A stretch of DNA of 64,000 nt from Actinernus sp. WN-2022 (Eukaryota > Cnidaria > Anthozoa > Actiniaria > Actinernidae). Shown here piece after piece: positions 1 to 64,000 of this stretch. The translations under genes and the position numbers were made by a program. The stretch's first letter is position 1. Every line of letters begins with the position of its first letter. The notes beneath the pieces are model-generated. The model saw only the letters and a list, made by a program, of their open reading frames with translations. It searched no databases and had not been told where the DNA came from. The stretch spans positions 38,831,403 through 38,895,402 of the forward strand of contig JAOWCC010001634.1 in the NCBI GenBank assembly GCA_030867875.1, read 5' to 3'.

Positions 1-1050
1 AATCTGAGTAGATATTTTTGTCTTTCGTCATGAGAAAGTTTTATTTTATTTTTTATTTTTTTTTGGGGGGGGAGGGGGGGGGGGGTTTAAGACAGTTAGA
101 ATAATTCAAATTACGAAGGATGGCTTTCGTTCCTCTTTTCTTTCGCTAACTAGATATCAGGGGCGGATTTAGGGGGGCAAGTGCCCCTGCAGACGCCCCC
201 CCCCCCCCCCCCCCCCCCTCCCCCACCGCCCGCCCTCCCCCCAGCTAATCGCGCCTATTGCGCCGAGGTTCGGCTTACGCCGCACTTTTACGGCCTCCTC
301 TTTCTGCATTTCCTGGTTCCGCCACTGGACATGTATATGTATTTTGCCCATTGAAATTCTAGATCCATATATATATGACTTACACAAATTGAGAGTCAGA
401 CACAAAAAGTAATGGCAAAAATCATACGGCTCAGGCAAAAATAAAACGTTATTTACTCCTCTATATTCCCACTTTCAATCCGATCAATAAAGTAAAAGTA
501 GAGTGCATCCATCGGGGTTGTGAACAGTCTACGTAATTATGAGTGTGTATAGATTCCTGTCGGATTTCCAGTGCGCATTACAAACAATGGGATGTTCTTT
601 TTTAAGTATAGATTACAGTTAAGAGTCACGCGTTTTAAGGTGCGTTCTGTTCGGACTATTGCGGAATTAGGATTAGAATTAGACGGTAATCGTGTTATTT
701 TGCGAACTATTTCGTTTTCGGAATGAACAAAATAGCATTCTGTTCATTCCGCTCCCGATAACAGAATGAACAGAATACGGTTTACTGGTGGAGGACACAA
801 AATGGTGTTTTGGTGGGAAATACGTCGCGCGCGCATCCGGCGTTGTTATTAGTTCCCAGGTCACCTCCGTCAAAGTCATATTATGTTCGTGTTGTTTTGG
901 AAATTGGTTATTCCGTGTATTCAGTTAGCCCTTACCTAGTGCCTAAAGAATGGAGAATGCTGTTCCGAGTTAAAATTCCCTACTCTTTCATAAACAACAG
1001 GTATTTAAAGTCCTAAAATCAATACTTCCAAGGGAAGCCATGACCCTTAC
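1..1050. other. Intron or downstream DNA of the SLC5 gene, with G- and C-tract repeat
   Basis: No exon was found that continues the SLC5 frame. A G-rich run sits at about 65-86. At 157-330 a short element has imperfect inverted ends (GGGGCGGAT / GTTCCGCCACTGG) and a poly-C core at about 198-228. A small inverted repeat of ATTCTGTTCATTCCG lies at about 735-775. The remainder looks like ordinary non-coding DNA. Confidence 0.5.
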
Positions 1051-1299
1051 CATAATACATGAAGTGTAGCTTGACAAATCCAGGTCTATCATCAGGTTGA
1101 CCACATTCAGGTGGGTCGTAGACGTTACCGAAGATGAACTTCATCATTCCCATCAACAGGCCTATCAAAAGACCAGTCAGGGCACCAGCTTCTGTCAAAC
1201 CAGGCCAGAGAATACCCAGGCCAAACACCATGGTTATTGGTGGAGCGAGGTAGGACTGGATCGTCTGGATGTAAACAAACAGTTGGCTCCCATGCGCAC
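1051..1299 (-). CDS. SLC5 gene exon 12 (last exon in the window)
   Basis: Encodes residues 460-543, 249 nt, phase 1 to 1. It begins [20 protein letters not shown]; the Gln of YIQ aligns with SGLT1 Q457, a sugar contact. It continues through two helices to [15 protein letters not shown]. Reading past this donor hits a stop after ten codons (KGHGFPWKY), so the donor rather than a read-through end is preferred. The next exon is not found in 1-1050. Confidence 0.92.
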
Positions 1300-4200
1300 C
1301 TGTAGTACAGGTAAAAAAGAAGAAGAGTAGAACCTATATTGTGATAATTACAATGGAAGACTAGTTTGTGTGTGGAATGTCAGCGGAATAATTTGTGTTT
1401 TCTTGAACACGATTGTTTCAGTCGCAGTTTGTAAATTAACGCTTCTCACCTTGAATGATTGGAAGCCACATGAGGCTCACGCCAACCAGCAAGACGACCA
1501 CAATACGACCCACGACCAGCTTCTCTCTTTCCCTAGCCTGTGATAAAAGATAAATTATGAAAATAGATGCTGTCTGGCTGTTAGTAGTACTAGTGATCAT
1601 ACTAGATCGGGATTATACGATAAATGGCTAGGTATATGCGACCATGGTGTCCAGAACCCAGTAGCATCAAATCCCGGGTTTCCTGAGTCGTCTACATATG
1701 ACCCGGAATTCCATATAACTTTACTGATTAAAAACCTCGGAAATCGAAATTAGGTTCAAGCCCGGACCCGGTATCGCCACACATATATTACGTCATGACC
1801 CATCAAATATTTTCTCTCGCGCGTGATTAACTCAATGCGTCACGTGACGCGATATTTTCTCTCCGCGAGCGGGAAATATCAGCGAATGCGCCCCTGTGAG
1901 CGTATAAGCGCACGTCAAAGAAAATATTTGAAGGATGATAACAACAATAACCTACATTGTGTCATCGAAATATGCCCTCATATTTGGCCTTAGGCATTAT
2001 CTGATCTTAAGTCCTGGAAGCTCACAGTTTCACTCGTGTTGTTGTCGCTTTGTGCTTCAGAAGTGCAGTAGGCAGATAAGACGATAGCGCGCGGAAACAC
2101 AACGAGTATGCAAAGCATTAAGCGAAACCGCGCGCGCGGAAACGCGTAAGACAAAACGTTCACGTCTAGCAAGAACTATTAAACACCGATTTCACTTTAC
2201 GGTTTAGTGCCAACCGTTATCCAAGCGTGTTGATATTTTTAATAATCCCACTTTAATTAGTTAATGAATATCCATGCTTCACAAATTTACCTGCGGCCTA
2301 AATATAAGCCATACATCCACGGTGAAGATAGTGGCGCTGCTGTTGAACGCTGACGACAAGGAAGACATGAGAGCCGCCATCATCACAGCCATCATAAGGC
2401 CAACCATACCAGTGGGGAGGACATTCAACACGAGTCTGGAGGAAAATTAGAAGAGATGTTTATTCAACATTAACCAGCACCACAGTACGCGGTGAATGAA
2501 CTACGTTACATTTTTCCATTGTGTTTTGTAATCCTAATTCTTCATTTGCAACTGACGTTATGGCGGCCATGTTGGATGACAATAACAAAATATTCGGCAA
2601 TGGTTCTTTTGTTATTGTCATCCAACATGGCCGCCACGTCTTTGTCTCCTTAATCTCCGGGGAGTGGCTGCATACCAATATTAAGGAGGGAAACGAGGAT
2701 CTATTACTTACGGTATGGACCGACCAAGTGTGTTTAAAGGGAACCTCGGCTGAAAAACAATGTTTGCTCCCAAATGTTCCTTATACCTACATCTATTGCT
2801 GTGTTTGTTTTCTGTAAATTGTGGACTAGCTGTTATTTACGGACCGATTTTCCTGTCCACAAAAGTCATTTGAATTTCGCGCGTGTCACCATCTTGGTTA
2901 GCTCAGTTGGTAGAGCACGGTCTAGAGTGCGGGAGGTCAGGGGTTAGCTCAGTTGGTAGAGCACGGTCTAGAGTGCGCGAGGTCAGGGGTTAGCTCAGTT
3001 GATAGAGCACGGTCTAGAGTGCGCGAGGTCAGGGGTTAGCTCAGTTGGTAGAGCACGGTCTAGAGTGCGCGAGGTCAGGGGTTAGCTCAGTTGGTAGAGC
3101 ACGGTCTACAGTGCGGGAGGTCAGGGGTTAGCTCAGTTGGTAGAGCACGGTCTAGAGTGCGGGAGGTCAGGGGTTAGCTCAGTTGGTAGAGCACGGTCTA
3201 GAGTGCGGGAGGTCAGGGGTTAGCTCAGTTGGTAGAGCACGGTCTAGAGTGCGCGAGGTCAGGGGTTCGAATCCCGACCGCGTCCTTGGGCATCTTCTAA
3301 TCTATACGAGGAGGACGTGAAAGAACCTGTTGTGTTATTAGAGAAAGAGTAAGGGATTGTGTCCCGACACAACAGCCAGGTATTCTCAGGTACTAACAAT
3401 CACTCATGATTGTAAACTGCACGGCAGCACATTGCGCCACAATAGCAGTCCGTATCACAAAAATAACCTTGTGAAGCGCATTTGAATATATCCATATAGA
3501 ATTTGCGCTATATAAATGAATACCTTTCTTTCTTTCTTTTTGGATATCATGACGTTACAGTGTTGCCCCTATTGATACACAACAAAAGATCTATTGTTTT
3601 CTGACAACAGAGGCAACACTGTGACGTCATAATATCCAAGATGGCGGCGCGTAGGAAATTTAAATGACTTTTGTGGACATAATTGGCATGCAGGAAACAA
3701 ACACAGCAATAGATTTAGGTATCCAGAACAAATATTGAGAGCAAACATTGTTTTCTTTAATAAGATATTTATAGCTCAAAACTATTCAAAATCAGCTGTA
3801 CTTCAACATGCGGTCCGTACCGGAAGTTATGGACCACAAAGTTAACTAGCGGGAAATATTCGTTAATTGGATGTGTATTAAATGTGTTAGTTAGCATTGT
3901 TAGTTATCGCGTCTGTATTACGTACCGTGGTTAACTGGCTACTAGAGGATCGTTCGTTTGAGTCTTTTTTTTTCCTGGAAAATTTGATTTTGGATTTCCC
4001 CCTCCCATTACAAAAACACTGAAATAATTCATGATTAGTTTTACTTGAACCAATCACGAGGAAAAGTAAACACAATCGTGGATAACACTCGCTAAAACGA
4101 AAACTACTTGGTTTTAGTTTAGAACTTGATTGGCTGATAATTACAAAACATTTTTCACAGCCAATAGAAAAGCTAAGCAAACGCAAAACCAAAGCAATCA

Positions 4201-7200
4201 CTTATTACTTTCGACACTAACTCGAAAACCGCTCTATTAGGTAATCAGTAATCGAGTCTGACAAATCATTGACTGGAAAGGAGAAAGATGGGGCCCAAAC
4301 AAGCACTGGTAGGACTAAGTTCACCCTTTGGTCTTTGCGCGCTTTCTTCGTCCTTCCCATGATCCCTTGCACCCCATCTTTCTCCTTTCCACCAAAAGCG
4401 CTTAGGCATGAGGCAGCTGCTAATGTTACTTACTTTGGGTATGCGTTGTTGGTGCATCCCCATTTGTTCCCACAATGTTTCATGCAGCTCACGCTATCTG
4501 AGCAGGCGATGGAGTCTGGGAACAGCACCCTACTGATCATACCAGGCATTACCATGATGAAGATGGGAAGGATTTTGAGGAAGCCAGCGAAGATCGAACC
4601 TGCCTTGGCGTGAACGTTACTCTTGGCTCCTAGAGCACGCTGCACGATTACCTACGACCGAGGACAAAACATATTTGAAGTACACTGAACATGTCGCTGC
4701 CTCGGTAGTGTTAGCAAAAACCAGGAGGCCATTATCAGGAGCATATATCTGTTATACATTTGCAATCCAACGTGTTCCCAGATCAGGCTATTTTTAGAAT
4801 CAGGTTGGAAAAAGGTTTTCACAGAGGTTCGCACGTCGGTTGAATGTAAAAAAATAAGGCGGCTCCTGGCCGGGTGATGTGAAGTAACACATATTATGCA
4901 AAATATGCATAATTTGATGCATTGGTGAATTATCATTGGCTGTTGATTTTGCTGGGCGGGAATATGTGCTGACTCAGACCCAGCCGTTTGGGAGGTGGAC
5001 GCTCCTGGTAATGGATTCCTGCAAAAACGATGGTTTTGATGAAGATTTAGCGCAAGGGAGTCAAGGGTCAAGGCTTCAAGTTGTCTTCATCCACCAGCAA
5101 ATCCTTTTCCTTTCCTAGCACCCTTCACATTTCTTTAATCATTGTCTAAACTTCATTCTCACATCAAGATAATCTTACTCATCATCTTTCTACCATTCGA
5201 ACTAATTATGGTCTCTTTAATATTAGATTTACTGATGCCCTTTCAAATAACAATTTCAAGAAAACATTAAATCAGATCTCCTTAGCAAATATAAATTTTC
5301 AAAAACATTTAATAGCTTATCGTCATAATTCTCCTATTTATTTTTTATTTGCATTTACCTCGACATCTATCTTGTCTTTGAATTTCGTTTTTCTCTATAT
5401 TTTGTACTGACTATAAATATTTTGTAATATCTTACTTTGGTGGCCACCCACACCGTATCCTGATTTTCAGACGGTACGAGGTCCTCCGCTCTTACAAGGG
5501 AAGGAAGTGAGCGGACGACCTCGTACCGTCTGAAAATCCACAGGCTACCCACACCGCGGCAAAACGTTACACTCCGCTGGCCGAAAGAACGAAGGCTCTG
5601 GAATTCAAGTACAAGTTTCCGAGGTCTTAAACATTTTTAGTACTAAATAATTTTATAACTTAGTAAACTCACAGTAAATTATAAATTAAGAAATTTCAAC
5701 CTGTGAAAGTCTTAGGCTTAGCTTTTAAGTAGTTTTCTCGTTTTTCGCGAAACATTTCACGTAAATACGCGTACGTACTTAAAATTAGAAACAGGGGTGA
5801 TTGCCTCGGTTTTCTTTTAGTTTCGGCGGGAAACTGGGAAGACGCGCGCGCGACCGCCTCGTCAATAGCGCATGCGCGTGACGTTTTGCCGCGGTGTGGT
5901 GGCCACCTGCCACCAAGTACCGTATTTAAGTGAAATTATCTTATTTCCTATCTTGTAATATCTTTACACATTGGTACAAATAAACTTGTTGTGTTATATA
6001 CACCAAGAAATGGTACAACATACCGCCCTACTATATGCACCTTATTCATATCTGAGGCCCGCACGGGAAGAAGTCTGTTTTCAGCGGTATTGACCCGAAC
6101 GCCTCACTTCGATGTAATGAAGTGCCATTGAAACCATCATTCTTGCATGACACCAACACCATCTAAACAAGCACGACTAATTTAGATACACAGTTTGAAT
6201 AGCATTTCATTACATCGAAGTGAGGCATTGGGGTCAATACCGCTGAAACTGGTATTCGTAGATGCGACTGTAATACCAGCTATATATTTGGAGCCGATCA
6301 GAAATGTCTTAGTTTGTGTTGTACCGCACTGTGTTCTTTTGTGTCATAAGGAGAAATTAACGTTATTTTCCGCCATCGACTGTAGATTTTTATCTTCCTG
6401 TGACAAGCTAGAATAACTTGCCTCGCTTTGATGCCTTTGTGACTAAGGTCAATACCTGGTCAGTACACCAGTACCATATGCCCATGATTGGCAGTGTCGT
6501 CCAGATTCCCAACCAGGGGTAGTCTGGATCATCAAGCGGCCTGAACATGTTGCCCCAGTACGGCGTAAGCTTGAAGCAGGACTCGGTACCAGTAGAGTTA
6601 GTAGTGTTCATGTACAGCGTGGAATTAATCGCGGTGACGGTAGCGTTGATGAGTGATGTATTCACTGCCACTGGTGGTACCCACGGTTTGCCGACAGCAC
6701 TTCCATATTTGCTCCACAACCCGTCGTAGCCACCGACTTTGACAAAACCTGCGATGGCACAGAAATAAGGGAGTAAAGACCATGAACACTAACACAAAAG
6801 AAGTGTAACACATACTGGAGTGAAATGGTATAGCCAGAACATAGCCTGCGTTGCGGCCAGCTCCATCATGCTCTCCTTCCCCCCTCCGTTTCCCCCCTCC
6901 CCTCCCCCTCCTTTGCGCCGCTACGCAGGCAAGCAAGAAACTCTGAATTGATCAGATGCTAAGCTCGCATGTATTTCGTGGTGGTGAATTGATGATTCAC
7001 ACCTATTTTTTCTGTATTGAGGCACAGGGAGCCCTATCTAAGAGCGCTTTGTTATTCATTATTATAATCTAGAGCTTGGGCTTCCTGTGGGTGACTTAGC
7101 TTATATACAAAGTTCGTTCTGCCGAACCGAAATATAGGTACAATCAAGAGAGGATACAATATAATAAATAACATCGTACAGCCGGCGCTCCGATCAGCCT

Positions 7201-10200
7201 AGCGCAGCTAGCAGTCTTCGTGTAGTTCCCGTGGTATCATATTACAATCGTGTTTTGAATTTACGGCCAGATGTAATGTGATCTAGCCCCTCATAGAACA
7301 TGAGAGAGCCCGCTTCTTTCCAGATTATCAAAGCGTTCTTACATTTTGTAGATGTGGGCTCCCTGTGATTGAAGGACGGATCAGCCGGCTGATTCAACTT
7401 TTTTGCGTTTTGGGTGTGTAAGGTAGGAATAATTAAAAATAAATACTTCGAATTTCAGGCATTTAAGTAATGATTCAGCTAAGAACTATAACATAAGACA
7501 ACAGGCTGCGGCAATGGGCTGCGGCAATGGGCATATCACCACATACGATACAATAGGCTGCGGCAATGGGCATATCACCACATACGATACAATAGGCTGC
7601 GGCAATGGGCATATCACCACATACGATACAATAGGCTGCGGCAATGGGCATATCCCCACATACGATACAATAGGTTGCGGCAATGAGCATATCACCACAT
7701 ACGATACAATAGGCTGCGGCAATGGGCATATCACCACATACGATACAATAGGCTGCGGCAATGGGCATATCACCACATACGATACAATAGGCTGCGGCAA
7801 TGGGCATTTTGCTTGAATTTGCCTAAGTGCTACAGTCCGATTTAACTACTTCCCGAAAATAAAGTATGTTTATGCAAGAGACCATGGTTTATTGTATTGG
7901 CTCTTTTTACTGTTGGAAAGGGAGAAAATAAAAGAAGCTTCAATCATAAATTTGATAACTTTCTCCACATACGATATTCTTCGAAATTAAACGGTATACC
8001 GGTGTACCTGCGATTTCGCCCCCATTTCTTCGCCCCCCTCTAACGATTTCGCCCCCCCCCCCTCCCCTCCCCTCCCCTCCAACCTTTTAAAAGGTTATGA
8101 ATACATGTTTTCCTTCTTATTATTGCTATAATGTATTGGACGTGGAGAATAGTACGGCAAAAACCTATCAGTAATGTGATAAATGCATCAGTATGCATTT
8201 CAATATTATTTTAAAATTCACGCTTCCGCCTTTTCTTCGACAAAATTCGTGTTGGTAGCTACGGTAAACACTCCAATTTTCATTCGCGCGAGCAGTGCAA
8301 CAAGAAACTCGACAAGGGATTCTGCAATCCACCTACAATCTTCGTCAATCTTCGAATGATTAGTTGGTAGTTTAATAGTTTACTTTGGTCAAAAATAAAT
8401 CAAAACTTCAAAAATTATTGAATGAAAATTATTTCGATAGTTTTCTATTGAATTTATGAGTGTCAACCAATTAAATTACGAGAAAGAAGAATAGAAAATT
8501 AACACCTTTTACATTTCTTGCCGTCCTCCGTTGCGTGACTCCCACTGTCACGCAAATACCCTTCTATTATGAAAGGGCCTGGGTCCTGCTTTGATATCTC
8601 GATGATGGAATAGAACGTCTGATGAACAAGGTAAGCTGTACCAAACATCATTGAAATCAGTTCTCTCTCCTCGCTTTTACATAGATAGAAATGATGTAAC
8701 TAGACTAGAGAGCCTGTTCGCAGGCTATACTTTATCTATACGAGAAGTACATGTTGGTCCTAAAATGTGCTTTTTCGCGGGGCCCATATTTCCATATCCA
8801 CAGCCCCTGTTCATTTACCCCCTGAGAAATGAATGTTAGAGCTTTACCCTAAGAAAATATGATAAAACTGATCGTAGCCACCCCCACAAAATCACTTGAA
8901 AATTGTGAAACTCGATCCCTCAGAAAAACTAGAAAAAGGGTTTAACTGATTACCAACAATGGGCTATTGCACTTAATTTTCGTACCCCCCCTGTTGAGGA
9001 CCATATTTTGAGTTGTACCCTAAAGAATTCCTCTGAAATTAAAAACACCTGAAGAATTCCATGGTGGAAAGTAGTGTTACCCTGAAGAATTGACTTCAAC
9101 CCCTGAAGAATTGTCCAAATATTCACTTTATCCCCAAAGAATTCCTCTAAATTTGATATGTGCCCCCAAAGAATTCCTCTCTATTTATATGGTATCCCCA
9201 AAGAATTCCTTGAAAAATTATCTGGTGACCCTGCAGAATTCCTTGGTCCTCAACAGGGGGGGTACGAAAATTAAGTGCAATAGCCCAATTTATTGACCCT
9301 ACTGGACCGCGGTCCGACCTCTTCAGAAAATCTCATCAACAGGGGGTGTGATCAAATGGAATTTCCCAAGGAAGTTGACTGCGAGATATCCAATTTGGAT
9401 ATATTTCGGGTGCTTTTAGTTCAAGAATTTGTGCCTTTTAAATTTCGCTGAGTAGTCAGTTATAATTACTGCATCAATATCATTCAGCCAAGAGATAATT
9501 ATGAGAACCTCTGCATGGTTTCCAGGGGTAGATTACTGTTATGAACAAAGTACCATAGAATCCAGCTGGAGAGGGTACTCTCCAGAAATTTGAATGGGGG
9601 TGTCACCAGACCCACAAGTTGCAATTTTTTGTGTGACCATATTCTAGATGAAATGTAGTAAAAATATATCCTATTCCAGACTAAATATGGTAAAACACTA
9701 ACCTATTTCAGATCAAAATGGAGAGATTTATATGCCCTGTTCCAGACTAAAAATATATAATGTTTGAAAACCCTGATATAGCTTAATATATATAGGGGAG
9801 TAATAATATTTAATTTGTAATTTATGGATGCTCAAATATCCATAGCTATTGAGCATGCAAATTATGTTTTAATTAATCCACCTGTACTTACTGAGTATGG
9901 CCAGCACTATAGCTCCAATTATCATAATAGCACACTGAAGAACGTCAGTGAAGATCACAGCCATCAGACCACCTATAGATTTGGAAAGGAAGAAAATAAT
10001 GTAGATTGCTAGTTCACTTTATTTTATTGTAATCAATTGAAATACATAAATGTGTGACTGTATAGAGACTGTGGATCGGAATTAATCACGAGTAAATATG
10101 AAAAGCTGTTAATTGTGTTGGTGTCCTTTTCAGATCTAGTTTTTAAAGGCGAGAAAAAAAAATCGAATTTGTAAGGTATGCCAAACGTACCACACATAAG

Positions 10201-13200
10201 ATATCAAGATGTCATCCAGGGGACACCTGCATTTGACACATGAAAAAAAATACAGATAGTGAGGCATTTGACCCACGTAGAAACTACAGATAGTGGGGCA
10301 TTTGACCCACAAAGAAAGTACCACACATAGTGGGGCATTTGACCCATGGAGAAAATACAGAAGTTTACAGATAGTGGGGCATTTGACCCACAGAGAAAAC
10401 TACAGATCAAACTACAGGTCAAGTGATTTGACCCATGCAGAAACTACATATAGTGGGGCATTTGAACACGTAACAGACCCACACAGTGGGGAATTTGACT
10501 ATAAGTTTTCAAATAAGACATGCTGGGGGGTGAGATGATCGTTTTTTGAATTGACAAGTACACTATGAAGCCAGACTCTTCATTTCTGCTGAATTTGTAT
10601 TTTCTTGTTGCTAACCGGCCCTCACCTAGAATAGCCTTTTGCTAAATGTACATGTAGGTAGATTCATTTATTTGACTGTAATTAAACAATTGTTATTATA
10701 AGTTGAAGTAGATGTAAATGTTAAAGATCCTCTGTCGATCATAATGCTTTGTGAGGGTGTAGCTATATATTGTTGCAATTATTTTACCTTCTGGAAATAT
10801 TAAAACCATGCAGTACTAAATGTATTGCAATATTGTTTTTTATGATTTCAAGCTCTGAACTTCATATACAGTATATCATATATAAAATTTGCTTGAGTCA
10901 TGCAAAGTGTAATGGTCCACATAAGGTCTTTAAGGTAAATAACAAATAAACAAACAATCAGAAACTCCCTCAACTTACCAAGTAGTGTATAAATGGCAGT
11001 AATGACAAGAACTACAGCAGCTGATATGTATATATTGAAGCCAACAGCCTCATACAGGAACACACTGCCAGCATAGATATCCACCTGTATGGCAATAAAC
11101 CATATTATTATACATACATATATATAGCTATACATGCATATATAGCTAAGTAATTTAATGCATTATTTTTAAGGTACTGCATGTATGACTGGTCAATTTG
11201 CCATCCATAATTACTTTCGGTATGGACCTTCCACTCACCAATTTAAGTACCCCCCTCGACCGTAAGCCCCCTTTTCCCTAATAAACCTGTCTTCACCTCT
11301 CTAAATTGACTGAAAGGATGGTTCATTACTACAATGTACTGGAGGGCAAAACAAATCTTAATTCATATATATTAATTTTAAAGGTGACTTGTATGAGATC
11401 AGTAGTTATATTAGCAAAACCTGTTTGTAAATGCTATTTTTCACCTCTAATCGATTATCAATCTTTCTAAAACAGCATTTTCCCATGGGGATCACAAGCT
11501 TAATTCATTTGTAAACGAAGTATTATGTCAACATGTGACTGTTTCCTACAAAAGGCCTATTACCAACAACTTACCGTACACACTGACACATTTTGTGTGG
11601 ATATATTGAAAAGACTAATGTGAAAGTCTGCTTGAGTGTTAAAGTACAGTCTGTAGTTTTCTGTTAATGAATCTCAGAATGTTTTTGTCATCCCAGTTAT
11701 AAGCCACCCTGGAAATAATCCCCCCAACCACTAACAAAGATGTATAAAACCCATGCAGGCTTTAATACGATTGTATGAGCAGAATATGTTATGGTATGAA
11801 CTGTAATGTACAGACCTTTAGCTGTCTGCTCGACAAAAACTTATTCATTATAATAACTTGAGAACATCACTTTTAGGGATTAATACATACAGAAGTCTTA
11901 GTGAAGACATATGAGATGAGTGCCACGGCAGTGAGGTATGTCCTGACCCAGCGACTCTGGTAACGTTTCTTTAAGTACTCGGGCATTGTGAATACCTATA
12001 AGATAAATATTCATTGAGTGTATTATTAGTACTGTATTCGTTGACCTGATATGTGTACTTTTTTGTTCATTTTTATTAACTCTTTATTAAGGTGTTGTAT
12101 GTGTCCTGATCATTTGCCTCCCAGTTAGCCCAGTGGTTAAGCACCGCTCTGTTGTGCAGGAGGTCGCGGGTTCAAACCCCAGTCAGACCAGCACTCAAGC
12201 TCTTAAAATAACTTCAGGAGTAGAAGGTGCTGCCTTGACATAGTCCAACAGTAAATGGTTAGACCTTCAGGACTAAGTCAACAGAGGGCCATGTGGAAGA
12301 TTACTATCAGTTCAATACTATCGGGCATTAAACTACAGAGTGTTTACCGGTAATTAATGGTTTGCATAAGAACAGAAGCACTCAATGTCCAGGAATGCAC
12401 AAAGGTGTTAATTGTTCTATTGTTGAAACTTGATAACTCATTGGTTATACACAAATAAATCTCCTAAAAATAGGAAAGAACTCTGATTTCACAATATTTT
12501 TTAAAGAAAACGATTGAAGCGGCCAATCTGTAACTATGTAGAAAGAGAGAAAGAACTCCTATTTGGGGAACATAGTTTTTTTTTATAATTTCTCAGTTTT
12601 TGTTTTAGTGTCTTTCACAACGAGTGATTTCATGCATATTAATTTTAGAACATTAATACCACTAGGCAAGAGATATCTTTAGACTATATAATTGAACCAT
12701 TTTCTATTTGGGATTAATGAATAAATCACATTCATTGTCATGGAACAATAGATCTTGCTCCTGTTCTTATGTGAACTATTACTTTAAAAAGTCAATTTAC
12801 AGAGCTGTAGAAGCCCTGCCATTTCAGTAAGAGTGACTGGCATGTTTTCTCGAAAGTTCTCCCAATATATGTTTAGTTTGTCCCATTTTTTTATACAGTG
12901 AGTCCCAAATAAACTGCACATTTCGTGAATAAATTTTAGTTTGTATCAATTCTATTGGTATAAAATTCCCTGAGTCTCAGGATGATTCCCAACTTTTGCT
13001 TTAGATTCTTGACAAAAAATTGCTGTTATTCCAAAACAGGCCTTGTTTGAGTGCCCCCAGTCTCCCCAGCTGTCAAATTAGTTTGACTTGTCCAGATTTT
13101 TAAAATATATTGTCCAGGGTTGGTTTATCAACAATAATTCAGAATGACTATTAACCTCTAGCTACATGTAGGCCCTTAATTACTACAGTCCATAATTTGT

Positions 13201-15243
13201 AGATACATGTACAATCTAATTAAATAAATATGAATTAATTAGTACTACTTACTCTAGATTTAAGGTAAACAGGTACAAACAGCCATCCTAGAAGAAGCAG
13301 AACCCAACAGGCCTATAATAGTAAAAGAGTATATAGTAATTGAAAAATAATATTGACAAAAACAAGCAATTAATTTAATCAGACATTTTTCTTCTTTTTT
13401 TTAAGTCTATAAGTATAAGTCGTATCATTTGTCAATTCATGAATCAATCTGTATATTTACTGAGTTGTTTTGTTTTCTTTAAAACCTAAGTTGACAAGTT
13501 TCTTTATGTGAGTAAAGACCAGCTATGGATGTTGACTGGAATATGAAAATAAATCCACATTCCATTGGTAACTAAGGGACTATCTGACTCGTTATGTACA
13601 TTGTACATCTTAAAGTACCTCAGGCTGAAAAGCAGAACTGACCAAGTTCTGTACTGCAGTTTTTCATTCTGGTATCTGTTCCATACACTGTATACATCTA
13701 AACTGAGCTATGAAAATGGACATTGGCTTTTCAACATATACCGGTAAACCTTCTAATTAATTTCATTGCTTTTGTCTTTTTTGCTTACTAGAACATATTA
13801 TTTTTAGTTAAATATTCATAATGCACATTTATGCATACCAGCTAGGCACACAATGTATTAATTCTTTAGGCTAAGATTGTATTTAGTATTACCTACTACA
13901 TGTTATATTTTTTTAGTCACCTGCCACTCATAAGACACCACACCAATACCAGTAGCTGCCCCAGACCCTGCCAGGCCAACAAAGTGCTCACTGCCAATAT
14001 TACTGGCAAAGAGACTGGGACCTACCTGTATTAAAAAAAACATGTTTTAGACAAAAGCACAGGAAAGTTTCTCCAAAAAAACAACGATGTAAATTCTGAA
14101 TACCAACATGCAGTGAGAATTGACAGATTTTCATCCTCAGGCAAAAACCATTGATGGGAATAATTCCATTTTCCATCATTGATGCATGGGTAATTGATGA
14201 ATTCTCATTGATGTATTTTTGGACAAATTTCCTTTGAGTGTTTCAACAGCTATGCTTATATTTTTGAGGAAGAACGTTTTGACCAATCCATTATTATTAA
14301 ACTAAGTTAGATGAATGTAATTATGTTAATAATTATTTATTGTAAAAAAAAAATGTAAACTTGGTTTGTTTTATTTTCTTCAATTAATATTTTACAATTT
14401 CACAATGTCATATTTGTCCAAATATTTAAACATAAATATAAAGACAATCCACCTTAAGTTAATTTACATTTGTAAAAGTCCAAATTAAAATATATATATA
14501 ATTTTGTGGTTCTGGTTACCTACCCTGGATGCCAGAGGTTCTATTGTGCCCTGTCTATTAAGCTGAAGCAATGAGAAGGCAGGGAGAACCTCTGCCAGAC
14601 TAACTCTTTTGATTGACACCTTAGAAATCTTTTTATAGCAATTTGACTAAACCGGTTTTGTCCATGGCCATGTAAGGCTTAATTCTCCTCTAATAGACCA
14701 TTTCAGCTTGCCTCTTTGTTGCCCCATTTCAGACATGTGGCTTTTTCCTTGAGTAATGTTTTTTTTTTCTGTATCACAAGAGGAAATGTACCAATTTCTA
14801 TAACTGGAAAACAAAGCACAGAGAACTATCATGTGGTCTGAAATGGGGCAACAAACAGGCAAGCTGAAAGGGTCTATTCTCAATGGTTTATGAAAAGCTG
14901 AGACTCAGACTTCCTCAGACATACTTGGGGCACCCAGAGCTGCTGGTTCTCCCTGCCTTCTCGTCATTGTCATTGCTTCACCGCTTTGGCTTAGAGATGG
15001 GCAGTAGAACCTCTGGCATCCAGGATACTGTTTTTTACCCAACCAAGCCTACATTTCCCTGGTGATGGTTCTTCATTTTTTTAAACCACAATTTCAGCTA
15101 CAAGTTTTACATTTAGAGAATCACTATGTTTTTTCTTGAAATCTGCAAAAAATTAAAGCCAGCAGGTGCAAAAAGTTACAAAAAATAAAAAGTTAGTATA
15201 CCTACCAACCCTAACTTTTTAAATTGTAGCCACAACCATATAT

Positions 15244-15274
<31 letters not shown>

Positions 15275-18200
15275 CAGTCGTTGCCGTTAATGTTGTCCTA
15301 GACATATCCACATATTGATTTATAGCCTTTGTTCAGTTCGCACCTTTTACATAAAGAACGCTAATCAGCCGTGAACGCGCCCTTTGTATTTGGTAACAAA
15401 GAGCCACGGTGGTCTAATGGTTAACGCTCTTGCTTACCAGTTCGAAGCCCCGAGTTCAAGTCTCAGTATCGGCATCGTATCTTTTTTTTTTTTCCTTGTA
15501 TTTTTGTTTTGTTTACATATGTTTCTTTTTGCAGTTTCTTTTTTTATATTGGATAAGAATGGACGATGTAGCTAAAATAATACTGTCAACCTGAAACGGT
15601 CTCAACTTTTCCCAGACTTTCGAAGTAGATAATTATACCAGCACTGACTGAGTACGCCCAAATTACGCTATTTTCGTTTAGAACGGTGTAGCGATTCTGT
15701 TGATGGTTGTGGGTTTGAAAAAGCGTAATTTGTTTTTCTTACACTGTGCCGGGCTTACATGTATATACCAGAAACAGTTTTGAAAATACTAGATACCCAC
15801 TAATTCAAAGTATTATATCTTTGTTTTGAAGTAGGAAGCGATTTTAGCAAGTGTTATGAATTTCATTTGTACTGCTTTTCTGAACTTAGGCAGACTGAGC
15901 GACCTCATTTTTTTTCTCGAGATTTCGAAAACATCGGCCGCGAGACACGGAGCGGACAGTTTTGAAAATATCCGGTAGTCCAGAAATTCTCCAGAATTCT
16001 CTTTGAAACCCATAGTAATGCTTGCATAAGTTGACGAAGTTTTTTCTTTGTGAAGAAAAAGAACTCACATGGAATTAAAGCTGTGTACTCGGCGTAAGGT
16101 TTACGAGTGTTTCACAAACGATAACAAACTTTTGAAGCTACGTCATGGACGATGTCGATGATCAAAATACTACATTCCCTGCGGCAGTGGAAGCTTTTGC
16201 AAAAGAAATGTTCGAACATCCCTTAATAAAATATATGTGGATGATAGGTGTCCTCGGCATTTCAACGGTTAAAAAGAACTCCGTTCTTGTTGTCACGTTT
16301 GAAATAAAAGCTTTTAAGGGAATGCAGTCAGAAAAAAAGGGGAAAAAGAAATGAAAAAAATCTTCGCAGTAACAAAAATGCCGATACTGAGACTTGAACT
16401 CGGGGCTTCGAACTGGTAAGCAAGAGCGTTAACCATTAGACCACCGTGGCTCTTTGTTACCAAATACAAAGGGCGCGTTCACGGCTGATTACCGTTCTTT
16501 ATGTAAAAGGTGCGAACTGAACAAAGGCTATAAATCAATATGTGGATATGTCTAGGACAACATTAACGGCAACGACTGTATATATATATATATATATATA
16601 TAGGTAATAGGTATAATTTCATCAGTCTCCGAAAGTGCTCAATAGCGAACTAGAGCGAAATAAAATAAAATGATGGTGAAGGTTACTTTTCACAGAACAT
16701 TTATTGCTACTCGGAGTTTCATGAAACTCCGAGTAGCAATAAATGTTCTGTGAAAAGTAACCTTCACCATCATTTTATTTTATTTTATATATATATATAT
16801 ATTTGGCCTTAAAGACAATATATATATATTTCATTTTGTGACATACATGTACTTACCGCCCACCACATCATGGATCTGCCTGCCAAGAAATATCCCTCAG
16901 CAGTCTCAGCTTTGCCTCTCTGTTTCCTAAATTTAGACTGAAAAGGAAAATAATGTTGAAATACAGAAAAAAGACCCTTCTCAAATCTTTACAATGTATG
17001 AATCATGCAGTCCAATACTTATAACTCTCTTTTTCTCATCCCCAAATAATCACAGAAGACATTCTAGAACTCTTAAATATTGTTTGGTAAAACTAAGTAC
17101 TAGCTATATAATATTAAAATAATATGAGAATGATATATAAAAAAAATATGAAAGTATTAAAAGCAGTGATTATAGACAAAACAATATCATTTTTATTTGG
17201 AGAATCTTGCACCAACATGGCGAGGTGTTACATTGGTTTGGGCTCCAATAAATTATTCTTTCTAATTTGAATGTTTTCGAAAATATATGTTTTGCTAGTA
17301 TTAATTAGTTTTATTAAAAGTCTTGTGTTGAGGCTGTAAATAAAACTGACTTTTATCAGTTTTCCTATTTTGTTGAAGATAATTTTTGCTTTTCTGTGTA
17401 AAGATTGCATTCACATGGAAAGTGTTTTTCGTCTCCTCATAAACTCTGTAAATTTTGATATTTCATGAGCCTAAAACTTGCGTTGCGTGTTTACCAATAA
17501 GATAGATAGATAGATCGTTTATTACAAATATTTCTCACTTACAGCAAAAACTGAATTACGGAGGTTTACATTAATATGGTTCTAGATAAGTTAACTAAGT
17601 TTTAAGAAGGATATACTATATACTGCTCTAATTAAACTAATGCTATATTACAATTAAAAATTTCTAAATACATCGATTGTAGTTACTTACGATTGTTATT
17701 GTAATCATTTGCGCCCGATATTATAAAGGTGTTTCTATATCTATTAGTTCTACATGATGGTATACACATAGGATTTCTACTCCTTAAGGTAACAGTTGGG
17801 CGCGTTGTATTAAACGGTAGGAGGCCATATAGATTTCCCTCTGGATGCGACAGTATCCTCCGAAATAAACTCTGGCAGAGTTGTGACCTACGGTCCGCAA
17901 GGCTACATAGACCAGAAAAGTTAAGCTGGTCAGAGTACGAAAGCTCGTATCCATATATAATGCGTAGGGCTCGTTTTTGTATTCGTTCAAGTGAACAGCT
18001 AAGATAATCTGGGAGACTATAATGAAATACCGGGCTGGCATATAACAACACAGATTGAATACAGGCAGTATAAAATTGGACAAGTTCGTCTGCAGAAACA
18101 TTAGCGCGCTTAAGCTGAACTAGGAAGTATAGTCTCTTTGACGCTTTTTTGATGGTGTCCGAAATATGAGAGTTCCATTTAAGATTATTCTGTAATGTTA

Positions 18201-21200
18201 CACCTAGAATTTTTATTTCGTCCACTTCACCAAGAGTTGCCTCCCCTACCGTAACGGTGTCATAAATTCTCGGTGTTCTAGAGAACGAGATTTTGAGTTC
18301 TTTACATTTCTTTGGATGCAATTCAAATCTGTTCTGTTTAGACCACTGATCTACACGATTAATTATCTCCTGTGCGTGGCTGCATTCGTTCTTTTTTATT
18401 ACTTCGTGAATCGTGGTATCGTCTACATATTTGAAAATACCATTTGCGGATGGGGCATTCAGATCATTGATCATAACTATGAATAGCCAGGGGCCTAATT
18501 TGGTACCCTGAGGTACCCCTGCCGACACTGACTCCCACTCTGAGAAGCAATCACTTGCAAGCTTAACACGTTGGCGCCTATTCGATAGAAAATCGCAAAT
18601 CCAGTTCAGAATATGCGGGTTTATACCGTAGTTGGCGAGCTTATTAATTAATAGGGTGTGGTCGATGAGTTTTGCAACATGCAGTCACGTGATACCACTT
18701 CGAAGATTGTTGCACATCCAATGGGATTACGAGCTCAATTCATTCGTTTATATTGAAGTGCAGTTTCAGAAAGATTGACAATTGATTGGAGGTGAAAAAT
18801 AACATTAACAAACATTTATCTAATATTAGATAAATGCTTGTTAATGTTATTTTTCACCTCTAACACGATGATCTCGTACAAGTACAAAGATCACTTGACC
18901 ACGTCCTGTAAATGACCTATTAAAGTGGCTTTAAAAAGGTGATGATAAACTAAATAATTAAAATTATTAGTGACAGATTAAACAGGTCCGTGTATTGTGG
19001 TCATTCATTCGTTCTGCTTGCTTGGTATACGATAGTTATTTTTGTATGCCCTTGCTATATTTGATGATTCTATTATTAAAATAACTGTAATATTACTAAG
19101 TCATTTGACAATGTACTTTACTCTATCTGCTGTAAACTATCCTATGTACTACTGTTGGTGTTTGGTGGATTCAACTATGATTTTTTAAATTTATTTTTTC
19201 ATTCGTGTACGTATTTAATTTTGCGGCTACCGTTGCGACTTCCCTCGGATTGAATAACAAATTATTCCGGATTGCTTCGAAAGTAAGCTATTGTTTACAC
19301 CTGTTCGACAATACATGTACGTACACATGTTTTCATCAGTTCACGCAATTGCCACAACTTTAGGATCTTTGTTGAAGCATTGTTGATGCATAATAATGAC
19401 TAGTAATAACTACTTATGTCTGACTTAATCATATATATCATTATTATTTATCATCGACTGAATTTATATGTAAGTCTTAAATAGACACCGTAATTTTCTA
19501 AATATATGTAATGTAATTTTGTAAATATGTAAAGGCACTGTCTGCCACTATCGGTTTTGTAATGCAACAAGCTTTACCGATTAAACATACAGATACAGAG
19601 ATTAGAACTACAGTATTTAACTCGATTTCAAGAGTTATTTATATTCTGCATCGCAAGGTTTAGAGCCGGGAGATACAATGTGTACCGACTGAAGGAATGT
19701 TAACGTCGAAAATTATGCATGAATATATTGCGTATTCAATTCACTGTGAACAAACGCTATACTGGTTTAGTTAAACCTGTTAAACCTCGTCTAAGTTTGA
19801 TCAGCCTTGCTCAAAACTGTTATTCAGGGAGGGAGGGTAAATACGTGAACTCTAAAGTGTTAATTTACATTGCTTTAAAAGCTAGATATGCCCTTGAATT
19901 CTTTTCTCAATTAAGCCAATACATGTACAAAAGAATTCCAAATTGATATTGGCAATAACTGAATTTAATTTAAGAGAGTATAAAGGTGTTTATAGCGTGA
20001 TGTGATTAAACACTTCGAGCTCACTTCTTTAAAAAATAGGCAATACTTTACGTGTTTGGTAAGTATCAATTGAAAATTTGGATTTAAAAAAGTTGTTATT
20101 TTTCATCCTTCAAAATCTAAAACCTTTGGGAATACCACGCCACGTTTTTTACTACCGGCTTTGGTTCATTTCACAAGCGAAAAAAAAACTAAGTTTATAA
20201 GTAAAAACAACACTAAGTCTAACAGAGTTTTACTGATGGATAAGAATAGGAAAACCCCTATAGATGACTGTTTTTGTGTTGTGTGAAATCGCAAATGATA
20301 GACATTAAAAGTTCATTCATGAGATTTTTTCCAGGGGATGAAATTAGCATACTAGCAATAATTCAAAGTTTGGACTTTGCCTTTGGTACCGCGCGTATAC
20401 TATTCTATAATGTTTTTTCTTCGGAAAGGGGAGAAGATGTGTTTATGTTGACTCATAAATAGTGAAAAAATCTGACTGAAGTAATGGACACGTCAGTATC
20501 AGGTTCAAAATAAAGTCATTTCAATGAAGCCACACGTAACGCGGCAAAACTCATTACTATGGTTGCCGGATTGTTGCAATATTCAGTAAACCTATTTTAC
20601 ATTCAGTAAACCCGATTTTATATTCAATAAACAGGTTTTATATTCAGTAAACCATTTTATATTCAGTAAAACCGATTATATATTCAATAAACAGGTTTTA
20701 TATTCAGTAAACCGATTTTATATTCAATAAACCCGATTTTATATTCAATAAACAGGTTTTATATTCAGTAAACCATTTTATATTCAGTAAAACCGATTAT
20801 ATATTCAATAAACAGGTTTTATATTCAGTAAACCGATTTTATATTCAATAAACCCGATTTTATATTCAGTAAACTGGATTTATATTCAATAGAAACGATT
20901 TACGTTCAACGTTTTAGTTCAATAAATTATTGCTTAATATGTTCAATCCTCAACCATTATTTATTCAGTAAACGCCATTTATATTCAATCCCTATTATTT
21001 TATTCAGTAAATTTCATTTATATTCAATAATTTCTGCAGTCCAATATGGTCAGCGGAAGACGAAATTCGCGCGCCATTTGTATCACGTGACTTGCTTATT
21101 GAGAACAAGATGGGGAGGGGGTGGAGAGAAGGATAAGGAGAGGAGTAGCTGCTATCAGAAGTGTTCCCACTAATGATCTAACTCAGGATTCCTCGAGAAG

Positions 21201-22891
21201 CTTATCTTCAGGTACTGATGATGGTTCACTTAAGCTTACAAATATATATGATATAGACCGATTTTGCTATCACTGCACTATCCCTTCATCAAGAAACATA
21301 GCTGGAATGGTAGGTAGCCATGGCCGGGAACGCAGTGTCTGGTTCGTTGTCGCAGGGTCCAAAGCGTCATGACAATAGTATCACTGTTCCGGAAAACAAG
21401 ATGTCATTTTCCCCAAAAGGATAATCTTGAATTACCCGAGAGCTTTATTTATTTATTTCAAGATTCGCCAAAAAGGCAGGTGGGAAAACACTAGGACACG
21501 AAGTCCCCTACAAGGCTTTCAGACCCAAGGGATTTCACATCCAAGGGCTGTTCCTATCATAGTCAGCAAATTCTGATGGATCCACCTAGTCGGCACAGGC
21601 TACTTCAAGTGTCTTTTTCTCAGTTCAAGATGTTTCACCTTTGATTTGTACGCAGTGTACGTATTGGTGACCAAGTCTTCGACGCTTTGGACCCTGCGAC
21701 AACAAACCAGACACAGCGTTCCGGCCATGTCTACCACATGTGCACGGAGCAGATCACGGGAACGACCTACCATTCCAGCTATGTTTCTTGAAAAAGGGAC
21801 ATGGACTGCCAAACCTACAGAGGATAGTGTCGATAGCCAAGTCGGTCTATATCATAAATAGAAGTGAACCATCATAGTACCTGAAACTAAGCTTCTCGAG
21901 GAATCCTGAGTTAGATCATTAGTGGGAACACTTCTGATAGCAGCTACTCCTCTCCTTATCCTTCTCTCCACCCCCTCCCCATCTTGTTCTCAATAAGCAA
22001 GTCACGTGATACAAATGGCGCGCGAATTTCGTCTTCCGCTGACCATATTGGACTGTAGAAATTATTGAATATAAATGAAATTTACTGAATAAAATAATAG
22101 GGATTGAATATAAATGGCGTTTACTGAATAAATAATGGTTGAGGATTGAACATATTAAGCAATAATTTATTGAACTAAAACGTTGAACGTAAATCGTTTC
22201 TATTGAATATAAATCCAGTTTACTGAATATAAAACTTGTTTATTGAATATAAAATCGGGTTTACTGAATATAAAATGGTTTACTGAATATATAATAGGTT
22301 TTACTGAATATAAAATGGTTTACTGAATATAAAACCTGTTTATTGAATATAAAATCGGGTTTATTGAATATAAAATCGGGTTACTGAATATAAAACCTGT
22401 TTATTGAATATATAATCGGTTTTACTGAATATAAAATGGTTTACTGAATATAAAACCTGTTTATTGAATATAAAATCGGGTTTACTGAATGTAAAATAGG
22501 TTTACTGAATATTGCAACAATCCGGCAACCATAATGTACAGCTTCGCTTCGGTTTGGAGTTAAAACCTAAAAGACACTTCAAATTTGGAATCATTCTACT
22601 CTCGTCGTAACTTAGCAGAGTTTTCTACAGTTTAAATCAACATTTGACTGTCTTAGACAACTGCAACAATCACAACAGAAGAACACGACATTACCATAAT
22701 CCACGCTGGCAGATTTTTTTGCGGCCGGGGCAAAGTGCAAACCTGAAAGACTTCATACAACTAGCACAGCCGAACTGAAATCACAGTATACTTACGTATA
22801 AGCCAACTCCTAAACAGAGAATGAAGTAAACTGCGATTATTATCCAGTCGATAACGTGAAGTGTTCCTGCCTTTTGGTCGACGAAAGCCAT
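1051..22891 (-). CDS. SLC5-family sodium/solute symporter (SGLT-like), 12 exons, 3' end missing
   Basis: Plasma-membrane Na+-coupled symporter of the SLC5 family, closest in feel to the sugar-transporting SGLT branch (SLC5A1/A9-like); the substrate is inferred, not shown. Twelve exons with matching phases join into about 542 residues in one open frame, starting at the ATG at 22891. Landmarks in order: a first membrane helix in exon 1; the YFLAGRS motif; [19 protein letters not shown], with the Asn and His that contact sugar in SGLT1; [19 protein letters not shown], which in SGLT1 holds the sugar-stacking Tyr-Trp; [15 protein letters not shown], with the Ser-rich Na2-site helix; and [12 protein letters not shown]. 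Family members are usually about 660-690 residues, so the last transmembrane helices and the C-terminus are absent. Introns are large and filled with mobile elements, but no coding exon is broken. Seen: exons, motifs and splice sites. Inferred: transport activity and sugar preference. Confidence 0.93.
1450..1537 (-). CDS. SLC5 gene exon 11
   Basis: Encodes residues 431-460, 88 nt, phase 0 to 1. A charged start ([11 protein letters not shown], the conserved E(L)..VGR motif) runs into a helix ending MWLPIIQG. The acceptor is TATCACAG and the donor G|GTGAGA. Confidence 0.93.
1798..2170. repeat. Dispersed repeat, family A, copy 1
   Basis: Starts CATCAAATATTTTCTCTCG and carries the sub-palindrome CGATATTTTCTCTCCGCGAGCGGGAAATATC. 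The same sequence recurs at about 31528 and 36336. It lies in intron 10 of the SLC5 gene and is non-coding; probably a non-autonomous DNA transposon. Confidence 0.7.
2291..2435 (-). CDS. SLC5 gene exon 10 (Na2-site helix)
   Basis: Encodes residues 382-430, 145 nt, phase 2 to 0. It contains [20 protein letters not shown] followed by [17 protein letters not shown], the Ser-rich helix whose serines coordinate Na+ at the Na2 site in SGLT1. It ends RPQ|GTAAAT. Confidence 0.95.
2554..2640. repeat. Family B hairpin element (MITE-like), copy 1
   Basis: Two near-perfect arms containing GGCGGCCATGTTGGATGACA, separated by a loop of about 20 nt, begin and end with GACGT-type sequence. Related hairpins lie at 40460, 49940 and 53490. 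Confidence 0.7.
2898..3265 (+). repeat. Eight tandem copies of a 46-bp tRNA-like SINE head
   Basis: Units start at 2898, 2944, 2990, 3036, 3082, 3128, 3174 and 3220, each beginning TTAGCTCAGTTGGTAGAGCA (tRNA D-arm / A-box). Only the last unit runs on into GGGGTTCGAATCCC (B-box / T-arm). Minor variants are GTTGATAG in unit 3 and TCTACAGTG in unit 5. The repeat amplifies the A-box half of a tRNA-derived SINE promoter. Confidence 0.9.
3266..3542 (+). mobile_element. Body and tail of tRNA-derived SINE
   Basis: Follows the last tRNA-like head: TTCGAATCCCGACC, then GACGTGAAAGAACCTGTTGT and AAACTGCACGGCAGC, ending in an (CTTT)n tail near 3525-3540. The body matches the SINE at 24003-24402. Confidence 0.75.
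3766..4433. other. SLC5 intron 9, left part
   Basis: AT-rich intron DNA. Several short CCAATCA/ATTGG motifs occur in both orientations (4050, 4130, 4160), suggesting an old inverted-repeat element. No coding signal was seen. Confidence 0.4.
4434..4651 (-). CDS. SLC5 gene exon 9
   Basis: Encodes residues 310-382, 218 nt, phase 0 to 2. It begins [20 protein letters not shown], the canonical (V)IVQR(C/S)LAAKN..HAKGG motif, followed by a helix ([18 protein letters not shown]) and a Cys-rich extracellular segment ([17 protein letters not shown]) typical of the SGLT disulphide loop. It ends AYPKL across the splice. Confidence 0.95.
4652..5436. other. SLC5 intron 8, right part
   Basis: No exon or well-bounded repeat identified. 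A short open frame around 4936-5118 lacks homology I recognise and has no splice support; treated as non-coding. Confidence 0.4.
5437..5921. mobile_element. Nested inverted-repeat elements
   Basis: A hairpin at about 5461-5538 (GACGGTACGAGGTC with inverse) lies beside an element at about 5565-5900 with inverted ends CCACACCGCGGCAAAACGT. Outside both, GGTGGCCACC occurs at 5440 and 5900. The pattern suggests one element inserted beside or into another. Confidence 0.65.
6076..6251. mobile_element. Short TIR element (MITE-like)
   Basis: About 45-bp inverted ends (TTTCAGCGGTATTGACCC...CACTTCGATGTAATGAA and inverse) flank an interior of about 85 bp. Ends differ by a few bases. Non-coding. Confidence 0.75.
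6456..6748 (-). CDS. SLC5 gene exon 8 (glycosylated loop and WYWCTDQ)
   Basis: Encodes residues 212-309, 293 nt, phase 1 to 0. It opens with [14 protein letters not shown], then a lineage-specific extracellular loop with five N-glycosylation sequons in under 30 residues, then [26 protein letters not shown]. The Tyr-Trp of WYWCTDQ matches SGLT1 Y290/W291, which contact sugar. The exon ends at the conserved DQ|V splice position. Confidence 0.95.
6842..6931. repeat. Family F hairpin element with pyrimidine core
   Basis: Ends AGCCTGCG and CGCAGGC are inverted; the centre is a C/T-rich run (CCCCCCTCCGTTTCCCCCCT). Lies just upstream of SLC5 exon 8 in intron 7. Confidence 0.5.
7504..7808. repeat. 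39-bp minisatellite, about 7.7 copies
   Basis: Unit GCTGCGGCAATGGGCATATC followed by ACCACATACGATACAATAG. Full copies start at 7519, 7558, 7597, 7636, 7675, 7714 and 7753, with a partial at 7792 and a short stub at 7504. Because 39 is divisible by three, several frames stay open, but it sits inside SLC5 intron 7 and the open frames are judged accidental. Confidence 0.97.
7809..8959. other. SLC5 intron 7, middle
   Basis: Contains a C/T-rich run at about 8028-8082 (CCCCTCCCCTCCCCTCC) and a fragment at about 8708-8735 with the family F-like end AGCCTGTTCGCAGGCT. Otherwise AT-rich non-coding DNA. Confidence 0.4.
8960..9287. mobile_element. TIR element with 44-bp perfect ends and internal degenerate minisatellite
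   Basis: Left end 8960-9003 and right end 9244-9287 are exact inverted copies (starting TGGGCTATTGCACTTAATTT). The interior repeats a motif of about 30 bp built on CCCAAAGAATTCCT, eight or so times. Identical ends suggest recent activity. No transposase. Confidence 0.85.
9288..9891. other. SLC5 intron 7, right end
   Basis: Contains weak repetition of CTATTCCAGACTAAATATGG at 9670-9760. No genes. Confidence 0.35.
9892..9972 (-). CDS. SLC5 gene exon 7
   Basis: Encodes residues 185-212, 81 nt, phase 1 to 1. It carries [13 protein letters not shown], matching the diagnostic GGL(A/K)AV(I/M)YTD(T/A)LQ of SLC5 proteins, then a helix ([14 protein letters not shown]). Confidence 0.95.
10250..10500. 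repeat. Degenerate repeat of GTGGGGCATTTGACCCA
   Basis: Six or seven imperfect units of about 35-40 bp carrying GGGGCATTTGACCCA and GAAACTACAGATAGT. The same GGGGCATTTG core appears, inverted, several times at 34390-34745. Confidence 0.75.
10979..11084 (-). CDS. SLC5 gene exon 6
   Basis: Encodes residues 150-185 (last codon split), 106 nt, phase 0 to 1. It starts [13 protein letters not shown], the conserved (D)IFSGAIFI equivalent, followed by a helix ending ITAIYTLLG. The donor is G|GTAAGT. Confidence 0.94.
11364..11575. repeat. Family C element, copy 1
   Basis: Bears TGAGATCAGTAG, TTTGTAAATGCTATTTTTCACC, ATCTTTCTAAAACAGC, TCCCATGGGGATCACAAGC and CATGTGACTGTTTCCTACAA. Related blocks lie at 18690, 34850, 52740, 54085 and 54740. 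Non-coding, within SLC5 intron 5. Confidence 0.65.
11891..11995 (-). CDS. SLC5 gene exon 5
   Basis: Encodes residues 115-149, 105 nt, phase 0 to 0. It begins [12 protein letters not shown], the conserved TMPEYL(R/K)KR(F/Y) motif of SGLTs, and continues into a membrane helix ([17 protein letters not shown]). The donor is GTATGT. Confidence 0.95.
12119..12340 (+). mobile_element. tRNA-derived SINE (second type)
   Basis: Head with A-box-like TAGCCCAGTGGTTAAGCA and B-box-like GCGGGTTCAAACCCC, followed by GACCAGCACTCAAGCTCTTA, AAATAACTTCAGGAG and TAAATGGTTAGACCTTC. The same body type, with GTCTTAAAAT and TCGGATAAGGACG, occurs at 39785-39960. Confidence 0.75.
12341..13252. other. SLC5 intron 4, right part
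   Basis: AT-rich intron DNA without a recognisable gene. Weak inverted similarity around GAACAGAAG (12370) and CTGTTCTTATG (12757) hints at an old element. Confidence 0.35.
13253..13312 (-). CDS. SLC5 gene exon 4
   Basis: Encodes residues 95-114, a 60-nt exon in phase 0 to 0. It codes for a Leu-rich helix ending [10 protein letters not shown], matching the family pattern (LFVPVYIKAG in many members). The acceptor is TATAG and the donor GTAAGT. Confidence 0.93.
13921..14025 (-). CDS. SLC5 gene exon 3 (substrate/Na+ site helix)
   Basis: Encodes residues 60-94, 105 nt, phase 0 to 0. It holds the SLC5 signature [20 protein letters not shown]; the Asn and His correspond to SGLT1 N78 and H83, which contact sugar, and the stretch contributes to the Na2 site. 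It ends SYEWQ|GTGACT. The acceptor follows AATACAG. Confidence 0.95.
14110..14225. repeat. Dispersed repeat shared with 29340-29430
   Basis: Contains ATCCTCAGGCAAAAACCATTGATGGGAA, found in inverse orientation near 29390. Both lie in non-coding DNA. Confidence 0.5.
14520..15015. mobile_element. Inverted-repeat element interrupted by a family D MITE
   Basis: Outer inverted arms at about 14522-14610 and 14925-15015 (GGATGCCAGAGGTTCT, GAAGGCAGGGAGAACC and inverses). The centre is a separate 180-bp element at 14694-14877 with its own ends, so this is one insertion nested in another. Confidence 0.7.
14694..14880. mobile_element. Family D MITE, copy 1
   Basis: Inverted ends AATAGACC.TTTCAGCTTGCC plus TTGCCCCATTTCAGAC; the core has TTGAGTAATGTTTTTT and GAGGAAATGTACCA. 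Sisters at 30846-31048 and 53178-53345 share this order. Confidence 0.85.
15241..15274. repeat. (TA)n microsatellite at element edge
   Basis: A TA run directly abuts the left end of the TIR element; matching runs follow its right end (16579-16602) and the palindrome (16786-16802). Confidence 0.9.
15275..16578. mobile_element. 1.3-kb TIR element with tRNA-like sequence inside each terminal repeat
   Basis: Left TIR 15275-15475 and right TIR 16378-16578 are each 201 bp and almost identical when inverted (one mismatch seen). Both begin CAGTCGTTGCCGTTAATG and abut TA repeats, consistent with a TA target. Each TIR contains a tRNA-like stretch with A-box TGGTCTAATGGTTAACGC and B-box GAGTTCAAGTCTC (15402-15474 and its inverse). 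The 0.9-kb interior has no transposase, only a 69-codon frame at 16146-16352. Superfamily unknown. Confidence 0.85.
16146..16354 (+). CDS. Small open frame inside the TIR element
   Basis: Sixty-nine codons from ATG: an acidic start (MDDVDDQN), a region with [15 protein letters not shown], a hydrophobic stretch ([20 protein letters not shown]) and a Lys-rich end. It lies wholly within the element interior next to the right TIR. No homology recognised; could be a truncated exon captured by the element or chance. Not convincing as a gene by itself. Confidence 0.2.
16658..16785. repeat. Perfect 128-bp palindrome
   Basis: Arms are exact inverse copies about a CATG centre at 16720-16723, with no spacer. 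The outermost part is AAATAAAATAAAATGATGG and the innermost GCTACTCGGAGTTTC. It lies in SLC5 intron 1 or its edge, between two TA runs, and could form a cruciform or a 64-bp hairpin. Confidence 0.95.
16857..16937 (-). CDS. SLC5 gene exon 2
   Basis: Encodes residues 33-59, 81 nt, phase 0 to 0. A basic loop ([12 protein letters not shown]) leads into [12 protein letters not shown], the conserved entry to the second helix. The acceptor is TTTTCAG and the donor GTAAGT. A 5.9-kb first intron containing a LINE and a 2-kb foldback separates it from exon 1. Confidence 0.93.
17495..18675 (-). pseudogene. 5'-truncated LINE: C-terminal half of reverse transcriptase
   Basis: A non-LTR retrotransposon reverse transcriptase, open from about 18675 to 17683 on the minus strand (about 330 codons). 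It contains the fingers segment [11 protein letters not shown], the motif [15 protein letters not shown], the catalytic palm box as YVDD (FKYVDDTT), the KCKELKISF region, and [16 protein letters not shown] followed by the thumb and C-terminal domain ([20 protein letters not shown]). The first half, including the endonuclease, is missing; the break falls at about 18675 next to a family C element. The 3' tail is a (TATC)n run near 17505. A jockey/CR1-like clade is likely. Because the visible frame is intact, it inserted recently. Confidence 0.9.
18690..18945. mobile_element. Family C element with internal hairpin
   Basis: Shows GCAGTCACGTGATACC, CAATGGGATTACGAGCTCAA, TTTCAGAAAGATTGACAATTG, and a near-perfect hairpin at about 18792-18860 (GGTGAAAAATAACATTAACA and inverse). 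It sits exactly at the truncated 5' end of the LINE. Confidence 0.7.
18946..20557. other. SLC5 intron 1, middle
   Basis: About 1.6 kb of AT-rich intron without recognisable exons or bounded repeats. Short open frames (for example 19719-19946 and 20274-20462) lack homology and splice support. Confidence 0.4.
20558..22533. mobile_element. 2-kb foldback element with minisatellite arms
   Basis: Ends TATGGTTGCCGGATTGTTGC and inverse bound the element. Each arm (about 0.8 kb) has an outer minisatellite of TATTCAGTAAACCGATTTTA-type 17-18-bp units (20579-21035; 22070-22515) and an inner unique part with GGGAGGGGGTGGAGAG, GATCTAACTCAGGATTCCTC and GACAACAAACCAGACACAGC-type sequence. The 21370-21690 centre is single-copy. 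The arms are inverse but not identical, with indels. Both inner arms read outward-to-inward through the same short frame ([17 protein letters not shown] in the left arm; NIAGMVG in both), so a 5' gene fragment may have been captured and duplicated. No transposase. Confidence 0.85.
22796..22891 (-). CDS. SLC5 gene exon 1 (start codon, first TM helix)
   Basis: Encodes residues 1-32. The ATG at 22891 is followed by a short hydrophilic lead and then a hydrophobic helix ([20 protein letters not shown]), the usual first helix of SLC5 proteins. The donor is TAC|GTAAGT, phase 0. No clear TATA box was seen upstream; the 5' UTR and transcription start are unknown. Confidence 0.9.
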
Positions 22892-23338
22892 TTTTTTGGA
22901 ACCACTTGTTTCCTGCTTACAAGTACAAATTCACCTGTTCTTTACAAAAATGCAACCAGCCACGTCGCGTCGCAGTTAATGTCCCTATTTTGTCACCTTT
23001 TTTTAGTCTCCCTTAATTGCTTCTAGGCTTTGGATGTCGAATAATTCGTTAGTGTTTACAATTACACCACTAGTGGTTTTAGCAGTGTGTCTTTTTGGCG
23101 ACTTTCATAAGAGTATTCTTCGCAAAGTTAGCTGGATTGTGTTTGTTGATTTCAGCTTTCAGTTTGGAAGGCTCGAAGTTTTGTGTCGCGTGGGGGGGCG
23201 GGGTTGGAGGTGTTTTGACAGTTTTTTTGTGACGTCAAGAGATCTTATTGGCGCCAAAACACATCACTAGATGTGGCACAAATCTTTATAAATCATTCAT
23301 TGGCTATTGCCTCCTTTGCAGGCGTTCTTGGTGTAATC
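22892..23338. other. Upstream flank of the SLC5 gene
   Basis: Probable 5' UTR and promoter region: the ATG is at 22891 reading left. No TATA box or other element was identified with confidence. Confidence 0.4.
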
Positions 23339-23493
23339 TAGCCTGCTTGCAGGCTCTCGTTTTTTTTCGGAAATGTTAGTTTTCGGGTCGGGCTTGGGTT
23401 ACCTGTGGGGGTCCGGACCTCGCTCGGCCCACAGGTAACCCAACCCGAAAACTAATATTTCCGAAAAAACCTGAGAGCCTGTAAGCAGGCTAG
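23339..23493. mobile_element. Family F hairpin MITE (155 bp)
   Basis: Ends AGCCTGCTTGCAGGCTCTCG and inverse; the arms continue through TTTTCGGAAAT.TTAGTTTTCGGGT and GGGTTACCTGTGGG. The loop is about 15 bp. Flanks CTA/TAG suggest a short target duplication. Confidence 0.85.
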
Positions 23494-24002
23494 GTGTAAT
23501 AGGAGATTAGGACCGACACTAAGAACGCCTGCAAAGGAGCTCGAGGCTATTGGTTATGGTAGACAGATCAAATCAGTTTAGGCTTTCTACAATCTGAGAC
23601 GATAGAAGAACATATCTGACGGCAACCGCGATTTGTTATCGTTCAACCTGCATATATACAATTAATAATCGTTGAACTGGCTAGGCCAGGAGGATATTAT
23701 TATTCTGCTTAAAAACGACCAACAGAAATTCTTATGATAATTTCAAAAAAGACTAGATGCTGAACGTGGCATGGCCCGAGTGCTGAGTTCACATTGTCAT
23801 TGCTGTCGATGTAAAAATCTGAAAGTTTAACTAGTTGTAGTTGGTATAATCAATAATTATAAGTCGATTAAGGTATGCTACGCCGTAGGGAGCGACTAGA
23901 AAATATGTAAGCAAATACCGTGAACAAAAATCCTGCAAAAATACGTTGGATCCGAAGTGAGGACCTATATCTACAGCCAAAAGATAAACAATAAGAATGA
24001 AA

Positions 24003-24402
24003 TGATTAGCTCAGTTGGTAGAGCACGGTCTAGAGTGCGGGAGGTCGGGGGTTCGAATCCTTGGGCAGGGACGTTTATAAATAAGCCGTTGGCCTTGTCT
24101 CCTTCTACTCCTATTAAATCAGTATTTGAAGGGGACGTGAAAGAACCTGTTGTACTACTCGAAAAAGAGCAGGGGATTGTCACCCGGTACAGCAGCCTGG
24201 CCATTGCACTAACCACACACTCAACATTGTAAACTGCGTGGCAGCTATTAGCGCCGTAAAGCAGTCCGAAATAATTCACTGACGGGGTATATGCCGGTGA
24301 GTAATATGTAAAACGCCATGAGACTGTGGTGATATGACGATATATAAATATGGCCATTATTATTATTTTTATTTACTTATTATTATTATTATTATTATTA
24401 TT
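24003..24402 (+). mobile_element. tRNA-derived SINE inserted in a retrozyme
   Basis: Head TTAGCTCAGTTGGTAGAGCA, B-box GGGGTTCGAATCC, body GACGTGAAAGAACCTGTTGT and AACTGCGTGGCAGC, tail (TTA)n at 24357-24402. The uninterrupted sequence GAATGAAAAGTCCG in the array at about 46370 is the empty site, so the insertion limits are known to within a few bases. Confidence 0.88.
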
Positions 24403-24512
24403 AAAAGTCCGAAGACTACAACAAAGCTGATATACAACGTAAAATTCTAACACAAAGCACTAAGGTTAGCTACGCCTGGCACGAAAAGCGCTCCGACCAG
24501 CCTGAGATTGTA

Positions 24513-24557
24513 GCCATAGACAACTGTTTCGTTCTTATTACAACTCGTCAGTATGGC
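24513..24557 (-). ncRNA. Hammerhead ribozyme, type I minimal, degenerate copy
   Basis: Minus strand: GCCATA, the core box CTGACGAG, a stem II of GTTGT/AGAAC around AATA, the second core box GAAAC, a tiny stem III ACAGTTGT, cleavage triplet GTC, and TATGGC closing stem I. Stem II has one G-G mismatch compared with the array copies, so activity may be reduced. Confidence 0.8.
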
Positions 24558-24565
24558 ATAGTGAA

Positions 24566-25354
24566 AGAACGTGAAAGAACCTGCTAAATTAAAAAGTTGA
24601 GTGGTTCAATTCATTTGGCAAAATTTCCGACGGGTAAACCTTATAAGCCTGTTCCATTATTTTGCCTTCAAATCGAAATGACTGGATTTTAGACGTAAGC
24701 AACTGACGTTTTCAAGCGCTTTCCGTCGCACTTACTTTGCCTCTGATACACTCTGCTTGCTATCTGTTAACATAGGACATTCTGATTATAATCGCGTTCT
24801 TAAAATCATTTTGTATATCATAAAACGAGCAAGTCAATGAAATGTATTCATAGATCATGAAATACAGACCTATTAAATCAAAGTAAAGAGCAATGGCGAG
24901 AAAGGCGTTGAACATTTTCTGCATTACCATTTATGTATATGGCAATTAATGCTAATAAAGTTTGTTGCATTCATGTGATTCTTGATGTCTCGATAGCAGA
25001 TAGGAAATACTGAGACTACAGATACAATCGCCATAACTAGAATATAAAATCAATTATTCAAAGGGATCGCAGGTGACTAAGCTTGCACCGTATCTGTTGT
25101 GGTAAAATGTTAACTGAATGAAATCGCTGTATTCATTGACACGTACAGTTTAATGTTGGTCCGTACGAGATGCAATCATGGGAGAATGTGTTCCGCGTTT
25201 GGCCCGGGCTTGGATATAGTTTGCGAGTGTTAGCACCACGCTACCGGTACGATTAAGACAGCAACAATTTAAAAATAATTTGGAATTATTCAGTATCATT
25301 AGATGTTATAACTGAATCCCACACATCGTAAAATCCCGCGTATACGCTGACTAT
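24566..25354. other. Intergenic DNA
   Basis: No gene, RNA or bounded repeat recognised. Confidence 0.35.
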
Positions 25355-26036
25355 TTCATTCATGAGCGTATACAAATCCCTAGTTCAATCTCATTTTGAC
25401 TCAGTACTGTAGTTGCGTCTGCAGGGGTAACTTAGCCTGCGTCGCATCCGAACTGAACCCCGGTTAAGTCCGTAGAACCGGGGTTCAGTACGGATGCGAC
25501 GCAGTCTAGGGTTACTTAAACAAAGGGTTGGCAGACAAACTTCAGAAACTACAAAATCGTGCAGCCCGCATACTGACAAATCTCCCATTCCAGACCCATA
25601 TCGATGATCTCTTGGGCACCTTCAGTTGGAAAAGGCTCGACAGTCAGAGAGCCACCCAAACGGCTATCCTAATGTACAAAGCCATGCACGGTCTGGCTCC
25701 CGCCGGCATACTTGACTAAAACGTTTGAAACACGAAACTCGATCAGCCTTAAAATATGATCTGAGAGGTGCGAGTTCCAAAATATCTATGCCACAACCCC
25801 TGACAAACTTTGGCATAAAACGAATTTGCTACAACGGGGCTGAACTTTGGAATTCATTGCCTGAGGATATCAGATTATCTGATACAATTAATATTTTTAG
25901 AACTAAACTACGTAAACATACACTATTGTAATTACAATCTTATAAGCCACGTCAAAAATGTAAAGCAGTAGGCATTCTTTTTATAAATGCTATTACCGGT
26001 TTCTTACGTGTATAAATAAAGTATGTATGTATGTAT
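25355..26036 (+). pseudogene. LINE remnant: C-terminal end of reverse transcriptase, broken
   Basis: Post-catalytic C-terminal domain of a non-LTR retrotransposon polyprotein: MSVYKSLVQSHFDS before a hairpin insertion, ADKLQKLQNRAARILTNLPF after it, then a stop and frame change near 25719, then GIKRICYNGAELWNSLPEDI to a stop at 25931. The LQNRAARI and LWNSLP motifs are standard for CR1/L2-like elements. The 3' end is a (TATG)n tail at about 26019-26036. Dead copy with an insertion and a frameshift. Confidence 0.85.
25431..25510. mobile_element. Hairpin MITE inserted into the LINE remnant
   Basis: Arms GCCTGCGTCGCATCCGAACT and inverse around a short loop, with inner palindrome CCCCGGTT...AACCGGGG. 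Flanked by GGGTAACTTA and GGGTTACTTA, a probable target duplication of about 10 bp with one change. Confidence 0.8.
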
Positions 26037-26152
26037 GCATAAGTAACTGTTTCTTAATGCTTTTTATGGTTACCCTAAATCCTCTATTTAGCCCCTCTCT
26101 TTTAAGATCCCCTCTTCTAATAAGCCCCAATCCCTTATTATTTAAGGTATTC

Positions 26153-26413
26153 TAAAGCCCGGTGTACACGACAAACGGCACTCCTAACTTGGGCACGGCA
26201 CTCCTAACTTGGGCACGGCAATCCTTAACAGGCGGGCCGAGACGGCTACCTTTTTCAGAGGGCCTCTAAACCCCTAGCCGATTATCGGGCACATATACTG
26301 GGGACATTCCATTTATACGACAAAAGTAAGGGGTGCCGTGCCGATAATATTTGGCACGCGTACATGAAATTTTGAAGTACCGTATCTAAAATGCTTGTCG
26401 TGTATAAGCCGGG
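26153..26413. mobile_element. TIR element (MITE-like)
   Basis: Ends AAAGCCCGGTGTACACGACAA and TTGTCGTGTATAAGCCGGG are inverted. The interior has a 2x repeat of CACTCCTAACTTGGGCACGG. Non-coding. Confidence 0.75.
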
Positions 26414-28139
26414 TATAAGTGCACCTTATAACTCCTTCAAGCGAAACCATGTTGTTGTTATTCTGTTGACGTGCCATTATTATAAGTGATTACATAAGAC
26501 TGGTGACTTATGATCAGTTCAAAGTCACGCAAAAGCTGATTTATCGCGAACGAAGATATTGCTTAATTGTATCTTTAAAATAGACGATTAAAAAGCATGG
26601 ATACGATGCGAACTGTGTACGACGATTGTTAATATAATGTGGGTTAGAATCCATGTTATCAGTGTTATTATTTTGTTTATTACTTTGGTTACGTCTTTTT
26701 TCTTGTTGGAATTTTAATTAATACTGTTTTTTTATCGGCCAATAAACACTTTGTGCATTGCCTAATAATTTAAAGCAATTTGTACCTATAGTTCAATTCT
26801 CGATGTTAAATGGAGTGTTCCAAATTTGTCTTACTGGGGGTGGAACTAGGATTCTGTGATCGAGAGGGGATTCGAGCGAGAGAAAGGGAGGGAGGCCGGA
26901 GGGAGGGAGGCCGGAGGTTCGATATACGCGGGATTGAGTCCCCCGAATCCCCTGGATATGATCCGCCTTAAAAGACCAGTTAGAGACTTGTTGCTAGAGA
27001 ACAACGATAAGTCTACAGGTGACTTCGGAACAGGATTTATGGAGACTCATTTTGTACTGAGGATCGACGATTTTCTCCAGTGACTACTTTTGAAATGACA
27101 AGTATTGTAATCAGTATTCGTATTCTGTCAATACTATTTCAACACGGTACACTTGGTGTATGTCGTGTGGGTTACTGATTTTATATTACATTATTTTATC
27201 ATTGTTGCTTTAAAGTTTGCAGTTGACTCATTATACAGGCCAGCCTTTCGGTGCTAATCACCATGTGATATATACATATAAGCTTAATGATATTCACCAC
27301 GGAATGGTGTCGTAAGTTGTTAATTCTACTCATTAGAGCTGTTAACAAGTTGCACAGTTCTTATTTTGCCAATGTGACCGCGAAGAAGACTCGTATCGGC
27401 GGCCATGTTGGGTAGAAACCATGCTGAGATTTCCCACGTGTATCCTAGATGGGGAAACAAAGGTGTTTTTTCTCCTGCATGGGACTCAACAGGGTGGACC
27501 GGTGGACCCCACCGGGGTACCTGATACTGAAGTCCTTTGCATTTGTAATTAAATTGTTTTTATTTTCGCCGAAACTCCACCTCTAGCAGTTCAAGGACTG
27601 ACCCTTAAAAATACGATAACCATTTTAAAGTTGCTGACACGCTAAACCGAATATTGTAAAGCCATAGTGTTTTACAGATATATAAATTAAATACGACCAT
27701 TACAACTCGTCAAGGCTGATGGGTCGTTAATTTGGATGTTATTTTGTACGCCAGTGGGAAACCTTACAAGCTCTTTTTTGAAGCAGTAACAAACAACTGA
27801 ATAGGATCATATATCTATTTCGGCCATTCTTGTTAAAAATGCTTCACTGCTTGGCAACGTCTAACTGATCTTGAATTTGTTGGATGTTATTCTTTGGTGG
27901 GATGTTTTACTTATGATATTTTAAGCTTAAAACTTCTGGGAAATCGCCCATAAAGTCAAACACACAGTCACAGAGAAGAAACAGTTTGTAACGGAAAAGT
28001 GTTCACCAAGAAACTAATTAAGGATTGGTTCGTCCTGTAATTACAAAAAGAATAGATTAAGGTTTGTGTAAAAGTAGTTACTTTTCAATTTTACAGTCTA
28101 TTGCTCTGTTAAAAAGAAAGCTTCAGTTATATTTAAACT
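26414..28139. other. Intergenic DNA
   Basis: Contains a GGGAGGGAGGCCGGA duplication at about 26887-26915. Nothing gene-like is supported. Confidence 0.35.
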
Positions 28140-28199
28140 GTGTCAACAGCAGGAATACCGCCAAAAGAAAGGACTTCGCTTAATTCTTCAAACGCCCCA

Positions 28200-28540
28200 G
28201 CTAGCAACAGCGCAGTGGGTATATAAGCGCTTCGCCTCACGCTCATCGCTGTGGCCTGATTCCCGAGCGCGACGCCATCTTGAGTTTGTTGGTATCTCGC
28301 CCTTGCTCGAAGGGTTTTTCTCCGGGTTCTCCAGTTTCTTCCCTCCACAAAAACCAACACGCTAAATTCTAATTCGACCTCAGTGGTTTAGCCGGACTTT
28401 GGTCAGCCTCTATGGTTTCTTCAGGTCCCAATTCAGAATAAAATATACTGTTAGGCTCAGACCAGTTGAAGGACCTCAGTCAGTCTTCCGAAACGCTTTT
28501 ACGAGTTACCGACGTTCAAACAAGATTACTTTATCTGTAT
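28200..28540 (-). mobile_element. Probable SINE remnant
   Basis: Contains TCGAAGGGTTTTTCTCCGGG, TCTCCAGTTTCTTCCCTCCA and CAAAAACCAACACGCTAAATTC, sequences I associate with SINE bodies common in anthozoans, and a GAGTTACCGACGTT end near 28505 as in the SINE at 39785-39960. Orientation uncertain. Confidence 0.5.
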
Positions 28541-30527
28541 TTACCTTTTGGGAATATGAAATAAAGAAATGTTTATAATCCAAATAAACGTTGACACATC
28601 AATCAAAAAGCGGGATGAATTTTAACAAAGTATAAAAAGGTACAACAAAGTGGAAAGAAAAGAATTGGTGGCAACATTGTTCGACTCCAGCCATTGAAAT
28701 ACAACATAGGAAAAGCACATGCACATTGAACTAACTAAAAGGAGTGGGTGGCCACATTTGATTTGTGAACAACTGCTAATACATAGCTGTGGTAACAAAG
28801 AAAACTTTGAATTTATTAGCATCAATTTATTAGGGTTTCTTTCGTTTTAACCTAAATCTGCTTAATCTACACTCACAAAACAAAATGTCTCGTAACAATC
28901 TCTCAATTAAAGTGTTTTTAATTAGAATCGTGATAGCTTTTATCAGTTTAATATATGAAGATGCCACGTCACGTACATGTAATCAGTTATGAAAGAGTCG
29001 TAAGACGATTAGCGAAATCATTTTGATAAAATTAGCGAACAACTTTAGAACGACTAGAATAACGACTAGAAAAAAACGTGAAACTTGTTGATCGAAAAAT
29101 GACTGACTCGTTGTTACAGACAAATGTATGGAAAATTGAAAACACGATTACACGCTTCATTTTGGTCAGTTAATCTTTTACCTGGTATCTTAAGCTTGCA
29201 GACAGTGAATATTTCAGAAATTCGATTTTACGGAAATTATTTGGCATCGGATTCCCGATACTGTATTTCGTGTCATGTTTGCACCCCTTTCAAAATGTCG
29301 TAATTAACCGCGAACTGCATGGTCTATTCATCACTTCTCAGTCTTGAATCAATGATGGCAAAAGGGATCGGAATACTTCCCATCAATGGTTTTTGCCTGA
29401 GGATGTAAATCTGCCAATTACCACTGTGGATATTCAGAAATTACATTGAGGAGATTTTCCTGCTTTAGATACTGAGCACCTAGTTAAAATAGCCGAAAAA
29501 ATTAACGTATAATAACAAAGCTATCAAAGGAAGTACAATATTGGAAACAAACTGAGGGGGAAGAGGTTCCCCATAATTTCTCGCGCTTCGCTCCTCGATT
29601 TCCAGACGCCTCGGTGAGAGGCAGAGGCTGAACACTTATTCCTCGAGAAAACTACCCCCCAAAATACCTTTATCCAAACTAAACCATACGATCATAATAA
29701 CGTGCACAGATTTATGCAATTTTCGATTTTAAATACATTGGATGAAGACAATATTAAAATAAATAGAAAGACGTGATTATCATGATAATAATTTTATTGG
29801 TGAACAGCTTGGCTTTTTTAATTAGTAAGTATGGGAAGAAAACAAACTGTTATTATCCATCCGATCCCGTTTAGTATAAGTTATTCTATGTCTGTTAGAT
29901 ATACTCTATATGATTAGCCGGGGCACGTCTGACGCCCCTATTTATATATGTTAAACTTATTTATTTATTTATTTATCTATTTATTTTTAAAATCCATGTG
30001 CTATCTACCTATCTTCCATTACTTGACTCCATCAATATAAATGATGAATCTTTCAATGTCTATCTTCATGTTTATACTACTATGAATCGAATTCAAATAT
30101 GGCAATTTTAAATTTCGCTTACCAAAACTTTAGAAAGTTTTGCCGATGATATAGCAAGAACGGCAAGATATTAGAGACTTGTATGAGAACAGGCAATAAT
30201 ACCTGAATAACCACGTTTTGGTGTTTTTCTTTTCACACGTACCGACTTTTAATCATACTGCAAAAATCCATATGCATGGGTACACTGTACTGATTAGATA
30301 TTTAGTCTTTACTTAGACTGGCACTACCGTTTTTTTTATACAAAAATGATGAATCAAACGTGAGTGTCTGTATTACTGATACTGAGACATACAGACACTA
30401 GCTAATCCCGCTCGAGATTGAATGTATAGGCCGATATATTTACACTCACGCTCACGCATTAATTCACAAAAAAAAATAACACGCACGGGTATGGTTACCG
30501 GACATAACATCCTGTTCTCCCAGTGTA
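28541..30527. other. Intergenic DNA
   Basis: AT-rich; a (TTTA)n run at about 29957-29988. A dispersed repeat at about 29340-29430 is shared with 14110-14225. No genes recognised. Confidence 0.4.
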
Positions 30528-30737
30528 CCCTGCTAGCCGGCTCTCCCGTGTGTTTTTCGAACGTGTTTTTTTCCGGATTTGGGTTGCCTGTTCGGCGCGC
30601 GGTACTGACTGGGATCGAGACAAATGCGGGTGAAGAGGGAGGGGAGAAAGGGAAATGAGAGCTCTCCTTTCCCTTTCTCCCCTCCCCAAATCCCATTTTT
30701 TTCGAAAAACACACCGGAGAGCCGGCTAGCAGACTAC
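30528..30737. mobile_element. Family F hairpin element with purine/pyrimidine core
   Basis: Inverted ends CTGCTAGCCGGCTCTCC and GGAGAGCCGGCTAGCAG, then GTGTGTTTTTCGAA and inverse. The centre has AGGGGAGAAAGGGAAATGAG and its inverse. Open frames on both strands follow from the palindrome. Confidence 0.8.
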
Positions 30738-30845
30738 AGTGCACAATGCCTCAGAAGTAATCTCGGTCAATAGTTTTATATTGCCAGAGCTAAATTGCAC
30801 TGACTAGCCTCGTTTTCATGATTTTTTTTCTAGTTTTAAAAGCTG

Positions 30846-31048
30846 ATATCCGATTTAGCTTGTACATTTGTTGTCCCAATTCAGATCATGTGTCATCTCT
30901 CTAGAGGATCAGTGCTGTGTTTTCCAATTAGAGAAATTTATGCATTTCCTCTAGATCTTGGGATACAGAAAAACAAGAAAACATTACTCAAGAGAAAAGT
31001 CAGGTGACCTGAATTGGGACAGCAAATGTACAAGCTCAATCGGTCTAT
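30846..31048. mobile_element. Family D MITE, copy 2
   Basis: Ends AGCTTGTACATTTGTTGTCC and inverse, with AATAGACC-type terminus at the right; the core has the shared TTACTCAAGAGAAAAG. Confidence 0.75.
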
Positions 31049-31527
31049 TCGTAATCCTTGAATGCTAACCAAGCCTCATGATCAGTCTCGCATGGAGGAT
31101 GAAGTTGACCCTGCACTGATACAAACCCTTTTAACAATGCTATGAATATGGATATGATTTTGGTATCATCAAAGGCTTGGTTACCTTTCAGAACGGCGGT
31201 CAAGAGCTACGAGTACGAAATATACGTCGGATGGTTTTTCCTTGCATCGTTTTTTTACGATAAAAGAAACTAATATATACAAATCTAAGAAAAATACACA
31301 AATAGAGTAATTTAAACGATACAATATATGATTCGTAAATGGATGAGTGAATAATGCATGGTTTGATTAATCTAAAGTTGAACCTATAACGGTTTACCTT
31401 AACGCTTCATGCAATGTGACTAACAACAGTACCCAGATCCCCGCCTTTACAAACGGGTTTCTGGGAAACCTCCACCCTCCTGTTTAACCCAAAATGTAAT
31501 GGTTAATCATTAAATACAGATGTTTAT

Positions 31528-31820
31528 AACCCATCAAATATTTTCTCTCGCGCGTGATTGGTTGAAAGAGTCACGTGACCCGATATTTTCTCTCCGCGAG
31601 CGGGAAATATCAGCGAATACACCCCCTGTGAAAATATTTGAAGGATGATAACGACAATAACACATTGTGGCGTCGAAATATGCCCTGATATTTGTCCTTG
31701 GACATTATCTGATCCTCGAAGCTCAGTTTCCCTCGAGCTTCGCCCTCGGGAACTGTTCTCTTCTCGGATCAAATAATGTCCGCGGACGAAATATCAGGGC
31801 ATATTTCGACGCCACAAATA
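31528..31820. repeat. Family A repeat, copy 2, with palindromic extension
   Basis: Starts CCATCAAATATTTTCTCTCG; the right part is an inverted repeat (GTCGAAATATGCCCTGATAT and inverse around 31740). Confidence 0.75.
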
Positions 31821-32007
31821 GGTTATTGTATTTATACCCAAGGGAGGAGTGGGTGAATAGTTTCCCTGCGACCGTGATTGTCAGCCCTTTCTTGAGTTAA
31901 AAGACTCAAGACGGCAGGACAGAAATGAATACTAAAAATCGCAACCCGGAAAAAAAATGATTTGTTTTCTAATGTTATGCCAACATTCCAAGTCTTTTTG
32001 TCAGAAC

Positions 32008-32272
32008 TCATAGTACAAGACCAAATAAAATACATATGGTCAGCAGTAGAAGGCAACTCGCATGCGCAGTTGCCATTGAGCCGTTCTTTGTTGAGGTTGT
32101 TTGCTTTTCATGTCTTCGATACCGTCGCGTACCATCCTCGGGATCCTTTGAGTTAGGGCAGAAAGGATTGAACTCCCCGTACAGGAAAAGCACCGACTCC
32201 TTCATGTCTTTGTCCAGGGTGCAGTGTGATAACGTCATGTTCCTGGCGCACTTTTTCACCTCAGCATATTCC
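32008..32272 (-). CDS. Terminal exon: half module plus GPI-anchor-like tail
   Basis: Starts in phase 2 after TCCACAG and reads EYAEVKKCARNMTLSHC, cysteines 1-2 of a third module, then FNPFCPNS as cysteine 3, after which the module is cut short. A basic, Thr/Ser-rich linker (RRYRRHEKQTTSTKNGS) follows, then a C-terminal hydrophobic run (ASCLLLLTICILFGLVL) right before the stop. A small-residue region, spacer and terminal hydrophobic tail with no cytoplasmic part is the classic GPI-attachment layout; a short single-pass anchor is the alternative. No AATAAA was identified with confidence just beyond the stop. Confidence 0.75.
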
Positions 32273-34316
32273 CTGTGGACAAAGTTGTTAACATTAAGTG
32301 TCTTAGTCTCTCGAGATTATTGTTCATTTAAATTTCGTGCGTTTATGTTAAAAACTTGCAATATCTACAGTGGCATCATCCAAATAGACCAATATACCGT
32401 ATTCATAAATGCGTATTTCCGTTTCAATAATTTATCCACATGTACAGAAAACGTTATCATTAACGTGGGATGTAGCTTTAGAAGCAATGAAGTTACAGCC
32501 ATTTGAAATTAGACAGATTCGTATGAGAAAAACAACCGAGGTCTTTCCAGCCTCGCTTTCGTGGTTTTTTTTCCCATTTGAAATGCCTATAAACTCAACA
32601 GCAATTCTCCAAGTTGCTCTAAAACTGAACACAATTACTAGCTGTACTGTGATCTTTCGTGTGGTAGCATTAGTTTTCCTGTTGAGATTTATATTCCAAA
32701 TCATGTAATTAAGGATGCGCCATTATGAATTCGGTCAATGCAACTTCGGGTGCAACTCCTTTAAAGTGCCACTACGACGAAAATTTACCATTTCGACTTT
32801 TTCAGTGTCTATAGGTCAATCAGTATTAGAAATATCCGAAATAGTAAAAAATATTCCCAAATGGGCATCTTAAACCACAAATTTTTGGAGAGTTTACCGG
32901 TAAAATCCTGTCCGCCATTGCTGGAAGCCGTGCCCTTTGTTCAGCTTTAAACAAAGGTTTATTCACCGGAAGTGATGTCATACACTTAACACGACAACCT
33001 CGTGGCGCGAAATAGCGTGCATAAAAAAGTAGCCAACCTCGCAAAGATAAATATAACTTTCTTCTTATGTACGTGAAGACGTTTTTAGTAGAAATATGCC
33101 TCCAGGCGTTGTGTTCTGCAGGCGAGCGTTAAGTGTATGACATCATTTCCGGTGAATAAACCTTTGTTTAAAGCTGAACAAAGGGCACGGCTTCCAGTAA
33201 TGGCGGACGTGTAGATTCAATATTCGGAGCTAAAAAAATAAGACTTCCTGTCGTTGTATCGAAAAACAATTTGAACTGGTAATAATATATGAACTCTACT
33301 TTATGAATATGCAAAAACATTGATATGTCAAAATTTGATCGTAGGGGCACTTTAAGTGCCTGCTCCATTTAAGATCACAACGAGCACAAAGTCGCACAAT
33401 CCAAATGGAGATATATATAATAAGGATGTTTAGTTTCGTGAGTGCTTAAGCAACCTGGCAAATGCATCCATAACTCAGTCGATACGACCGCACGCAATGT
33501 GTGTGCTTCAAAACGGTGAGCGTGCAAACATGAGCAAATGACCAATGGCTTTCAGCCAATCAGAGCTTGTGTTCTATCTTGATATATAATGCTGCGAATG
33601 TCTTTTGAGCTCGCCCATAACATGGGACACTTCATAATCACTCAGACTTAGCTTTGTTACTTTGAAAAACAGGTGCTTGTTGGTACCTCGAGAATACCAG
33701 GCTGTTGTGCGCAAAGGCAATCCCCTACTCTTTCACGAAATAGCACAACAGGTTATGTTACCTCCACTCCGGCTCATCTTGCCTAAAGACGAGGCCGCGG
33801 GGTTTCGAACCCGCGACCTGCCGCACTCGAGACCGAGTGAGCTAACCAGTGAGGCGGAGTAGTTTGAAGAGAGTTATGTATTGTTTCTTACGAATCATGT
33901 AAATAACTCACCAGCAGAGGTGTGGGTCAGCTCTGTTTGCTCGGAACTTGCTAATGAATTTGGTGTTGCACTTCCCTTGAAAAGTGTTAAAGTATTCTTT
34001 CGTACACTGACCCGCAGCCAGGGGAAGTGTCTCGAGATATCCTCCCTCGCAGTATTGTGTCTGAATCTGTGTCCTTGGGCGTTGAATGACGTACTGATAT
34101 CCCTGTCTAGCGTCTTTGTCGTCTCGCGTTCTTCGCAGGCAACGCTTCACTTTTCGTCTCATACATTTTAGGAGTATCTCGCTGACAAGATCCCTGCACG
34201 AATAAATAAGAAACTCGACTTAATAAGATTCCCGTATTTGTGGAAATCTAAGTTAAAACCACAAACTAGCGACGTACCTATGTATCTATCAATTCCAAGC
34301 CCGCCCATGCCTCCAA

Positions 34317-34347
<31 letters not shown>

Positions 34348-37300
34348 GGCATTTGTCGGGATTTTGTCATTTCTTTGCCCCATGTCATGGTGGGGGCCAG
34401 CTGAGCTGTCAAATGCCCCACCCCGAGGCAAGTATAGCGAACCGCTTTTCTTTATTAAAGTAATGCACTCCTCACCTGAAACACTTCCGTAAGTGCCCCC
34501 AATGCCACATTCACTAGCCAGTTCCCAACAAACCGCACACTTCACCCCGAAACTGGGAAATTCCTAACGCCATGTTCACGGATGACTTTTCCGCCGCCAT
34601 GTTGTTCGATGAAGAAAGCACGTGTTGATCAGTTGAGCAAAACAAAAACAAACAGTGGAGGGGTGGGGTTATTTTTTTGACAAATGCCCCGGGCCCGGGC
34701 TGACGCAAAACAAATGCCCCACCCCAGTCAAATGCCCCATCTTTCCCGGGGGGGAGATGACGGGCTAGGAATTGATAGAGACACTATGATCATTATGATG
34801 CGTTAATTTCCCGTCTCAAATCGTCAGAGAATTTAGTATTTTTTCCTTCAGTTGATTTAGTATCATTACAAATATGTTGTGAATAGGCGTTTTGCAGTAA
34901 ATAGTCACTTGCTGATATATCACTTCAATAACGCCGAATGAATTGCGCTCGTAATCCCGTGGGAAAGGCTTTACTGGATGGCAAACAATCTTCAAAAACG
35001 CAGTTTTAGAAAGATCGACAATCGATTGTAGCCAGACAACCCCAACAATACAAAACACCCTAACCCAAAGAACGAGCGGTATAAAAACAATAGAGCTACA
35101 GTATAATGGTCCAACCAGAATACAGGTCTGGATGTGGTGCTGTATTACTCACAATAGAGCTACAGTATAATGGTCCAATCAGAATACAGGTCTGGATGTG
35201 GTACAGTATTACTCATCGCTTGAAGTAGGACAAAACATATACAAACAGGTTTTGCTATAATAACACTACTGATGTGGTACAAGTGCCTTAATTTACATAA
35301 TATCATGATCACCTCGGCTTTCTCTGTTTGTTCAGGGACATTTAATTTCTAAATTCCCTCATCAGCATGCATACTTTTTCTAATTTTCCCTCGTGTTGTT
35401 CTTTCGGGAAATTAGTGATTAAATTCCCCTCGAGCTGGGGAGCTGGGAGGACCTGTAAAAGTCCCTCCGCCGCTTCCACAAAACCTCCCTCGGCTCTCGG
35501 AAAAAATTAATCACTAATTTCCCTCATGCCATGCTATTACTTATAATAAGTGAAGTCAGATTTTTTGCCACCCAGTACAACCACGTGATTGTATTCTGCA
35601 AAAGCCTAGTACACTGGTAATAGTTCTCCAGGAGACACCTTACGCATGCGTGACTAGTACCTGCAGTTTTGTCCCTTGCTTCTTTGTAAAGCGTGAACGA
35701 AGTTTGTAATGCATCCACGTGATTGGGTCACAAAACCCTGCTGTGTGCACCCACCAAACTCCTTGGTCTGAACTGAAACCAAAACACAAATACTGTTATT
35801 TAACAATTAGACTGCGAGCTCGAGCTAGGTTTCTATCGTCAGATAGTTGGCGAGGGACGCAGCCCCGATTCTACATCAAAGTCGATAGAAACCAAGAGCG
35901 AGAAGTCTGATTGTTTTAGCATAACCTTGCCACCGGTCTATCCTAAGCGGTTGAGAAAACTGTGAAAAAAAATCGCAAAAAAAAGCATTTTTCTAAGTGA
36001 TTTTTTGTCTGCAGCGCGCACACTGTCGACTATTTAACAATTAGACCCGCAGCCCGAATGGGCTACGAGTCAATAGCCCATGAGGCGCAGCCGAATGGGC
36101 TATTTAACTCGTAGCCCATGATGGCGAGAGGTCTAATTGTTTTAGTATAAACTAACTAGTCGGACAGTAGAAAATAATAGAAAGAAACAAATTGAAGTTG
36201 AATTTTTTTTATTATTTCGTGAAAATGCGTGCGGTTTTTCTCTACCATGGGCTATCACAAATAGACCTATACTAGGGTAGCCAATCAGAATGCAGGATTT
36301 GTAATAGTCCACTAGTTGGTTTATACTAAAGATCGTTATAACCCATCAAATATTTTCTCTCGCGCGTGATTGGTTGAATGCGTCACGTGACCCGATGTTT
36401 TCTCTCCGCGAGAGGGAACTATCAGCGAATACACCCCCTGTGAGCGTATAAGCGCGCGTCAAAGAAAATATTTGAAGGATGATAACAACAATAACCTAGT
36501 TAACACGTCAAGCGTACATGCGCGGCTGTCGCGTGACCAACCTACATGAGCTGATGAACTGAAAGCTTCTCTCAAGAACTTAAATTTCTTAGTCTGTTAT
36601 TTTTTTGCTCTTTTTTACATCCTAATGTTTCTAAACTTTAAAAACATTACTTTAGGAAAGAGACAACACCATCTTGAGCTGCTGATTCATTTTCCTAAAA
36701 CATTAATGGTGTTTATTTGCTTGTTATTTCTTCTTCTTATCGTGTATGCTTAGAATATAGTGCCATGAATTGTAATATATAAAATTATCTGTCTGTATGC
36801 AAAATAATATAAATACAAGGGGGAGTCCATACCTTTGCTTTGTTTAGTACATGGCTATAGTTATGCTCCAATACGATTGGATCAGATATGGTACTAGATG
36901 TGCAAAAGGCCCATTTTCCCCTTATCATAGGACTGTAGGAATATGTCTTCACTTCAATGTTTTAGATTTATTTGTACCATTTTTGGTGATAGGATCCCGT
37001 CTGTCGTAGCAGTATGGGTTATACGGGTTCTTGTATGCCGCAATAAAGGAACTCGTTGTTGGTGACGCCTTGCAGTGCTTGCTCAATGCCCGAATAATAC
37101 AAGATCTTGCTTTGTAATATCGCCTGCCATAAGAATAAAGGATGTCAGATTTACTACCATATTGTAATTCCTATTATTCCTAATCCTCTACGTTTTTCCA
37201 ATCAGTTCCTTTAGTTTATAATTAAGACAAAAATCGAGAAAATATATAAGGTGTATAAGAAAGATATTTGATACTCGTAAATTCAATAGAAAATCACCGA

Positions 37301-40300
37301 ACAAAGTAATATATTTTCATCCGATAACTTTTCAATTTAGTTTTGATCGAACTATGGTTTAATTTCAGAGAAAATCGCATATGTAATAAAGTCATCAAAT
37401 TTGTGATTCCAAGATTTTTTGTCTTATTGGATGGATGGTGTTTTCTTGAAGTTTTCACAGTTAAATTATGGTCGACAGCATATAGTTTTCTATACTTTCT
37501 ACTTGCAACTTTGACTATGGACATCTCAGACAGCAATTAAGGCACATTCTAGCAACTGATCGTGCGTGTGCACATGCTCATGCCGCAGCCTATTGTCGTT
37601 TGCTTTAGTTCTTACGCAAATTAATTTGGCATGAATAAGTACTTATACGTGTTGCCTATACATTTTATTCAGGTAGGCCGCATTACGAAATCATTCACTC
37701 CCAGTTGCGGTAACCATTATTCTTTGACTATCCTACAGGAGTGTGGCCAGGAGTTCCGCAAGGGGAGGGGGAGGGGGGGGGGGGGGGGGGGGGGAGGATA
37801 TTCCGAGTCTGGCAATCAATCATCTTACAGAACTGTTTACCCTTTGAAAATCATGAAGGGGGAGTTCCATAACCCCTGGAACCTCCCCCTGGCTACGCCC
37901 CTGTCCTATTTTAGCATTGATGAAGTAGAGCTGTCAGCTCCAACTTACCGACACAGCGTAGCACTACCTCTGTTCTTTCGATATCTTTTTAAGAAGATGC
38001 CCTTGCACTTGGAGATTCTTTTGAAGAATTTCTTACTGCAGGTCGGCAGAGCGGCGGGGGTGTAGTTTTCCATAGCATTCAACATTCCATTGTCACAGAA
38101 GAATGTTTCATGTGCAGTGTATATACGAGCATACTGCCGGATGTAAAGGGAGGTTCTGTTATCCACGTGACCTCTAAGGCAGTTGGTCATCTTTCCATGG
38201 GTACAGTTTTTCAGAATATTGTACCTTAAACTGGAAATAAATTTAAAGGTCGATATGGGTGACTATATTTCATTCTTCAGCTCTCAACAAGTCCTCATTT
38301 GTTGTTCAAAACAAAGGGTTGCTTGATAACTAAGGTGAGAAGAAAATAAGGGGAAACTGAAAGGAATGGTGACTGGAAAGAAGAAAATGAAGAAAGAAAA
38401 GGAGGAACAGCAAAGAGAATGAAGATTGGGAAAAGGGGAAAATGAGCAGACTTGATATCTATTATTATCTGTAAATATATTTCAGCCAATCAGAGCTCTG
38501 TTTCTATACAAAACAGAGCGGCTAGATGAAGCCAATCAAAATTCAGGAAATTTCGGTGCGCTCTTTTTTTCAGCCAATCAGAATCTATAAATTTGAATAC
38601 ATAATTAGTCTCGAGACGCCGCCGCCACTCACGACCATTTGGCTTCAAACAACATTGAAAGAAAATAAAGTTTTAATGGCTTCCAATCTGCCCTCTCTTT
38701 CCGAACTCGGCAAAATAGATTAACCCATTTCTTAATTATTTAAAGGATAATATGGTTATTTCCGATGGTTTTCTTATGGAATTCGGGCGAAATGCTTTCT
38801 CGAAATTTATATTGTTTTGTTATACAACTCGCCTAAATGTTCGTTATATGTCCACTAAGGCAAAAAAATCAGTATAAATTTATCGTACAATATTCGCCCA
38901 TATTCCATAGAAAACCATAAGATAACCAGTAATTAAAGTATTGTACTGACGAGGAATGACCAAACCGATCTGTAACTAACCTGCATTCTACACTTGGGGT
39001 TTTCTTGTATTCGTCTACAAAGCCATGCACGCACTCTCTAGCTTCTTGTATAAAGTGTTGTACGGTACATCCACTATTGACTCCCACAATAGATGCTAGA
39101 GCTGGTTGGTATGAAAGAAAAGAGAGGCATACAGGTAATTAAGACTAATTTGTGTCAAGATGTATGCGTGTTTCTTTGTTGAAAGTATACTTGTAGTATT
39201 GGACAGCTTGGCACTTAAATTCCTCCAAGATAACACAATTTTAAGTATATGTTTACCGGCGCTTCCTTAACCAAGGGAGGGCTGGCAGATGTGGACGGCG
39301 AACGGACTAGTAGGACTTTAGGCTACGGTTACACGATACCGGACGAATTTTAACCGGTACGAATGAAGTCCGAAATAGTTGGGTTTACAGTTCGACACCG
39401 ACACAGGTACAGAGCTAGACCTCCTAACTTCTAACGTCGTGTACACACAACGCCTAAACGTACGAATTTCGTACCGCTACCGTGTAACCGTATCTTACCG
39501 TGCCGTACTGTAACTCTGTAATTTGATTGGATCAGAAAGACAGCAGTAGGGAGACCATTTCAATGTCACGTACAGCGCGCACGCCGTAACTTGCTTCGCT
39601 GTAGTTGCTTTCAACGATACTGTCTAAACGTACACACGAGTCACCACAATGCCAAGAAGTGAAAAATAGAAAGAAATGAAAAATAGAACGGGAAAAAAGC
39701 GGCTTAGATTGAAATCAAAGTGACCATATTTATATTCTTGAGTCTGTACGCAGGCTAAAGGCTGCATGTTTTCCATATCGACGTGTGCGGGAGGTCGCGA
39801 GTTCAAACCCCGGCCGGACCAACACTCGGGGTCTTAAAATTGCTGCCTTTGTGAAACAATCTCGTTCTTGAACGTCCTCGGATAAGGACGTAAAATCATC
39901 AGTCTCACCAGACGGTCACGAGTTACCGACGTTAAATAAAGTTGCTTTACTTTACTTTTATAGTGTGCAATGTGCGCGGAAATTATCAGATTTAGTCGAT
40001 ATGTGCGCCACTCGTACTGCGAGCAATGAAGCAAATAAAGGTTCTTTGTTAAGTGAATCTTGCGAATTGCACCAGTCTGTGACACTGATCGAGTCTCGGT
40101 GAGAAGTAACAGAACTGCGCATATTTGCTAAATCTGTCGTATTGAAGCTATAGGTACTAGGTAGGTGTTGCGTATCGCAGATAGCAGTAAAGTGTATGTA
40201 ACGTCTTCGAACTTAAATTATACGGATGATTAATGAAGCGGTGAGAGGCTTCAGTTTAGCATAACAACGGTTTGTCATGTACTAAAAATTACTCAACCCT

Positions 40301-43300
40301 TTCAGTGACCTTTCGATACGTCATACGTATTTATCAGCCGAAGGAAGTTCCTGTTTGGTGTAACAGGACCAAAATAGCATATGGGTGGTTCTTACTGGGG
40401 ATTACAGGAAGTCAACAGGAACAAGGGTAAAGAATATTCATTATTGCTGGGTTGCATGTGACGTCATGGCCGCCATGTTGGATGACAATAACAAAAGATT
40501 CCTCGTTAGCTTCTCTTGTTAGTTCATCCAACATGGCGGCCACGTCTTTGTTATTTGAATCTCTGGGGATTGCAACCCACCAATACCAGAACAAAATCAT
40601 CTAAAATCCTGGATTACTGAATTGAGGAAAGAAATTGGTACGCCATTCTCATAAACTTTCAGCAATAATGCATATGTAAAAATTAATCGATATAACTTGA
40701 AATTGTTAAATAAAGCTCTCGGGTCTTTCTAGCAAACACCGCTGACTGTGACCCGGCTATCGTTAGAAAAAAGTTTTCTTAGACGTCGAAAGAGCCGGAT
40801 TTATCAGTGCCGATTGTTCACAGCAGCGCTCGAGACCTGGTATTTTTAATAGCCGACCACCTCTGACATGATTTGTTCTCTTTTATTTTTTATTATGCTT
40901 TGGACTGAAAAACAAATAGGACTAGTGAGCACATTGTAGCAGGGACGGCAGAGCGAAATTTCAAGTGGGGGGCTAAAAATGCCGACTTTGGTGGATGTAC
41001 CTTGTGTTGGAGCTTAAATATTGCCATGCAAAGCTGATGCAAAGTCCGTCAATTTTACAGACGTTTGTATGGCGAAGCAATTGCTTTGCATACCGCGTGA
41101 ACTGACTTGTTACCCTCGCCATACAAACGTTTGTACAAACTCTCCTAGTACAACTTCATACTTACTTCAATGTGCTCTTCCACTAGTCATCATTATTTTG
41201 TTTTTCACTCCAAGGCAGAATAGAGAAAGTAGACAAATCTCGAGGTAGCCCCCCACTTGAAAGATGACATGCATGCAGTCCTTAATTTCGAAGTTTGTAA
41301 TGTCTTGCCATTTAAATTCCAGCTACTTGAGGCTACAGTTTTTAAATTAAATTATGCTGTCTTTAAGACTTTTTCCTAGTGTTCTATTTTTATTTTATAA
41401 ATCCCAGTTAAGTAATTAGGGGCTTTCTTCCTTTTCGGGTTCATTAAACGACTATTTTAAATTATTTACAGCCAGACAAACGGACGGCATTGAGATTGAA
41501 TTGATTATTTAGCAATATAAAAAAAAATCCGAAGCTTACTGAGAAACTGAAAAACAGTTATAATTTAGTTGAAATCAGTTTCCCGTATGTCAAAGTGATA
41601 GTTTTTTTAATATACGATTTAATAATAATTGATTATTTTTAGAACGTTTTGAAAATAACACCGTTCTAAGACAGCTATCTTGGGCTAAAATTAAACTTCC
41701 CCAGGCCTCATCGCTGCTAGCTTTACATAAAATACCCGGAAGATGTATAAATTGTATCCCTAAACTGATATACCACAATACCGAGTGTACTGAGACAGAA
41801 AGAAAATGATAATTGACTGTTTAACCTTTTGAAAGTCCGGACCAAAGGAAAGATACTCAATTAAGAAAAGTCAACACAACATTAATATTTATGATATCCG
41901 CTGCAACCGTTCTGTAACAGTCCTGTTACAAGCCTGTCAGTTCGAAAGTGAAAACAGTCCTTAACGATGTTGTTTATTATGTTATGAATAACTGGAGACA
42001 TTCTATTGCAGGCAGATGTTTGTCACTGTCACCCACAGTATGTAAGCATTTCGCGAGTTAAGCTTATGAATCTATTATGAATCAACGAGTGCATTTAAAA
42101 AAATAGCTCGTGATTCATGAACTGAAGACTAAAGCTATGGACAACGTATACCAGTCCAAAATGGCACAAACAAGTGAAGTAATTACAATGACAATTATGT
42201 TAATTAAAGAGACTGAAATAGTCCTTAAAACAAGGACTCGTTGTTTTTGTTGCTCCACTGATCAACATCAAAAAGGATTAAATCTGTTTTTGTTTTATAT
42301 AAACTAAGAAATTGAGGATCCGGCTTCTAGAGCGTTTGTGTTTTCCACGGTTCAGATTTAACAGGCATTCAGTGTGATTGCATGATTCCAATACATGATT
42401 AAAAGCTTAGCAGTTCTTGGATTCGCAATTGATTTCTAACATTTGGTGATGTGAAATTATGGAAATAAAACTTGAAATGGCTTGAAAACTACCAGCGTTT
42501 ATAGATTGTCTTTAATGGCAAACATTCAATTGGGCATTCAATTCATCCAATTTCAGATAGAATGAAATCGCATTGTCTTTCCTGGCTGGTTCTTGCCAGC
42601 AGTTGTACATTGCGAGGGTTTTTCATGTAGAGCATCAGCCAGATCTTAAAAGATTTGATTCATCATTTTTTTACAAAAGACTACTGAAGGTTTAGATTGA
42701 ACCAGGAGCTCCTGATTGAACATGTGGCTAAGGGTTATTCATTGCCGGGAAAACAAGGGATATTTAAGACTTGATGAATCAGCTGAAAAGAGCACAAAGA
42801 ACAGCTCAAAACTCACACAAGTTTGCAAAAAACGCGTTAACTCCAGTTATATATATTTTACGAAGTAAAACAACTTTAGAAGACTAAGCTAGGGAATATT
42901 TTTTTAAACCGCTGCCTTCTTTTTAGCCCTCACCTGTTGCAAAACGCTACTTTAGGAGCTTCAGCTAGTAATTAATTGACTTGAAGGCATCTCAATAAAT
43001 TTTCTACACGATGGAACAGATTAAAAAACTGAATCAACAGTGACTATTACACTTACCCACTAAAGTAGCGATGCATATACACCCACGGCTTACCATGACT
43101 TAGTATACTATATAATTGAGAACGGTTCTCCAAGGATGCTCGAACAGAAGGGATATATTTGACTGAATCAGATTAAATGAATTGCGGCTTTCTTCTCTAT
43201 ATAAACCCATATTTGGGGTTTCCCCGTGACGTAGCCTGGGACGGGCTTTTCCTTGCATAATTTCCAACGCTTGATCAGAAGTTATTTCTAGCTGTGCCAA

Positions 43301-46300
43301 TTTTGTTACCAATTAAATGTTAGACTCTTGGGGATTAATTTGAACTGTTAGAGGGATTGATAATTGAGCTCATGCGATAACAATTGAAATGAGTGATAAT
43401 AAAGTCAACGCAGTCCTTTTATCTTTTGGAAAAAAAATCGCGACAGTATTTTTAGTAAGCGGACGTGAATTCAAAAAGGACCGGAAGTCGAATACTCCCT
43501 CATCGAGCCGAAGTTCGTTCACATGTGACGTCCTCTATGTTATATTTAATAATTATAGCAAGACTGAAGCTAGAGCTATAACGTTTGGGACGAACTTTCT
43601 GTACAAGTGAATAAGTCAGTTGTACTCTTCGGATACTGCCGCACACAGAGACTGTATTTTAAAAGATCGCGAGTGCCTCGGCCAAAATTGTCGTAAATCG
43701 GTCATACCAAATATTTCGTTGAAGAAAATAATGTTATAACACAAGGCTATGAATTGTTATTATTAAATTATCGTTATTTAAATTAAGGCAAGCATTCAAA
43801 ATAATTCCGTTTTGCCGCGACGATCGTACGACTTTAAATTTGTGCCTGGAAGCAAAATAAATAATTTGATAGTTCAGGAAGTCATCTGGTTGCATCCTGC
43901 ACTTGTGTCATGTAACCTCCTTTTATTAATCACTAGCTATTACAGCAAATTAAATATATATAATGTGATCGCGTTGAATCAGTATACTTATACCTGCTAT
44001 ATTTAAATGTACTCTACTAATATTCATCTTGCAAACCTAAGTGGCTTATTATTGGAAAAGACTGCCGGTTTGGACTGGGTCTGCAGTTCGACACCACAAA
44101 ATGGAAGGCCCGCTGTTAAACCAGTGGCAATCCAGGAGGCGATTGAGCGGCCATATCTGTGCATTGGCTAGCGAATGGTCTAAAAAATTCCAGTGCTCGT
44201 AGTTTTAGCCTTTGTTCATGCAGATCGATGCTCGCAAAACTATTGTTTGTGTTCTCCGTAAGAACACGATACTCGCCTGCTCGGCTCGGCGTATTCAGTG
44301 ACCATTCGCTCGCCTTCTCAGAAGTGACGCGTTACTACTGGCTGATCAGACGGCAGTTTGTTCATGTACTGAAGTATTTTTCCATAGCTAACGATTCAGT
44401 TTAGTTAGGCTGTGTAATATTGGTCCGTAATATTTCAGTGTTCTGGCAATTTCCCGTCAGCCGGCTGAATCAAATACTGAACTATAAGTGGTACTCATAA
44501 GATGTAAAAAATAGATTTATATCATATCATATCTTCAAAATGACCAAGACCCATGGAATGAATAACTAGTTGTATTGACTCTTCAGAATCAAATACCGGA
44601 GCACTCTAGTGTTTGAGCATATCACACTTTCCCGCTTTTCCGTGACATTTAATATAGTCCAGGGTTCACTAGACACAGCTACTCCCTTCCTGTTTCACAT
44701 AATACTTTTTCCGGTGTTCTTTCTTTCCACCTATCATGACTAGATTCCTGGAAAGCTGTTGATCACGTAACTAAGTATGTTGAACACGTAACTAAGTATT
44801 GAGTGTGATAACCATCAAAATTGAATTTCGTTTTCTATGGTAGATTTTAAGACTGTCTATGAAATATACGTGTGAAACCTAAGTCAACATTTTCTGCCGT
44901 AGGTACTTCACGTAGGTCAAAAACATATAAACCGACTCAAAAAATACATATCGGAAGTAGTAAACGGCCGCTATTTTGAAAAAAAAATAATCTGAGAAGA
45001 AGACTGGGGATGAGGCTACTATAGCTAGTACGGCCTGAACGTCAAACGCCTCCTCACCTCTTTACCTAGGTGCGGCTGATTTTCAAGCTATATAGATTAT
45101 ACCTGCTGATTTTCAAGCTATCATTTCGTATAGATTATAGCTGCTGATTTTCAAGCTATATAGATTATAGCTGCTGATTTTCAAGCTATACTGATAGATT
45201 TTCAAGCTATATAGACTATAGCTGCTGATTTTCAAGCTATATATAGACTATAGCTGCTGATTTTCAAGCTATATAGACTATAGCTGCTGATTTTCAAGCT
45301 ATATAGACTATAGCTGCTGATTTTCAAGCTATATAGACTATAGCTGCTGATTTTCAAGCCGTATGTAGACTAAAGCTGCTGATTTGCAAGCTATCAGTAT
45401 AACAGTGATATAAACCTGATATAACGCTACTGCTCGTTTATTAAACAGTACGTATAGATCCGCTAAAGAACACAAGCAAGTATTAAACAGCACCGGCTTC
45501 CGGTATAAGAGGGTAAGCCCCTCCTCTTTTCACGCATGGCGAACCTCGAAATTTGAAATTCAAATTCAAGAGCAGAGGAGAACGTAGGCGAGTATATCAG
45601 ACTCTCCTGTTAAAATACAAAATTTTGAGGGGGAATTGTGGGAATTACTGCATGTGATAACCGAGTCCAATAATTGTTTTATCATTCTCGGCCACTGGGA
45701 TTATTTTTTGCAACTTTTAATAGTCGCTGTTTTTACATTCTGATCAAACATGCCAAGTTATTTTCCGACAGCTCAGGAAAGCGAGCCATGTTGACAAATG
45801 CAATGTTACTGCGCATGAGCAGACCATTATTTGCAGCAAAACGGCTTTGCACCATAATGCGCATGAGCATACCATTATTTGTAGGCAGTTATTTGCAGTT
45901 CTCTCGGCCAATCAAAACGACCACGCTTGGCACAAATGACCCTAAAATCTATCACAACAAAGAAACCGAAAATCCAAGTTCGATTGGTTAAGAGGGAGAA
46001 AAGTTATTAAATTTTGAATTTTGGCAATTTCCCCGCCAAAATTTGGCGGGAAATATTCAATACAGAACCATTTACGAAATAACTTCTTCATTCATCTTTT
46101 AGAGTTTAAAATATTTGTTTACGACAATCTAGCAATCAAAAGAGTAAATCGGTACCCACAACCGTATGTTTTTAGAATTTTCAATTTTTGAGAGGAAAAA
46201 CTTTAAAATTCCCAGTGAAAAAGAGGAAACGTCATTATGACGTCATATATTTTTGAAAACGTCTTTTAAAAATAGAAAACTAATAAGCAAATACCGTGGA

Positions 46301-49300
46301 CAAAAATCCTGTAAAAATACGTTGGATCCGAAGTGAGGACCTATGCAGCCAAAAATATAAACAATAACGAATGAAAAGTCCGAAGACTACAGCAAAGCTG
46401 ATATACAACGTAAAAATCTAACACAAAGCACTACGGTTAGCTAGGCCTGACACGAAAAGCGCTCGGACCAGATTGCAGCCATAGACAGCTGTTTCGTTCT
46501 TATTAGAACTCGTCAGTATGGCATAGCAAACAGCACGCAGGCTTCGGTACCACTGCACCATCGACCCGGACTGAGCTAAAAAGCATCTAGTTTCGAGCAA
46601 CAGAAATGCTTGGTTATCGGCTCACACGTCATTACGTGTGGCGAAAAGCCAAAAACCAAGGAAATCTGAACTAAACGTGTCAGTGCCTTGCGAAAGATAT
46701 AGTTATGCTGGCCAGACCAGCTTTATAAATGATGACAACAGGAATGATCGGATCTATATAAGACCTACGGTACAAAAATCCATAATAGAAAACTAATAAG
46801 CAAATACCGTGGACAAAAATCCTGTAAAAATACGTTGGATCCGAAGTGAGGACCTATGCAGCCAAAAATATAAACAATAACGAATGAAAAGTCCGAAGAC
46901 TACAGCAAAGCTGATATACAACGTAAAAATCTAACACAAAGCACTACGGTTAGCTAGGCCTGACACGAAAAGCGCTCGGACCAGATTGCAGCCATAGACA
47001 GCTGTTTCGTTCTTATTAGAACTCGTCAGTATGGCATAGCAAACAGCACGCAGGCTTCGGTACCACTGCACCATCGACCCGGACTGAGCTAAAAAGCATC
47101 TAGTTTCGAGCAACAGAAATGCTTGGTTATCGGCTCACACGTCATTACGTGTGGCGAAAAGCCAAAAACCAAGGAAATCTGAACTAAACGTGTCAGTGCC
47201 TTGCGAAAGATATAGTTATGCTGGCCAGACCAGCTTTATAAATGATGACAACAGGAATGATCGGATCTATATAAGACCTACGGTACAAAAATCCATAATA
47301 GAAAACTAATAAGCAAATACCGTGGACAAAAATCCTGTAAAAATACGTTGGATCCGAAGTGAGGACCTATGCAGCCAAAAATATAAACAATAACGAATGA
47401 AAAGTCCGAAGACTACAGCAAAGCTGATATACAACGTAAAAATCTAACACAAAGCACTACGGTTAGCTAGGCCTGACACGAAAAGCGCTCGGACCAGATT
47501 GCAGCCATAGACAGCTGTTTCGTTCTTATTAGAACTCGTCAGTATGGCATAGCAAACAGCACGCAGGCTTCGGTACCACTGCACCATCGACCCGGACTGA
47601 GCTAAAAAGCATCTAGTTTCGAGCAACAGAAATGCTTGGTTACGTCATTACTATTCAAGTATTTTTCGGGTTTTAAAGAGGAACTGTACTTACTGTACAC
47701 TGAATAGCCGTAATATGGTCTTTTTATGTTTATTCAATTTAGAAAGCATGACTGATGTCAGACCCATGACGTCAGAAAATGTGACGTCACAGGAAACTTC
47801 AGTTCTTAATAACTCAGCAAATATTTATCGTAGAGACTTTAAAATTGCGGCAATCAAAAACACATATTTATGTTGTTGTGATAACATGCTTTATTTCAAA
47901 CGTATAGGTAACGCAGAATTTGACCTTAAAAGGAGTCGTTCGTTATGACGTCACACCAACGTCAATATACAAACGTGTTTGATCCTAAAGACGTTATTTC
48001 ATTTTAATATTAACATACGAAAATTTCGTTAAATTTGACAGCGAATTAAACAAGATGTGCTGGTTTATATATTTTTGGCTCGCTTTTGAGGTAACTTATG
48101 CCAGGCGTGGACGAAAAAATAATTTGAATGATAAAGTAGCTTACCGGACGATAGACTGCGAAATATCTCGGAAAACAAAGACTAATTATGTATTCACAAT
48201 TCTTGAATTCTTATTGGCCGATAACGAATTGCCGCTCTGGGCCCGGTTGTTCGAAGCCCGATTTAGAAGATATTTGTTTCCAAATCTACCAAGACAAGAA
48301 CTTATGATCCACAAACTCTCTCGGTGCGCCATGGCCTTTAATTTTTAGATAAAGTCTGAAATGTTTGAAGAGCGCTTGCTGATATATGATTGAATCGAAT
48401 AAGCTACGTCCCCGTGAGTCCGAACTGTATAGCAATGACGAGTTTTATGCATCGTGATTTCGTCAGTTTCACTTTCAGTTTATATTAATACAGAATCAGA
48501 TGGCTTGTAACGAAGATGGGTAAATGGCGGAATAGGCATTTGTTTAATCTGCATGAAAGCTAACAATTACAATGAATTCATTATTTTAATTTTATTGAGT
48601 CATTATTGAGCCATCTTCCGGTGCTCAAACTGTACACGCAGCAAAATTCTTTATGAAAATGAGTTACGTATTATCGTCACTTTTACAATTCATTTGTCTT
48701 CATTGTTAATTTGGCCTGGGAGTTTTCCCGGACCAGTAAAACAATTGCCTAGCTTGTTGTCTGACGTACATGACCTTTTATTTCATGCAGGTCGTTGATT
48801 TCGAACAAAATAGTAGCTTTAAAAATAGCCATTTACTTGTTTGAATCTCTAGGTCATGCATGAAACAACGCTTAAACCGACTTTCAGAACTTGGTTTGCT
48901 TTCGAGTGACGTCATTGGTTTACTACTTATTGTGTTTACCAGACGGCAATTTTAATAAAACTTAGTCGCAGAAAAAAAGAATTTGGACAAACACCGTATC
49001 ACTATAAATTATTGTTTAACACTTGTACCTCATCTTAAGGCCTAAGCAAACGAGGGTGCTGACAAAGGGACTTAAAAGGGAGTTTAAGAAACCACGACGG
49101 CAAAGTCTAGAACGACGGCATAAAACAATAGCCTTATTTACCAAATACAATAACTGCACGTGAAAATGCACGCATGCCATCGCCTACATCTTAACCGTTG
49201 TCTTCAAAACCATACGTTTACGTATACGTTCCATAGAGAACACGGACGTCAAAAGTAAATCACTCATCTTTCGTTCGGCGTGAAGGGAACTTTATGGTTA

Positions 49301-52300
49301 TCATATTTTTCGAAAATTTGGATGAATAAGGGGAATAAAGGAAAAAGGGAAAAACAAATTTCGGGAGAAAACACTTTTCTGTGTCCCGTCGTCACTGTCG
49401 TCGCCTAAAGCTGAACCAGGACGGCGACGGCAATGACGTCGGTAGTGACGTAGAAAAGTGTTTTCCCAGTCCCGAAATTTGGTGTCTACTATTTCCATTG
49501 TTCGCCTTGAATTGTTTTTCACAACCAGATTTTCGAAAAATATGATGAGTATAGAGTTCCCGTTCACACCGAACGAAAAACGGATTGATTTACTTTCTTG
49601 CGTTCGTGTTCTCTTTAAAACGTACAATTTTGGGTTCACGTTGTGTTTTGCAAAGAACGGTGAATGCGTGCATTTTCATGTGCAGTGATTGTATTTTGTA
49701 ATTTAGGCTATTGTTTTATGCCGTAGTCCTAGATGTTAATGTTTCTGGGGTGAGTAAACGAGTGAGAAGCAAGACAAATGTTGCGTTACTGACTTCGGCG
49801 AAGGAAAATTTTGCGAGCGGGCAAACGACTCCCAAAACATTTTCAGTTGGGAAACACTGCATGAAATTCGGAAATATTTCGACAACAGTGTTTCCTCGTT
49901 TCACTGCTTGCAGAACCCTCTATAGATGGGTTGCAGTCAATCCCCAGAGATTCAAATGACAAAGGGCACGACGGCCATGTTGGTGTACCTAACAAAAGAA
50001 GCCAACGAAGAATCTATTGTTAAAGGTACACCGACGTGGCCGCCGTGACGTCATGTGAAACCTATCGGCTATTCCTCTCTTTCCGTAATCGGACTGGAAG
50101 GGGAAAGAAAGCTCTGCCCCCAGTCGCAACAATCATGTTTGATCTAATCGCCATTCACGACCATGGACGAATATATTATAAAAATATACAGTACGCATAC
50201 TTGTGTACGTCAAGATGGCGGCGGACAGTTAGCTGTGATGTTCTAGCATTTCATGTACATTTCACGTACTTCTTTCGTATTATTTTACACGTTGTGTCTG
50301 TCTCTACAGTCGTGTTGCTTTTTTGGGGATATGGCTCAAGCTCTGTCAATTACCAAAGAAGATCTGGAAGCAACTTTGGACAAGAAATTTGAAGAGAAAC
50401 TGGAGCCGGTTCGCGATTCAATAGACGAGATGAAAGATTCCGTTCAGTTCCTGAGTGACTGAGTTAATTTAACTTATACTTAAATACTGTAGAAAGTAGA
50501 TGAAAAGTAGAGTAGTTTTATTATGTATTATCTATTAGTGTTTAATGAGTCATCTTTCCTTTCCTTTTTTTCCTTTTTTTTAGTTGTAGTATTTAACTCT
50601 ATTTTTCCTGACGATCATTGTAGGATCATTGTAATTTATCTCTTTAATGGCCACCTGTCTCGATTAGCTCTATGGTTATTACATGCAGGTGGCCTACACT
50701 CATTGATTAGTTTCTTTTTTCTTCTTCACTGATCTATACATGTACTGAATCATTTGTGAGTGTAATAAAAGCTGTATGTCTGTCTGTGTAAAATATTTGC
50801 TGATTTAAATTTGAGCCCGCTATGATAATGCGCATCCACCGGCATCAATCTTTAGTTTGCGTACTAATTACCGTAGGATCACTTTCCAGTCTCATTTGTC
50901 AACCCGTCCAAACATGGCAAAAGTGTTTTCGTGTCGCTTAGTAACGCAACGCATGCGAAACAAAGAATGTTGCGACCGAGGGCAGAGCCTTCTTTTCTCT
51001 CCCAGTCCGAATAAAGAAAGGAAGGAATAGAAGGTTCTGCAAGCAGGGAATTTTATCGTTTGCTCTGGCCAATAGTTTGACTTTTAAGTCCTAATCCTTT
51101 GTTTGACTCGTAAACAAATGAATTGATTGCCATTCCAAGACCGTTGGCTACATCGGGCAGATCTGGCACGAAGCGAATACAAAGACTGAAGAATGAGGTT
51201 TTCAGTAAGCCGTCGACGCACTTTAAAACTAATTTTGTCTTCATAGACACGCAACACTGAGAAATACAATAGCAGAACTTATTTTTCTCGAATAGATCAG
51301 GCCTTGTAAAGTCGTTGAGTTGATTTAGGGTTCAGTTCATTAGCGATAATCATAGTTCATTATCCCTTCCGCTGACTAATTAGCATTAATAGTGACTCCC
51401 TGACGAGTAATACGACAAGGAGCACAGAGTGCTAAATGGTCAGCAGAAGGGTGGGCGACGTCCTTCGCCAATCTTTGCGAGCTTATAACTATGGATTATT
51501 CTTGGCTTTTAATCAATCAAGGCTCAAATAACAAAGATGCCATGTTGGATCAGATCTTACAAGATGAGTAATACAGTACCGCTCGATACTTGTATTCGGA
51601 CCATTATACTGTAGCCAGGCTTTTGGCCGACACGAGTCAGAAATCGCAAGTGTTTCTCTATGTCTATTTTTTGTCGTCGCGAGTTGGCTCAACACGTGAC
51701 AGGGTCAACCAATCAGATTCGACAACGCTCGGGACACCGCGGGACACACAATTAAAACAAGATGGCGACTCGAAGACCCGAGACAGATAAATTCTGTTGT
51801 GGAGGAACTTTCTCTCAAATTTGGAGTCCCATCTCTCAAATGTAAACAGCTTAATGTTTTATTTAACTTCATTCGTGGGAAATATTTAATTTCATTCCTG
51901 GGAAAAGCCTTCCAACAGGCTCAGGATGAGGATATTTCAACTGACGGACGGCCGGCAGAGATTTATTCTACACGACGAACGACACACACGAGTGTTTCTT
52001 CGATGGAAATGGCAAGATGTTGAGTTTTTCTAGCACTACATTTTACGAAAGGATTAGGGATTATAGGTGGCACTTCTAAACGCACGTGGCCTGACGTGGT
52101 GAAATATTTGGCTCTACCTATACCTCAGTGTAAAAACCTCACAGACTGCAAACTCCCTTTGTTAATTTGAATAATTTGGGACTTAGAATATTTCCCGAGC
52201 TCCCGAAGCGGCACTTATAAATTTTACAAGGAATTGAGAGGCTCTACTTGAAAAATGTTTTCACTGCGCTGAGTGTAGGAATCGAACCCAGGAAGATAAG

Positions 52301-55300
52301 ATTTATAGAACGACTGACACAACCGGCCTACCCTAACCCTAACCCTAACCGCTAGACCACGAGTGAATTCGCTTGGTGGCAATCGTTTTTTGTTTTCAGA
52401 CACGTATTTATATCCACTAATGATGAGTTAAGGTGCATAAATTATAATATTATAGTATTCAAACACTATAATTGTATTGAATACTATAATATTCAATACA
52501 CTATAATTGTATAAATACGACTACTCACCGAGCGCGCGAGGGCATGGTATCTAGGGAATGTTTTTTACACAAAGGTAAACACAAATATTTGCACCGAAAT
52601 GTGTAAGTAAAACACGCATAAAACTTACCAGTTTGCATTGTTGTTATTTAATATTTGTTTCTGTTAAATCATCTCAATTAGTATTGTAATATTTTTGAGC
52701 AAGTTAAGTGTGAAGACAGTAATGTTATATGTGAAGTTGATTTATTATAATTACTGGGAGCAGTTGTAATAGGCTTTTTGCAGAAAACTATCATGTGCTG
52801 GTATAATACTTGTTAACAAATGAAATGCTGGATGGCTAGCTATCTTTAAAAACCCTGTTTTAGAAAGATCGACACTCGATTGTGATAGAAAATAGCATTT
52901 ACTAATAACATTACCAATCTCGTACAAGTGCCTTTAAATATAGCAATGTTTCGTGTTGATAAACATTGCAATTGTTATGCTAATGTCCAACCATGATTGT
53001 GTTAGGAACCAATGGGATCTCTGGTTGGCATATTAATGACAATGGATGAGGATATACAAAACATTGCTACATGAATTAAGATTTGTTTGCCATCTAGTAC
53101 AACCACGTGATTGCATTAATTCCTGCAAAAGGTCCATCCCATTATATATAACTAATCACGAGCATGAGTAGTGAATCAATAGACCTGGTCAGCTTGCCTG
53201 TTTGTTGTCCCATTTCAGACCACCAGCCTTTTCTCTTGAGTAATGTTTTTTGTTTTTCTGTATCCCAAGGGGAAATGTACATGTACCAGTTTCTATAATT
53301 GGAAAACAAAGCACTGAATCCTGTGGAGAGCTACCATGCTGACTATAGGGCTATTATCCGGCTTCCCTAGAACAAACCATGTATATTTTACACAACAATG
53401 TGCTAGAATTCCATGACTGAACTACATGTATTCACCTTATTAGTATTCCTAGATGGCCCGAGTTAAAGGCCACTCAGGGCCTCTTGTTGTTTATTGTTTC
53501 GTACTGCTCGTTCTAAAGGTTAGGGTGTTTTGTATTGTTGGGTTAGCCAATACTGTGGCTCGTTTCAAGCGTCTGGCTCAACAAGAGAAGCTAACGAGGA
53601 ATCTTTTGTTTACGTCAGCCAAATATGGCGGTGATAACGTCACGTGAAATTAAAATTGGGGCCGTGATCTTGAAACGGTGTTGGGGACCTGGTCATCCTC
53701 CCTGGGCGAGCCAACTTTTCATACATTTCTTTAGGCGAAGTCAACCGTCTATATGAGAAATCGCAAACATGGCTCGGGGGGGCTGGTGACCCTCCCCACC
53801 GAGGCACTCGGTTTACAAGGTACGGTGACCCGGGGAAGGGGGGAGTGAGGGACAACGTTTTCTCATATGAACACTTGCTCGCCTACCCGGGCCAACTCGG
53901 GACACACAGAGCATGCGTAAGTCAATATTACGAGCCCAGACTCGTTGTCTCGGGCACTCGGGACAACTTTTCTTCCATAAACGCTCCGCGGTAACGTTTG
54001 CTTGGGTGGGAGGGTGACCCAGGTTTCCGAGCAACTTTTTTTCATATAAACAGGGCCTTGTACGTCCTCGGTGCAGAACAGGAGTCTAGTAATATTTATT
54101 TAAAGGCATTTGTACGAGATCGGTAGTGTTATTAATAGCAACACCTGTTTGTAAATGCTATTTATATCCTAATTCGCGCCCTCTCTCAACCGAATATCAA
54201 TTATTTATCACAGTAATAATACAAGATGCTCGTAGGGGTAATGCCCTCTCGACATGCAGAAAGCCTCTTTAATCAAGCTGCCATATTCAGTCTTACAATA
54301 TATTATTACAATTGCTTTACGTAATACAATTTGCATTTTCAATTCTAATATGATATCAATCTACAATATTAATTTGTATAATATTCAGAGTATTGCTAAT
54401 GACAAAATCGTTATCGAAAGTCAATAATAATGCTCATCTAATCACTCATATAATTTATAATATTTAGCTCAGTCAACAACAGTGACAAACCACAACATGA
54501 AACTTATAAGTTTCCTTGGATTAAACTTGAATAAGCATATTACTAATTTAAATTTAACCAAAGTTATTTTTTTATCCAAGGCTTGTAGCTGTCGAAAGAC
54601 GCGAATGGGCTCCTTGCGCAACCGAGTCAGCTTAATATACCCGTACTAAAACAACAATAATAACTAGAACGCTGATGAACTGAACATACCATTAACAGGA
54701 ACTGTATAAACATTACTCGCTAATAGTACAACCTGTAATGAATATATTTTCCACCTACAATCGATCTTTCTAAATTGACTGCGGTTTTGAAGTTTAATTT
54801 GTTTGTAGTAAAGCCCATCCCATGGGATCACGAGCGCAATTCATTGGTTATTGAAGTGATATATCAGCACGTGACTGTTTCCAGTAAAGCCTCTCCCATG
54901 GGATCACGAGCGCAATTCATTCGTTATTGAAGTGATATATCAGCACGTGACTGTTTCCTACAAAACGCCTATTGGAGCAATAATATTGAAAGTGTTAAGA
55001 TCTCGGCGCAGAACAGGAGTCTGGTGGTAAGGTAGAGCGAGGCGACTTTACTTCATCCACAATTGATTCCTTGAAAAAAAAACTGAGAACAAACATTATT
55101 ATCAATGGTTAGAAAAATAACTGAATGATTTTACGGAATCCGGTGTGAAATCATACAGTGAGTCACTGTGTACTGATGGAGAAGATTGAGTGTTTGGTCC
55201 CATCAAAACCCGATGTCTATACATGAGAATTTACCTCAGATTTCGAGTCGATCGGATTAACGAATAATAAATAAGAAATTGTCATAAACTAATACCCGAT

Positions 55301-58300
55301 TCAGACGTCGAACTTTTCATGCGCCGAACACAATTGAAACAAAAGATAATTAGGCGGCTTCTTTTGACCTAATTAGGTTCGGCGCATGGAAATTCGACGT
55401 CTGAATCGGGCCTAAGAATACAAACTTAACACTATAAACAATAAACTAAAAACTTACAAGGTTGATTCGAAATTTTCTGTCCGCTTGAATCCTAGCACTC
55501 AACCTCTCCATGTAAACAACAGAGGATAAGTAGGTTCCGACCCCGGGAGGGGATGGGGGTGGGGGGGGGGGGGTGGGGGGTGGGTGGAGGGGTGGGGGAA
55601 GGTACTTCTCTGTATAAGCTATACATGAATGTGCCGCCCCAAAGGGTATGGTTTTCGAGCTGTTTTAGTCTGTACGCAATAGAGTTATTAATTTTGCCAT
55701 TTTAGTCTGGAATAGGATATGATTTTGAGATGGAAGTAGTTTCTCTTGTTATTTTGACATTGATCTTAAAAATAAACACCAAAATATATCATCGCATTAG
55801 ATAACGCGATTAAAGGCAGCTTTAAGTGCCGCATGAAACCTTGGCTAAAGGGATAGATTTTCAGGGTTAGATGTAGGTCTGAAAAATCATATATTCATAT
55901 ATTATGATCTGAAATAAGGTCAGGGTTTTGAGACTCGGCGGCACACCCCTACCCAAAATTACGGGGAGTAACCGGGGGGGGGGGCTTCCGTCCATATGCA
56001 AAGTATTGGATAAAGTCGTAACTTTTAAGAAGAAATACACTCGCGCACAGTAGAACGCTAACCTTTTCTGCCGAATATCGTTCAAACACTCGGTAACTGA
56101 ACTCAGTGACTTTGTTGTAGCCATCTATAGTACTCAACAGCTCACAATTCTTCCAAACTGCACTCGGTAGGTACCCATAATTATAAGCCATGCAACTAGA
56201 ATGACGTAAACACGAGTCTGCGCACTGGAGTTCCGTCAACACTTGTCGTCGAGCCACTAGGTTCCCTTGCAGTTTCTTTCCTCTGATCAAGTCTTCTTCT
56301 GGCGGGATCTTGGGAAAAGAACAGTTGAAGTTATTCCAGATATGCTGCTGATTTACCTCTTCCAGGCATCGCTCATGTTCATTCGCCAAGCTGTAGTAGC
56401 AACAGCTGTTGTGACGTATGCATGTTAACTCATCTTGGGTACCAGTCTCTTGGCAGGGATTGTATCGATCAACAGCGACCCTGGAGCACTCTATGAATAG
56501 CAAATCTACTGTCAGTACCCGGGAAAGGCACTTATTTCGCGGCATTTTTATTTCCACAATGGGCTTAAAGGAGAACTAGGGGCTCCTGTCCGACGAATAT
56601 ACAAACTAGTATTCAAGAGAAATAAATTCTGCTATATATTTTATTTCTTTGTGGTGCACGTCTAAAAACAGGAGATCGAAAAATAACCGATTATCCGCTG
56701 ATAAAGCTAGTTTGTGTGGCGGCTCAATTCAGTGCTTTTTTTCCCGTATACGTTATGCATTCCAAGGAAAAACAACCACACCTTCAGCACAAAGAAAATA
56801 CAATAGTGCGCAATTATGAGTCGTTAGTCCATCTATTCAAAGCCGAGGCAACATGATCATAACAAAACTAATTTATTCCCCGTATCGTACGTCAGAGATT
56901 ACAGGAATTGAGCCGTCTGTACTTAGCGGCGATTGGGAGGAAGATTTGCAGATTTTGTTTCCTTTGACGCAAAACACAGTAAAATTAATTTTGGTATTAG
57001 GCTGGAGTGCGCATGTCTGTGATACCTAGGCTGTTGACCAAATATGGGAAGACTGTTGTTCCGTGCCCGTGTGCAACAGTCTAGAAACCAATCTTGAAAC
57101 TGCTTGAAATGGGGTTAAACGAAGTCAAACTCCATCCAACATGCTTTTAATATCTTTCAACACCTTTCAATGATGTTTTCAGGTCAATTTAAACGGTTTC
57201 AAGATATCGATCGGCTTCAACAAAATTAATGTTGTACCGACGTTGAATTATTAACTGATCATTGAACCGATGTTGAACCGATGGTGAACCGATGTTGTAC
57301 CGACGTTGAACTGATGTTGAACCGATGTTGAACCGATGTTGGACCGATGTTGAAACTGTTTGACCGGGGCTTAACACTTGGAACGCCTATCAGGGAACGC
57401 CTTCTAGTGAGTGTTTTTATAAAGGAACCTCCACAGAAAAACAATGTTTGCTCTGAAATGCCTGGTACGGATACCTACATATCTATTTCTGTCAGTTATG
57501 GACCAATCAGTTGCCATTTGAATTTCTCGGGGGCCGCCATATTGGCCACTTTGGAAAAGAGTAGGGGATTGGAGCTAGGGTGGGCTCGCAAAGGCGCTTG
57601 GGATCGTTACAGGGGACACGCATCGTACAGAATACAAACCAACATGGCGAATATCGCAATCAACTCATCGAATACAAGCAGAGAAAGTGAAATAAGCTTG
57701 AAAGAAGACACTGTACCAGAAGTAAAGCTCGACAGAAGTGTCCAGGAAAGGGTTCATAAAAGCAAACTTATTAAAGCAGAGCAAAGAAGTGAAAACTACC
57801 GCGGAACGGGAGTTAGCAGAAGTAAATCGAAGTTGTGTGGCCGATTGCTACGATGAATCCGCAACGATCCGAACACGTTATGCTTTAGCCGATTCCCTAC
57901 ATTTCCCACCATCATGGATTTGTCACTTTAAAGTATTAAATACTTTATAACTTTAGTTATACAGGTCTTGTTCTGTACAAGAGAAACGTTGAACCACTTG
58001 ATCTTGAAGTCCGCTAGGGTGACACGTATATTTTGTAGCGATTTACTACATACCAACTCCTTCCGGCTCTTCACCCTACAATCCCAAGAACAGAACAGGG
58101 CCTGTTTAAAGTTACAAAGTACAACCTTAAAATCATAAATCCATGATGGGAAACGTAGGAAGCATAACGTGTTCGGATCGTAGCATAAATATTCGGTCAC
58201 ACATGCAGCTTCGCTTTACTTCTGCTAACTCCGTTCCGCGGTAGTTTTCACTTCTTTGCTCTTCTTTAATAAGTTGATTTTTATGAACCCACATTTCTGG

Positions 58301-59338
58301 ACACTTCTGTTGAGCTTTACTTCTGGTGCAGTGCCTTTTTTAAAGTTTATTTCACTTTCTGTGCTTATATTCGATGAGTAAATTGCGATATTCGCCGTGT
58401 TTGTTTGTATTCTGTACGATGCGTGTCCCCTGTAACGATCCCAAGCGCCTTTGCGAGACCACCCTCGCCCCAATCCCCTACTCTTTTCCAATGTGGCCAA
58501 TTGGAACTTATGACGTCACACAGTTGCCTCTATTGTTACACAACAAAAGAGCTTTTGTGTTCTGACAATAGCGGCAATCTTGTGAGGTGGCGGTTCCCGG
58601 GAAATTCAAATGAGTTTTATGGTCAGGAAAATCAGTCCATAACGGTACAATTTACAGGAAACAAACAGCATTAGATTTAGGTATCCAGAACAAACATTTG
58701 AGTTGAAACATTGTTTTCAGTGCAGAGTCCCTAAAACAAGCGATTGGAAGTTAAAATTTCTCATGGTTTTAAGTAATGTCCGCGCAAGAGGTAGGCATAT
58801 GTTATGCATGGAATGTAAAAAGGTGCTAATTGTGGTATTGTTTCAATCTTCCACCTCATTGGCTTAGACATTAAAATCTATCTAAAATTGAAGAAGAAGA
58901 ATATTTTTTCTCATTTTGTAAACAGATTTGAATTGCATCTAGTGAAAACTCTCATAACTTTCAATATGACGAACTTTCATGATCAATATGGGGAACATTT
59001 TTAAATTGAACGTTTTCTTGGTTATTGTTTTGCACTCTTCTCATTGGACAAAATGTTTTCACACAAAAGAACTCTACCTTTAAAATGCATTTTTAGTGGA
59101 TATAATTTCAGAAATTCATGATTTAAGGGTTGATAAGTTGTCAGTATGAAAAACAGAAAATACTAAAGCGGGAAAGCAAATTGCATCTGAACAATAGAAT
59201 TGTGCCTACCTCTTGCGCGGACTGTTACTTAAAGTTGCTTCGCTTGCCTCACGCACTGACCTGAACACACTCCTCGTTTATAAACGTCACAAAATGTTCC
59301 CATGACAAACAGGAGCCACAGACGAATAACTTTTCTAC
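32008..59338 (-). CDS. Secreted, GPI-anchored-type PAN + six-cysteine-module protein (partial gene model)
   Basis: A spliced gene read from right to left: possible signal-peptide exon (59261-59338), PAN/apple exon (56063-56490), half-module exon (38981-39101), two full-module exons (37949-38230 and 33912-34193), and a terminal exon with a hydrophobic tail (32008-32272). The module has the spacing C-x7-C-x27..29-C-x14..18-C-x10..11-C-x17-C and is unfamiliar to me. Phases agree at every junction from 39101 to 32008, with codons completed across splices as S, R and W. The PAN exon ends in phase 0 while the 39.1-kb exon needs phase 1, so an exon carrying cysteines 1-3 of the first module must lie in the roughly 17-kb gap and was not found. 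An extracellular, cell-surface role is inferred from the signal-like start, cysteine density and tail; no function can be assigned. Confidence 0.6.
32385..32715 (+). repeat. Diverged direct repeat shared with 62695-63045
   Basis: Shares AATTTATCCACATGTACAG, AGCCATTTGAAATTAGA.AGA, TGTATGAGAAAAACAAC and CAACAGCAATTCTCCA in the same order and orientation. It lies 110 bp inside the last intron of the PAN/six-Cys gene. Confidence 0.75.
32762..33358. mobile_element. 0.6-kb TIR element
   Basis: Ends TAAAGTGCCACTACGACGAA and inverse (GATCGTAGGGGCACTTTA). An inner inverted pair is GGAAGCCGTGCCCTTTGTTC / its inverse with CCGGAAGTGATGTCATACACTTAA. No transposase. Lies in the last intron of the PAN/six-Cys gene. 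Confidence 0.8.
33780..33865 (-). mobile_element. tRNA-like SINE head
   Basis: Minus strand: TGGTTAGCTCACTCGGTCTC (A-box region) and GTCGCGGGTTCGAAACCCCG (B-box). Ends 47 bp from the six-Cys module exon at 33912. An isolated real tRNA gene is not supported because the anticodon arm does not fold convincingly. Confidence 0.6.
33912..34193 (-). CDS. Full six-cysteine module exon (copy 2)
   Basis: A 282-nt exon, phase 2 to 2, acceptor TTCGTGCAG and donor TG|GTGAGT. Cysteines fall at C-x7-C-x29-C-x14-C-x11-C-x17-C (LKCMRRKVKRC ... QYCEGG ... GQCTKEYFNTFQGKCNTK ... HLCW). More basic than its partner, with a dibasic-rich start (MRRKVKRCLRRTRDDK). Sequence identity to copy 1 is low outside the cysteines, so the duplication is old. 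Confidence 0.75.
34310..34745. repeat. C-tract and GGGGCATTTG repeat element
   Basis: A poly-C run at about 34318-34343 is followed by scattered copies of CAAATGCCCC (34410, 34683, 34712, 34730), the same core as at 10250-10500 in inverse, so the two loci hold related elements. Confidence 0.6.
34840..35060. repeat. Family C element, copy 3
   Basis: Has GTCACTTGCTGATATATCAC, TGAATTGCGCTCGTAATCCC and TTTTAGAAAGATCGACAATC. Confidence 0.6.
35086..35220. repeat. Two tandem copies of a 66-bp unit
   Basis: ACAATAGAGCTACAGTATAA through GGTCTGGATGTGGT occurs twice in a row, 66 bp apart, with three or four differences. Confidence 0.85.
35345..35530. mobile_element. Inverted-repeat element
   Basis: GGGAAATTAGTGATTAAATT and inverse (AATTAATCACTAATTTCCC) are paired around a GC-rich core (GAGCTGGGGAGCTGGGAGG). 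Confidence 0.6.
35799..35925. mobile_element. Family E-type short element
   Basis: AACAATTAGACTGCGAGCTCG and inverse end GAGAAGTCTGATTGTTTTAG; inner pair GGTTTCTATCG / CGATAGAAACC. Confidence 0.65.
36035..36330 (+). mobile_element. Family E element, copy 1
   Basis: Starts TTTAACAATTAGACCCGCAG, has a hairpin on GGGCTACGAGT, then a unique tail through GCGTGCGGTTTTTCTCTACC to AGTCCACTAGTTGGTTTATA. The whole element recurs inverted at 59690-59995. Confidence 0.85.
36336..36500. repeat. Family A repeat, copy 3
   Basis: CCATCAAATATTTTCTCTCG to GAAAATATTTGAAGGATGAT, directly abutting the family E element. Confidence 0.8.
36501..37740. other. Intron DNA of the PAN/six-Cys gene
   Basis: AT-rich; no exon with the expected cysteine pattern or phase seen. 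Confidence 0.35.
37741..37912. mobile_element. Short element with poly-G core
   Basis: GGCCAGGAGTTCCGC near the left and GGAACCTCCCCCTGGCTACG near the right, with a run of more than 20 G at about 37768-37793. Its right edge lies about 40 bp from a coding exon. Confidence 0.45.
37949..38230 (-). CDS. Full six-cysteine module exon (copy 1)
   Basis: A 282-nt exon, phase 2 to 2, acceptor TTTCCAG and donor CG|GTAAGT. Cysteines fall at C-x7-C-x27-C-x18-C-x10-C-x17-C (KNCTHGKMTNC ... FFCDNG ... PTCSKKFFKRISKCKG ... TLCR). One N-glycosylation sequon is present (NRT). Length, phases and cysteine spacing match the exon at 33912-34193, so the two are duplicates of one module. Family not recognised. Confidence 0.75.
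38981..39101 (-). CDS. Exon with cysteines 4-6 of a six-Cys module
   Basis: A 121-nt exon, phase 1 to 2, donor TGCAG|GTTAGT. It encodes a segment with C-x11-C-x15-C (GCTVQHFIQEAREC, then VECS across the splice), matching the second half of the module in the next two exons. An alternative acceptor 6 nt further in (CTCTAG) gives the same phase. A pyrimidine-rich tract (CCTCTCTTTTCTTTC) precedes the acceptor. Confidence 0.65.
39315..39500. mobile_element. Short TIR element
   Basis: TAGGCTACGGTTACACGATA at the left and TACCGTGTAACCGTATCTTA at the right are inverse; an inner pair is CCGGTACGAAT / CGTACGAATTTCG. Confidence 0.65.
39780..39960 (+). mobile_element. SINE fragment (second type)
   Basis: B-box GCGAGTTCAAACCCCGG, body GTCTTAAAATTGCTGCCTTT, TCGGATAAGGACGTAAAATC, and 3' end TTAAATAAAGTTGCTTTACTTTAC. 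The A-box half is missing. Confidence 0.75.
40442..40588. mobile_element. Family B hairpin element, copy 2
   Basis: Arms GACGTCATGGCCGCCATGTT and inverse (40460-40546), with outer inverted pair GGGTTGCA / TGCAACCC. Confidence 0.8.
40940..41265. mobile_element. TIR element
   Basis: Ends TTTCAAGTGGGGGGCTA and TAGCCCCCCACTTGAAA are inverted; an inner pair is CGTTTGTATGGCGA / TCGCCATACAAACG. Confidence 0.8.
41266..45059. other. Long non-coding stretch (intron of the PAN/six-Cys gene)
   Basis: About 3.8 kb of AT-rich DNA. No exon for the missing module half could be supported. Small open frames (for example 43389-43610 on the plus strand) show no homology or splice context. Confidence 0.4.
45067..45405. 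repeat. 27-bp minisatellite, about 12 copies
   Basis: Unit GCTGATTTTCAAGCTATATA plus GACTATA. The five or so central copies (45200-45355) are almost identical; the outer ones vary in length. Lies 0.9 kb from the retrozyme array. Confidence 0.95.
45406..46269. other. Non-coding DNA beside the retrozyme array
   Basis: Includes a pair of TGCGCATGAGCA motifs (45809, 45858) and GGCGGGAAATATTC near 46044. No gene. Confidence 0.35.
46478..46522 (-). ncRNA. Hammerhead ribozyme, array copy 1
   Basis: Minus strand order: GCCATA (stem I), core CTGACGAG, stem II GTTCT-AATA-AGAAC with five pairs, core GAAAC, stem III ACAGCTGT, triplet GTC, TATGGC (stem I). All conserved core positions are present. Expected cleavage is between 46484 and 46483. 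Stem III has only three pairs and is self-complementary, so dimers are expected. Confidence 0.92.
46991..47035 (-). ncRNA. Hammerhead ribozyme, array copy 2
   Basis: Identical to copy 1, 513 bp away. Expected cleavage is between 46997 and 46996. Confidence 0.92.
47504..47548 (-). ncRNA. Hammerhead ribozyme, array copy 3
   Basis: Identical to copies 1 and 2. Expected cleavage is between 47510 and 47509. On the minus strand this is the first ribozyme transcribed. Confidence 0.92.
47652..49024. other. Non-coding DNA with one 97-codon open frame
   Basis: A plus-strand frame at 48055-48348 reads MCWFIYFWLAFEVTYARRG and ends RCAMAFNF; it is compositionally protein-like (FTILEFLLADNELPLWARLF) but has no recognised homology, no splice signals checked out and no neighbours. 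Four GACGTCA-type sites cluster at 47767-47955. Confidence 0.3.
49030..49745. mobile_element. Large foldback element
   Basis: Arms include ACAATAGCCTTATTTACCAA / GTAATTTAGGCTATTGT, GTGAAAATGCACGCATGC / GCGTGCATTTTCATGTG, and TATTTTTCGAAAAT with inverse. The core carries AGAAAACACTTTTCTGTGTC and its inverse. Arms are diverged, so it is old. Confidence 0.7.
49935..50060. mobile_element. Family B element, copy 3
   Basis: GACGGCCATGTTGGTGTACC and inverse GGTACACCGACGTGGCCGCC around a loop; right end GTGACGTCATGTG. Confidence 0.7.
50210..50800 (+). pseudogene. Internally deleted LINE: ORF1 start joined to 3' end
   Basis: Begins near AAGATGGCGGCGGACAG. ATG at 50331 opens MAQALSITKEDLEATLDKKF, then an acidic/basic coiled-coil-like run ending SVQFLSD and a stop at 50462. 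This resembles the N-terminus of LINE ORF1 proteins, which form coiled coils. Right after it, non-coding DNA runs to AATAAAAGCTGTATGTCTGTCTGTGT, a typical CR1/L2-like 3' end with (TGTC)n. The endonuclease and reverse transcriptase are absent, so this is a deletion derivative. A lone host exon is the alternative. Confidence 0.5.
50801..51690. other. Intron/intergenic DNA
   Basis: No gene supported. Confidence 0.35.
51740..52025 (+). pseudogene. Possible fragment of a RecQ-like helicase gene
   Basis: The stretch from about 51799 reads VEELSLKFGVPSLKCKQLNV, then LFNFIRGK, reminiscent of the region just before motif I in RecQ-like helicases common in cnidarian genomes. The nucleotide-binding motif itself (GxGKS) is absent, replaced by ISFLGKAFQ, and the frame stops at 52021. 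An ATG at 51762 in another frame (MATRRPETDKFC) may be the original start, separated by a frameshift. Recognition is weak. Confidence 0.3.
52260..52385 (-). mobile_element. tRNA-like SINE fragment with telomere-type repeat
   Basis: Minus strand: CGTGGTCTAGCGG (A-box-like), then three TTAGGG units (plus strand CCCTAACCCTAACCCTAACC at 52334-52353), and CTGGGTTCGATTCCTAC (B-box). The TTAGGG run occupies the space where the anticodon region would be. Confidence 0.6.
52430..52520. repeat. AT-rich palindromic repeats
   Basis: ACTATAATTGTAT and ATACTATAATATTCAATAC occur in direct and inverted copies; no coding content. Confidence 0.6.
52740..53130. repeat. Family C element, copy 4
   Basis: TTTTAGAAAGATCGACACTCG, AACATTACCAATCTCGTACA and CAACCACGTGATTG match other family C copies. 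Confidence 0.6.
53178..53350. mobile_element. Family D MITE, copy 3
   Basis: AATAGACCTGGTCAGCTTGC at the left and an inverse CTATAGGGCTATT-type right end; core TTGAGTAATGTTTTTTG and GGGGAAATGTACATG. Confidence 0.8.
53485..53655. mobile_element. Family B element, copy 4
   Basis: GGAATCTTTTGTTTACGTCA, AATATGGCGG and ACGTCACGTGA mark the right end; the left arm is weakly conserved. Confidence 0.5.
53656..54060. repeat. Repeat-rich block with weak inverted repeats
   Basis: Repeated words such as TCATATGA / TCATATAAAC, GGGTGACCC-like and CTCGGGACA suggest a degraded foldback. Open frames on the minus strand overlap one another and lack homology. Confidence 0.4.
54085..55015. repeat. Family C elements, copies 5 and 6, with an internal 85-bp duplication
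   Basis: The left piece (54093-54180) has TTTGTACGAGATCGGTAGTG and TTTGTAAATGCTATTT. The right piece (54745-54985) repeats CCCATGGGATCACGAGCGCA and ATATCAGCACGTGACTGTTT twice in tandem, about 80 bp apart. Confidence 0.75.
55296..55412. mobile_element. Hairpin MITE
   Basis: CCCGATTCAGACGTCGAA and inverse, then CATGCGCCGAAC and inverse, with AATTAGG.. in the loop; about 117 bp in all. Confidence 0.85.
55455..55508 (-). CDS. Possible small exon (weak)
   Basis: On the minus strand ATGGAG|AGGTTGAGTGCT runs open to AACCTT|GTAAGT, reading RLSARIQADRKFRINL. Phase 0 to 0 fits directly after the PAN exon (phase 0 end), but it has no cysteines, no homology and a weak acceptor. Listed only as a candidate for the missing link. 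Confidence 0.2.
55535..55960. repeat. G-rich tract and degraded repeat
   Basis: G-rich run GGGGGTGGGTGG-type at about 55538-55605, then words also found at 9580-9760 (AGTCTGGAATAGGATAT and inverse), so both loci share an old element. Confidence 0.5.
56063..56490 (-). CDS. PAN/apple-domain exon
   Basis: Encodes 142 residues, phase 1 start after TATTCATAG, phase 0 end at AAG|GTTAGC. The first half is Cys-rich (YNPCQETG, LTCIRHNSCCYYS, ERCLEEVNQ). The second half is a PAN/apple domain: CSFPKI, then a strand with KLQGNLV, LQCADSCLRHSSCMAYNYGY, and WKNCELL, closing with FSYRVFERY. The C..C....C.ay.y....nCeL pattern is diagnostic of PAN_1. Such domains bind proteins or carbohydrates outside the cell. 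The frame stays open upstream of the acceptor to 56557 (including a Met), so a start there is possible but less likely. Confidence 0.8.
57245..57360. repeat. Degenerate short repeat of GTTGAACCGAT
   Basis: About ten imperfect copies of an 11-12-bp word GATGTTGAACC; open frames across it are repeat artefacts. Confidence 0.8.
57420..58735. mobile_element. 1.3-kb foldback element carrying the same frame start in both arms
   Basis: Outer arms (57420-57540 and 58590-58735) are of the same family as 2740-3765. Inner arms (57541-57905 and 58135-58500) are inverse copies with GAGTAGGGGATTGG, GGGACACGCATCGTACAGAA, and an ATG-containing frame (MANIAINSS in the left arm; TANIAIYSS in the right). No transposase. 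The frame start may be a captured or transposon-own 5' gene end. Confidence 0.8.
58736..59260. other. Intron between the signal and PAN exons
   Basis: Nothing but AT-rich DNA seen. The words GCGCGGAC and CTCTTGCGCGGAC occur in both orientations (58770, 59215), bounding a probable old TIR element (about 58766-59232). Confidence 0.45.
59261..59338 (-). CDS. Possible signal-peptide exon of the PAN/six-Cys gene
   Basis: A 78-nt exon flanked by TTTTAG and GTCAGT, phase 1 to 1. The chosen frame reads a basic start then RLWLLFVMGTFCDVYKRGVC, signal-peptide-like. Its last G joins AG of the PAN exon to make Glu in frame. No initiator ATG lies in the exon except an internal Met after the hydrophobic run, so the true start must be in an unseen upstream exon. 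A second frame (VEKLFVCGSC...) is also open, which keeps confidence low. Confidence 0.35.
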
Positions 59339-59689
59339 CTAAAACGAAAGAATACGAGTAGAGATTAGATCAGAGGTATAATGTCTTTAATGAAAGATGA
59401 TTTGAAACTGACCTAACCTAATCCTTGCTATCTTTGAACATTGAGGGCAGTATGTTAAATCTGTTAAATGAAAGAACGACAAAACTTAGGAAACCCGACG
59501 TTCGTCGATTCGAAAGTGCTTATGTTTAGTTAATCGGTCTCGAATTATAAATTCTGCCTTGTAAGAAATATTATTAATTACCAATCCATAAAATAAGTGC
59601 TTTATTATTCTACAAGCCAAACAATACCGGGTTTTATTTCATACAATGAAAAGTACAGCCACTCAGAAGGATGGAAAGTCGTTGGATAT

Positions 59690-59995
59690 TCGGCATTAGT
59701 ATAAACCAACTAGTGGACTATTACAAATCCTGCGTTCTGATTGGCTGCCCTACTATAATAGGTCTATTTGTGATAGCCCATGGTAGAGAAAAACCGCACG
59801 CATTTTCACGAAATAATATTTTTTTTCAACTTCAATTTGTTTCTTTCTATTATTTTCTACTGTCCGACTAGTTAGTTTATACTAAAACAATTAGACATCT
59901 CGCCCTCATGGGCTACGAGTTAAATACGAGTTCGGCTGCGCCTCATGGACTATTGACTCGTAGCCCATTCGGGCTGCGGAACTAATTGTTATCCC
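59690..59995 (-). mobile_element. Family E element, copy 2
   Basis: Inverse copy of 36035-36330 along nearly its full length, from TATAAACCAACTAGTGGACT to the GGGCTACGAGT hairpin. Confidence 0.88.
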
Positions 59996-60798
59996 ACGGG
60001 TTGTATCCAATGTTTTTCCTGCCAAGATTTGGCGCGCTCGTCCGTCACAACTTCCAGTTTTTTTTTCGCCGAAAACTCTGTGCAGCGCATGCACGCTTAT
60101 AGTGAGGTATGATGACGAAATTCCAAATTTGTAAGTAAGTTAGTAATATGGTTTTATGTGCACAGGCATGGGGGGGGGGGGGAGGGAGGGAGAAGAGACT
60201 GAGAGGGGGACTGAGGAGGGAAAGGGAAGAGGGGAGAGCCTGTACAGAAGCTATAGAAAAAAACCTTCCACTGATACCACATGGGACAACCATTATCTGG
60301 GTATTTAATTTTATAGGAATATTTGAGGATTACCGAAAGCTAAGGATGAAAGTGTCTCACTGATATCACGAAGAACATGCATATTAGATTTATAAATAAA
60401 GTGTACAGCAAACGCAAAACTCTCCAAATTCGCAAAGATTTGCCGTTTTAAGCCACAAGGACGTCAAGAAAGGGAGAATGTGCCGGATGTGTAAGCGGCG
60501 GGAAGACAAAACACAACATTGAGGCAAACTGATCTATATTTACCGATATTTCGTATTCAAAGATACACATTCTTCGCGATATTTCACGACACTGTCATCC
60601 TGTCGGGTAATTCTCATATCAGTTTCCTATAAACTGGGTCGATTAAATACAAACTGCCCCTCATAGTGTGGTATATTATTGAGTTCAAAACAATCTAAAA
60701 CAACACGGCGTTCAGTATGTGAGTTTCAGCGTGTTTTGCGTAGGTTGAAAGGATTTTCCCATAGATTGAGTCTTAAAGCAGAGCAGAGCTTTGCCTTG
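59996..60798. other. Non-coding DNA with G/A-rich stretch
   Basis: G run and GGGAGGGAGAAG stretch at about 60168-60240. No gene. Confidence 0.4.
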
Positions 60799-61370
60799 AA
60801 TAATAATAATAATAATAACACTTTATTTAATGAGGATATGCAGATAAAGTTTACACTTGTTTCCAATCTGGTCCTCCTAATTATTATATGCCAAGATAGA
60901 AACATGATATAATTACATTATAAGCCATAATAGATACTGATTATTTAACTACTCAAAAAGGAATATACATTATTGGGAAGATATGAAAAAACATTGAATA
61001 AAATATAAACACTATAGCTTTAGAATTATACAATTAAAAACATATATGTAAACGTAAGGTGGTTACATGTATTAAGGGATGGATCTAGAAACATCGTTAG
61101 ACATCACAGTCAGTAAAACCTATTGCTCTTCAACTCATTAGCATTAGTGAGTCTAGTTTTAAAATATTTCCTACAAAATCTATAACATTTTGGTAATGTA
61201 TCAGATTTAGTAGCAGTGACAGGAAAACTATTCCATAGCGACGGTGCTAGAAATGAGAAACAGCGCAAAAAAGGATGTCTAAGGGCCTGTTTACAAGAAG
61301 ATACTAGTAGGCTATTCTTTCCGCTAGATTTATTGGGAAAAGTTCCCACCGGGACTGCAGTCATGGACTG
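60799..61370 (-). pseudogene. LINE 3' end: C-terminal reverse-transcriptase tail
   Basis: Minus strand from about 61370: SSCKQALRHPFLRCFSFLAP then SLWNSFPVTAT and YRFCRKYFKTRL, ending at 61110. SLWNS(L/F)P is the usual post-RT motif of non-LTR elements. A 3' UTR and an (ATT)n tail at 60799-60818 close the element. Only the last 80 or so codons remain. Confidence 0.8.
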
Positions 61371-62439
61371 ATTGGTTTTAAGACTCGGTTCCAGCGGTAC
61401 ACCGCTGACCCGAGTAATTATTACTGGGCTGTGACGTCACACGTTCATGTCGCGCATAAAAAAAAACGGTATTTTATAGCTTGGTGAGTAAAAACAAACT
61501 TCTGAAATGATGGAATTCTGCTAATAAACAGGATATTATTACATGGCAGGTTGGAGATACTGTTTTATCTTCTCGCGGTGAATTTGTCGTAATACACTCG
61601 TTCGCTCCGCGCCGCTGCTATGTGATTATCCTCTATTTATCCAGCAAAAAAAAACCTACGTACTATTTTGACGATCTCCTGTTGGATAACAATATACGAC
61701 TTGAATATTATATTAAATTGAAAAATTCCATCTCTAGAGGAAACCGTGGTCAGCTCTGCCATGACTCGAGTGTTAGAATTGTCAAGAACGTGTTATATGA
61801 TCAATAACATTTTAATCCACATCATCGTAGGACAAAGATTCAAAAGGGAGATTAAGAGAAAGATGTCATAATCGCTAAAATACGTCGGGGGAGTCTAATC
61901 TTGTTTGATGGAGTCCCGTCATACACGGTAAAATTATAAGTTCCTATGAAACACTGGACAGCTTTAAAGTGACATTTTGCCGGACAGATTTTAGCTGTTT
62001 CCACTGTTGCTGTGAGAAATACATATGAGAAATAGAAAGGCTAAAACGAATTGTCGTGGAAACACATTTTCCTGGACGTAGAACCGACTTTTTGGTCAGT
62101 GTACTGTACGTGAGAATCATACCAAAAGCTGCGTCAAAAAACAGCTGGATCCCTAGTTTACGGTTCTCCGAGAAGCAATACGTATATAATTAACAGAAGG
62201 CATTCTGAAGTTACATTCAAATAGTATAACTGAAAACGTTAGGACTACAATGCAGCCGAAAGAACCTGCATAAAACAAATTCCTACTACTTACCCATATC
62301 ACCGTTTTATCTTCACTATTTCACCCGTTGTATTCCACAATTAATAAAATTGCGATATGTTAGTTAAGTCTCCGGGTCAAGTAAGTGTAAAGAACTTGAC
62401 ACTGAAAAACTGAACTTAAGGCGGAATACTTTCAATTGC
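61371..62439. other. Intergenic DNA
   Basis: No feature supported. Confidence 0.35.
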
Positions 62440-62600
62440 TCAGTGAAAACCACTGCAGGTGGAAGTGAAATTGTGCAAATGGTAAATGGTCAACAAAATG
62501 ACGGCAAGCACTAATGAAGTATTCATTTGCACTTGTGATGGTAGTTTTAGTTGTAGATTAATCTCTAGAGTGTTGACGTTGTCAAGCTTTAAATAATGGA
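62440..62600 (-). CDS. Possible terminal exon of a second six-Cys-type gene
   Basis: After a CACTCTAG acceptor, the minus strand reads INLQLKLPSQVQMNTSLVLA followed by VILLTIYHLHN and a stop at 62440. Its place relative to the repeat at 62695-63045 is the same as that of the GPI-tail exon relative to 32385-32715. The hydrophobic run is shorter and a polar tail follows it, so it may be decayed or spurious. Confidence 0.25.
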
Positions 62601-62694
62601 AGCAGTTCAGATTATAAGTAACACGATATAAAAGGATAATTATTTGCAATTTTTGGCATGAAATTGGAAGCATGATATTTAATCTTGAGTCATA

Positions 62695-63045
62695 TACGTA
62701 CCCAGTATTCACAAATGCGTTTTTCTGTTTGAATAGTTTATCCACATGTACAGGAAACATCATCATTTGCACGCAAGAGATTGTCGACATTAGTGATCTT
62801 GTGAAATTTGGGTGATGCAGCTTAAAAGGCAATGAAGTTACAGCCATTTGAAATTAGAGAGATTTGTATGAGAAAAACAACTGAGGCCTTTCAGCTTTCA
62901 TGTTTTTTCTGCACTTGAATGCCTATATCTCAACAGCAATTCTCCACATTGCTCTAAAACTGAACACAGGATTACTAGTTGTAATGTAATCTTTCATGTG
63001 GTAGCATTAGATTCCCTCTACAAATTAATCTTCCAAATTATGAAA
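62695..63045 (+). repeat. Diverged direct repeat shared with 32385-32715
   Basis: Same order of words: AGTTTATCCACATGTACAGG, AGCCATTTGAAATTAGAGAG, TGTATGAGAAAAACAACTGA, TCAACAGCAATTCTCCA. By eye about 75-80 percent similar. Confidence 0.75.
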
Positions 63046-64000
63046 ATTAGAAGGCGGCCATTATCAATCGTCTATAGCGAAAGTACCATCACATTAAGGG
63101 AGCTATGTTGCGCATGTCTGGAGTCAATGTGGCTAGCAGTCTCCTCCCTCAATGCTTGATTGAAATAAGACGCAATATTTTCCTTTCAGATTACATCTGT
63201 ACACATTTTGTTAGTCATTTTTCAGGAGCACCCATCGGCCTCTTTCGGCTAAATATCTGTTCAGATGAAAAAGGTTGTCTATATTTTTCTGTAATTGGAA
63301 AACGTAGGCTAAAATTTTCGAAATTTTCTTAAATTTGCGAGTACAGATATTTTGGGCTATAATTTTCGGAACATCGGCGGAATACAGAAAAATATGAATA
63401 TGTTCTTGATGCTCGCCTAAAATTTTCGTAAAAATCGGTCAATTTCAATACGCTTTTCGATTTCTCGAATATCGCAAAACGTCAAAACATTTTCAGGTCA
63501 CATGTTAGTGAATGCGGAGTATTTCGAAACACCTGAGATTTTCAGATGCAGTTTCTTCCCATGTCAGATTCGATAACCAATTTACAGCCCCTAGAAGTTT
63601 CGGTGTAATCAATGAAAGTTAAGATTCTGAGAAAAAAGGTACCTAAAATTTTCTGTAACTGATCGACAATTCAAAATGTCAGAACCGATCTTATGAGACT
63701 CTCTTAGTTCCCCTAGGTTAACCGAACAGATAAAATGGAAACTACCCACCCACCCCTCCATTGGATATGTATCGTTCTATTAATGCACTAGTCAATTGAA
63801 ACTCCGGCCCTCCGACCCACGGGACATAGCGGGGAATGTAACATTTATACAGTGTTACATTTTTACCTTTTCCCCGCCCATCGGGGACAGTTGGCTGTTA
63901 CAATACCCGCCCCTATGGCCCCGGTATGTGCATCAGAATTTTCAATTGGGAGGAGGCATTGATAAATTGAATATACATAAGCTTCAATCTGTTGCTCCAT
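63046..64000. other. Right edge: repetitive non-coding DNA
   Basis: CTAAAATTTTCG recurs several times (63305-63660). A small palindrome GTAACATTTATACAGTGTTAC lies at about 63838-63858. No exon recognised. Confidence 0.4.

Follow-up and report, generated by a model that had tools for sequence, protein, structure and literature searches.

A young hammerhead retrozyme family in Actinernus, very probably mobilized by a Penelope-like element

Introduction

Metazoan non-LTR retrozymes are described as tandem, low-GC units with a type I hammerhead ribozyme, without ORF or LTR, with monomers of about 170–400 nt and with TSDs that, when present, exceed 4 bp (PMC7229834). As for the enzyme that moves them, the literature consulted names LINEs or Penelope-like elements (PLEs) as candidates only (PMC7229834, 2020; PMC11722881, 2024). 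Among PLEs, the accounts of Anolis Poseidon (PMC11167929) and Adineta Penelope (PMC3846280) report two internal reverse-transcription starts, a 'tail' of 30–40 bp on one arm, inverted arms, TSDs of 8–10 bp and AT-rich targets. A repeat of ~500 bp with a self-cleaving hammerhead, pDo500, is described from Dolichopoda as satellite DNA amounting to ~5% of the D. schiavazzii genome (PMC2837043).

The stretch of Actinernus sp. DNA analyzed here (the window, 64 kb) contains a hammerhead array that shares the retrozyme features just listed. Its unit of 513 nt exceeds the monomer range of PMC7229834, and its module homologous to a PLE, its paired fixed 3′ ends and its double arms in head-to-head orientation have no counterpart in that account as consulted. 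It resembles the two PLEs in its two putative internal starts, one-arm tail, inverted arms and AT-rich targets and, in part of its insertions, in TSD-like repeats, and differs from them in lacking an ORF, in carrying a full type I hammerhead and in a site spacing of ~92 nt as against their tail length. The likeness to pDo500, drawn from its description, lies in repeat length and ribozyme; the difference lies in the satellite nature and abundance of the latter.

Results and Discussion

The tandem array and its ribozymes

The window was compared with itself at a lag of 513, and each base of 46271–47129 was found to equal the base 513 further on (859/859, no mismatch); this was the single run of at least 20 at that lag. 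A sequence-only reading had placed a head-to-tail 513-bp array of three identical units at 46270–47651. The arrangement, the three ribozymes and the identity without mismatch were all recovered, but the exact repeat covers 46271–47642 and the third unit is partial, at 346 bp. Features are collected in Table 1, where c numbers count nucleotides along the RNA from the cleavage site (c1 = 46996, c513 = 46484). The unit has a GC content of 42.3%, no LTR and no long ORF, the longest open stretch being 73 codons, and the circular fold of the 513-nt monomer gave an MFE z of −4.1. The array is without a clear TSD. The 9-nt repeat ACGTCATTA (46229–46237 and 47642–47650) was considered as a TSD, the intervening 33 nt being filler, and rejected, because the alignment to related copies of the flanking repeat runs through the junction, the 33 nt included, with only 3–4 nt of difference there.

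Table 1. Coordinates of the retrozyme features in the window
Feature	Position	Strand	Remarks
Retrozyme array	46271..47642	−	1372 bp, 2.67 identical 513-bp units
Array ends	46271; 47642	−	RNA 3′ end (c213); RNA 5′ end (c381)
Predicted 513-nt RNA monomer	46484..46996	−	between two predicted cleavage sites
Type I hammerhead 1	46478..46522	−	RF00163; predicted cleavage 46484/46483
Type I hammerhead 2	46991..47035	−	RF00163; predicted cleavage 46997/46996
Type I hammerhead 3	47504..47548	−	RF00163; predicted cleavage 47510/47509
Site c213	46784 (also 46271 = array end, and 47297)	−	putative reverse-transcription start
Site c121	46876 (also 46363, 47389)	−	putative reverse-transcription start
Shared module c69–c268	46729..46928	−	homologous to PLE non-coding leader, L072 486–677; whole or part in neighboring units
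Second copy, RNA 3′ part	23897..24003	−	87% identity; ends ~c211
Second copy, RNA 5′ part	24401..24564	−	90% identity
Second-copy hammerhead	24513..24557	−	RF00163 26.8 bits, E 5.5e-4; stem II mismatch

The three minus-strand hammerhead cores that had been proposed were matched by the Rfam Hammerhead_1 model (RF00163) at 33.2 bits (E 4.8e-6 in a search space of 1561 bases), and the predicted cleavage positions (46483/46484, 46996/46997, 47509/47510) lie 513 apart, in agreement with the earlier reading. The covariance-model match suggested there as a check exists, but it falls 0.8 bit below the curated gathering cut-off of 34 bits, and at that threshold the whole 64-kb window gave zero matches. 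The core, stems and GUC, read from the sequence, are those of a canonical type I hammerhead; the plain MFE fold, in which the core CUG pairs with CAG in place of stem III, and the score below the cut-off both count against the overall reading given below. Substitutions numbered 6 in 5279 hammerhead bases versus 163 in 46158 in the rest of the unit (Fisher p 0.002, with units that are not independent), position 171 being excluded and loci L054, L059 and L065 being dropped as duplicates. The ribozyme pattern gave 0 matches in collections of viral contigs and genome contigs.

Across the 1.39-Gb genome, perfect matches to the 33-nt ribozyme core numbered 923, versus 0 for a reversed control pattern, the arrays sit in many different flanks, and the window itself holds a second, diverged copy, so the array is neither chance nor an assembly fault. 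The chief objection foreseen by the sequence-only reading, an assembly error in a unit not repeated elsewhere, is thereby removed. Its assignment to the metazoan retrozymes gained support from the type I hammerhead, the head-to-tail arrays, the GC of 42%, the lack of a long ORF, the dispersed insertions and some TSDs. On sequence grounds, a place among the non-LTR retrozymes that Cervera and de la Pena described in 2020 (PMC7229834) is supported: the repeats are short and tandem, GC is below 50%, there is neither protein nor LTR, and the fixed 3′ ends, together with empty sites and a number of TSDs, indicate dispersal by retrotransposition. The unit also lacks the RT + GIY-YIG ORF of an autonomous PLE. 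At 513 nt it lies outside the reported monomer range of 170–400 nt, but length alone is not novel, since ~500-bp hammerhead repeats are known from Dolichopoda crickets according to PMC2837043.

Insertion ends of the retrozyme

The RNA 3′ ends of 41/47 arms fell at two sites ~92 nt apart, c121 and c213, with 30/47 within 8 nt of c213 and 11/47 within 8 nt of c120, while the 5′ ends were scattered (KS p 0.11). The remaining six arms, which count against the pattern, ended at c74, 131, 204, 223, 226 and 496. For this count L054, L059 and L065 were removed as duplicates of L045, L058 and L064, and L055 contributed two arms that lie 800 bp apart and match the unit at 91% and 99% identity; they were not taken as a double-arm insertion and are absent from the TSD count. 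The first genome query started at c212 and favors copies ending just past c211. An artefact of query phase was nevertheless rejected, as the two sites persist in arms of at least 1026 nt, long enough to escape the bias (15/16 ending in the two windows), and in a second query of other phase, which yielded 11 further loci with ends at c119–126 (nine) or c210–212 (two).

Nine head-to-head double-arm insertions were found. One arm ended at c213 ± 8 in 9/9 and its partner at c115–122 in 7/9, giving one arm per site in seven; single-arm copies used either site. TSD-like repeats of at least 7 nt, with microhomology counted in, were present in 10/36 insertions, compared with 1.8% of 1260 mismatched flank pairs, and 26/36 were without one (PLE TSDs measure about 8–10 bp); these 26, like the array of the window with its lack of a clear TSD, count against the movement proposed below. 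Empty sites gave a 10-bp TSD at L046 and a 7-bp TSD at the double-arm L069, but contradicted L049, one of the ten, where they indicated a 6-bp deletion. Weaker empty sites were obtained for L034 (3-bp overlap), L042 (2 bp, at 71% identity), L058/L059 (15 bp, 14 nt unmatched), L056 (−21 to −38) and L052 (−55). Units within most arrays share variants, L035 being mixed with T121C in 2/4, and both arms of L064 and of L069 share variants unseen in other sampled loci. The flanks of L045 and L054 are identical and their arrays differ in length by exactly one unit; recombination or assembly thus sometimes adds or removes units.

A Penelope-like element of the same genome

The PLE has an intact ORF of 1075 aa containing RVT_1 and GIY-YIG; positions in the element are given for L072. 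GIY-YIG was present in 150/150 of the matches listed, out of 2691 candidates; PLE-like loci are abundant in this genome. The PLE insertions end at L072 606–623, and all 13 double insertions examined had one arm at 499–535 and the other at 598–622. The pairs are minus-then-plus neighbors selected by eye among the 150 listed of 2691 candidates, together with two others; L073, L074 and L075 represent a single insertion, and C1435 and C1085 duplicate C685:55.27 Mb and C702. In its two putative internal starts, its double arms of inverted orientation and its one-arm tail, the retrozyme behaves like a PLE insertion.

The two elements have in common a non-coding module of ~200 nt that is present in each full retrozyme unit, spans both end sites and in the PLE lies directly upstream of the first in-frame ATG. 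By alignment c121 corresponds to L072 523 and c213 to 616–619. The alignment scored 96 versus a maximum of 46 in 200 shuffles, and another test gave 0/1000 shuffles; the identity of the module, only ~65%, counts against the model proposed below. No hammerhead was found in the PLE by Rfam search. Since GIY-YIG loci with other ORF lengths occur among the matches listed, another PLE family could be the source of the enzyme.

Mode of movement and alternatives

Because the insertion ends match so closely, this PLE very probably copies the retrozyme, and we are largely confident that the array belongs to a young, dispersed metazoan non-LTR retrozyme family that moves with the machinery of the PLE in its own genome. 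The sequences are best read as the outcome of this element reverse-transcribing a retrozyme RNA that is either circular or an uncleaved multimer. Arrays would be transcribed on the ribozyme strand, the hammerheads would cut the multimer at GUC and the monomers would be circularised. The PLE protein would recognize the module and, as the insertion ends suggest, start inside the RNA at c121 or c213, probably primed by nicked AT-rich DNA. If the template is a circle or an uncleaved multimer, the enzyme could pass its start point, and the resulting head-to-tail arrays would be fixed at the RNA 3′ end and variable at the 5′ end; priming from both DNA strands, usually one per site, would give the head-to-head double arm. 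A self-cleaved linear monomer cannot template most arms, because from c213 it yields at most 213 nt; the insertion structures therefore argue against it.

The same helper might work without any circle, by copying long transcripts of the genomic arrays that stay multimeric and uncleaved, in which case the ribozyme would be dispensable for movement. We regard this as a genuine but lesser possibility. In the Anolis PLE, ribozyme mutants are reported to insert like wild type and unprocessed RNA to be the main substrate (PMC11167929), and a homogeneous source array would also yield homogeneous new arrays, L035 moreover having mixed units. However, the variants shared within most arrays, and by both arms of L064 and L069, speak against it, as do the greater conservation of the hammerhead, with the dependence among units noted above, and the circular RNA that other retrozymes of animals are known to yield (PMC7229834).

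Twin priming is a LINE-type source of inversions. The head-to-head arms might accordingly be ascribed to a CR1/Jockey-like LINE enzyme; a LINE-type RT ORF is present in the window at 17683–18684, and fixed 3′ ends with 5′ truncation also arise from LINEs. Twin priming, however, does not predict that the second outer end is fixed as well, that copies with one arm use either site, or that the same two ends, mapped in both retrozyme and PLE, and the module recur in the PLE of this genome. A LINE enzyme appears improbable. An ordinary satellite multiplied as DNA, through unequal exchange or rolling-circle excision, would account for head-to-tail arrays and for the one-unit difference of L045 and L054, but the sampled loci are mostly short, differ in their flanks and in some cases have TSDs. 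Their two fixed 3′ ends and the empty sites already contradict this reading for most sampled copies, and it is scarcely credible.

What is new here is the probable mode of movement and the evidence for it, absent from the sequence-only reading: a pair of fixed 3′ ends, double arms placed head to head and the PLE match. No prior report of such a match for a retrozyme was found in the open-licence PubMed Central literature, mostly at the level of titles and the start of abstracts. Start sites that match within one genome, along with the common non-coding module, single out a specific helper, and the question becomes testable with one protein and one RNA. More tentatively, and with somewhat less than even confidence, metazoan retrozymes in general may be Penelope parasites that carry the two-site entry module of PLEs, the PLE enzyme entering the ribozyme-made circle there, running round it and priming from both DNA strands. 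If true, the tandem arrays and the joint presence of both element classes would be accounted for, and there would be an animal system for the copying of a small catalytic RNA circle into DNA.

Other features of the window

The window also holds SGLT-like exons and a PAN-domain ORF, which together with the abundance of PLE-like loci in the genome indicate animal DNA. A diverged retrozyme copy is present at 23897–24564 (Table 1).

The retrozyme unit and its predicted hammerhead

The proposal of a 513-bp repeated hammerhead unit on the minus strand, made in the sequence-only reading, was borne out by an exact repetition of this unit at 46271-47642 of the window, and its assignment to the metazoan retrozyme family holds. 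At every ribozyme site, as read from the sequence in the RNA sense, stem I is GCCAUA/UAUGGC followed by CUGACGA, stem II has five pairs and the loop AAUA followed by GAAA, and a short stem III lies within the palindrome ACAGCUGU, with GUC as the predicted cleavage site. The palindromic stem III would also permit a dimeric hammerhead. In Rfam the type I model was matched at 33.2 bits (E 4.8e-6), under the gathering score of 34, and because of this shortfall the default scan of the whole window returned no match. In a plain minimum free energy (MFE) fold, with tertiary contacts outside the model, stems I and II were kept and a CUG:CAG pairing of the core replaced stem III. The minus-strand monomer (GC 42.3%; longest open stretch 73 codons) gave an MFE of -150.4 kcal/mol as a circle, compared with -124.4 ± 6.3 for 200 shuffles (z -4.1). 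We infer that the retrozyme self-cleaves, forms circular RNA and is mobilised in trans.

The genome to which the window belongs (1.39 Gb, 1772 contigs) was searched, and the exact 33-nt ribozyme core was found 468 + 455 times, compared with 0 for the reversed control. A sample of 37 loci was assembled from 39 fetched array loci plus the window array, less three duplicates, and the hammerhead was identical in 99 of 102 instances. Substitutions were fewer in the hammerhead (6/5279) than outside it (163/46158, position 171 excluded; Fisher p 0.002), a contrast that is suggestive only since the units of one array are not independent.

RNA 3' ends of the insertions and the template

Positions c1-c513 are numbered in the RNA sense from the cleavage site, and an arm is one array in one orientation. 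Among 47 arms at the 37 loci, 30 had their RNA 3' end no more than 8 nt from c213 and 11 no more than 8 nt from c120, these windows being defined on the data that were counted; the remaining six ended at 74, 131, 204, 223, 226 and 496. The 5' ends were spread out, no 17-nt window holding more than 6 (KS p 0.11). The first genome query started at c212 and was thereby biased toward copies ending just past c211; among arms of at least 1026 nt, which a query of any phase would detect, 15 of 16 stopped in one of these two windows. When the genome was queried in a different phase, at least 11 more loci came up, with 3' ends, among the matches listed, at c119-126 in nine and c210-212 in two. The second retrozyme copy in the window likewise ends at ~c211. 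The terminal RNA letters at the two sites are ...GUUAUU and ...UCUAUU, and the DNA directly past the 3' junction is richer in AT (73% over 10 nt, compared with 63% at 31-60 nt; 45 junctions).

In the flanks of L031-L069 (the fetched loci) and of the window array, TGACGTCA is concentrated around the junctions, with 33 occurrences in the 24 kb lying at most 300 bp from a junction and 20 in the 69 kb beyond; a repeat rich in TGACGTCA harbours several of the insertions. At L046, L058 and L059, retrozymes of opposite orientation lie near the same point of a ~525-bp satellite.

The longest arms reach 4515 nt (8.8 units), whereas a self-cleaved linear monomer could yield at most 213 nt from c213 and 121 nt from c121; the template must therefore have been circular RNA or an uncleaved multimer. 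In the sampled arrays, variants tend to be common to all units of one array. Thus 171T/A is uniform in every array displaying that position (the L041 alignment stops before it), and T121C and T168A occur throughout the L060 and L061 arrays, but in L035 only 2 of the 4 units have T121C. Both arms of L064 carry an insertion at 322, otherwise seen among the sampled loci only in a duplicate of L064, and both arms of L069 carry T202C and T395C, which are absent from all other sampled loci. This sharing is consistent with a single template molecule for each insertion, such as a circle would supply; a homogeneous source array would produce the same pattern.

Head-to-head insertions and empty sites

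Nine independent insertions (L036, L043, L045, L047, L052, L053, L064, L067 and L069) are double arms, with two arms in opposite orientation and the 5' ends central. One arm ended at c213 ± 8 in all nine, and the second at c115-122 in seven, the other two being at c131 and c74. Repeats of at least 7 nt resembling target-site duplications (TSDs), with microhomology to the element counted in their length, flanked 10 of 36 insertions, five of them double arms, compared with 1.8% of 1260 mismatched flank pairs.

Since several insertions lie in repeats, empty sites were available for comparison. A 10-bp TSD was found at L046 and 3 bp at L034. The L069 double arm, set against empty-site copies up to 99% identical, displayed a 7-bp TSD and is therefore a single event. 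The flanking repeat of L049 was ruled out as a TSD by a 6-bp deletion against its empty site. The remaining comparisons gave poor alignments, and the window's own insertion displayed no clear TSD.

A Penelope-like element as candidate helper

Beyond the sequence-only reading, the genome provides direct evidence for a candidate helper and for internal initiation at two sites. A GIY-YIG search of the genome gave at least 150 matches, all above cut-off, among 2691 candidates. One recent family of Penelope-like elements (PLEs) is arranged in tandem arrays. The copy at locus L072 has a period of 3462 (2 mismatches at that lag) and an ORF of 1075 aa (553-3780) with RVT_1 and GIY-YIG domains. Its leader (486-677), lying directly before the first in-frame ATG (682), aligned with retrozyme c69-c268 at a score of 96, compared with a shuffle maximum of 46 (n=200); BLASTN gave 65% identity over 147 nt (E 1e-5), matched by 0 of 1000 shuffles.

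In L072 numbering, PLE copies ended at 612-623 in 20 of 42 matches to a first query (517 in one, the query end in 21) and at 606-621 in 34 of 40 to a second (six running through), the two lists overlapping in loci and containing duplicates. Thirteen independent head-to-head PLE insertions were chosen by eye for orientation and proximity among the GIY-YIG matches listed, and all 13 pair an arm ending at 499-535 with an arm ending at 598-622, the positions being less precise for the two oldest arms (L088 and L089; ~79% identical). The alignment places c121 on 523, and c213 on 616 or 619 in two alignments. Retrozyme and PLE therefore share the two sites and use them in the same manner. These comparisons, made with one recent PLE family, support a PLE as the putative helper of the 513-bp retrozyme family.

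The PLE also contains a hammerhead-like motif at L072 431-470 (CUGAAGA, hairpin, GAAA, GUAC/GUAC), for which Rfam gave no match; the retrozyme hairpin at c273-c298 resembles its stem II (21/26 nt, E 0.059). Close to the N terminus of the ORF lies ...DVELNPGP..., which we take to resemble a 2A ribosome-skipping peptide.

In the Anolis PLE, reverse transcription begins inside the RNA, at two neighbouring sites that define a genomic 'tail', and both DNA strands are cut and extended at AT-rich targets (PMC11167929). Adineta PLEs have inverted pLTRs, a 31-bp tail on one of the two, and TSDs that measure 8-10 bp in several instances and are lacking in others (PMC3846280). The retrozyme insertions have the same anatomy but a longer tail. 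PLEs or LINEs have been suggested as retrozyme helpers (PMC7229834, repeated in PMC11722881), and the latter proposes that retrozymes derive from PLEs by reduction, an origin that fits the present data.

Other features of the window

Other features and repeats located in the window
Feature	Position	Strand	Remarks
Sodium/glucose cotransporter-like exons	1019-1333, 6408-6788, 10848-11162	minus	
46-bp unit, eight in tandem	2896-3267		resembles the 5' part of a tRNA gene; similar to the head of the SINE at 24004-24400
LINE-type reverse transcriptase fragment	17683-18684	minus	
20-bp repeat arrays, opposite orientation	20579-20901, 22204-22512		flank ~1.3 kb
Second retrozyme copy	23897-24564		87-90% identity; weaker hammerhead, 26.8 bits; interrupted by tRNA-like SINE
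tRNA-like SINE with (ATT)n tail	24004-24400		inside second retrozyme copy; scores 16.7 bits against Rfam tRNA, under cut-off

Together with the ~1.3 kb between them, the paired 20-bp-repeat arrays resemble a DNA element with very long terminal inverted repeats.
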